Below, in pieces: positions 1-31,496 of a stretch of 31,496 nt of DNA (positions are counted from its first letter, which is position 1; every line of letters begins with the position of its first letter). The notes beneath the pieces are model-generated. The model was not told where the DNA came from and ran no database searches. It saw only the letters and a list, made by a program, of their open reading frames with translations. Where the stretch lies: IMG/VR virus record IMGVR_UViG_3300049893_000544, positions 1-31,496 of that record, one strand, 5' to 3'. The translations under genes and the position numbers were made by a program. The DNA comes from a virus.

Positions 1-39
1 AGCTTAATATCACTAACATGTACAAAATATTTAACACAA

Positions 40-107
40 AAAACCCGTTAGCATAAATTTATTCCTTCTTAATGTTGGGGTATTAAGCCATTTATGCTTC
101 GGGTTTT
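40..107. repeat. long nested inverted repeat upstream of the first gene
   Basis: The arms at 40-57 and 91-107 are complementary over about 17 positions with one extra base in the left arm (AAACCCGTTAGCATAAA against TTTATGCTTCGGGTTT). Inside the 33-base loop is a second hairpin, CTTAAT (68-73) with ATTAAG (82-87), closing on GTTGGGGT. The outer stem ends directly at the ATG at 108, so as RNA it would sit against the start codon. It could be a terminator of an upstream gene outside the window or a leader structure; the sequence does not decide. Confidence 0.5.
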
Positions 108-323
108 ATGTTGTTTCATGACACAGGAAAGCATTTAGACCCATTATCCGGCTATCAAGGAGTTGGAGATAAGAATGACCCCGACTTTTGCATTGGCGGC
201 GTAAGAAAGGCATTAAAAAAAATAGGATTATTAAACGATACATTTAAAGGGTGGATTAAAAAATTTGAAGCCGCAGACCCGCAGGATACGGGCGGCGGAG
301 TAGTAGTAATTCAAAAAATATGA
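108..323 (+). CDS. small hypothetical protein (71 aa)
   Basis: A 71-residue protein of no family I recognise. The in-frame stop at 84-86 and the lack of another in-frame ATG fix the start at 108, directly after a long inverted repeat. It has a Gly/Asp-rich N-terminal half (FHDTGKHLDPLSGYQGVGD), a short basic helix-like stretch around residues 33-55 and a hydrophobic, Gly-rich end. There is no signal peptide or membrane helix. Its stop overlaps the next ATG in an ATGA at 320-323, which suggests translational coupling to the glycosyltransferase-like gene. Moderate confidence that it is expressed; function unknown. Confidence 0.6.
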   Translation: MLFHDTGKHLDPLSGYQGVGDKNDPDFCIGGVRKALKKIGLLNDTFKGWIKKFEAADPQDTGGGVVVIQKI

Positions 324-1105
324 AAATCAGTATTTGTATAAACTCAGACACAAGAAGCGGTTTTGAAGAAGAACAAAGCCAAGCAACGGGATTATTTTCC
401 GGCTGCAAGTCAAAAGATTTCTTGACCGAAGGTGTTTTAAATAAGATAATTTTTTTTGAAGGATTTGAAAAAGAAGTGATATTATTTGTAGATGAACACA
501 ATAAAGTTCCCGCAGAACTTGTAGCACAAATAAAAGAAATGGTAGATACGCTGGTTATCCGAAAGCATACGGGCGGCCACCATTTTAACGATAAGAATTA
601 TTTGGCGGCGTTAAGATTATGTACGGGGGATGTAATCGCCCATTTTGACCAAGACTGTGCCGCCTTCACAGAATCAAAAGAAGGCGTAGAAAAAATAATA
701 TCGTGGCTTAACGAATGGAAATATGTTTCTTACCCTTCACATTGGTCGCCAAAGCCGGTTGATGACAAAAGTTTCAATTATGTATGGTGCAGCACCCGCT
801 TCTTCATTTGTAAAAGAGAAACAATAGATTTTGCTGAAATAGAAAAATGCTTAAATGATTATGATTATTTTTGCGACACCTACAAACCATCAAGAATCTG
901 TCATTGGACGGAACACATAATTGGTTTATCGGCAGGCAGTAGCGTATATTATCCACCATTACAAAATCCATTTACAATATTTTGTTGGAATAATTACAAA
1001 ACGGGAACGCTAAAACATTTGAACGAATTGCCATATAACGAAGTAATTAATTTTATTAACCAAAATGGCGGCCTGCATTATCCGGCTGACCTGACATTAA
1101 GATAA
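320..1105 (+). CDS. GT-A-like glycosyltransferase (261 aa)
   Basis: Probably a nucleotide-sugar-dependent glycosyltransferase of the GT-A fold. Features seen: an N-terminal strand-like MKISICINS; a region around residues 75-100 (VIRKHTGGHHFNDKNYLAALR) that resembles the stretch before the donor site; and GDVIAHFDQDCA at about 103-114, where DQD fits the DxD metal/nucleotide-binding motif. A later CSTRFFICKRETI is consistent with the acceptor half. The length fits small soluble GT2-like enzymes, and there are no membrane helices. It overlaps the upstream gene by four bases (ATGA) and is followed five bases later by a methyltransferase, with a second glycosyltransferase-like gene downstream. 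The set probably decorates one glycan, on the virion or host surface. The substrate cannot be read from the sequence. A fold-level call, moderately confident. Confidence 0.65.
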   Translation: MKISICINSDTRSGFEEEQSQATGLFSGCKSKDFLTEGVLNKIIFFEGFEKEVILFVDEHNKVPAELVAQIKEMVDTLVIRKHTGGHHFNDKNYLAALRLCTGDVIAHFDQDCAAFTESKEGVEKIISWLNEWKYVSYPSHWSPKPVDDKSFNYVWCSTRFFICKRETIDFAEIEKCLNDYDYFCDTYKPSRICHWTEHIIGLSAGSSVYYPPLQNPFTIFCWNNYKTGTLKHLNELPYNEVINFINQNGGLHYPADLTLR

Positions 1106-1110
1106 AAAAC

Positions 1111-1758
1111 ATGGAAATAAAATACCTGTCAAAAGAAATAATAAAGCAATTTAAAGAAACGATGGGTGCAATGTCAGTTTCAGAAGGTATTGCTTTATAC
1201 AATATATGCCTTCAATCACCTTCTGGATATTGGGTAGAGCTTGGAAGTCATAAAGGTAAAAGTACAACTATGATTGCTGCCGCTATGTATGCCAAAGAAG
1301 GCACATTGCATTTGGTAGAACCGGAGTTTGCAAATAATGATTGGGAGTTATCTATAAGAAAGCAAATAGGGTCGCTTTTACCTATTCAATCATTTATAAC
1401 AGATAGCCGCTATTCAACAGATGTTTTTCCTGAAATAAAGGATGATTTATCTTTTTTATTTGTTGATAGCGGGAATCACGGTGAAGAAATAGTTCAATCG
1501 GAAAGGCCATTATATGAAGATAAAATGATTAAAGGCGGAATAATAGCTTTTCATGATTATGGCTCTCAATTTACGGCAGTAGCAAGATGTTATGACCAAC
1601 TAATATCGTCAGGGAAATACGAACCAATACATATAAATTGGCAACCAATATTTGATTATGTGGCAGAACACAATTTGGATGAAGGTAATAATAGTTGGCA
1701 CTTATACCCCGAATTACCACACCCGCCAAACTTTATCGGGGCTTTAAGAAGAAAATAA
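1111..1758 (+). CDS. class I SAM-dependent methyltransferase (215 aa)
   Basis: A Rossmann-type S-adenosylmethionine methyltransferase resembling the Methyltransf_24 group. Motif I is WVELGSHKGKST at about residues 40-52, followed by an acidic strand end HLVEPE near 67-72. FLFVDSGNHGEE at about 115-126 matches the post-motif 'VDG.H' region, and KGGIIAFHDYG at about 141-151 is the typical GG..xxHD strand of this group. The C-terminus (after about 180) is short and Pro-rich. No DNA-recognition domain is visible, so a sugar or small molecule substrate is more likely than DNA. It lies five bases after the GT-A-like gene and upstream of a GT9-like gene, so it may methylate the glycan that those enzymes build; that link is inferred from position only. 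Confidence 0.78.
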   Translation: MEIKYLSKEIIKQFKETMGAMSVSEGIALYNICLQSPSGYWVELGSHKGKSTTMIAAAMYAKEGTLHLVEPEFANNDWELSIRKQIGSLLPIQSFITDSRYSTDVFPEIKDDLSFLFVDSGNHGEEIVQSERPLYEDKMIKGGIIAFHDYGSQFTAVARCYDQLISSGKYEPIHINWQPIFDYVAEHNLDEGNNSWHLYPELPHPPNFIGALRRK

Positions 1759-1771
1759 TAATCCGTAACCT

Positions 1772-1999
1772 ATGATTTTTGAGCCACGCAACCCAACCCC
1801 TTGTACTACCCCGCTTGGGGATGGGTATGTGTGGTACGTTAAATGTGGCGGGTTTTTAGAGAACGATGAAATAACGGTAATACTTTTGGATGGCGGGATA
1901 ATCCGCCACTTTGAATCAGGGCAAGTAAAAATATGGCACAATGAAACCTACGGCATAAAAAAACAAAACAATGCGAAAAAAGCAAGTAAAGAAACTTAA
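1772..1999 (+). CDS. small hypothetical protein (75 aa)
   Basis: A 75-residue protein I do not recognise. The N-terminal part has Pro/Thr/Gly turns followed by alternating hydrophobic strands (GYVWYVKCGGF, EITVILLDGGIIRHF), suggesting a small beta fold. The last 15 residues are Lys/Asn-rich. It begins 13 bases after the methyltransferase, and its 3' end overlaps a 42-codon reading frame at 1971-2099. The position in the glycosyltransferase module is its only functional hint. Confidence 0.55.
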   Translation: MIFEPRNPTPCTTPLGDGYVWYVKCGGFLENDEITVILLDGGIIRHFESGQVKIWHNETYGIKKQNNAKKASKET

Positions 2000-2099
2000 A
2001 AAGTTGGCGGCACTATTAACACAAGGCCGCCCGCAAGAAACAAGAAAAGTATATCAAAGATTAAAAACAGTTCATAAAGAAAACAAAGGAGAAGTATAA
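1971..2099 (+). CDS. very small basic protein (42 aa), candidate
   Basis: A 42-codon frame from ATG 1971 to TAA 2097-2099 fills the only gap between the preceding small gene and the GT9-like gene. It overlaps the former by 29 bases and the latter by one base (TAATG at 2097-2101). The product is strongly basic (starts MRKKQVKKLKKLAALL, later RKVYQRLK) and is predicted helical, so it could bind nucleic acid or act only to couple translation. A clear AAAGGAG at about 2085-2091 lies inside it and serves the next gene. Supported by position and tight spacing only. Confidence 0.45.
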   Translation: MRKKQVKKLKKLAALLTQGRPQETRKVYQRLKTVHKENKGEV

Positions 2100-2998
2100 T
2101 GGCTAAGAAAAAAAACTATGAAATGCCAGTACGCTTACAGCATGAATTGGCGGAACAACCAACACAAGAAAGACTTTGCAGGGTCAAACATTCGGTGAAC
2201 CCCGGTGATTTAATCGGGGCTATGGGTGCTATAAAAAAGTATTATGATGTAACCAAAAGAAGGGTCATTGTGGCACAATCAGTTTCTTTTTTAGCGGCTT
2301 ATTATCAGGGTGCGACACACCCGACAACAAATGAAAAAGGAGAATTTGTCTGTTGTAATGATGATATGTGGGATATGTTGAAGCCGCTAATAGAAAGCCA
2401 ACATTATATACACTCGTTTGAAAAATATGCGGGGCAACCGATAGACCTTGACTTTGATGTTATTCGGGGTAAAACATTTGTAAACCTTCCAAACGGGGCT
2501 TTACCTTCTTGGTTGCCGCTTGCTTTTCCTGACCTTGCTTTTGATATGAGTAAGCCGTGGATTACTATTGAAGGTAAATGCCAGCCAAACATTAAAAAGC
2601 AAGTGCAAGGAAAAGTTATATTAAACTTTACAGAAAGGTATAGGAATAATTCTGCTGATTATTTTTACCTTAAAAATTATGCCCCTGATTTAATATTTGC
2701 CGGAAACGAAAGAGAACATTGGATGTTTTGCCAAAAGTGGCATTTAGATATACCGCACCTTAAAGTAAAAAACTTTTTGGAGTTGGCACACGCTATAAAA
2801 GAAGCAAGATTTTTGGTAGGTAACCAAAGTATGAATTGGAATTTAGCAAACGCTATGGGAACGCCAAGAATACTTGAAATATGTTCCTTTGCGCCTAATT
2901 GCCAAATTATGATAGGTGAAGATAATTACGGGTTTTATCATCAAGTGGGCAATGAGTACTATTTTAAAACTTTATATAATAAAACTGCCAATAAATAA
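2099..2998 (+). CDS. GT-B glycosyltransferase, GT9/heptosyltransferase-like (299 aa)
   Basis: Resembles the heptosyltransferase (GT9) family, which moves activated sugars in lipopolysaccharide-type pathways and has two Rossmann-like halves. Seen: an N-terminal VNPGDLIGAMGAIKKYYD (about 33-50), the position where GT9 proteins carry their GD...P.L..L segment; a domain junction followed by KVILNFTERYRNN, similar to the strand opening the donor-binding half; and FLVGNQSMNWNLANAMGTP at about 237-255, the family's hallmark 'FVGNDSG..HLAAALGTP' with Asn-Gln-Ser in place of Asn-Asp-Ser. Length is near the lower end for GT9. An AAAGGAG ribosome site lies eight bases before ATG 2099. It closes the sugar-transfer module, and the hairpin at 3000-3019 follows its stop. 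Substrate unknown; it may glycosylate a virion protein or host glycan. Confidence 0.68.
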   Translation: MAKKKNYEMPVRLQHELAEQPTQERLCRVKHSVNPGDLIGAMGAIKKYYDVTKRRVIVAQSVSFLAAYYQGATHPTTNEKGEFVCCNDDMWDMLKPLIESQHYIHSFEKYAGQPIDLDFDVIRGKTFVNLPNGALPSWLPLAFPDLAFDMSKPWITIEGKCQPNIKKQVQGKVILNFTERYRNNSADYFYLKNYAPDLIFAGNEREHWMFCQKWHLDIPHLKVKNFLELAHAIKEARFLVGNQSMNWNLANAMGTPRILEICSFAPNCQIMIGEDNYGFYHQVGNEYYFKTLYNKTANK

Positions 2999-2999
2999 A

Positions 3000-3019
3000 A
3001 AAGCCCCAAACGGGGCTTT
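3000..3019 (-). terminator. intrinsic terminator between convergent genes
   Basis: A perfect 8-bp stem, AAAGCCCC with GGGGCTTT, closes on the four-base loop AAAC. Read on the minus strand the hairpin is followed by six T residues, a good intrinsic terminator for the gene at 3045-3338. Read on the plus strand only three T residues follow, so it would be weaker for the GT9-like gene, whose stop lies just before it. Confidence 0.8.
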
Positions 3020-3044
3020 AGTTCATTGAAAACCTGTGTTAAGG

Positions 3045-3338
3045 TTAGCCTGCCAAAGTAGCCAAAGTAGCAACTGAACTATCAGTTACATACTTAGTGC
3101 CGTGAACATTCAGGCCAGTAGGGGGAAGTTCAATAACCGAATAAACATAAGAACCGCCAACTACTACACCGTTTGTAAGAGGGAAGAAACTTGTACCATC
3201 GGTAGGGAAACTAACGATAGTTGAAGTAGGCCAGTCTTTTACACGACTAAATGCGGCCTGACCGCTTGCATTTTGAAACGGGGGTTGTCCTTCGATTTCA
3301 CCATAAACACGGGTTGAAAAATGTGCTGCTGCTGCCAT
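3045..3338 (-). CDS. small Ala-rich protein, possible abundant virion component (97 aa)
   Basis: The only convincing minus-strand gene. It encodes 97 residues starting MAAAAHFSTRVYGEIEG, with many Ser/Thr/Val/Gly residues and beta-strand-like patterns (GGSYVYSVIEL, GTKYVTDSSVATLATLAG). I do not recognise the family. Support for a real gene: no plus-strand gene competes in 2999-3415, its stop is followed by a strong minus-strand terminator, and a TATATTTG element sits about 42 bases upstream on the same strand. Both Arg codons are CGT, as in most of the major capsid gene, while nearby genes mostly use AGA/AGG. That suggests high expression and, by inference, a decoration-type virion protein. 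It could instead be a regulator expressed separately from the main operon. Confidence 0.72.
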   Translation of the reverse strand: MAAAAHFSTRVYGEIEGQPPFQNASGQAAFSRVKDWPTSTIVSFPTDGTSFFPLTNGVVVGGSYVYSVIELPPTGLNVHGTKYVTDSSVATLATLAG

Positions 3339-3379
3339 TTTTTAAGTTTTAATAGGTATGGAAATAAGTCTGTCGGCAA

Positions 3380-3387
3380 CAAATATA
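3380..3387 (-). promoter_or_regulatory. Bacteroidota-type -7 element, minus strand
   Basis: The plus-strand bases CAAATATA read TATATTTG on the minus strand, an exact match to the Bacteroidota -7 consensus TAnnTTTG. It would start transcription about 35 bases before the ATG of the minus-strand gene at 3338. No TTTG was seen at the usual -33 distance, so this is a partial match. Confidence 0.45.
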
Positions 3388-3399
3388 ACAATTATTTTT

Positions 3400-3407
3400 T
3401 AACTTTG
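3400..3407 (+). promoter_or_regulatory. Bacteroidota-type -7 element, plus strand
   Basis: TAACTTTG matches TAnnTTTG and lies eight bases before ATG 3416, which would give a very short or almost leaderless transcript for the packaging and structural genes. No clear -33 TTTG is present. Such eight-base matches occur by chance in AT-rich DNA; the divergent placement with the minus-strand element is the main support. Confidence 0.35.
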
Positions 3408-3415
3408 AATATCTT

Positions 3416-4234
3416 ATGGCTAAACACTTTGTAGTAAACCCTTCAAAAGAAAATTTTGACAGGGCTGAACTTGTTAAATCGCAGCTTGACGAAAAGCTAA
3501 TCCACGCTACCGTTAAATCAGCAAGGGATAAAGCGAATGAGGCGGCATTGGCTAAGAAAGAAGCCCTTAAATATATTGAAGGTAGGGTTGTGGTAAAATT
3601 AGATATAGAGGCTAAAAATACACACAGGTTTGAAGATGGGACGGTAATAAGGCGGGAACGGAAGTACAACCAATTTAATATGCGGATAGCACAGCCAGTA
3701 AATGCTATCGTTATTTCAGCAGAATACATTCCATGTGGAACGCAAATACTTATTAATCATAACGCAATCCACGAAACAAATAAGATATTTGATTATCCTG
3801 AATTAACGGGGAAAGATGCGGAAAATGATATAAGATACTATTCGCTACCTGAAGAAGATTGTTATGCGTGGCTTGATATTGACGGAAGTTGGAAGCCGCT
3901 TAAAAACTTTGAGTTTAGCTTGCGGGTTTTTGAACCATATAAAGGAAGTCTTCTTGGTATAGAGCCAACGCTATACGTTGATACACTTTATGTTACAACT
4001 GGTAGTTTAAGGGGAAAAGTAGTTGGTACATTAAAGTTTTGCGATTACGAAATCGTGTTTCAGGGGTTAGGTGGTAAAGAGGAAAGAGTAATAAGATTCC
4101 GCCACTCCGAAGACGAAAGTTTTGAAAGGGAGGAAGTGGCTTTTGTAAATGATTTTCTTACAGAAAGAATGAGTAATGGTGAATTATTGGTAGGCTTTGA
4201 ACCGACTGACGCTAAAACGATTACAAATGACTGA
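3416..4234 (+). CDS. hypothetical protein upstream of terminase (272 aa)
   Basis: A soluble protein I do not recognise. Residues 10-60 are charged and helical (coiled-coil-like, rich in Lys/Glu/Ala). From about 60 onward the pattern becomes strand-rich, with GRVVVKLDIEAKN, FNMRIAQPVNAIVISAEYIPCG and GTLKFCDYEIVFQG, so a helical arm followed by a beta domain is likely. It is the first gene of the rightward packaging block, starting eight bases after a promoter-like element, and it overlaps the next gene by eight bases (4227-4234). The context points to a packaging or virion role, but no function can be assigned. Confidence 0.7.
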   Translation: MAKHFVVNPSKENFDRAELVKSQLDEKLIHATVKSARDKANEAALAKKEALKYIEGRVVVKLDIEAKNTHRFEDGTVIRRERKYNQFNMRIAQPVNAIVISAEYIPCGTQILINHNAIHETNKIFDYPELTGKDAENDIRYYSLPEEDCYAWLDIDGSWKPLKNFEFSLRVFEPYKGSLLGIEPTLYVDTLYVTTGSLRGKVVGTLKFCDYEIVFQGLGGKEERVIRFRHSEDESFEREEVAFVNDFLTERMSNGELLVGFEPTDAKTITND

Positions 4235-4550
4235 TGCCGACAAAATAAAGGAATTACAATCCGAACTTGCCCAATATAAATTAAACGGGGCAATAGGGTT
4301 GTATTACGAACTTAATAGGTTTGTAAACGATACAGTTTCAATACTGAGGGAAAAGGGGGTGAAAAGCCTTTTTGCCAAAGACGATGACGACCCCAAAAAA
4401 TTTGAACGCATGATGGCTCTCATAAAAAACGCAAAAGAACATATTGTTGATATGGAGGAAATTAAAGCCAAATTAGGACTTACGGGGGACGAAGAAAAAG
4501 ACAGAGTACGAAAACCGTTTATTGACCGCATAGCAGAAAAAAGAGATTAG
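4227..4550 (+). CDS. small helical protein before terminase, candidate TerS (107 aa)
   Basis: The ATG at 4227 is preferred over a TTG at 4197, because it gives the eight-base overlap ATGACTGA with the upstream gene and drops an unlikely ten-residue extension. The 107-residue product is charged and almost entirely helical, with a heptad-like N-terminus (MTDADKIKELQSELAQYK) and a basic C-terminus. Its stop overlaps the GTG start of the large terminase by one base (TAGTG). Small terminase subunits are often short helical proteins encoded directly before the large subunit, so this is a candidate TerS by size and position. No helix-turn-helix is obvious, and the assignment is inference. Confidence 0.65.
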   Translation: MTDADKIKELQSELAQYKLNGAIGLYYELNRFVNDTVSILREKGVKSLFAKDDDDPKKFERMMALIKNAKEHIVDMEEIKAKLGLTGDEEKDRVRKPFIDRIAEKRD

Positions 4551-6604
4551 TGGCAGAATACGAAGAAATATACCATACCCGAATAAAACTTCCTGAAAAA
4601 CCGCCTCACGAACAAATCCTTAATTGGGATAAGCCAAAAGATGAGCAAATGTGGATTAGGGAGGATTTGCCTTCTATTTTTGATAAAGTACAATACAATA
4701 AAAATGGCGACCTTATATTAACGGATGAACAAGAAGAATATGCCGCCAAAGAAGTAGAAAAGTGCAAAAACGGAATTTGGATTTGCATTAATGGAAAGGC
4801 AACTTACCTCCCTAAAAAATACTATTTCTATCTTCAATGGTGGGTTTTGGAAGATAGTAACCGCCCTGAATACCGTGATTGCGACAGGAGGTATTTTACA
4901 TTCCTTGAACATTGGGAAAACATACTTTGGTGCTTGGGTATTGTCAGGGGAAAGAAACGAAGGGAGGGAGCATCTTCGCAAGCAACATCAAACCTTGTAT
5001 ATGAGGCTATTTTCTTTAAGAACTCAAATTGTGGTTTAATTAGTAAAACAAGGGATGATAGCCGTGATACATTTACTGATATGGTGGCGTTTGGTTACAG
5101 GCATTTGCCGCCGTTTCTAAAACCAAAGCAGGTAAATAAAGAAGATAGTGTTACAGAAATGGTTTTCGCCCAAAAATCAATGAACATAAAAGACGGGATG
5201 ATTTCAGGGCAAAAAGAAGATGAAGGGCATAGGTCGAAAATTAACTATCGTGCGCCAGTACTGAACGCTTATGATAGGGGGCGTATGAGCAGGATTTTAG
5301 CCGATGAATTTGGTAAACTCCCGGTGGACGTTCCAGCTAACCAATTATTCGGAATCCTTGCTAAAACACTCGTAAAGGGTGTTAAGAGGGTAGGTTTTAT
5401 TGAAATGCCGTCAACCGTAAATAAACTTACAAAAGGCGGGCAGGGGTTTAAAATGATTTGGGAAAATGGCGACCTGAATAAGAAAACGCCAACTATAAAC
5501 AGGCTTATAAGATACTTTTGCCCTGCACATGATGGATACGAGGGTTTTATAGGTATGTACGGGGAAAGTGTTATCGGTGAGCCAACACACGAACAATACC
5601 AATACCTTGTAGAGAAGTGGGTTAAAAAAGACGATGAAGGTAATGTTATCAGCGAACTTTCAGAAGAAGATATAAAATTAGGGGCGAAGGCTTATATAGC
5701 CAAAAGGCGGGTTGGTATGGAAGGGGATGACCTTGAAGAAGAAATAAGGATGAACCCCGAAAATGAAGTTGAATTGTTTATGTCGGCAAACGCTGACTGT
5801 ATATTCAACGTAATGAACCTAAACAAGCAAATTGAATACTTGCGGGAAAACCCCGTAATAAAAAGAAAAATAGTATTTTATAGAGATATAGACCAACAAG
5901 TTAAGTGGCGGGATTTCAGGGATGGCGAAAGTGCTTTGCATTGGGAGTGGGTTGGAAGCCTTGACCGACCCAAAGATGCAATAATAAAAGACGGGTTTAA
6001 TATTCGTGCTGCCCGCCAAGATGTAGCTGTAATAGGCGTGGACGGTATCACAAACGAACAAGGGGGTAAGAGATACGGCTCAAAGGCTTCAGCATGGGTG
6101 TTTTCAAAATATGATTTGCGTGACCCCGAAAACACGGGATTATTTATAGGTCATTTATACGGGCGACCACGTGAAAAAAAAGACCTTTATGACCAAATAC
6201 TTTTTTGCTCTGAATATAATGGATTCCCTATTTATTGGGAGTTTGTAGCCGATGATTACGTTCCTTATTTTAGAGAAAGGGGGCGTATCGGGCTTTTGGC
6301 TAAATTTCCGTTAAATGCAATAGCACCTGAAAAAAGAAATAAACCATCCCTTGAAAGGCATTACGGGTTTCCCACAAGCGACTTTGCCATAACAAAAGGC
6401 AATGACGCAATGATAACATACGTTGAACACCACTACGAAAAAATTTACTGGTCAGAACTTTGCGAAGACTTGAAATTGTACGACCCGGCAAAACGTACCC
6501 CGTCTGACCGTTCTGTTAGTGCTATGATTGCTTTGGTTGGCGGTCTTGAACCCGTGAGGAAACCACTACCTAAGAAAGAACCGCTTATAACGGTTTATAA
6601 CTAA
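4550..6604 (+). CDS. terL: terminase large subunit (684 aa)
   Basis: The DNA-packaging motor: an N-terminal ATPase pumps DNA through the portal and a C-terminal RNase H-like nuclease cuts it. Start is GTG 4550, overlapping the preceding stop. An aromatic-rich leader region (YLPKKYYFYLQWW) precedes the ATPase. The P-loop region is GKKRREGASSQATS at about 133-146, a degenerate Walker A without a canonical GK[ST], seen in divergent phage terminases. Walker B is RILADEFGK at about 248-256. The nuclease half shows AVIGVDGI (Asp near 497), FVADDY (565-570) and PSDRSVSAMIAL (near 651-662), which fit the three metal-binding acidic sites. It is followed 61 bases later by the portal gene. Confidence is high from the combination of motifs and neighbours. 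Confidence 0.9.
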   Translation: MAEYEEIYHTRIKLPEKPPHEQILNWDKPKDEQMWIREDLPSIFDKVQYNKNGDLILTDEQEEYAAKEVEKCKNGIWICINGKATYLPKKYYFYLQWWVLEDSNRPEYRDCDRRYFTFLEHWENILWCLGIVRGKKRREGASSQATSNLVYEAIFFKNSNCGLISKTRDDSRDTFTDMVAFGYRHLPPFLKPKQVNKEDSVTEMVFAQKSMNIKDGMISGQKEDEGHRSKINYRAPVLNAYDRGRMSRILADEFGKLPVDVPANQLFGILAKTLVKGVKRVGFIEMPSTVNKLTKGGQGFKMIWENGDLNKKTPTINRLIRYFCPAHDGYEGFIGMYGESVIGEPTHEQYQYLVEKWVKKDDEGNVISELSEEDIKLGAKAYIAKRRVGMEGDDLEEEIRMNPENEVELFMSANADCIFNVMNLNKQIEYLRENPVIKRKIVFYRDIDQQVKWRDFRDGESALHWEWVGSLDRPKDAIIKDGFNIRAARQDVAVIGVDGITNEQGGKRYGSKASAWVFSKYDLRDPENTGLFIGHLYGRPREKKDLYDQILFCSEYNGFPIYWEFVADDYVPYFRERGRIGLLAKFPLNAIAPEKRNKPSLERHYGFPTSDFAITKGNDAMITYVEHHYEKIYWSELCEDLKLYDPAKRTPSDRSVSAMIALVGGLEPVRKPLPKKEPLITVYN

Positions 6605-6606
6605 AA

Positions 6607-6620
6607 AAACAAATTTGTTT
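6607..6620. promoter_or_regulatory. 14-bp perfect palindrome in the terL-portal gap
   Basis: AAACAAATTTGTTT is a perfect palindrome three bases after the terminase stop. It is followed by T-rich sequence and overlaps the TTTG that might serve as a -33 element. It could be a protein-binding operator or a weak terminator; it has no loop, so stable hairpin formation is unlikely. Confidence 0.35.
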
Positions 6621-6633
6621 CGTAATTTTTTCT

Positions 6634-6641
6634 TATTTTTG
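6634..6641 (+). promoter_or_regulatory. Bacteroidota-type -7 element before the portal gene
   Basis: TATTTTTG matches TAnnTTTG exactly and lies 24 bases before ATG 6666. A TTTG at 6614-6617 precedes it with a 16-base spacing, a little shorter than the 19-21 usually quoted. The 61-base gap here is long for this compact region, which supports a transcription start for the head genes. Confidence 0.45.
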
Positions 6642-6665
6642 TTGGCAGTATCCTATTAAAAACCA

Positions 6666-9134
6666 ATGTCTGATATATCCGCACAAAATTCAGGTGGAAT
6701 ACCGCAAGGTAGCGAAGCCATAAAAAAGTTTCAGCTAACGACTGATACCGAAAAAAAATCATCTAAAGAGTATGGATTAGCTATTGCCAAAGATATATGG
6801 TCAAAATCTAACACAGGCGTTGGCGGGTACTATTACAATCGGAACGCCCGCTTTTTCAAAAACAGAAATTACGCCAACGGTAGGATTGACATTCAGGCAA
6901 TGTTCAAGGATAGGTTTCAGTTTAATTCTAAAGAGAACTATATAAACCTTAATTGGAACGCCCTGCAAATAGTAAATAGGATTGTTTCAGGATTAGTTGG
7001 GCGGTGGATGTCAAGAAATGAAAAGATACAGGTTTCGGCTATTGACACATTATCTATTAAAGAAAAAGAAGAAGAATATAATAACATAGAATTTTTGCTC
7101 TACAATCGTGAAATGTTAGAGCAATTACAGGCGGAAAGCGGTGTACAGTTAATCCCGCAAGACCAATTTATCCCATCAGATAAAGAAGAACTTAATCTTT
7201 GGCAGCAGCAGTTTCAGAGGCTTCCAGAAGAAATTTTATATGAAATGGGGTGCAACGATGTATTGGCTTCTAATGGTTGGTTTGATGTGTTGAAAGAAAA
7301 AATGCTGCACGATGCTGCCGAAGTATTGTTTGTAGGCACTTATACCTGCATGGATGCCGACGGTGTGGTTAAAGTAAGATGGGTAAAGCCTGAAGACGCT
7401 ATTTATTCTTATTCAGAATATCCAGATTTTAGAGATACTACTTGGCGGGGCGAAGCACCTACTATTAAAATAAGTGAATTAAGAAAGAGATATGGGAAAG
7501 AATTTAATCCCGACAACCCGCTTGCGCTTACGGAAGAAGAACTTTGGAAAATTGCACAAACAGCTAAAGAGTTCCAATTTTCAACAAACCTTACTTGGAC
7601 TAATACTTGGTACAATGCCTTCCTTCGTCCCTATGATGAATGGAATGTTAGAAAACTATGTTTTGAGTTTAAATCACTGGACAGCGAACCTTATACTATT
7701 ACAAAAACAAAAGGTAGCGGCTCTACATACGTTGAAAAAGGCTATCCTAAAAAAACGGGGGAAAACAGGCAGGTTATTGAAGATAAAAGTTGGAACATAT
7801 ACGAAGGTGTTTATCTTCCTGACGTAGATAAGTTAGTTAAGTGGAATATTAAAAAGAATATGATTAGACCGCAAGACCCAAAAGAAATAGGTCAGGCGGA
7901 ATTTTCTTATTCGTTTGTTATGCCGCAAAATTATCTTATGCGGAATATGGCCGTTCCTGAAAAAATTGAAGCAGCAGTTGACGGAATGATTTTGGCTTTA
8001 TTGAAAATGCAGCAGGTTGTTTCACGAATGAGACCAACAGGGGCGGCTATTGACGAAAGTGCAATACAAAATATTGACTATGGATTAGGATATGCAGGTA
8101 ATAGCACAGTAAACTACAAAAGACTTTACGACCAAACGGGAGATATTTATTATAGAGGCGTTGATGCCGAAGGAAACCGCATACCAATACCAATTACAGA
8201 ATTAAAAAATAGTGGTTTTCTTGACCAAATGTCCGGCTTGATACAAAACTACCAATTTAACTATCAGATACTAAAAGATGAGTTGGGCGAAGACCCCAAC
8301 TTGATTTCGTCTGCATTACAACCTCGTGTTACAAGCGGTAACGTGGAAGCGAGCCAGTTAAACGCTGAATTTGCTACCGACTATATTTACCGTGCTTATG
8401 CAGAATGTATGAAGATTACAGCAAGAAAAGTATCTTGCTTATTAAAAGATTCTGTTAAATACGGGGCGGATGCTTATAGACGCATTGTAAAATCTGAAGA
8501 TATTGGCGACAGACAGTTTACTACTGATATTAAATTAATGTCCACTATACAAGAGATAGCTAAATTTGAGATAATGATGAACGAAGCAATGAGAAGCACA
8601 CCTTCTCTTGTTCTTTATCTTGACCCGTTCCAATTAATGCGGATTGCAAAAGAAGATATTAAGTTAGCCGAAATGATGTTCAGGCAGGCCACAAAGAAAA
8701 TGCTGATTAATGAAGAAAGGAAAGCAATGCAAAATCAGCAGCAGACAATAGAAGGACAAATTGCATCAGCACAGGCCGCCGAAGAAGAAAAGAGAAAAAC
8801 GCAGGAGCAAGCTGGGCTTATTGAAATTGAAAAAACAAAAATGTCGGGCGATGCTCAAAATAAAAATACGGTTCTTAGTATGATTGCTACATTGTTAAAA
8901 CCATCAACTGATGGCGTGGCATCATCTATACCCGCTACATTGCAGCCGCTTGTTAATGCCGTAATAGATAATGTAATGGTAAGTACGGTGGCTTCAACGG
9001 AAGAACAAAAGCAAAAAATATTAGCCGAAATGCAGGCGGCAAGAGAGGCAGAAATGCAGCAACAACAGCAGCAACAACCCATGCAGCCTCCAATGGACGA
9101 ACAAATAAATCAACAACCTCCAGCGATGGAATAA
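6666..9134 (+). CDS. portal protein (822 aa)
   Basis: Probably the portal: a dodecameric ring at one capsid vertex through which the terminase moves DNA. Length and position directly after terL fit the large portals of podoviruses and crAss-like phages. Residues about 60-120 contain a DIQAMFKDRF...NWNALQIVNRIVSGLVGRW segment typical of the N-terminal wing. The central part is rich in Trp/Tyr and charged residues. A long helical segment about 490-700 (EIAKFEIMMNEAMRST, LAEMMFRQATKKM) fits the stem and crown. The last about 100 residues are coiled-coil-like, then low-complexity Gln/Pro (CAG/CAA runs near 9055-9090), probably a disordered tail. No signal peptide. The call comes from gene order and overall pattern rather than one diagnostic motif. 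Confidence 0.82.
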   Translation: MSDISAQNSGGIPQGSEAIKKFQLTTDTEKKSSKEYGLAIAKDIWSKSNTGVGGYYYNRNARFFKNRNYANGRIDIQAMFKDRFQFNSKENYINLNWNALQIVNRIVSGLVGRWMSRNEKIQVSAIDTLSIKEKEEEYNNIEFLLYNREMLEQLQAESGVQLIPQDQFIPSDKEELNLWQQQFQRLPEEILYEMGCNDVLASNGWFDVLKEKMLHDAAEVLFVGTYTCMDADGVVKVRWVKPEDAIYSYSEYPDFRDTTWRGEAPTIKISELRKRYGKEFNPDNPLALTEEELWKIAQTAKEFQFSTNLTWTNTWYNAFLRPYDEWNVRKLCFEFKSLDSEPYTITKTKGSGSTYVEKGYPKKTGENRQVIEDKSWNIYEGVYLPDVDKLVKWNIKKNMIRPQDPKEIGQAEFSYSFVMPQNYLMRNMAVPEKIEAAVDGMILALLKMQQVVSRMRPTGAAIDESAIQNIDYGLGYAGNSTVNYKRLYDQTGDIYYRGVDAEGNRIPIPITELKNSGFLDQMSGLIQNYQFNYQILKDELGEDPNLISSALQPRVTSGNVEASQLNAEFATDYIYRAYAECMKITARKVSCLLKDSVKYGADAYRRIVKSEDIGDRQFTTDIKLMSTIQEIAKFEIMMNEAMRSTPSLVLYLDPFQLMRIAKEDIKLAEMMFRQATKKMLINEERKAMQNQQQTIEGQIASAQAAEEEKRKTQEQAGLIEIEKTKMSGDAQNKNTVLSMIATLLKPSTDGVASSIPATLQPLVNAVIDNVMVSTVASTEEQKQKILAEMQAAREAEMQQQQQQQPMQPPMDEQINQQPPAME

Positions 9135-9146
9135 AAATTTAATGCG

Positions 9147-9512
9147 ATGGCACTAAGTTATCAAACAGATTTAACAAAAGACTACAAGCAAAACATATAC
9201 AGCATTACTCTTGATATGAGTGGTTGGACTAAAACTACTATTCAGGTGGAAGCACCCGTAGCAGCACCGTTGTTTGTTTATGGCAGCAACGATTCTAACC
9301 CTATTCAGGGAGTAAGAGATGGCGATGCTTCAACAGCAAGAAACTTTGTCCAGTTGGCTACGTTAAACGTTTCAAGCACAACGCCTGCCACATTGGTTAA
9401 TTCTATAAGTGCTGCCGGAAGTTTTGAAGTTGATATAAACAACAGGTTTTTAAGAGTGCAGGGTGGCGGTGCTGATGTGTATAAGATTACGTTTAATCAT
9501 TACAAGCAATAA
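9147..9512 (+). CDS. small beta-rich virion protein, candidate (121 aa)
   Basis: A 121-residue protein with regular short strands (NIYSITLDMSGW, TTIQVEAPVAAPLFVYG, FLRVQGGGADVYKITFNHY), which suggests a single beta-sandwich. It has no Cys and no signal or membrane segment. It lies 12 bases after the portal and 26 before the scaffold, a position where phages often encode head-decoration or accessory capsid proteins. The SGW..TTIQVEAP opening followed by strand repeats is compatible with a small head protein, but I do not recognise the family. Start ATG 9147 is chosen over the out-of-frame ATG at 9142. Confidence 0.68.
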   Translation: MALSYQTDLTKDYKQNIYSITLDMSGWTKTTIQVEAPVAAPLFVYGSNDSNPIQGVRDGDASTARNFVQLATLNVSSTTPATLVNSISAAGSFEVDINNRFLRVQGGGADVYKITFNHYKQ

Positions 9513-9538
9513 TATTTTTTAATTTAAACTAAACCCGT

Positions 9539-10267
9539 ATGTCAGAAACGACACAGGAAACTGCAACAACATCATCAAACGATAGTTTGATTGCAGCAGC
9601 TTGGGGCGATACACCGCCCGCTACCGCTACGGTAGAAACAACCCAAGAGGTTGAGGAAACGGTTACAACTACAACCGTTGAGAAAGAATCAGAAGAAGTA
9701 GTTAATGCAGACGATTATCTTAAACAAAACTTGGGGTATTCAAATTGGGATGAAGCAAAGAAAGAAATAGAAGAATTAAGAAAGTTAAAAGAATCCCAAT
9801 CCGCCAATGAAAATAAGTTTGCAAATCAGGAAAGTGAAAGGCTATATAAAGCCATTTTGGAAGGTAAAGAAGATGAAGTTTATGAAGTTCTTAGCAAGAA
9901 AAAAGAATTTGAAAGAGTAGAAAAACTTGACGTTACCAATCCAAAAGATGCTACTGAATTAATAAGGTTAAACCTTAAAATGAAACACCCGCAATTAGAT
10001 ACTTCTGAAATAGAAGATATGATTGCAGACGCATATTTACGTTATCCAAAACCGACAAAAGATTTTGGTATAGATGAAGAAGAATATGAAGAAAAGCTAA
10101 AGGCTTGGCAAATTCGAGAAGATGCAATAGACCGCAAGGTTGTGCGTGATGCGAAAATAGTTAAGCCAGAAGTTTTATCTTTGCAAAGTAAAATAGTTAT
10201 TCCAGATATAACCACAGGCGGTTCAAAAGCAACGGAGGTAAGCCAAATCAGCAGAATCAGTTCTTAA
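9539..10267 (+). CDS. scaffold protein, N-terminal part (frame ends early)
   Basis: Likely the internal scaffold that guides coat assembly. The first 60 residues are low-complexity Thr/Glu/Val (TATVETTQEVEETVTTTTVE), followed by an acidic, helical coiled-coil region (about 60-220) rich in Glu and Lys with almost no aromatic residues. Such composition directly before the coat gene is typical of scaffolds. The frame stops at 10265-10267 after an unstructured-looking EVSQISRISS, while the +1 frame is open from 10242 and continues with convincing helical protein to 10661. The gene therefore appears interrupted by a +1 (or -2) frame change between 10242 and 10267. A protease role was considered, but no catalytic motif is present. 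Confidence 0.75.
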   Translation: MSETTQETATTSSNDSLIAAAWGDTPPATATVETTQEVEETVTTTTVEKESEEVVNADDYLKQNLGYSNWDEAKKEIEELRKLKESQSANENKFANQESERLYKAILEGKEDEVYEVLSKKKEFERVEKLDVTNPKDATELIRLNLKMKHPQLDTSEIEDMIADAYLRYPKPTKDFGIDEEEYEEKLKAWQIREDAIDRKVVRDAKIVKPEVLSLQSKIVIPDITTGGSKATEVSQISRISS

Positions 10268-10661
10268 AAATTTCAATGGATTTTCGGCAGCGGTAAAAGA
10301 CAAGGATGTTGAGATACCCGTAACCTACGATTTATCCAAAGATGAAAAGGCAACATTGAGTAACTATGTGAAAAATTTTGCCGAAGGACTTGATGCTAAT
10401 GTGTTATTCGCAGACAGGTGGCTTGACAAAGATGGAAGTATTAAGACGGAACAAGTGATAAAGGATTTATCCAAAATTCTGTTTGAAGAAAGCAAGACAC
10501 AGAAGTTTGTAAATGATGCCGCCGCAAAGCGTTTAGAACTTTACCTAAAAGGTAAGAAAAACGTAGATGTTGGCGGTAGCAATACAACAAAAACTTCTTT
10601 TGAACTATCAGGAGAAGATGCAAGACTTGAAAAGTTGAGGGAAAGTGTTTGGAATAGCTAA
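10242..10661 (+). CDS. scaffold protein, C-terminal part in the +1 frame
   Basis: This frame is open from 10242 (stop TAA at 10239-10241) to TAA 10661. Its first codons (NFNGFSAAVKDKDVEIPV, then TYDLSKDEKATL) read as real protein, yet contain no ATG or GTG. The first possible start is TTG 10356, which would discard clearly protein-like sequence. It therefore looks like the C-terminal half of the scaffold, which in known scaffolds binds the coat protein. The remainder is helical and charged (FAEGLDANVLFADRWLDKDG, KRLELYLKGKK) and ends 38 bases before the capsid gene. It may be made by programmed frameshifting, be separately initiated at TTG, or reflect an indel in the phage or the assembly. 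Confidence 0.68.
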   Translation, partial: AKSAESVLKNFNGFSAAVKDKDVEIPVTYDLSKDEKATLSNYVKNFAEGLDANVLFADRWLDKDGSIKTEQVIKDLSKILFEESKTQKFVNDAAAKRLELYLKGKKNVDVGGSNTTKTSFELSGEDARLEKLRESVWNS

Positions 10662-10699
10662 GATTTCACAAGTTTTTAAAATCTAAAACCCTTTGAAAA

Positions 10700-12127
10700 A
10701 TGGCAGGAATACCTACCTCGAATATCCTCCAACCCGGCGTAATTTCAGCTCCGGTTGGCGTGGATAGGGCGTTAATATCTAATTTACAGTTATTGACTCC
10801 CCAATACTACAATAAATATGTAGAAAAATACGGCTCTGAAGCATACGATTACTTTTTCCAGTGGCTTGCCACTTTTGGCGGCATGGAAACAGTTAAAAAC
10901 CGTAACTACTTTTGGTTTGAAAGCCGTGGTAAAAACCAAATTGCAGTTTCAAACCTTGCACAAGTAACAAATCCGGCAGCAGGGGCAACCGTTACTGTTA
11001 ATATCCCAGCAAGCGACCTGTACGATTCAGGTACAGACAGCCCGCTTCGTGTTGGTGAAACAGTTTTCGTGGCTTCTTCAAACATTGAAGGTGAAATCCT
11101 TACTGTTCCAGCAGTTGACCAATGTACAATCCGTCCTAAAAAATCAGACCAAGCGTTTGTATCAGCAGGCTCTACACACCTTTTAGCTGGTGAGGTTTTG
11201 ATTTTTGGCGGTTTAACTGACGTTGGTGAGGCTTCAGGAGAAAGAGTACCGCAAGTTCATCTTGACGTTAAGTATGACAACAACATTACCGAAATCCGTG
11301 AATCATTTGCTGCTACTGACCTTGCAGGAATGACTGATATTTTCTATGACAATGGCGTATCAGGAAGCGAAATCGGTGGTGTGGGTCAGGCAGGCCGCAG
11401 CTACTTTACCTACAAATCACTTGTTAAATCCGAAAGACGTTTCTTAAACTCTATCGAAAACAAGTTGATGCGTGGTGATGAAGTTACCAATACAGGTATG
11501 CTTACTTCTACATCAGAAGGTTCTTTGGGCTTTATCCCTAAGATTACAGCCGATGGAGAAACCGTAAACTATACACCCGGTACTTTGGATATTGCAAAAC
11601 TGCATGAAATTACCCGTGTAATGGATGTTAATGGTTGTGCCAAGCAGAATGTTTGGTTACAAGACATCTTCCAGCGTCAGGATTTCAGCGATGGTATCTT
11701 TAAGGAATACCCCGCAGGTGCTTTTGTTTATGGTACAGGTGAAAAATCCAAAGAGGCTTCAGTAGCTTACGGCTTCCAAGAAATCCTGATTGACGGTTAT
11801 CTGTTGCAGGTTAAGAAGTACAGCCCGTGGAATACCGAAGTACAAACAGGTAAAACACCTACTACTGACTATTTCCGTAACTATGGCGTTATCTCTCCTA
11901 TGGGTGGCGTTCCAGATGCTAAAACAGCAAATGTTATGAAAAACATTACTGTTATGGTTCAAGAGCCGCCTAAAGGTGGTACAGTAGGTAACGGTATCAG
12001 ATTGTGGCAGTGGGGTGGTGGTTCAATGAACCCAACTGACGGTACAATGCGTGACCATGTTGAAATGATAACTTACAGAGGCACAAGGGTTTGTGCGCCA
12101 AATCAGTTCGTTATAGTATCAGCATAA
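10700..12127 (+). CDS. major capsid protein (475 aa)
   Basis: Almost certainly the coat protein, expected to have the HK97 fold. Its length, its position after portal and scaffold, and its composition (Gly/Thr/Val-rich, evenly charged) fit the coat of podovirus-type and crAss-like phages. Visible regions: an N-terminal arm; an E-loop-like stretch after about residue 60 (YFWFESRGKNQIAVSNLAQV); a strand-rich insertion around 95-175 (TVTVNIPASDLYDSG, GETVFVASSNIEGEI); a helical spine segment near 240-265 (SLVKSERRFLNSIENKLM); and an Arg/Gly/Trp-rich C-terminus. Most of its Arg codons are CGT/CGC, whereas neighbouring genes favour AGA/AGG, as expected for the most abundant product. A strong terminator-like hairpin follows at 12146-12181. 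Confidence 0.88.
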   Translation: MAGIPTSNILQPGVISAPVGVDRALISNLQLLTPQYYNKYVEKYGSEAYDYFFQWLATFGGMETVKNRNYFWFESRGKNQIAVSNLAQVTNPAAGATVTVNIPASDLYDSGTDSPLRVGETVFVASSNIEGEILTVPAVDQCTIRPKKSDQAFVSAGSTHLLAGEVLIFGGLTDVGEASGERVPQVHLDVKYDNNITEIRESFAATDLAGMTDIFYDNGVSGSEIGGVGQAGRSYFTYKSLVKSERRFLNSIENKLMRGDEVTNTGMLTSTSEGSLGFIPKITADGETVNYTPGTLDIAKLHEITRVMDVNGCAKQNVWLQDIFQRQDFSDGIFKEYPAGAFVYGTGEKSKEASVAYGFQEILIDGYLLQVKKYSPWNTEVQTGKTPTTDYFRNYGVISPMGGVPDAKTANVMKNITVMVQEPPKGGTVGNGIRLWQWGGGSMNPTDGTMRDHVEMITYRGTRVCAPNQFVIVSA

Positions 12128-12145
12128 TCCGTATCCTAAAAACCC

Positions 12146-12181
12146 AAAAGTGGCTTCCGTGAAATACCGGAAGCTGCTTTT
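12146..12181 (+). terminator. intrinsic terminator after the capsid gene
   Basis: The arms starting AAAAGTGGCTTCCG (12146) and CGGAAGCTGCTTTT (12168) pair over 14 positions with two G-T wobbles, around an eight-base loop TGAAATAC. The right arm ends in TTTT. This is a good intrinsic terminator, only 18 bases after the capsid stop. Partial termination here would keep capsid mRNA more abundant than downstream tail-gene mRNA. Confidence 0.72.
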
Positions 12182-12189
12182 AAAAAACA

Positions 12190-12220
12190 CCCGCCAAGAT
12201 TGCGGGGGCTATATAAAGCC
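12190..12220 (+). other. two further small hairpins in the capsid 3' region
   Basis: Directly after the terminator-like stem come CCCGC/GCGGG (12190-12194 with 12202-12206, seven-base loop) and GGCT/AGCC (12107-12110 in offset terms, that is 12207-12210 with 12217-12220, six-base loop). With the preceding stem they form three consecutive hairpins in 75 bases. They could protect the capsid mRNA end or stage transcription into the next genes. No T-run follows, so they are not classical terminators. Confidence 0.4.
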
Positions 12221-12258
12221 TTAAACAGTATTAATAATAAAATAAAAAAGCTATAAAA

Positions 12259-13140
12259 ATGTCAACTTTAAAACAAGTAGAATCAGCCATGCGGGGCGAC
12301 AAAGGAAATCCGCAAACAGAACAGTTCTTTAACAACACATCAAGTATTGATGTTTCGCCTCAAACCGAAGTAAAGTATCATGTTTTCAGATTGGTTAAAA
12401 AGAAGAAAGGAAGGATTTATATTGATAGTATAGGTGAAGGAGTAAACCCTAATACAAAAAGAAGGGAAAGAATTTGGTTGATTAACGGGGCTGACACAAT
12501 ATGGCAAAGTGAACTGCTTAAGATTTATAACGAAAAAGATTTAAGGCAGAACAGGCAGCTAAGTCCGACATTTGAAAACGGCATATTAAGAGTACCATCT
12601 TGGGACACACTAAGAGTGGAATTTTTAAGGAATAATATTAAAAATGTCGGTTCTTTAAGAAGCGGTAACGGTAAGTTTGATTATTACGAGTATGACGCTG
12701 CCGCGGAACAGGCAATGAGGCATAAAAAGCAGTTGCTTAAAATTGATATGGTAATTAAAGCCAAAGAAATGCCTGTTGAGAAAATGAAGAAATTGGCAAG
12801 TTTCTTAGGTATATCATTTGTAGATGAATTGGGTATGCCAAAAGGAGATGACGGGGTTAGAACGGAATTAATGATGAAGGCCGACAGCTTCCCCGAACAA
12901 TTTGAAAAGTATATTGATAGTGATGAAGTAGATGTTCAGTATATGGTTAAAAAAGCTATTATAGAAGCGAAAATTGATTTAACGGGGCAGAACGGTAATG
13001 CTTTGTGGGCTGGCGGGAAAGGATTTATTTGTAAAATTCCGGTTGGCAGAAAACCATACGAATATCTTACAGAACTTGCAATGACTAATTCAGATGAAGG
13101 AAAAAAATTCAAAGAAGAATTACAAACATTCGCTAAATAA
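12259..13140 (+). CDS. hypothetical structural-module protein (293 aa)
   Basis: I do not recognise this 293-residue protein. The N-terminus (first about 35) is polar and probably flexible. Residues about 38-110 form a strand/basic region (KYHVFRLVKKKKGRIYIDSI, then KRRERIWLINGADTIW). Residues about 150-200 are helical, and the C-terminus again mixes strands with Gly/Asn loops (GNALWAGGKGFICKIPVG). It lacks membrane segments. It is the first gene after the capsid hairpins and overlaps the next gene by one base (TAATG at 13138-13142). Position between coat and connector-like genes suggests a head-completion or internal head role; this is inference. Confidence 0.7.
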   Translation: MSTLKQVESAMRGDKGNPQTEQFFNNTSSIDVSPQTEVKYHVFRLVKKKKGRIYIDSIGEGVNPNTKRRERIWLINGADTIWQSELLKIYNEKDLRQNRQLSPTFENGILRVPSWDTLRVEFLRNNIKNVGSLRSGNGKFDYYEYDAAAEQAMRHKKQLLKIDMVIKAKEMPVEKMKKLASFLGISFVDELGMPKGDDGVRTELMMKADSFPEQFEKYIDSDEVDVQYMVKKAIIEAKIDLTGQNGNALWAGGKGFICKIPVGRKPYEYLTELAMTNSDEGKKFKEELQTFAK

Positions 13141-13817
13141 TGGACGTAAATCAAGCGTATAAAATAACGCAGTACATTGTAGGGAAAAACATCCAAAACG
13201 GTTATTTATCGCCTGATGATTTTTACTATTCTATAAATCAGGCACAAAACGAATACCTTGATTATCTATTAGGTGAGTATCAGCAGTATCAGGCGGGGCG
13301 ACCTATTGCAGTTGTCGAAATAGGACAAAAAGAAAAAGTACGCAATAGTATCGCCCCGCTTATTTATAATATTACCCTAACGCCTAATACGGCAACAGGG
13401 GTATCTTCATACCCTTCAGATTATCAGGCGGTGGATTCTATGTGGACTGTTTATGGCGGATTATACAATATAAGGTTCGTAAATCAACCAAGATTAGTTA
13501 GCTTCCATAATTCAAGCATTGACCTTGTAAATGACAATCCAATATATTTATTAAAACACGAAGGATTTCAATTTTATCCTACTAATATCGGATTGGCAAA
13601 AATGAGTTATGTTAGAAACCCGCCAAGCATTGTATGGGGGTATGTGTTGGATTCAAACGGAAACCCCGTTTACAATCCAGCTACAAGCCAACAACCAGTA
13701 TGGGGTGCGATAGATATGATGAATATTATTGCAAGGGCTTTAAGAATAATAGGTGTAAATCTTAATGCGGGAGAAGTAGCACAGTACGCAAGTCAAGTAC
13801 AATTTAACGGGCAATAA
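13140..13817 (+). CDS. head-tail connector / ring-like structural protein (225 aa)
   Basis: Likely a connector or ring protein attached below the portal. The N-terminal helical region contains YLSPDDFYYSINQAQNEYLD (about 23-42), a pattern with 'F...N.AQ..Y..YL' common in this position in crAss-like and similar podovirus genomes. A strand-rich middle (PLIYNITLTPNTATG, GLYNIRFVNQP) is followed by MSYVRNPPSIVWGY near 160-173. The C-terminal helix (MMNIIARALRIIGVNL) ends in a Gln-rich tail. Its start overlaps the preceding stop and the next gene follows two bases after its stop, so the set is probably co-translated. Family-level call by gene order and pattern. Confidence 0.6.
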   Translation: MDVNQAYKITQYIVGKNIQNGYLSPDDFYYSINQAQNEYLDYLLGEYQQYQAGRPIAVVEIGQKEKVRNSIAPLIYNITLTPNTATGVSSYPSDYQAVDSMWTVYGGLYNIRFVNQPRLVSFHNSSIDLVNDNPIYLLKHEGFQFYPTNIGLAKMSYVRNPPSIVWGYVLDSNGNPVYNPATSQQPVWGAIDMMNIIARALRIIGVNLNAGEVAQYASQVQFNGQ

Positions 13818-13819
13818 AA

Positions 13820-14461
13820 ATGGCATTGACAAGACAACAATATATAGAGCAAATCCGCCGTATGATATACGGTGGTTTCCCTTCTGATGATGCTGAAATA
13901 ACCATAGGACTTGTCAACCAGTGGCTTGACCAAGCGATAGCCTTTGCCGCCCAAAAATGTTATCAGGATAACTTAAAGATTGAAGGGATAGCATTTGTAA
14001 ACAATGGTTTTTATTCTACTTTCAAAGGCATTGAAGTAACAAAGGATGAAAATTTTTTGTGGAAGATTGTACTTCCGCAAGTTCCGCCGGGGATAGGACA
14101 AAGCGAAGGCATCAGCACGATAGAATTTAAAAGCGACACCAATCAAATATCTTATCCTGTTGTATTAATGAGTATGAATCAGCGTTCTTATAACAAGGGG
14201 ATGCGACCAATACCAAATAAATTAATAGGCTATCAGGAAGGCTGCAATGTGTTTGTATTAAGCACCATTCAGCTTTCTCAATATACAGCAACAGTTACAA
14301 TGATTAGTGGCGGAGTAAGCAGCGATTTGGACAGCGTATTGAATGTCTCGTCTGATTATCTGCCATTTGTAACAGATTATTTAAAACAACAATTTGCGTT
14401 TTCAAGGAATATGCCCGTTGACTTAAATAGCGATGGGCAGGATTTTGTAAAAGCAGTATAA
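13820..14461 (+). CDS. ring/adaptor-like structural protein (213 aa)
   Basis: Probably another connector ring or tail-adaptor subunit. Residues 1-45 are helical with an Arg/Gln-rich opening (MALTRQQYIEQIRRMIYGG) and DDAEITIGLVNQWLDQAIAF, resembling small adaptor proteins that dock on the portal. The remainder is strand-rich (FYSTFKGIEV, FLWKIVLPQVPPGIG, ATVTMISGG), and the end is a short helix (FVTDYLKQQFAF). There is no membrane segment. It begins two bases after the preceding connector-like gene and ends three bases before a GroES-like gene. The overall plan, N-terminal helices then beta domain, is shared with the gene at 14739-15494, so the two may be paralogous ring components; identity between them is not obvious by eye. 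Confidence 0.58.
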   Translation: MALTRQQYIEQIRRMIYGGFPSDDAEITIGLVNQWLDQAIAFAAQKCYQDNLKIEGIAFVNNGFYSTFKGIEVTKDENFLWKIVLPQVPPGIGQSEGISTIEFKSDTNQISYPVVLMSMNQRSYNKGMRPIPNKLIGYQEGCNVFVLSTIQLSQYTATVTMISGGVSSDLDSVLNVSSDYLPFVTDYLKQQFAFSRNMPVDLNSDGQDFVKAV

Positions 14462-14464
14462 TAT

Positions 14465-14734
14465 ATGATACAACCAATAAGAAACAACGTAGTGGTTAAA
14501 TGTTTTGATTGTAGCGAATATTCCGAAGGCGGAATATTTGTACCGGAAAGCGTAAGGCAGCCGTCAAATAAGGTAAAAGTTATGGCGGTTGGCAACGGCA
14601 CAGCAAAAAAGAAAATGAAACTAAAGGCAGGAGATATAGGTTACAGGGTTAAGGGATGGGGAGAGCCTTTTGAGTTAGATGGGGAAACTTATTATATTAT
14701 TGACGCAAGTGCCGTTATAGCACTAACTGATTAA
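14465..14734 (+). CDS. GroES-like co-chaperonin (89 aa)
   Basis: Resembles the chaperonin-10 (GroES) family, whose seven-subunit caps bind GroEL and enclose folding substrates; phage versions such as T4 gp31 help fold the coat protein. Seen in order: MIQPIRNNVVVKCF, matching the family's 'I.PL.DRVvVk' opening; SEGGIFVPES at 20-29, the mobile-loop region with its hydrophobic contact residues; KVKVMAVGNGT at 36-46, the conserved 'G.VvAVG.G' strand; LKAGDIGYRVKGWGEPFELD, matching 'vk.GD.Vlf..y.G.e...dg'; and YYIIDASAVIAL at the end. Length 89 is close to the usual 95-97. It sits inside the connector/tail genes, so it is likely made late to fold a virion protein by host GroEL; that client is inferred. 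Confidence 0.8.
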   Translation: MIQPIRNNVVVKCFDCSEYSEGGIFVPESVRQPSNKVKVMAVGNGTAKKKMKLKAGDIGYRVKGWGEPFELDGETYYIIDASAVIALTD

Positions 14735-14738
14735 TAAT

Positions 14739-15494
14739 ATGACGCAGCATCAATCTTATATCACATTAGACAGCGTAATACAGGATTACTTGTTGGAATC
14801 CGAACAAAGCCAATCGAAATACTTTAAGATATTTCATTTGGCTTTTCGTGGGTTTGAGCAAATGGGGATAAGCGCATTTTATCAGGTACAAACCCAAAAA
14901 CTTCCGGTAAACGCAAATTTTACCGTTCAGATTCCTTCTGATTATATACAATGGACAAAAGTTGGTGTATTAAATGATAGGGGGGAGATAATACCGCTTT
15001 ATTATAACGATAAGCTAACAAATTTTGCGGGGCTATCATCCACAAGATTTGAACAAACACAAGACGATACCCTTTGGAATTGGCAGCCAAATCTATGGTG
15101 TAACTATTGGAACGGCTATTCCTATGCAAATGTTTACGGAACTCCAAGCGGTCAGCCGTTTGTTGGCAACTTTAAAATTGACCAAAAAGCAGGGGTAATA
15201 TTACTTGACGAAAATTTCAAGTATGACTATATAATGATTGAATATGTGGCATCACCGCAAATAGGCTACGAATATTATTTGCCAGTACAATTCAGGGAAG
15301 CATTAGTAGCGTGGCTTTGGTGGAAAGACAGGCGGGCGGTAAATACCAATCGTGGACAGGTAGGTATAAGTAGGGATTTGAGAAATGACTTTTTCAATGA
15401 AAGAAGAATGGCAATAGCGGCTTGGAAGCCGATACGAATAGAAGAAATGTATCAATTAAGTCAGGAGATGACGAGAATGTCTATAAAGAGCTAA
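14739..15494 (+). CDS. ring/adaptor-like structural protein (251 aa)
   Basis: Probably a connector or tail-ring protein. It starts with a helical region (SYITLDSVIQDYLLESEQS, then KIFHLAFRGFEQMG), followed by a strand-rich domain (KLPVNANFTVQIPSDYIQW, KVGVLNDRGEIIPLYY), an aromatic, Asn-rich loop region around 105-140 (NLWCNYWNGYSYANVYG) and a C-terminal helical block (PVQFREALVAWLWWKDRRA). The last about 45 residues, Arg-rich with RRMAIAAWKPIRIEEMYQ, look like a helical arm. This plan is common in connector proteins of crAss-like genomes. It lies four bases after the GroES-like gene and overlaps the next by one base (TAATG at 15492-15496). Confidence 0.6.
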   Translation: MTQHQSYITLDSVIQDYLLESEQSQSKYFKIFHLAFRGFEQMGISAFYQVQTQKLPVNANFTVQIPSDYIQWTKVGVLNDRGEIIPLYYNDKLTNFAGLSSTRFEQTQDDTLWNWQPNLWCNYWNGYSYANVYGTPSGQPFVGNFKIDQKAGVILLDENFKYDYIMIEYVASPQIGYEYYLPVQFREALVAWLWWKDRRAVNTNRGQVGISRDLRNDFFNERRMAIAAWKPIRIEEMYQLSQEMTRMSIKS

Positions 15495-15799
15495 TGTTTA
15501 GATATAGAGGAAATACAGCAAATGAGTGGCTTAGTGATTCCAAAAACTTGCCAACTTCAATAGATAATTTTGCTATTGTAAATAAGACGTCTGGCACAAT
15601 AGGCGTTAATGTATATGCTTTTGTTGGAAATGAGCAATCTTATTCGATAGCTCCGCACAATTTACAATTAGATGCAGGCGAAATGTATGAAAGCGATAGG
15701 CATATTGTGCTACTTGCATCCGAAAGAATAAAAGTGAAAGTTTCTGGTTCGGCTGATTATGATTTTACAATGTCAAACATAAACCCACCAACAGTATGA
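15494..15799 (+). CDS. small beta-rich virion protein (101 aa)
   Basis: The ATG at 15494, overlapping the previous stop by one base, is preferred over an upstream GTG-type start at 15422 that would overlap the previous gene by 73 bases. The 101-residue product is almost all strands (NFAIVNKTSGTIGVNVYAFV, QLDAGEMYESDRHIVLLASE, RIKVKVSGSADYDFTMS). Small proteins of this pattern commonly precede the fibre-family protein that follows here, and may form a joining or capping unit. Its end overlaps that gene in ATGA (15796-15799). No catalytic motif. Confidence 0.65.
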   Translation: MFRYRGNTANEWLSDSKNLPTSIDNFAIVNKTSGTIGVNVYAFVGNEQSYSIAPHNLQLDAGEMYESDRHIVLLASERIKVKVSGSADYDFTMSNINPPTV

Positions 15800-17046
15800 G
15801 CATAATAGTACCTGATAAATTGGATTCGCTAATTGGTTCGGGTGGGGCAGTCCCAACGGCAATATTTGATGGGGCTAATCTGGATGCTTTTTCAAGGCTA
15901 AGGGCGTCGAACCCGTCGTCACTATTTTCAGTGCAATGCCAGTATAATGAAGCTCCTTTAGTCATGGAATCAGGCACAACTGGTACTGGTGTTGCGCCAG
16001 TGCATTCTATAAATGACAGAATGGTAAAATTACGGGCAACATCAGGAACGGGTACAAGCTATATTCAGTCGTTTCAGTATGTGCCGTATCAGCCGGGAAA
16101 ATCCCATTTGATTTGTATTACAGGTGTATTAGGGGCGGGAGTTGCTGGGGCAACCGTTGATGTCGGATACTTTGACGCCGATAACGGAATATTTCTAAGA
16201 CAAAACGGCACAAGTGGATTGCAGATAGTCAGAAGAACAAAAACCAGCGGTTCAGTTGTGGAGGAGGTTGTAAGCAAAGTGAATTGGAATATTAATCCTT
16301 CTATTCAGTTCGATGAAAGCAAAAGTTTCATATTGATTATTGACCTGCAATACTTAGGCATGGGGCGTGTTAGATGTGGGTTTGATGCAGATGGAGAGGT
16401 CAAATACTTTCATGAATTTTTGAACGCCAATGCCATGGCCGTGCCATATATGCAAACGGCGACTTTGCCAGTACAGATGCTACTCACAGCAACAGCAACT
16501 GCATTAGCAAAGGATTGCTATTTCAAGTGTGCAGCAGTATCATCAGAGGGTGGACTGGCAGTATTTGAAGATTTTTCTTTCAGCTTTGCAACACCTGATC
16601 TTAGTGTGACAGCTGGAAGCGGGGCAAGAACTCACCTTGTCAGTCTTAGGCCAAAGACTACGTTTAATTCTATCACAAACAGGGAAACGCTTTTTATTGA
16701 AAGTATTGATATGATTGTCACTGGCAACAATCCGGTATTTTGGGAATTATGTATAGGGCAAGCAATCACAGGGGCGGCATGGGCAAATGTGAATACGGCA
16801 AGCTCCGCTTTTGAGTATGGAACAGGAACAATCAGTGGGTCACCTACTGCTGTCATATCAAGTGGGTATGTGGCTGCGACTGCTGGCTCAAAGAGTGATG
16901 TATCAAAGACACTTTCGGTAAAGTACCCTGTCACACTTGACCGATCTGGTGCGGTAAGGATTAATGGCACTTTGTCTTTGGTAGTGACTGGTTTAGGTGG
17001 AACGAGTGCAACAAGAGGAGTAATTAATTATAAAGAGATACGATAA
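15796..17046 (+). CDS. fibre/tail-family protein with DAFxRLRxSNP domain (416 aa)
   Basis: Belongs by its motifs to a widespread phage virion family whose N-terminus carries 'DAFGRLRVSNP..LF'. Here this is DAFSRLRASNPSSLFSVQC at about 30-48, followed by a strand with YQPGKSHLICITGVLG (about 96-111), VDVGYFDADNGIFLRQNG and VNWNIN, all typical of the conserved jelly-roll-like domain. The C-terminal about 170 residues are Ser/Thr/Ala/Gly-rich strands (SSAFEYGTGTISGS, DVSKTLSVKYPVTL) with several Cys, likely the exposed or receptor-facing part. The exact role (fibre, tail tip or head-attached protein) is not established from the sequence. It is followed one base after its stop region by a small beta protein. 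Confidence 0.72.
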   Translation: MSIIVPDKLDSLIGSGGAVPTAIFDGANLDAFSRLRASNPSSLFSVQCQYNEAPLVMESGTTGTGVAPVHSINDRMVKLRATSGTGTSYIQSFQYVPYQPGKSHLICITGVLGAGVAGATVDVGYFDADNGIFLRQNGTSGLQIVRRTKTSGSVVEEVVSKVNWNINPSIQFDESKSFILIIDLQYLGMGRVRCGFDADGEVKYFHEFLNANAMAVPYMQTATLPVQMLLTATATALAKDCYFKCAAVSSEGGLAVFEDFSFSFATPDLSVTAGSGARTHLVSLRPKTTFNSITNRETLFIESIDMIVTGNNPVFWELCIGQAITGAAWANVNTASSAFEYGTGTISGSPTAVISSGYVAATAGSKSDVSKTLSVKYPVTLDRSGAVRINGTLSLVVTGLGGTSATRGVINYKEIR

Positions 17047-17047
17047 T

Positions 17048-17317
17048 ATGTCGGCATTCCCAATTATATTACCAAGTGGCGTTATAGCAGTTTACGGCGT
17101 GGGGCTTGCCACCGCAAGTACATCCGGCTTTGTACCAACAGAAGGATATTTATTCGGGGTGGTGGATAAGGTTTGGGATGGCGGCGAAACATTTGTATAT
17201 GGCGGCGACAGCGTTCTTTTCAGCGATAAGGACGTAATAGAACGATTAACATTTACAAGCGGGACTTATACATTAATTCCTGCAAGATTAGTAACCAAAG
17301 AAGAACCAGCACTCTAA
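17048..17317 (+). CDS. small beta-rich protein (89 aa)
   Basis: An 89-residue strand/Gly-rich protein (FPIILPSGVIAVYGVGLATA, ETFVYGGDSVLFSDKDVIERL, TYTLIPARLV). The N-terminal hydrophobic stretch is broken by Pro and Gly, so it reads as beta strands rather than a signal peptide. It is placed between the fibre-family gene and the ~1000-residue tail protein with gaps of one and four bases. I do not recognise it; a minor virion role is inferred from position. Confidence 0.65.
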   Translation: MSAFPIILPSGVIAVYGVGLATASTSGFVPTEGYLFGVVDKVWDGGETFVYGGDSVLFSDKDVIERLTFTSGTYTLIPARLVTKEEPAL

Positions 17318-17321
17318 AACT

Positions 17322-20300
17322 ATGTTGGCAGTAAAAAGATTTAACGGGGTATTAGATAAAGACAGCAGGGAAGAAGATGTCCTTTCGCCTAATCATATTC
17401 AGGCAAGAAATCTTCGCTTTATCCCTAACACTAATGGCGGTTCTTTTAACCCTATAAAGGGGAATACGCTTATATCAAATTCAAATCTTCCCGCAGGAAT
17501 AAATGAATGTATAGGTGCTTTCTTCGACCAAGTAAAGCAAAGAATAATTTGGTTTAATTGGAATGAATATGGCAACAACGGCATTTATCAATATTCTGTT
17601 CAGACGGGAACGGTATCTAAAATATTTCTTTGTAATACCGATTCCGCCACAGATATATTAACCTTTTCAAGAGATTACCCCGTACATTCAGCAGGCATTG
17701 TTTACAGGACAACGGGTGATGGCGATATGCTATATTGGACAGACGGCTACAATAGGCCACGCTGCCTTAATTTAGACACCGTTTCCACGCTTGCACCATT
17801 TACGGAAGATATGATTAATGCGGCTAAAAACGCCCCGCTAACCCCGCCTGCATTAGTTTCAAGCGGTTCTCCAAATGGCGTTGCAGGCTACTTTAGTGAT
17901 GCTACTGTTAATTACAATGCTGTAAAAAATAAATTTTTCAGGTTTGCTTATAGGTGGGTATTTAAAAATGGAGAAAAATCAACACTTTCCCCTATTTCAG
18001 ATATACCATTGCCAAGTTATATAGACCCCAATCTTCAAATTTCTGTAACTACCGATAACTATATTAAATTTACTGTTTATTCTCCAAATTTAGAGGATTA
18101 CAAGGCCATAGAAGTTATGGGGCAAGAATGGAATGGAAGTGAGTTTAGTGATTTTTTTATTATTGAATCTCTTGATAGAGATGATTATTCTATACCAGTT
18201 AATTCAAGTTATACTTATAGTTTCTATAATAATGGTAGTTATATTACTATAAATCCCGAAGAATCGGATTTGTATTTTAGTTGGCTTCCAGACAAAGCTA
18301 ATACACTTGAAATATTAAATGGTAATGTTATAGTTTACGGTGGCTTGACTGATGGGTATGATAAAATATCAAGGGAAGATGTTGATGTACAAATAACGTC
18401 AAGTCTTGTAGCAATAGACCCCCTACTCGGTTCTATACCGAATTGCTCACCAATGTATAAATGGAATACTGAATATAGATTTGGTCTTGTGTATTTTGAT
18501 GATAGGGGGAAAACAAATGGAGTAGTTTCTTTTGCGTCTGATTCAAACATTGATACAACGGACTTTACTGTTACAACACCAAATTATGCAGGGCAAACAA
18601 ATGGCGTTTCAATTACAGTACCACAAATAAGCCTTAGTATTAATCATTTGCCTCCATCTTGGGCTACGTCCTATCAATGGGTAAGATTAAATCTAACCCC
18701 CAAATTTTTGCAATGGGTTACAATGGATTACCAAACGGATAACAATTACTTGTATCTTGGAATCCAAAACCTTACCGAAATGAACGCAAAAACTGGATTT
18801 TTGCCAAGTTATGAATATGCAGAAGGTGATAGGGTGAGAATAATGGCGGCTGTTGGAGGTGATAATACTACGTCTGTTTTTTCTTCACAACAAGATTATC
18901 CAGTTTTAGGAGTAGTGCAAAGACTGATGACATCCCCTGCTCAAAATGGCACATTTATTAAAATACCAAAACCAACTTCTTTACCAACGCCAGCGTATCA
19001 AGCTGTAATGTTTATAGAGGTATATACACCAAAGCCGAAGCTGCCCGACAATCAGCAAGTATTTTATGAATTTGGAGAAAAGTATGATATATATGAAAGC
19101 GGTGGGGTAAGATACCATAGAGGGCAACTGCAAGACCAAACAAATAGCCAACCTGCTACATTTGCTTGGACGGAAGGAGATGTTTACATAAAAAGAAGGG
19201 CATATTATTTATCAGTACCAATACAAAACAATGCGTTATTTTCATATCTTGATATGATGGATGCTAATTGGAATGATTACATTCAATCATCTTGTAACGA
19301 TAATGGCAGGGGTTGGGTTATAGACGAAAACGCCAAAGAGGAATATAATCAGGTGTTAGTTCGTTGGGGTGGGAAATACCAATCAGGTACAAACATTAAT
19401 CAATTAAATATATTTCGCCCCAATGATTTTGACGAAGTGGATAGGGCGAAAGGGGATATAAGGCGGTTCAAAGTAAGGGATAGGATTTTACGGGTGTTTC
19501 AGGACAGGGGTGTTGGGCAATATGGCATATACGCCCGCTTCATACAAAATAATGAAGGTGAAAGCGACTTGGTAACTACCAATGAAATTATCACCACCAA
19601 CAACATACAATACTATCAGGGGATATTCGGGCTTTGCGGCTACCCGACAAACCTATGCAGCAGCCCTATTGCCGACTATTTTACCGATGTGGTTACAGGG
19701 CGGGGTATAAGGCTTGGGAATGACGGCATAACTGATTTAGGACTTCTTTACAAGGGGCAGTTCTACTTCCCGAAATTAGTAACCCCGTATAATAAAACGC
19801 TTACAAGGACAAACGGAAGCAAAGCAAAGGTGATGGCATTTTACGATTCCTTTGATAATGACTTCCATACTATCTTGCAGGCGGGTATTGGCAATGGCAC
19901 TACAACAACAGGTAACCATTTCTCATTCAATGAGTTAAGAAACGGATATTTTTGTGACGAATATAGTTATATACCCGAATTGGCTTTATGCGCCAACGAT
20001 GTGATATACAGTTGGAACGGTGGTAATTTATGGAAGCACGACAACAACACTACAAGTTTTTACGGTGTGAATTACGCAGCCGATGTAACATTTGTGTTTA
20101 ATGATAACCTAACTCAAAAGAAATCTTGGAACGCTATTAGCGAACTTGCCAACAGTATTTGGGCTTGCCCGCTAATCTATACCAATCAGGTTACATACGG
20201 TACGCAAAGACAAGAAACAAATTTAGGGGAATCAGAATTTACTATGTTGGAGGGTATGCCTTCGGCCGTCATAAAAAGAGATGTAAACTCAATAGGCGGG

Positions 20301-20429
20301 AAAATAAACGGCAATTTTATAAAAGGGAACTGGATGGCGGCTAAATTCCGAAAGGAAAATGCCACAAATTTAGTATTTTTGAATGAGGTAAATTGCAGGT
20401 TTACAGATTCTCCACGAACAGACAAATAA
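17322..20429 (+). CDS. tail stabilisation / muzzle-like protein (1035 aa)
   Basis: The largest complete gene. Its opening, KRFNGVLDKDSREEDVLSP followed by NHIQARNLRFIPNTNGGSF and IKGNTLI, resembles proteins annotated as stabilisation or muzzle proteins in crAss-like phages, which close the tail exit. The rest is strand-rich, with many Asn, Tyr, Thr and Gly residues and an aromatic periodicity suggesting a multi-bladed beta-propeller. Examples are IIWFNWNEYGNNGIYQYSV (about 72-90) and MLYWTDGYNRPRCLN (about 139-153). There is no signal peptide, and few Lys-rich helices. The last 150 residues contain a WNGGNLWKHDNNTTSFYGVN segment. It precedes the internal virion genes, the expected place for a tail-end protein. 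Similarity is from memory of the family, not a search. Confidence 0.72.
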   Translation: MLAVKRFNGVLDKDSREEDVLSPNHIQARNLRFIPNTNGGSFNPIKGNTLISNSNLPAGINECIGAFFDQVKQRIIWFNWNEYGNNGIYQYSVQTGTVSKIFLCNTDSATDILTFSRDYPVHSAGIVYRTTGDGDMLYWTDGYNRPRCLNLDTVSTLAPFTEDMINAAKNAPLTPPALVSSGSPNGVAGYFSDATVNYNAVKNKFFRFAYRWVFKNGEKSTLSPISDIPLPSYIDPNLQISVTTDNYIKFTVYSPNLEDYKAIEVMGQEWNGSEFSDFFIIESLDRDDYSIPVNSSYTYSFYNNGSYITINPEESDLYFSWLPDKANTLEILNGNVIVYGGLTDGYDKISREDVDVQITSSLVAIDPLLGSIPNCSPMYKWNTEYRFGLVYFDDRGKTNGVVSFASDSNIDTTDFTVTTPNYAGQTNGVSITVPQISLSINHLPPSWATSYQWVRLNLTPKFLQWVTMDYQTDNNYLYLGIQNLTEMNAKTGFLPSYEYAEGDRVRIMAAVGGDNTTSVFSSQQDYPVLGVVQRLMTSPAQNGTFIKIPKPTSLPTPAYQAVMFIEVYTPKPKLPDNQQVFYEFGEKYDIYESGGVRYHRGQLQDQTNSQPATFAWTEGDVYIKRRAYYLSVPIQNNALFSYLDMMDANWNDYIQSSCNDNGRGWVIDENAKEEYNQVLVRWGGKYQSGTNINQLNIFRPNDFDEVDRAKGDIRRFKVRDRILRVFQDRGVGQYGIYARFIQNNEGESDLVTTNEIITTNNIQYYQGIFGLCGYPTNLCSSPIADYFTDVVTGRGIRLGNDGITDLGLLYKGQFYFPKLVTPYNKTLTRTNGSKAKVMAFYDSFDNDFHTILQAGIGNGTTTTGNHFSFNELRNGYFCDEYSYIPELALCANDVIYSWNGGNLWKHDNNTTSFYGVNYAADVTFVFNDNLTQKKSWNAISELANSIWACPLIYTNQVTYGTQRQETNLGESEFTMLEGMPSAVIKRDVNSIGGKINGNFIKGNWMAAKFRKENATNLVFLNEVNCRFTDSPRTDK

Positions 20430-20441
20430 AATTATTACATT

Positions 20442-21134
20442 ATGCCAATAGACCCATTATCATTAGCAGCAGGCGGTGTTCAGGCGTTAGTAGGGCTTGG
20501 GCAAACAATCTTTTCAGGCCGAAAAAAAGCTGAAAGGCAATTAAACAGGGAGATTGATTATACCCTTGCGAATATACCGAAAGCACAGGCAAACAAATCA
20601 ATACTTGATTATTACAATACCGCATTAGCAAGGTACGGGGTTTCCCCGACAGATACAGCAATGTATAAAAGCCAAATGAAGAATATTGACAGGGGCGTGG
20701 CAACGGGACTGCAATCACTACAAGACAGGCGTAGCGGGATAGCAGGTACATCAAGCATTTTACGGGCTTCCAATGACGCAAAATTAAATGCCAACGTAGC
20801 CGCAGAACAAAGAAGGGATAACTTATTTAATCAGCTTGGGCAGGCAACGCAAATGGAAGATGCAGAACAAAAGTTTTTATTTCAACAAAACCAAATGCTG
20901 CCGTGGGAAACAAGGGCTAATCTTAAATTAGGAATGTTAGGCCAAAAGTTGCAGGGTGCAAACCAAAGGACAAATGCAGGTATGCAGAATATTTTTGGCG
21001 GATTTAATACTATCGCATCAGGGATAACTTTAGGCGGAGGCGAATCAAATAGAAGTGTTATTAATGGCCTTCAACAAGGTGGCGTAAGAAGGGTATCAAA
21101 TTCATTACCAAGAACAGCAAGACCAATAATTTAA
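20442..21134 (+). CDS. internal virion / ejection protein, small (230 aa)
   Basis: Likely a small cargo protein released with the DNA, comparable in position and composition to T7 gp14 and to internal proteins of other podoviruses. The N-terminus has a hydrophobic Ala/Gly stretch (LSLAAGGVQALVGLGQTIFSG, split here by nothing charged; residues 5-25) able to insert into or lie on membrane. Residues 30-190 are helical, Gln/Ala/Asn-rich and poor in aromatics. A Gly-rich segment (about 190-212, GGFNTIASGITLGGGESN) precedes a basic C-terminus. It starts the cargo block: 12 bases after the muzzle-like gene and two bases before the next. The comparison is by size and pattern, not sequence identity. 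Confidence 0.65.
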   Translation: MPIDPLSLAAGGVQALVGLGQTIFSGRKKAERQLNREIDYTLANIPKAQANKSILDYYNTALARYGVSPTDTAMYKSQMKNIDRGVATGLQSLQDRRSGIAGTSSILRASNDAKLNANVAAEQRRDNLFNQLGQATQMEDAEQKFLFQQNQMLPWETRANLKLGMLGQKLQGANQRTNAGMQNIFGGFNTIASGITLGGGESNRSVINGLQQGGVRRVSNSLPRTARPII

Positions 21135-21136
21135 AG

Positions 21137-22489
21137 ATGGCAATAAACCCACTCCCGCAAGGGTTACATAATCAATATACAGAGGTACTTGATTCCTCCC
21201 CATTTTTAAGAAGAAATCTTGAAAATGAAGCTAAGAGGGAGGCTAAAGAAGAAGCCTTAAATCAGTATTTTAATGACCAAATAAAAACATTAAATCCTGC
21301 TGGTTTGAGGGATGTTCACCAAGCGGGAATATTAAAAGAGATAGCCGATATACAAAGTTTTTGGAATCAGAATAGCAGGGAAATAAAACAAGGCGGTGAA
21401 AAAAGGATGCAACTTGATAGAATGTTTAGAGATGCCGCCTATAATATTAATAATGCAAAACAAAGAGATAAGTTTTTTTTAGATTTAGCACAACAAAGAG
21501 CAGAAGGTAAAATTGAATTAGATGAAGAAGATATAAAGAAAGTATTGCCAAATCTTGAAAAATCAATATACGACAAATCGTCCTTAAAGCAGGATGGTAC
21601 TGATTATACTTGGGCGGATTTGTCAGCAATGGTAAAAGATTTGGATATAGAAACAGAGGGGAAGGCGTTAGATGCTATAACTAAAAATCTTACTCCTGTT
21701 GAAACCAAAGATTTATCAAGAAGGGTTGTTGATAAACAAAGTGGCGAAACAATTACTCCGATAATTAAAGCGTACACGCCAGAACAATTATTAGCTGCGG
21801 CTGAAACAGCAAAAGATTTACCTTTAGGAAATAGTGAATTAGCGAGAAAAGCGAGAAAATCTTATAATAGGTTACTAAAAGATGATGCCGCCATAACAGA
21901 ACTTGAAAAGTATTATAAGAAGGTTTATGGGCAAGATAAAGAAATAACAACCACCGAACAGGTGGCACAGGCAAAAGTGATAAAAAGAATGGTGGATGCT
22001 ACATCGGAAAAACTAAAAGAGGATAAAGATGTATTGCAGGCACAGATAAAAATAAATGTTGGTGGTGGTAGTAATACACCTAAAAATGCTGGTGCTAATT
22101 GGGTTACAAGAGCTATGTCAGCAATGAAAAGTGGTAATAGCCAAACAGCAACCGATGTTTTTTCAGAATTATTGGCAGGTGATATTACAAAATTTGATGG
22201 TGTTGAGGATTTGGGCGGTGGTAAATTTAAGGTTAAGATTTTGCCAAAGCAAAAGTATGACGTATTTGGGCAGGCAATACAAGGTTCGACAAACCCGGTA
22301 GAGAGAACTTTTGATGTAAACAGCAGAACGCTTCCTTATGAATTGCAGAATTTATATCAAAGTGTAATGGGCGGCGATGTTAAACTTGAAAAAACGTATT
22401 TCCCGCCAAATAAACCGACAGGAGAGAAACCAAAAGACGAAAAGCCATCAGGCGGTTCTTGGAAAGACAGGGCTAAAAAAGTACAATAA
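21137..22489 (+). CDS. internal virion / ejection protein, medium (450 aa)
   Basis: Probably a second cargo protein. The first about 120 residues are helical and strongly charged (NLENEAKREAKEEALNQYF), with further helical blocks to about 300. From about 305 a Gly/Asn linker (VGGGSNTPKNAG) leads to a small C-terminal region with strands (GGGKFKVKILPKQKYDVFG) and a Pro/Lys-rich tail (PTGEKPKDEKPSGG). There is no membrane segment and no recognisable enzyme motif. Its stop overlaps the giant gene's ATG (TAATG at 22487-22491). A three-gene cargo series of small, medium and very large proteins recalls T7 gp14-gp15-gp16, although no homology to those is claimed. Confidence 0.65.
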   Translation: MAINPLPQGLHNQYTEVLDSSPFLRRNLENEAKREAKEEALNQYFNDQIKTLNPAGLRDVHQAGILKEIADIQSFWNQNSREIKQGGEKRMQLDRMFRDAAYNINNAKQRDKFFLDLAQQRAEGKIELDEEDIKKVLPNLEKSIYDKSSLKQDGTDYTWADLSAMVKDLDIETEGKALDAITKNLTPVETKDLSRRVVDKQSGETITPIIKAYTPEQLLAAAETAKDLPLGNSELARKARKSYNRLLKDDAAITELEKYYKKVYGQDKEITTTEQVAQAKVIKRMVDATSEKLKEDKDVLQAQIKINVGGGSNTPKNAGANWVTRAMSAMKSGNSQTATDVFSELLAGDITKFDGVEDLGGGKFKVKILPKQKYDVFGQAIQGSTNPVERTFDVNSRTLPYELQNLYQSVMGGDVKLEKTYFPPNKPTGEKPKDEKPSGGSWKDRAKKVQ

Positions 22490-25400
22490 TGAGTAAATCG
22501 TTAAGAGTAAAAAAGGGAAACGAAGTATTAGAAATACAAGATACAGACCTTCAGGCGGCTGTTAATGATGGGTATTTGCCAACAGATACGGTTATAGTTG
22601 CAAATAGTAAAACTAAGGAAGTTTATGAGATAGCCCCGCAAGATTTACCGTCAGCATTTAAAGACGGGTTTTCATTTCAAGATGTAAAAAAAAAAGAACT
22701 TGGCGGTGGTTCACTTGGCTCAAAAGTTGGCGGCTTAGAACCCCAATCTACCGTATCAAATAACTTACAGAAAATAGGTAGCGGTGTAATGGGTAAGTTT
22801 GCTGATGTTATTATAAATCCGACAACTGGGAAATATCCAAAAGCAAACATAAATTTTGATATTGAATCTGTTTCGCAAAGAAGCAAAACACCAGATGCAG
22901 ATGTTAGGCTGTATAATAAGAAATTTGAAGAAGCGACAGGTGTTTTAGATTTAGGGGCATCTCCAAAAGGAATACTTGGTGGTGAAAAGAAAGATGATAA
23001 AATTTTAAGTAGAGAATCCTTATCAGATGCCGCCAAGTATCAAAAATATAGAAAGGTAGAAGAATATGTAATAAATCCCGTCCTTAATAATATTTATTCT
23101 GGTAGGGTAGAACCAGAAGAATTAAAATCTTTATACAACAATCAGTATGGTAAAAAAATCCTGTTAAATGTTTTAAATCAAGAATTACCAGAAATAAGTA
23201 AGATTGGGCTGGATGAAGATGTTTTTGGTAACGAAAAAAAGTGGGATAAGGTTGCCCAAAAATTGCAATACAGGAATAGGGCTAAGGGGATTGAATTACA
23301 AGAGCAACAAGAAGAACAAATCGCATCTGAACTTTCGGATGTATTTTCAAATTATAAATACGGTAAAGAGGATTATATTTCTGAAAGAAGAGGCCAAGCC
23401 CCACAATTAAAATCAACAAAAATCCCTTTCAGGGTTGATAATATTAACGATGTATCACAGCTTCAGGACGCATTAAATAGCGTAGAAAGGATGCCTTTTA
23501 TTTGGGATAAAGACGGTCACAAGGTTGATAAAACCCCAATAAAAGAAAAATTACAAAGAAGGATATTCCAATTACAAGCAGGGAAGGAAATTGACAAAGA
23601 GATATTAGGTCTTAAAGATATTATACTAAATGCCGTTGATAAAGTACCCCTTGATTGGAAAAGTCAGGGCAATGACCCAAATTTAGTTCAAAGAGATGCT
23701 GAATATGTAATGGCTGCTTTAAATTATTTGAAAGACACAAAAATCGGTGAATATGGCATGATAGTAGCCTCTATGGTTACTAATGGTAAAATTTCTGAAA
23801 CTCAATTTACCGAACTTGCTAACTTAGGAATTGAGTTAAAAAAATATAAAGATTTTAAAGGTGGTGCGTATGTATCAGGGGAAAAGAGAAGTATGCTTAC
23901 GCCACAATATAAAAAGGCAATATTAAGTGGATGGTTGTCTGAAAAACTTGAACAAGAGGGATATAGAAACAGGTCTGCTTATTCTGCAAAAGAAATTATA
24001 TCAGCTTATCAAAGCGCACCAGAAGATATAAAAGACGATGAAGTTTTAAGTGAAATAATAAAGGCGGAACGTGCGCCTTCGTTTGGGTTTTTGCCAATAC
24101 CGCAAGGGGAAGGGCTTGTTAAAAAGGGGGCTTTAAATTCTATTTTTGAAGGGTTCGCTAACCCCGTAAAAAGTATATTTAATACAGTAAGTACCGTAGT
24201 TGATTCTCCATTTGACACTTATTTAAAATCAAAAGAACTTGATAGGGGCGGACAAACAATATTAAATAAAAAAGGTGAATTTACAACTACATTAGAAAAT
24301 AATTTTTGGAATAAAGCGTTAGAGGGGGCTGCTGGATTATTCATGCAGGTTGGGCTTGCAAGGGGGTTGGGTTTACTTGCTAAAACCCCAATCAATGCAG
24401 CAATAGGAAGGGTAAACCCAATGGCGGCTATGACCACAAATCAAGCTGCCTTAAACATAGGTACTCCGCTATCAACATTAGCGCAAACATACGGATATGA
24501 GTATGTTGATTTTTTGGAGAAAACGGGAAGCCCCACAAAAGCTGCGTTAGGGGCTTTTGTTAGCGGTAGCGTTCAGGGATGGATTGAAAAGAATGTAATG
24601 CCAGACGTAAAAATTGCAGAAAACATAAACCTTATTACTGCAAAAAGAAATTTTGCAAAAGAAATAATTAATGTAATTGATAGTGGTGGTGGGCAGGCTA
24701 AATTAGGTGATATTGCAAAAAAGTTTTTAGATAATACAGCTAAAACATTAGGTAAGGAGGCTTGGGGCGAAGAAGTATTACAAAACTTTACTAATTATAT
24801 CACAGAATTAGTTATATCGCCTAAAACGGGTATAGATAGGAATATCTTAAAAGAAAGTTTAGATACGGGATTGCAAGCTACTAATGCAATGATATTACCT
24901 TCTTTATTAGGTGCTGCCGGACAAACAAAGATAAATAGACAACTATCAAAAGCAGGGATTAATATGATAGCGGCTTATCCAAAAGAATATTTAGATGCAA
25001 TGGATAGTCAGTTAGCAAGGGGTGAAATATCAAAGCAAGACTATGATTTAGCTACTAATATTATAAACCTGCACAGGGAAAATAATATCAATGCCCCAAA
25101 ATATGATGTTGAAGGTAACCCAATATCAGCAGATGGGCAATTAGAATACGCCTACCAATCAACAGTAGAGGCCATTAATAAAGAAAAGTTAAATCAGATA
25201 AAAGACCAAATACAAAAAGAACCGATTGAAAAAAAGATAAAAGAAGCTAATAATATAAAAAGAAAAATATTTAATGGGAAAGAGGCTGAAATAATAACCG
25301 ATATAAATGAATTAAAAATAGACCAAGATAGGGATTTGATGGATGAACCGGAATTAACAGAAGAACAGAAGGTAATACAAAGGGCTATTGATAGCGGGGA

Positions 25401-28400
25401 ATTGGCGGATGGTATGTATGCTGATATGGCGAAGCAAGCCTTAACAGACCCAGCAGTAGCAAAGCAACTAATAAATGAAGTAAGGTCGCAGGCTACTGGT
25501 GAAGTGGCAGGTGAATTAGGCAACGCAGAACAAGGTGTACGAGCAGCATGGGGGAATACTATTGTTGACTTCGCTATGCCCGCAAAACAAACCAAAAAAG
25601 AAAGTGCAGGTAAGGAAGTAGGTAGGGGGGGAGATGTGGATTTGAAAAATAAGACAGAAAAAGAATTAGAGAATAGGTGGGAAGAATTGAATACATTATT
25701 TAATGACAAGAAAGCGACACCGGAATTAAGTGATGAATTTGATGCTATTGAAAAAGAATTAGGAAGAAGGGAAAAGGAGAGTGTATTTGGTGTTTCTTTA
25801 GATAAGGCAAGATGGCAGCTTGAAAAGTATATTGAGGATAATAAAGATTGGGATAGAAGATTAATTGATACAAGGGATGCTAAACAAGCTATTGACGTTA
25901 TTGACAGATATATAGATAGTGATATTGTTTCTGATAAATTATTGGCAGAGGATTTTGTAGAGGCTATTATGGGTAATCCAGAAAGGTCTTATGCCGATGG
26001 TCTGAAATTAAGAGAATCAATGAAACTTGCATCTGAAAGAGGTATTGATATAAAAGATTTAATTGCAGGAGTTGAAAGAAAGTTTGAAAATGATGGTTAT
26101 TCAAAAGAAGAAGCAAGAGGTGTTGTGGCAATGAAATTGAAGCCCATATTTAAAGATTCTAAAGTTGAAGTAGTATTTAATAATCAATATAATGAAAAGG
26201 CACATGGACATTTACCCGATGAGGCAAAGCAAAAATTGATTGGTGAACAAACATCTATACTTGGCAAAGAAAATATAGAAGATATAATTGAGTTGGCATC
26301 AGATAAAAAAAATGTAAAATCTATTAAATTACAACCCCTACCCACCCAAGAAGTAAAGGCAGAACAAACCCCTGTTGGAGGTAGGGGGGGAGATGTGGTA
26401 AAGCCAAAAGAAGGACACGTTTACAGGGCTATTGATAACGCTGATGATGCAGTAGGTAATGATAAATCATTTTCAACTAAAACAAATTGGTATGATGGGG
26501 AAGGATTTTTAATTGAAGCTAAAAACACAGAAGGCAAAGACATAGAACATCACGAAGGAGCAAAAAGAGGGAATATAAAAGCAGAAGATGTTACTACTGT
26601 TTATTATGAACCAGATGGTATTGCAACAGACCCTAAAACGGTTGAACGGGAATTGGCTAAAATGAAAGAAAAGTTTCCCAATGCCAAATTTGTAGAAGTT
26701 GAATCTATCGAAGATAAAAATGGAGAGAATCAATTACACATCAAAGAAGCAAAGGCAGAACAAACCAATGTACCCCAAAAAGAAAGTGCAGGTAAGGAAG
26801 TAGGTGGTGGTGGAGGGGGAGATGTGAAAAGAACTGCAAAGCCAATTAGTAAAAGAATAGCAGTAGAACACGCAGGGCATGAGAGTGCTAAAAGAGTTAC
26901 TGGTGCAAATGAAAACACATTAGAAATTGATGGTTATGGCACTGTATTGACAAGCCAGTTTATAAATACGTTGGTTGAAAATGGCAGATTGCCAAAAGAG
27001 GCTTTAAAGAATAGGCATATACAGTTGACAGAGGAATATGCAACAAAATTATTGAATGAAAATTCTGATTTGTTCCCAAAAGAAAATACTGAAACGAGTA
27101 AAGTTGAAACCAATATACCTACTTTTGAAAATGCCAAAAACGAGTATGATGCAGTAAAAGAAAAGTATGCCAAGCATTTAAAAAAAGATGGGGGGCTTAG
27201 AGCAAACACGCCTGATAATGTAAAAAAAGAAATTGAGGATGCGTACACAAAAATGCAGTCAACGGTTAAGCAAGAAAGAGAAAAAAGGGTTTTAGAAGAT
27301 AAAAGAGATACAGGTTTAATTGATGGTATTGAAAGAATAAAAGACAATGCAAGTGCTTTTACTCTGGTAAAGATGGCAATGAATAGAGGTGCGATACCTG
27401 AAAGGCAGTTTAATGAGTTTGGAAAAAACCTACTTCATATTATAGCTGATGCAAAAGATAGCCATGAAGTAACAATGCAAACAGCCGAGATAATTCAAGA
27501 CTTTTCAAAAAGAGCAAATGTAAAGGTTGATGATACTCTTGCAAGAGAATTACAAGCGGCTGAAAATTTAAAATATGAACCCACCCAAGAAGTAAAGGCA
27601 GAACCCGTTGAAAAACCCGCCGAAAAACAAACAGAAGAAAGAAAGATAGGCAAGTATGAAGAAAAGGCTAAAAAGATAGCCGATAAAATAAAAGCCGCCG
27701 AATTACCCGATTGGCTTAAAGCTGATATTGGCGGGGCTAAAACACAAGGGGCTTCATTTGACCAATTAAAGCAAGCATTGGCAGACGCTATTATTGAAGT
27801 TGGCAGGCTTATGGATAAAGGGGTTGAATATGCAACTGCCATAAAACAAGCCGCCAATAACTTAGTAAAATTACAAGGCGAAGAAAACCGCCAAAAAATA
27901 GAAGAAGGATTTGCAAAATACTATGAAGATAATGTTGCCACCCCACCCCCGCCAATGGGAGAAAAGAAAAATGAAGGGGGAGAAGGCGGTGAAAAGAAAG
28001 GGTTATTAAATAGGTTGTATGAAGCAAGTGGTGTACCAAAATTATCAAAAGAAGGTTTTGAAAGAGAAGGGCTTAATTATACAACTTCAAGTCAGGAAGA
28101 AGCCGAACAATTAGCAAAAGGAGTTGTGAATGAATTTGGATTAGAGGAAAAGGGTACTTTTGACGGAGATGTAAATTCTTTAATTTTTGCCGAAGTATTA
28201 AATACATACGCAAATCAGGAATTGCAGGCTAAAACCCCGAAAGAAAAATACGAACTTGCTAAAAAGTTTGCCGAAGTGTCAATCACTTGGGATAAGCAAG
28301 CGAGAAGTGGAGGTAGGTTTAATTCAGCAATTAATTATTTCTATAAGAAATCACCATTAGGAATAAAATTAAAAGCAGAAGCAGATAGAAAAACAGAATT

Positions 28401-31400
28401 TATCAAATTTGCAAAAGGCAAAGAACAAAGTTGGGATGAGGTTTTAGAACAAATAAAAACCTTACCCGAATTTGAAGATTTTGTAAATCAAAAAGTTGAT
28501 GAAAAATTAAAAGAAGAAAGGGCTAAGTTAAGGGCGGATAAAAAAGAAAAAATACACAAGGCTATTGATAGCTGGGCTGCAAAGTGGGCTAAAAAATTAT
28601 CAATACAAAATAAGGATGACGTACAAAAGCAAGGCATAGGCAATATTGATGCAATAATGGAAGGCATTGCTGCCGCCGCTAAAAAAGCCTATGATGCTGG
28701 CATTGCAATAGAAGAAATAGTTGAAAATGCTGTAAAGTCATTATCAGATGCGGTTTCGGGTGATTTTGATGTGGAAGAATTTAAAAAATCAATCGTAAGT
28801 ACACTTGGATTAGGTGAGAAAAAATCAGCACTTGATAGTTATAAAGAAAGGTTGCAGCGTCAGATAGATGAGTTAGACAAACAAATAGAAGCGAAAAAAA
28901 GGAACGCAAAAGAAAGCGGAAAAAAAGTTGAACTTGATAGCGATGCTAAATACCTTGTTTCAAAAAGAGATGAAAAGAAAAAAGAACTTGAAAGGGTAGC
29001 CCCTTTGTCAAAAACAGATGAGTATAAAATAAAGCAATTAGATAAGGTAAAGAAAAAATTAAAAGGATTAAGTGAGGCACAGAAAGACAAAGTAATAAGA
29101 GATTCCTATTTACACCTTATTGAAAACGGTGCATTGGATGATGCTGAATTTAGGGATATTATTGCAAAAGCAACTGGATATGGTAAACTTACTGAAGCGC
29201 AAAACGCACAATTACAAAAATTAGTAAAAAATACAAATTCGGTTGATGCTTTTGGGGAAAGAGTAAGAACTTTAAAAACAGATAAATCTTTTTCCGATTA
29301 CAAAAAAGCGCAATTAAGGGCTGCTATTTCAGCAAGGGAACTTGCAGATATGTTTGATAAGAAAGACCAAATTCTGAAAACTCTTGTAACGTCATTACAG
29401 GGCAATACTATATCTATCTATAACGCTATATTATTAAACCCCGCATTTAACGTAATAAATCAACTTGCCGTAAGACTTCCAGCATCGGCGGTACAAAGCG
29501 TTGTTGATATTACTATTGGGGCTATGAATAAAAAGTACGGTGGCGAATGGAATACAGTGTTTTCAAGAGCAACGCAAAAAGAGTTTTTCAAAAGGCTTGG
29601 TCAGGGGGTAAACGAAGCCGCACAAAAGTTTGTTACTGGTTTAAGCCGCCAAGATTATGAATCAAAAGACGTTTATCCAAATCAGATAAGACCATTGCGT
29701 TCTTTTAAAAGTATTATAAATCAAATAAGAAGCAACAAGAGAATAAACGATATGGTTGTTTCTATGGGCGGAAAAGAAGTAGCAAGGGAAGAAGATTTAA
29801 GTGGTAAACAAATTTTTAATAGGGCATTGCAGGTATTCCCCGGAACTCCCGCAGAACTAATATTTAGGATTCTTGAATTTGGCGATAAGCCAATGAGGTT
29901 TGGTGCGGGCGGCGCACAAGGGGCTGCATTTGCGGAAGCATTGGGTATTAATCCCAAATCTATTGATTTTAAAATATTTATTGAGTTCCCAAGAGAGGAA
30001 GCATATACAAGGTTTAAAAATAAATTTTATAGTCAATATTTTACAGAAAATATAAGTAAGGGTTTGCCAGAAGATGAAGCAAGAAGTAAAGCAACTATTA
30101 AAGCTGAAGAAAAAGCAGGCATTGAGGCGGACTACACAAAAGCAGCAATAGAACAAGAAGGTAAGCGTTCTACATTTCAGCAAAATAATTTATTTGTTGA
30201 TATAATAAATAGGGCATTTAGAGGTGGCCGGGTAGAAGAAACGGGGGCTGCTTCTTTGTTAAAAGTAGCTACCATATCTCCGTATATAAAAATTCCATCT
30301 AATGCCTTTTGGAGTTTTATGACTTTACAGCACCCCGGACTTGCATTGGCTGAAGCTGTTGGTCATAAAATGTATGCAGCCCAACTTGAAAAAAACGGTG
30401 ATTTTGTTAAAGCTAAATTACAGCAAAGAGAAGCAAGATATTGGCTTGGACACGCTGCCGTTGGTATTGGGTGGAATGCCGTATTAATACCACTTATAAA
30501 GGCTGGAATAATACTTGCAAGTGGCGGTAGCGATGAACCTAAGAAAGAAAGACAGGGTGAGGCTACATACGAACCACAAGGGACATTTAATTTAACTAAG
30601 TTTTTGGCGTGGGTTCGTGGCGAAAATCTGTCAGAAGTAAAAAATAGTGTAACGGTAAATCTAAAGTGGTTTGGTAGTTTAGGGATGATGATGAACGCAA
30701 TGGCTAAAGATTATGAAGAACTAACCCCAGAACAATTAGAGAATAGAAATTTATTAGTTTCCAACCTTTTAGAATTTTGGGATATTGATGATTTAGAGGA
30801 AATGCAAAATAGTGTTTTCGCTAATTCATCTGCTTTGTTTACTGCATTGGGTAGTGGTGGATACGGGGCAAGAAGATATGGCGTTAGCATGATTAATCTT
30901 TTTGCTAACATAGTGCAGCCGCAAACAATAGCTGCCTTATCAAGGGCAAAATTAGATTATACCGTAAAAGGTAACACGGGTAGCTTTATGCGTGATTTGG
31001 ATAATACTATGCTACAAAGGTCATCTTGGTACAGAAAATTATCAGGTCGTATGCCAGATGCAAAGTATAATATGTGGGGAGAAAAAATGGAAAAAACGGA
31101 TGGATTTTGGTTTAGAGTGCTTGGATTTAACATAGTTAATAAAGACAATTTTGCACAACCAATATATGATGATGCAAAAGAATATAATGAAGATGCTTTT
31201 TTCGCCCCCGCCGTTTCAAATAAATTAAATGGAATTGAATTAAACAATGAACAGCAAGGGCTAAGAGAACAACTTGTCGGTAAAGCAAGAAGGGCTTATG
31301 TAGAACCTTTTATTAATGATGAAATGAAATTCCCGATTATTGATAAATATTATAGCGAATTATCAAAAGAAGAAAGATTATCCGCACTTGAATATTTTTA

Positions 31401-31496
31401 CCAACTTGGTTTAGAAGAAGGTGATAAAATGTTGTTTCAAACACCGCAGGGGGTTGGTTTAAAAAAACCTGAAAAATCAATAGATGAAATGGTTTC
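22489..31496 (+). CDS. giant multidomain (polyvalent-type) ejected protein, partial (at least 3002 aa)
   Basis: One uninterrupted frame from ATG 22489 to the window end; I translated every line and found no stop, so the stop lies outside. It resembles the giant polyvalent proteins that phages package and inject. Order: a tandem EI..DL..A..DG[YF] unit (residues 5-65); helical region to about 590; Gly/Ala-rich hydrophobic helices (about 605-830); further helices to 1033; then blocks separated by near-repeated linkers at about 1034-1050, 1283-1304, 1421-1447 and 1698-1706, and a Pro/Gly/Glu linker at 1817-1837. Coiled coils follow near 2120-2195. The C-terminal part has LLNPAFNVINQL (about 2315), GDKPMRFGAGGAQGAAFAEA (about 2465) and SPYIKIPSNAFWSFM (about 2597), typical of large polyvalent protein C-terminal regions, and a hydrophobic segment near 2655-2683. 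Enzyme identities are unproven. Confidence 0.85.
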   Translation, partial: MSKSLRVKKGNEVLEIQDTDLQAAVNDGYLPTDTVIVANSKTKEVYEIAPQDLPSAFKDGFSFQDVKKKELGGGSLGSKVGGLEPQSTVSNNLQKIGSGVMGKFADVIINPTTGKYPKANINFDIESVSQRSKTPDADVRLYNKKFEEATGVLDLGASPKGILGGEKKDDKILSRESLSDAAKYQKYRKVEEYVINPVLNNIYSGRVEPEELKSLYNNQYGKKILLNVLNQELPEISKIGLDEDVFGNEKKWDKVAQKLQYRNRAKGIELQEQQEEQIASELSDVFSNYKYGKEDYISERRGQAPQLKSTKIPFRVDNINDVSQLQDALNSVERMPFIWDKDGHKVDKTPIKEKLQRRIFQLQAGKEIDKEILGLKDIILNAVDKVPLDWKSQGNDPNLVQRDAEYVMAALNYLKDTKIGEYGMIVASMVTNGKISETQFTELANLGIELKKYKDFKGGAYVSGEKRSMLTPQYKKAILSGWLSEKLEQEGYRNRSAYSAKEIISAYQSAPEDIKDDEVLSEIIKAERAPSFGFLPIPQGEGLVKKGALNSIFEGFANPVKSIFNTVSTVVDSPFDTYLKSKELDRGGQTILNKKGEFTTTLENNFWNKALEGAAGLFMQVGLARGLGLLAKTPINAAIGRVNPMAAMTTNQAALNIGTPLSTLAQTYGYEYVDFLEKTGSPTKAALGAFVSGSVQGWIEKNVMPDVKIAENINLITAKRNFAKEIINVIDSGGGQAKLGDIAKKFLDNTAKTLGKEAWGEEVLQNFTNYITELVISPKTGIDRNILKESLDTGLQATNAMILPSLLGAAGQTKINRQLSKAGINMIAAYPKEYLDAMDSQLARGEISKQDYDLATNIINLHRENNINAPKYDVEGNPISADGQLEYAYQSTVEAINKEKLNQIKDQIQKEPIEKKIKEANNIKRKIFNGKEAEIITDINELKIDQDRDLMDEPELTEEQKVIQRAIDSGELADGMYADMAKQALTDPAVAKQLINEVRSQATGEVAGELGNAEQGVRAAWGNTIVDFAMPAKQTKKESAGKEVGRGGDVDLKNKTEKELENRWEELNTLFNDKKATPELSDEFDAIEKELGRREKESVFGVSLDKARWQLEKYIEDNKDWDRRLIDTRDAKQAIDVIDRYIDSDIVSDKLLAEDFVEAIMGNPERSYADGLKLRESMKLASERGIDIKDLIAGVERKFENDGYSKEEARGVVAMKLKPIFKDSKVEVVFNNQYNEKAHGHLPDEAKQKLIGEQTSILGKENIEDIIELASDKKNVKSIKLQPLPTQEVKAEQTPVGGRGGDVVKPKEGHVYRAIDNADDAVGNDKSFSTKTNWYDGEGFLIEAKNTEGKDIEHHEGAKRGNIKAEDVTTVYYEPDGIATDPKTVERELAKMKEKFPNAKFVEVESIEDKNGENQLHIKEAKAEQTNVPQKESAGKEVGGGGGGDVKRTAKPISKRIAVEHAGHESAKRVTGANENTLEIDGYGTVLTSQFINTLVENGRLPKEALKNRHIQLTEEYATKLLNENSDLFPKENTETSKVETNIPTFENAKNEYDAVKEKYAKHLKKDGGLRANTPDNVKKEIEDAYTKMQSTVKQEREKRVLEDKRDTGLIDGIERIKDNASAFTLVKMAMNRGAIPERQFNEFGKNLLHIIADAKDSHEVTMQTAEIIQDFSKRANVKVDDTLARELQAAENLKYEPTQEVKAEPVEKPAEKQTEERKIGKYEEKAKKIADKIKAAELPDWLKADIGGAKTQGASFDQLKQALADAIIEVGRLMDKGVEYATAIKQAANNLVKLQGEENRQKIEEGFAKYYEDNVATPPPPMGEKKNEGGEGGEKKGLLNRLYEASGVPKLSKEGFEREGLNYTTSSQEEAEQLAKGVVNEFGLEEKGTFDGDVNSLIFAEVLNTYANQELQAKTPKEKYELAKKFAEVSITWDKQARSGGRFNSAINYFYKKSPLGIKLKAEADRKTEFIKFAKGKEQSWDEVLEQIKTLPEFEDFVNQKVDEKLKEERAKLRADKKEKIHKAIDSWAAKWAKKLSIQNKDDVQKQGIGNIDAIMEGIAAAAKKAYDAGIAIEEIVENAVKSLSDAVSGDFDVEEFKKSIVSTLGLGEKKSALDSYKERLQRQIDELDKQIEAKKRNAKESGKKVELDSDAKYLVSKRDEKKKELERVAPLSKTDEYKIKQLDKVKKKLKGLSEAQKDKVIRDSYLHLIENGALDDAEFRDIIAKATGYGKLTEAQNAQLQKLVKNTNSVDAFGERVRTLKTDKSFSDYKKAQLRAAISARELADMFDKKDQILKTLVTSLQGNTISIYNAILLNPAFNVINQLAVRLPASAVQSVVDITIGAMNKKYGGEWNTVFSRATQKEFFKRLGQGVNEAAQKFVTGLSRQDYESKDVYPNQIRPLRSFKSIINQIRSNKRINDMVVSMGGKEVAREEDLSGKQIFNRALQVFPGTPAELIFRILEFGDKPMRFGAGGAQGAAFAEALGINPKSIDFKIFIEFPREEAYTRFKNKFYSQYFTENISKGLPEDEARSKATIKAEEKAGIEADYTKAAIEQEGKRSTFQQNNLFVDIINRAFRGGRVEETGAASLLKVATISPYIKIPSNAFWSFMTLQHPGLALAEAVGHKMYAAQLEKNGDFVKAKLQQREARYWLGHAAVGIGWNAVLIPLIKAGIILASGGSDEPKKERQGEATYEPQGTFNLTKFLAWVRGENLSEVKNSVTVNLKWFGSLGMMMNAMAKDYEELTPEQLENRNLLVSNLLEFWDIDDLEEMQNSVFANSSALFTALGSGGYGARRYGVSMINLFANIVQPQTIAALSRAKLDYTVKGNTGSFMRDLDNTMLQRSSWYRKLSGRMPDAKYNMWGEKMEKTDGFWFRVLGFNIVNKDNFAQPIYDDAKEYNEDAFFAPAVSNKLNGIELNNEQQGLREQLVGKARRAYVEPFINDEMKFPIIDKYYSELSKEERLSALEYFYQLGLEEGDKMLFQTPQGVGLKKPEKSIDEMV
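25595..25639 (+). repeat. linker repeat A in the giant gene
   Basis: Encodes KKESAGKEVGRGGDV. Bases 25595-25623 (29 bases) recur exactly at 26777-26805, and bases 25620-25639 (20 bases) recur exactly at 26379-26398. It separates the helical first third of the protein from a charged block. Confidence 0.8.
26340..26398 (+). repeat. linker repeat B in the giant gene
   Basis: Encodes PTQEVKAEQTPVGGRGGDV. Bases 26340-26365 (26 bases) recur exactly at 27579-27604, 26355-26370 (16 bases) recur at 26751-26766, and the last 20 bases recur in repeat A. It is thus a mosaic of parts found in three other linkers. Confidence 0.8.
26751..26829 (+). repeat. linker repeat C in the giant gene
   Basis: Encodes KAEQTNVPQKESAGKEV then GGGGGGDV. 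It joins a part of repeat B (16 bases, 26751-26766) to the 29-base part of repeat A (26777-26805), followed by a Gly-rich GGT/GGA expansion. Confidence 0.8.
27579..27604 (+). repeat. linker repeat D in the giant gene
   Basis: A 26-base exact copy of the first part of repeat B, encoding PTQEVKAE, followed by unrelated Pro/Glu/Lys linker sequence (PVEKPAEKQTEE). Confidence 0.8.

Follow-up and report, generated by a model that had tools for sequence, protein, structure and literature searches.

Does the gene between the portal and major capsid genes of this phage yield two scaffold products by programmed +1 frameshifting, or has it been broken? The window (the whole stretch of DNA analysed, 31,496 nucleotides) corresponds to a complete virus record, and the features that bear on the question are collected in Table 1. 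Our analysis indicates that the scaffold-type gene has very probably been interrupted by a single small deletion in this contig, and that programmed frameshifting is not the cause.

Table 1. Features at and around the interrupted gene, by position in the window
Feature	Position	Strand	Basis or remark
Portal protein gene	6666..9134	+	phrog_6547, E 1.2e-42
Scaffold-type gene, 5' piece	9539..10267	+	242 codons; open frame, 188-bit profile match, BLAST to 13 relatives
PDI-to-GF stretch with the joint	10211..10280	+	70 nt, versus 99-126 nt (33-42 codons) in relatives
GGAGGT	10234..10239	+	chance occurrence
Scaffold-type gene, 3' piece, +1 frame	10242..10661	+	139 codons; open frame, 126-bit profile match (positions 255-391)
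TCT TAA A	10262..10268	+	out-of-frame stop after the joint; +1 coding score and homology already from 10242-10245
Major capsid (virion structural) protein gene	10700..12127	+	phrog_13704 virion structural protein, E 1.5e-6; relatives 55-81% identical

The upstream frame runs from an ATG at 9539 to a TAA at 10265-10267, with TCT (10262-10264) in front of the stop and an A (10268) behind it. The +1 frame opens at 10242, since the codon at 10239-10241 is TAA, and its earliest ATG, GTG or TTG is a TTG at 10356. These coordinates, like that of the GGAGGT motif, agree with those of the preliminary description. The two pieces are consecutive parts of one protein family, as judged by a profile built from the relatives, with homology in the 5' piece extending until about 10230 (profile positions 2-235). 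Full-length homology of the gene is thus distributed over two frames, with 19 profile positions absent at the joint. The profile scores show the sequence to be protein-like in both frames, and it had been correctly recognised that a single scaffold-type gene, directly upstream of the capsid gene, is spread over them.

We assign the gene to the portal-scaffold-capsid module of Bacteroidota podovirus-like phages, with a putative scaffold role. It lies between the portal and major capsid genes, in an order identical to that of isolated phages, and this place suggests the function, as do a model that is largely helical and an N-terminus modelled with low confidence and probably disordered. A Pfam search with the gene gave no match, and a PDB fold comparison with the model of a relative's protein gave no significant one. 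Given the mean pLDDT of 70 and the pTM of 0.37 of that model, only its local helix assignment was used here.

Several other genes of the window deserve mention. A GroES-like co-chaperonin (PF00166, 50.7 bits) is encoded at 14465-14734 amid the virion genes; in isolated relatives a GroES gene stands directly before the terminase. The muzzle protein of crAss-like phages has a C-terminal domain (PF25729) that the frame at 17322-20429 matches weakly, just below the cut-off (E 1.6e-5, 25.6 bits), a similarity that suggests a tail design in common. Near the left contig end, upstream of the packaging genes, a methyltransferase-like gene (PF13578, 1111-1758) adjoins a gene of glycosyltransferase-like appearance (320-1105) for which Pfam gave no match. 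At the other end, one frame, over 3000 codons long (22489-31494), runs past the end of the contig and perhaps encodes a giant structural or injected protein.

Relatives of the locus were collected with the capsid protein as query, which returned 80 viral loci (55-81% identity), and with an alignment of the upstream genes of these capsid-anchored loci as query, which returned 80 further loci partly overlapping the first set. Three loci were taken from Bacteroidota MAG contigs. The relatives are labelled L002-L088 and L093-L175, L001 being a copy of the window. Searches of viral contigs with each of the short pieces had recovered no relatives, because the family is too variable, and it was the route through the capsid gene that succeeded. 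In each of the 80 capsid-anchored loci, one frame encodes the gene directly upstream of the capsid gene. A profile search of all stop-to-stop frames of every locus identified 85 distinct full-length homologues, every one a single uninterrupted frame, and intact genes have a length of about 355-405 codons; only in the window and its copy was the family split between frames. The preliminary description had held that one uninterrupted gene in relatives would count against its reading, and this is the situation in the entire set. One uninterrupted gene is also found at the equivalent place in Cellulophaga phage phi38:1, Flavobacterium phage elemo, Maribacter phage Panino and the Manatee Spring genome, the last three giving no match to the family profile. 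Two of the loci, L043 and L044, are on one contig (IMGVR_UViG_3300032323_002596, 59,908 bases), at 2421-13821 reversed and 46088-57488, with oppositely oriented capsid genes and identical gene coordinates; this contig may be an inverted-duplication assembly artefact.

The spacing of conserved anchors on either side of the joint reveals that a segment is missing from the window. Between PDI and GF, the window has 23 residues and one base, and the 85 homologues have 33-42 residues (37 in 56 of them; mean 37.6, sd 1.4 in a set of 45 sequences). The three closest relatives, L002, L003 and L004, have 42, 40 and 41 residues, respectively. The loss at the joint is estimated at about 35-56 nt, or some 12-19 codons, and at 50-56 nt by these three relatives. 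It comprises most of a helix predicted at residues 250-272 of the L002 protein (AlphaFold2; local pLDDT 78-86), together with the preceding linker. A net loss of 3n+2 bases accounts for both the frame change and the absent residues. The event we propose is one deletion, of net 3n+2 bases within about 35-56 nt and most likely 50-56, which would have taken out most of one helix and placed the remainder of the gene in the +1 frame, in one step instead of two. The sequence as written would give a truncated protein of 242 residues, with a C-terminal part that would never be initiated. At the joint we saw no tandem repeats and no clear direct repeat favouring deletion, the only repeat being one of 10 nt (90%, 77 nt apart). 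The indel that the preliminary description offered as an alternative is therefore retained, but not as the single-base event that it envisaged, since 12-19 codons or so are missing.

Neither piece shows decay. With a profile that excluded the five intact relatives used for comparison, the 5' piece scores 176 bits (165-217 for the corresponding part of those relatives) and the 3' piece 102 bits (82-130). No further broken gene was seen in the frame tiling of the window. It follows that the break is recent or was produced by amplification or assembly; in other words, it would be either a join made in one of these steps or a lesion truly present in the sampled genome. We lean slightly towards the artefact, because a phage that forms the majority in the sample and lacks an intact scaffold gene would not be expected to propagate, and a decaying prophage or a strain variant is a possible source. 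A near-identical contig was not found, and a search for the exact pattern of the joint, allowing variable spacing, returned no second copy.

Where the frame changes can be located from two kinds of evidence. Codon usage points to frame 0 until about 10223 and to the +1 frame from 10241 onwards, the coding signal switching at about 10235-10242. In addition, the peptide KSAESVL, read in the +1 frame from 10245 and thus before the stop, scores +5.0 bits at its place in the profile, a value that random 7-mers attain in 0.3% of cases and 7-mers of the window in 0.4%. The frame-0 tail VSQISRISS, set where it would belong if the slip took place at the stop, has a score of -5.1 bits. By themselves these two scores are modest evidence for a frame change before the stop, but they agree with the anchor spacing. 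TCT TAA is the first out-of-frame stop past the joint and not the site of the frame change.

Among the alternatives to a single deletion, the best placed, although improbable, is a one-base sequencing indel or skip in a gene with a naturally shorter linker. It has the appeal of a simple, single event, and the frames joined at about 10241 do read naturally. However, the resulting linker of 23 residues falls outside the range of all 85 relatives and most of the predicted helix would still be absent. This reading would need a further in-frame deletion, independent of the first event, at this very place.

Programmed +1 frameshifting at TCT TAA A, giving a short and a long form of the scaffold, is less probable still. 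The frames do overlap (10242-10267), the stop does come after TCT and both pieces are conserved; yet the frame change is found in none of the 85 distinct homologues, the +1 homology begins at 10245, ahead of the stop, and codon usage gives the +1 frame a score of +5.9 but the frame-0 tail one of -3.3. Moreover, a slip of the ribosome would leave the absent 12-19 codons unaccounted for. Neither programmed frameshifting at this stop nor the two scaffold forms that were thought to result from it are supported by these data.

The GGAGGT motif does not rescue the frameshift. In prfB, the Shine-Dalgarno (SD)-like element lies only a few bases ahead of the stop; here 25 nt separate the end of the motif from the stop, which is not the close spacing of the prfB type. 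The window contains 8 copies of GGAGGT against an expectation of 7.8, and an SD-like motif precedes only 1 of 17 window genes, most having A-rich leaders. This rarity is consistent with reports that Bacteroidetes mRNAs lack SD sequences (PMC6847099) and that the anti-SD is sequestered in Bacteroidia ribosomes, which do not recognise SD sequences (PMC9976891). A relevance of the motif, as hinted at in the preliminary description, is not supported.

A genuine split of the gene, in which two polypeptides, the second internally started, would jointly do the work of the scaffold, is as doubtful as the programmed shift. Both parts are conserved and undecayed, as such a split would have it, but with no start before the TTG at 10356 the conserved part would lose its first 38 residues, and none of the relatives has a split gene. 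The least credible reading of all is that the phage lineage lost the helix part and that recoding at the overlap (10242-10267) restores a full-length scaffold beside the short form.

The probable deletion removes one candidate for recoding in a capsid-assembly gene, which matters little by itself. Of wider use is that, across relatives, the spacing of anchors tells deletion and programmed slippage apart, even where neither frame looks damaged. We advise against citing the contig as an example of frameshifting or as carrying two scaffold genes.

Compared with known systems, the window resembles the +1 frameshift of prfB (release factor 2) in having an in-frame stop past which the +1 frame is open. 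It differs in that the arrangement is not conserved in relatives, the SD-like motif is too distant, codons are missing and the switch precedes the stop, zero-frame coding not extending up to the shift codon as in the prfB type. With +1 frameshifts of the antizyme type (TCC TGA class) it shares a serine codon before the stop, but the shift lies away from the stop and conservation is again lacking. Cellulophaga phage phi38:1 (Pervagoviridae) likewise has a gene before its capsid gene, gp092 ('structural protein'), a distant match (whole-sequence E 4e-8) which, unlike the split gene of the window, is one uninterrupted gene of 400 codons. The closest comparison is with the IMG/VR and MAG relatives, in which family, position and length class are those of the window; the frame is unbroken there, whereas here it carries a deletion and a frame break.

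Follow-up and report, generated by a model that had tools for sequence, protein, structure and literature searches.

The giant gene that closes the 31,496-nt stretch of viral DNA analyzed here (hereafter, the window) carries four short linkers that repeat parts of one another at the DNA level, between blocks of very different appearance. The question raised by this locus is whether the linkers are copies of one DNA sequence and whether they are the places at which a giant phage protein gains, loses, and replaces its blocks, as an earlier note on this DNA had supposed.

RESULTS

The giant gene and its phage

The giant open reading frame (ORF; positions 22489 to 31494, plus strand) encodes at least 3002 aa and runs off the contig end; its residues are numbered here from the start of the open frame at 22477 (3006 residues, with Met at 5). 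It is the last structural gene of the window, where the genes for TerL, portal, and capsid are followed by smaller structural genes, a gene for a 1035-aa structural protein, two more genes, and the giant. The same gene order is found in phi38:1 (Pervagoviridae) and in Elemovirus, and by synteny the giant corresponds to phi38:1 gp101 and Elemovirus gp18, both of which bear the annotation structural protein (1692 and 3695 aa, respectively). The window TerL matches solely phages of Cellulophaga, Flavobacterium, Tenacibaculum, and Maribacter and one uncultured podovirus, with 24 to 27% identity over 88 to 99% for the Cellulophaga and Flavobacterium phages. Judged by this TerL kinship and by the order TerL-portal-capsid-structural genes-giant, the window phage is to be classed as a phi38:1/Elemovirus-like podovirus of Bacteroidota. 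The name crAss-like was dropped, as phi38:1 belongs to Pervagoviridae in the NCBI lineage, which shows no rank of Crassvirales.

At the place of the giant, the relatives that we fetched (loci bearing L numbers) have either one giant ORF or two adjoining ORFs; the latter arrangement was seen in L110, L111, L117, L121, L124, L126, and L129 to L134, with the C-part as a free gene or fused. Elsewhere in the window, a small ORF (14465 to 14734) resembles the GroES cochaperonin, a gene annotated beside TerL in phi38:1 and phi19:3, and two ORFs upstream of the structural genes (320 to 1758) are glycosyltransferase-like and S-adenosylmethionine (SAM) methyltransferase-like.

The giant is a large protein coded among virion/late genes and is a structural phage protein that is probably ejected. 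We infer its entry into the host from its position, from the annotation of its counterparts, from a match of one relative to a virion RNA polymerase family, and from related phages, since the giant cargo proteins C1 and C2 and the virion RNA polymerase of crAss001 are packaged in Bacteroidota podoviruses and are thought to be ejected (PMC10136315). The match concerns the N-part of L130 (L130:13583-17317, residues 212 to 555), which hits phrog_2206, a family of N4-type virion RNA polymerases, with 2.7e-7; the matched stretch does not include the catalytic part. The likeness of the window giant to the crAss001 proteins is that of giant podovirus proteins, with no claim of homology, and the DxDxD catalytic motif of the crAss-like virion RNA polymerase, a narrow pattern, had no match in it. 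Pfam and PHROGs searches with the window giant returned no significant family, and Pfam matches to inteins or homing endonucleases (splicing, nuclease) were absent from blocks 1 to 3 and from the giants of ten relatives.

Linkers A to D are copies at the DNA level

All four linkers lie on the plus strand: linker A at 25592 to 25639 (KKESAGKEVGRGGDV), linker B at 26339 to 26398 (PTQEVKAEQTPVGGRGGDV), linker C at 26735 to 26827 (KEAKAEQTNVPQKESAGKEVGGGGGGDV), and linker D at 27578 to 27614 (PTQEVKAEPVEK). Among the maximal exact same-strand repeats in the giant ORF, the runs shared by A and C (29 nt at 25595/26777), B and D (26 nt at 26340/27579), A and B (20 nt at 25620/26379), and B and C (16 nt at 26355/26751) are the four longest of the 9-kb reading frame, and all are in frame; the shared runs first pointed out in the earlier note are exact to the base. 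When the giant gene was codon shuffled (n = 200), the longest repeat averaged 14.3 nt and never exceeded 19 nt, a maximum surpassed by the 29-, 26-, and 20-nt runs; the 16-nt run alone falls within chance. For two copies of the same peptide, full codon identity is expected from the codon usage of this phage with a probability of 3.7e-4 for A-C, 1.8e-3 for B-D, 1.5e-3 for A-B, and 0.024 for B-C. Because the codon agreement exceeds the expectation from the phage's codon usage, linkers A to D are DNA copies, and the earlier argument from identical synonymous positions to DNA copying is the natural reading of these values.

Alignment by inspection divides the linkers into three segments, Q (PTQEVKAEQT-like), P1 (KESAGKEVG), and P2 (GRGGDV). 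Linker C holds all three, A holds a remnant of Q with P1 and P2, B holds Q and P2, and D holds Q. A single ancestral linker, present in four copies that have eroded in part, would explain this pattern more simply than exchanges in different combinations. The linkers could instead be functional peptides (a spacer or a processing site) held alike by selection at the protein level, as they are disordered, rich in Lys, Glu, Pro, and Gly, and located at domain joints throughout the family. We regard this as improbable, since synonymous codons agree beyond codon usage and since the same block occurs with different linker peptides (see below), so that no common motif is required.

A variable middle between conserved ends

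The N-part of the giant (residues 120 to 1008; 22834 to 25500, plus strand) has a counterpart in L141 that is 30% identical to it. The C-part (from residue 1843; 28003 to 31494, plus strand) was recovered by an alignment query in 25 loci, some of them on contigs already in the set; it is common to about 20 further giants, mostly fused to differing upstream parts, and is a free-standing gene in L098, L133, and L134. Single-protein scans for relatives of the ends of the giant and of blocks 2 and 3 had found none, the C-part being found later by the alignment query, and Pfam searches on the C-part alignment gave no significant family. L141 alone has both the N-part and the C-part, with about 107 residues between them versus about 835 in the window, and all four linkers and the three blocks fall in the extra stretch of the window that is absent from L141. 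A further segment ahead of the C-part (27625 to 28005, plus strand) is common to L138 only.

The contig is metagenomic, and an assembly artifact could in principle have produced such repeats. Both ends of the giant are collinear with L141, which argues against a chimeric contig; moreover, the linkers differ from one another over part of their length, no stop interrupts the frame, other contigs also contain block 1, and repeats of this kind occur in isolate phages as well, so that we give this explanation next to no weight.

The three blocks (plus strand; about 230, 112, and 250 aa) differ in character. Block 1 (25640 to 26336) is mostly helical, block 2 (26399 to 26734) is a small alpha/beta domain, and block 3 (26828 to 27577) is mostly helical with no relatives found. 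A weak PBECR3-like match of block 2 (E 0.027, below the Pfam cutoff) is the only trace of a polyvalent domain in the window. AlphaFold2 (AF2) predicted block 1 with confidence as helical (pLDDT of ∼80) and blocks 2 and 3 with intermediate confidence, whereas the linkers had low confidence (pLDDT of ∼36 at linker A), the pattern expected of domains on a flexible string; block 2 modeled by itself was poor (mean pLDDT of 52.8), and Foldseek against the PDB returned no match for either model.

Used as queries, the blocks each match nothing else in the window, in agreement with the earlier description of them as unrelated. Their mutual dissimilarity next to identical linker DNA also bears on the idea that a unit of linker plus domain was duplicated in tandem long ago and that the domains have since diverged. 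The linkers are indeed paralogous copies, and L101 seems to hold a domain duplication of this kind; the dissimilarity of the blocks, together with the occurrence of block 1 relatives elsewhere without the other blocks, makes it a very remote prospect for the window.

Blocks recur in giants that are otherwise different

The core of block 1 (∼180 aa; residues 1055 to 1233) is found in at least five other giants (L095, L096, L116, L143, and L170), with neighbors that are otherwise different. Its similarity is out of step with that of the remaining protein: L095 and L143 are 58% identical in block 1 without having a common C-part, and the window and L143 are 36% identical despite a common C-part. 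In three of the six giants, block 1 is bracketed by private in-frame direct repeats, encoding GRGGDV in the window (20 nt), QSLKETPK in L095 (26 nt), and AAPEVPKSP in L143 (30 nt), and each of these bracket scores was reached in 0 of 300 shuffles; the bracket is borderline in L116, and no bracketing repeat was found in L096 and L170. Judging from these comparisons, block 1 evidently moves between giants. A second block, block X (PIRQLGTGSNVYFE...), is flanked by EVKPTEV-type linkers in L131 and L150 and by APQVPA-type linkers in L140 and L152. Since the same block carries different linkers in different genomes, the linker follows the genome and not the block.

Filled and empty sites in closely related phages

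The DNA of L103 and L135 is 91 to 96% identical in the neighborhood of one site (93 to 96% in the flanks). At this site, L135 encodes EEVKSTEI-TPIPEI, and L103 inserts 110 further residues between EEVKSTEI and TPIPEI; the 8-nt sequence CTGAAATA stands at both joints of this 110-aa block, inside the EVKSTEI linker. Compared with L150 and L151, L146 has an additional linker-ART-linker unit in flanks that are 87 to 96% identical (94 to 96% on both sides for L150). The two linkers of the unit have 19 nt in common, and its domain is ART-PolyVal, an ADP-ribosyltransferase of polyvalent proteins (2.6e-13, above the Pfam cutoff), a family also found above the cutoff in L126 (7.6e-8). Since no linker stands at the empty site, the linkers arrived together with the block, and homology to a linker at the target was not needed. 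In L121 and L130, 94% DNA identity stops near an EVKPTEV linker, itself common to both, and the content differs beyond it. In near-identical relatives, blocks are seen to be present or absent at linkers.

Other pairs show replacement. In elemoD and elemoF (L182 and L180, from one mesocosm), residues ∼140 to 826 of the giant are replaced between flanks that are 98% identical, and the joints lie in a charged stretch, not in repeats. Residues 1032 to 1209 of L103 are a replaced stretch relative to L135, with HELMH or HELIH (zinc-peptidase-like HExxH) in the two versions. Two candidates were rejected: L101 and L102 as a filled/empty pair, where domain duplication is more likely, and a half-gene swap between phi38:1 and Calle_1, which is only apparent because the record origin cuts the gene.

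We also noted repeats around blocks in single genomes. In Elemovirus gp18 (NC_055853.1; L180:19900-20410), a 130-aa block lies between the copies of a 31-nt direct repeat (TQEDAVQKQ). By eye, the block resembles an ART (PTYRGTSISEWESVKKG); Pfam lends no support. This phage is cultured and has 68 sequenced relatives. In L098 (L098:454-7602), a 28-nt linker (TNPALSDVE) occurs three times (residues 571, 728, and 879) and brackets two blocks of ∼150 aa.

The expectation that block content should change among relatives was borne out by block 1 in five other giants, by the region missing from L141, and by the filled/empty pairs, and no relatives with the same blocks in the same order were found among those compared. 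The companion expectation, that linker DNA would stay conserved as content changes at the linkers, was not borne out for the window: no 15-mer of its linker DNA occurs in the fetched relatives, except for one 16-nt stretch in L100.

How general the linkers are

Dispersed direct repeats occur in 20 of 76 giants versus 4 of 152 shuffled sequences (P = 1.4e-7, not corrected for relatedness), and all 37 of those in giants are in frame; the remaining 56 giants have no clear dispersed repeat. Among 206 nongiant ORFs of these phages, 10 have dispersed repeats, eight being Thr-rich tracts and two resembling domain duplications. We defined an island as a stretch common to otherwise different giants. 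Bracketing (repeat score of ≥15) was found for 9 of 127 islands versus 12 of 1,270 random intervals from the same genes (P = 3.7e-5, not corrected for relatedness), and a clear bracketing repeat is absent from the other 118 (93%).

The linker DNA that is conserved among relatives is that of a related linker, EVKPTEV, not that of the window: 21 copies occur in 13 other giants, around unrelated blocks. Its first Val is encoded by GTT in 20 of 20 copies (usage, 46%) and its Thr by ACT in 18 of 21 (usage, 38%), and these position-specific codons point to one ancestral DNA sequence. Recombinases of the ERF, RecT, RecA, and Rad52 families were not found in 24 to 28 relatives.

The linkers may also be passengers, that is, disordered spacers that tolerate breaks and that gene conversion or slippage keeps alike within each gene, the blocks having come in beforehand through illegitimate recombination; the shuffling would then be real, with linker identity its result rather than its tool. 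This explanation, the most serious of the alternatives although we hold it to be rather unlikely, would fit the different linkers around one block in different genomes, the private linker DNA of the window, the insertion at a nonlinker site in L146, and the mere 8 nt common to the L103/L135 joints. It does not readily account for EVKPTEV DNA shared by 13 giants around unrelated blocks or for the L121/L130 identity that ends near a linker common to both.

DISCUSSION

We propose, with a probability of about 0.6, that the giant consists of a conserved N-part, an exchangeable middle, and a conserved C-part and that blocks recombine at linkers copied in frame. The middle would be a string of small, separately folding domains on short disordered linkers, and recombination at the linkers would lead to the gain, loss, and replacement of blocks. 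Being copied in frame as short direct repeats, the linkers would keep the joints in frame and outside the folded domains; in the window, four copies of one linker would bracket three blocks. The linker DNA itself may provide the short homology for recombination, and the blocks are predicted to act inside the host after entry of the protein.

Shuffling at linkers is well supported, and a role of linker DNA as a homology handle is plausible from the repeats described above. The earlier suggestion of linkers as handles for swapping blocks thus stands as far as shuffling at linkers goes, but the private linker DNA of the window, the 118 islands without a clear bracket, the nonlinker target in L146, and the recombinase families not found in the relatives weigh against the handle itself. 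Likewise, the term effector blocks is fair for relatives, whose ART-PolyVal domains pass the Pfam cutoff, but the window's blocks have no secure function. More tentatively, the middle could be a dedicated exchange region in which linkers are recurring handles, a lineage-specific "dialect" through which effector domains are traded in frame within one virion protein. If so, the exchange region would be a within-gene analogue of gene cassettes.

Repeated sequence within one gene guides domain exchange in the HsdS subunits of type I restriction systems, which differ from the giants in having two domains of one fold instead of many unrelated blocks. Polyvalent proteins are already known for extensive domain rearrangement, e.g., H. 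pylori jhp1044 (Iyer et al. 2017, PMC5512222). Like them, the giant is a large multidomain protein among virion genes, and blocks of its relatives match ART-PolyVal; unlike them, the window giant has no block with a secure polyvalent domain, and the giants have blocks between copied genome-specific linkers, filled/empty pairs, and conserved ends, PMC5512222 making no mention of linkers. Phage proteins are mosaic in general, with ongoing exchange of domain-sized fragments (PMC10684548, 2023), a likeness to the giants; that paper says nothing of linkers, of direct repeats, or of polyvalent and ejection proteins. Polymorphic toxins (PMC3482391) also exchange small effector domains on a constant carrier. 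The similarity to modular toxin systems drawn in the earlier note does not extend to their architecture, a variable C-terminal part on a constant carrier, as the giant varies in the middle and its C-part is conserved in about 20 relatives. A search of the open-access literature turned up no account of exchangeable blocks set between copied linkers that are specific to a lineage. Domain-mosaic and polyvalent phage proteins are thus known, and blocks held between copied linkers would be a new variant of them.

Copied disordered linkers around mobile blocks offer a testable route by which giant phage proteins may gain domains in frame, a route of which natural pairs of near-identical phages and the cultured phages of Flavobacterium give examples. 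For mining, anything between two linker copies would be a candidate host-acting domain.
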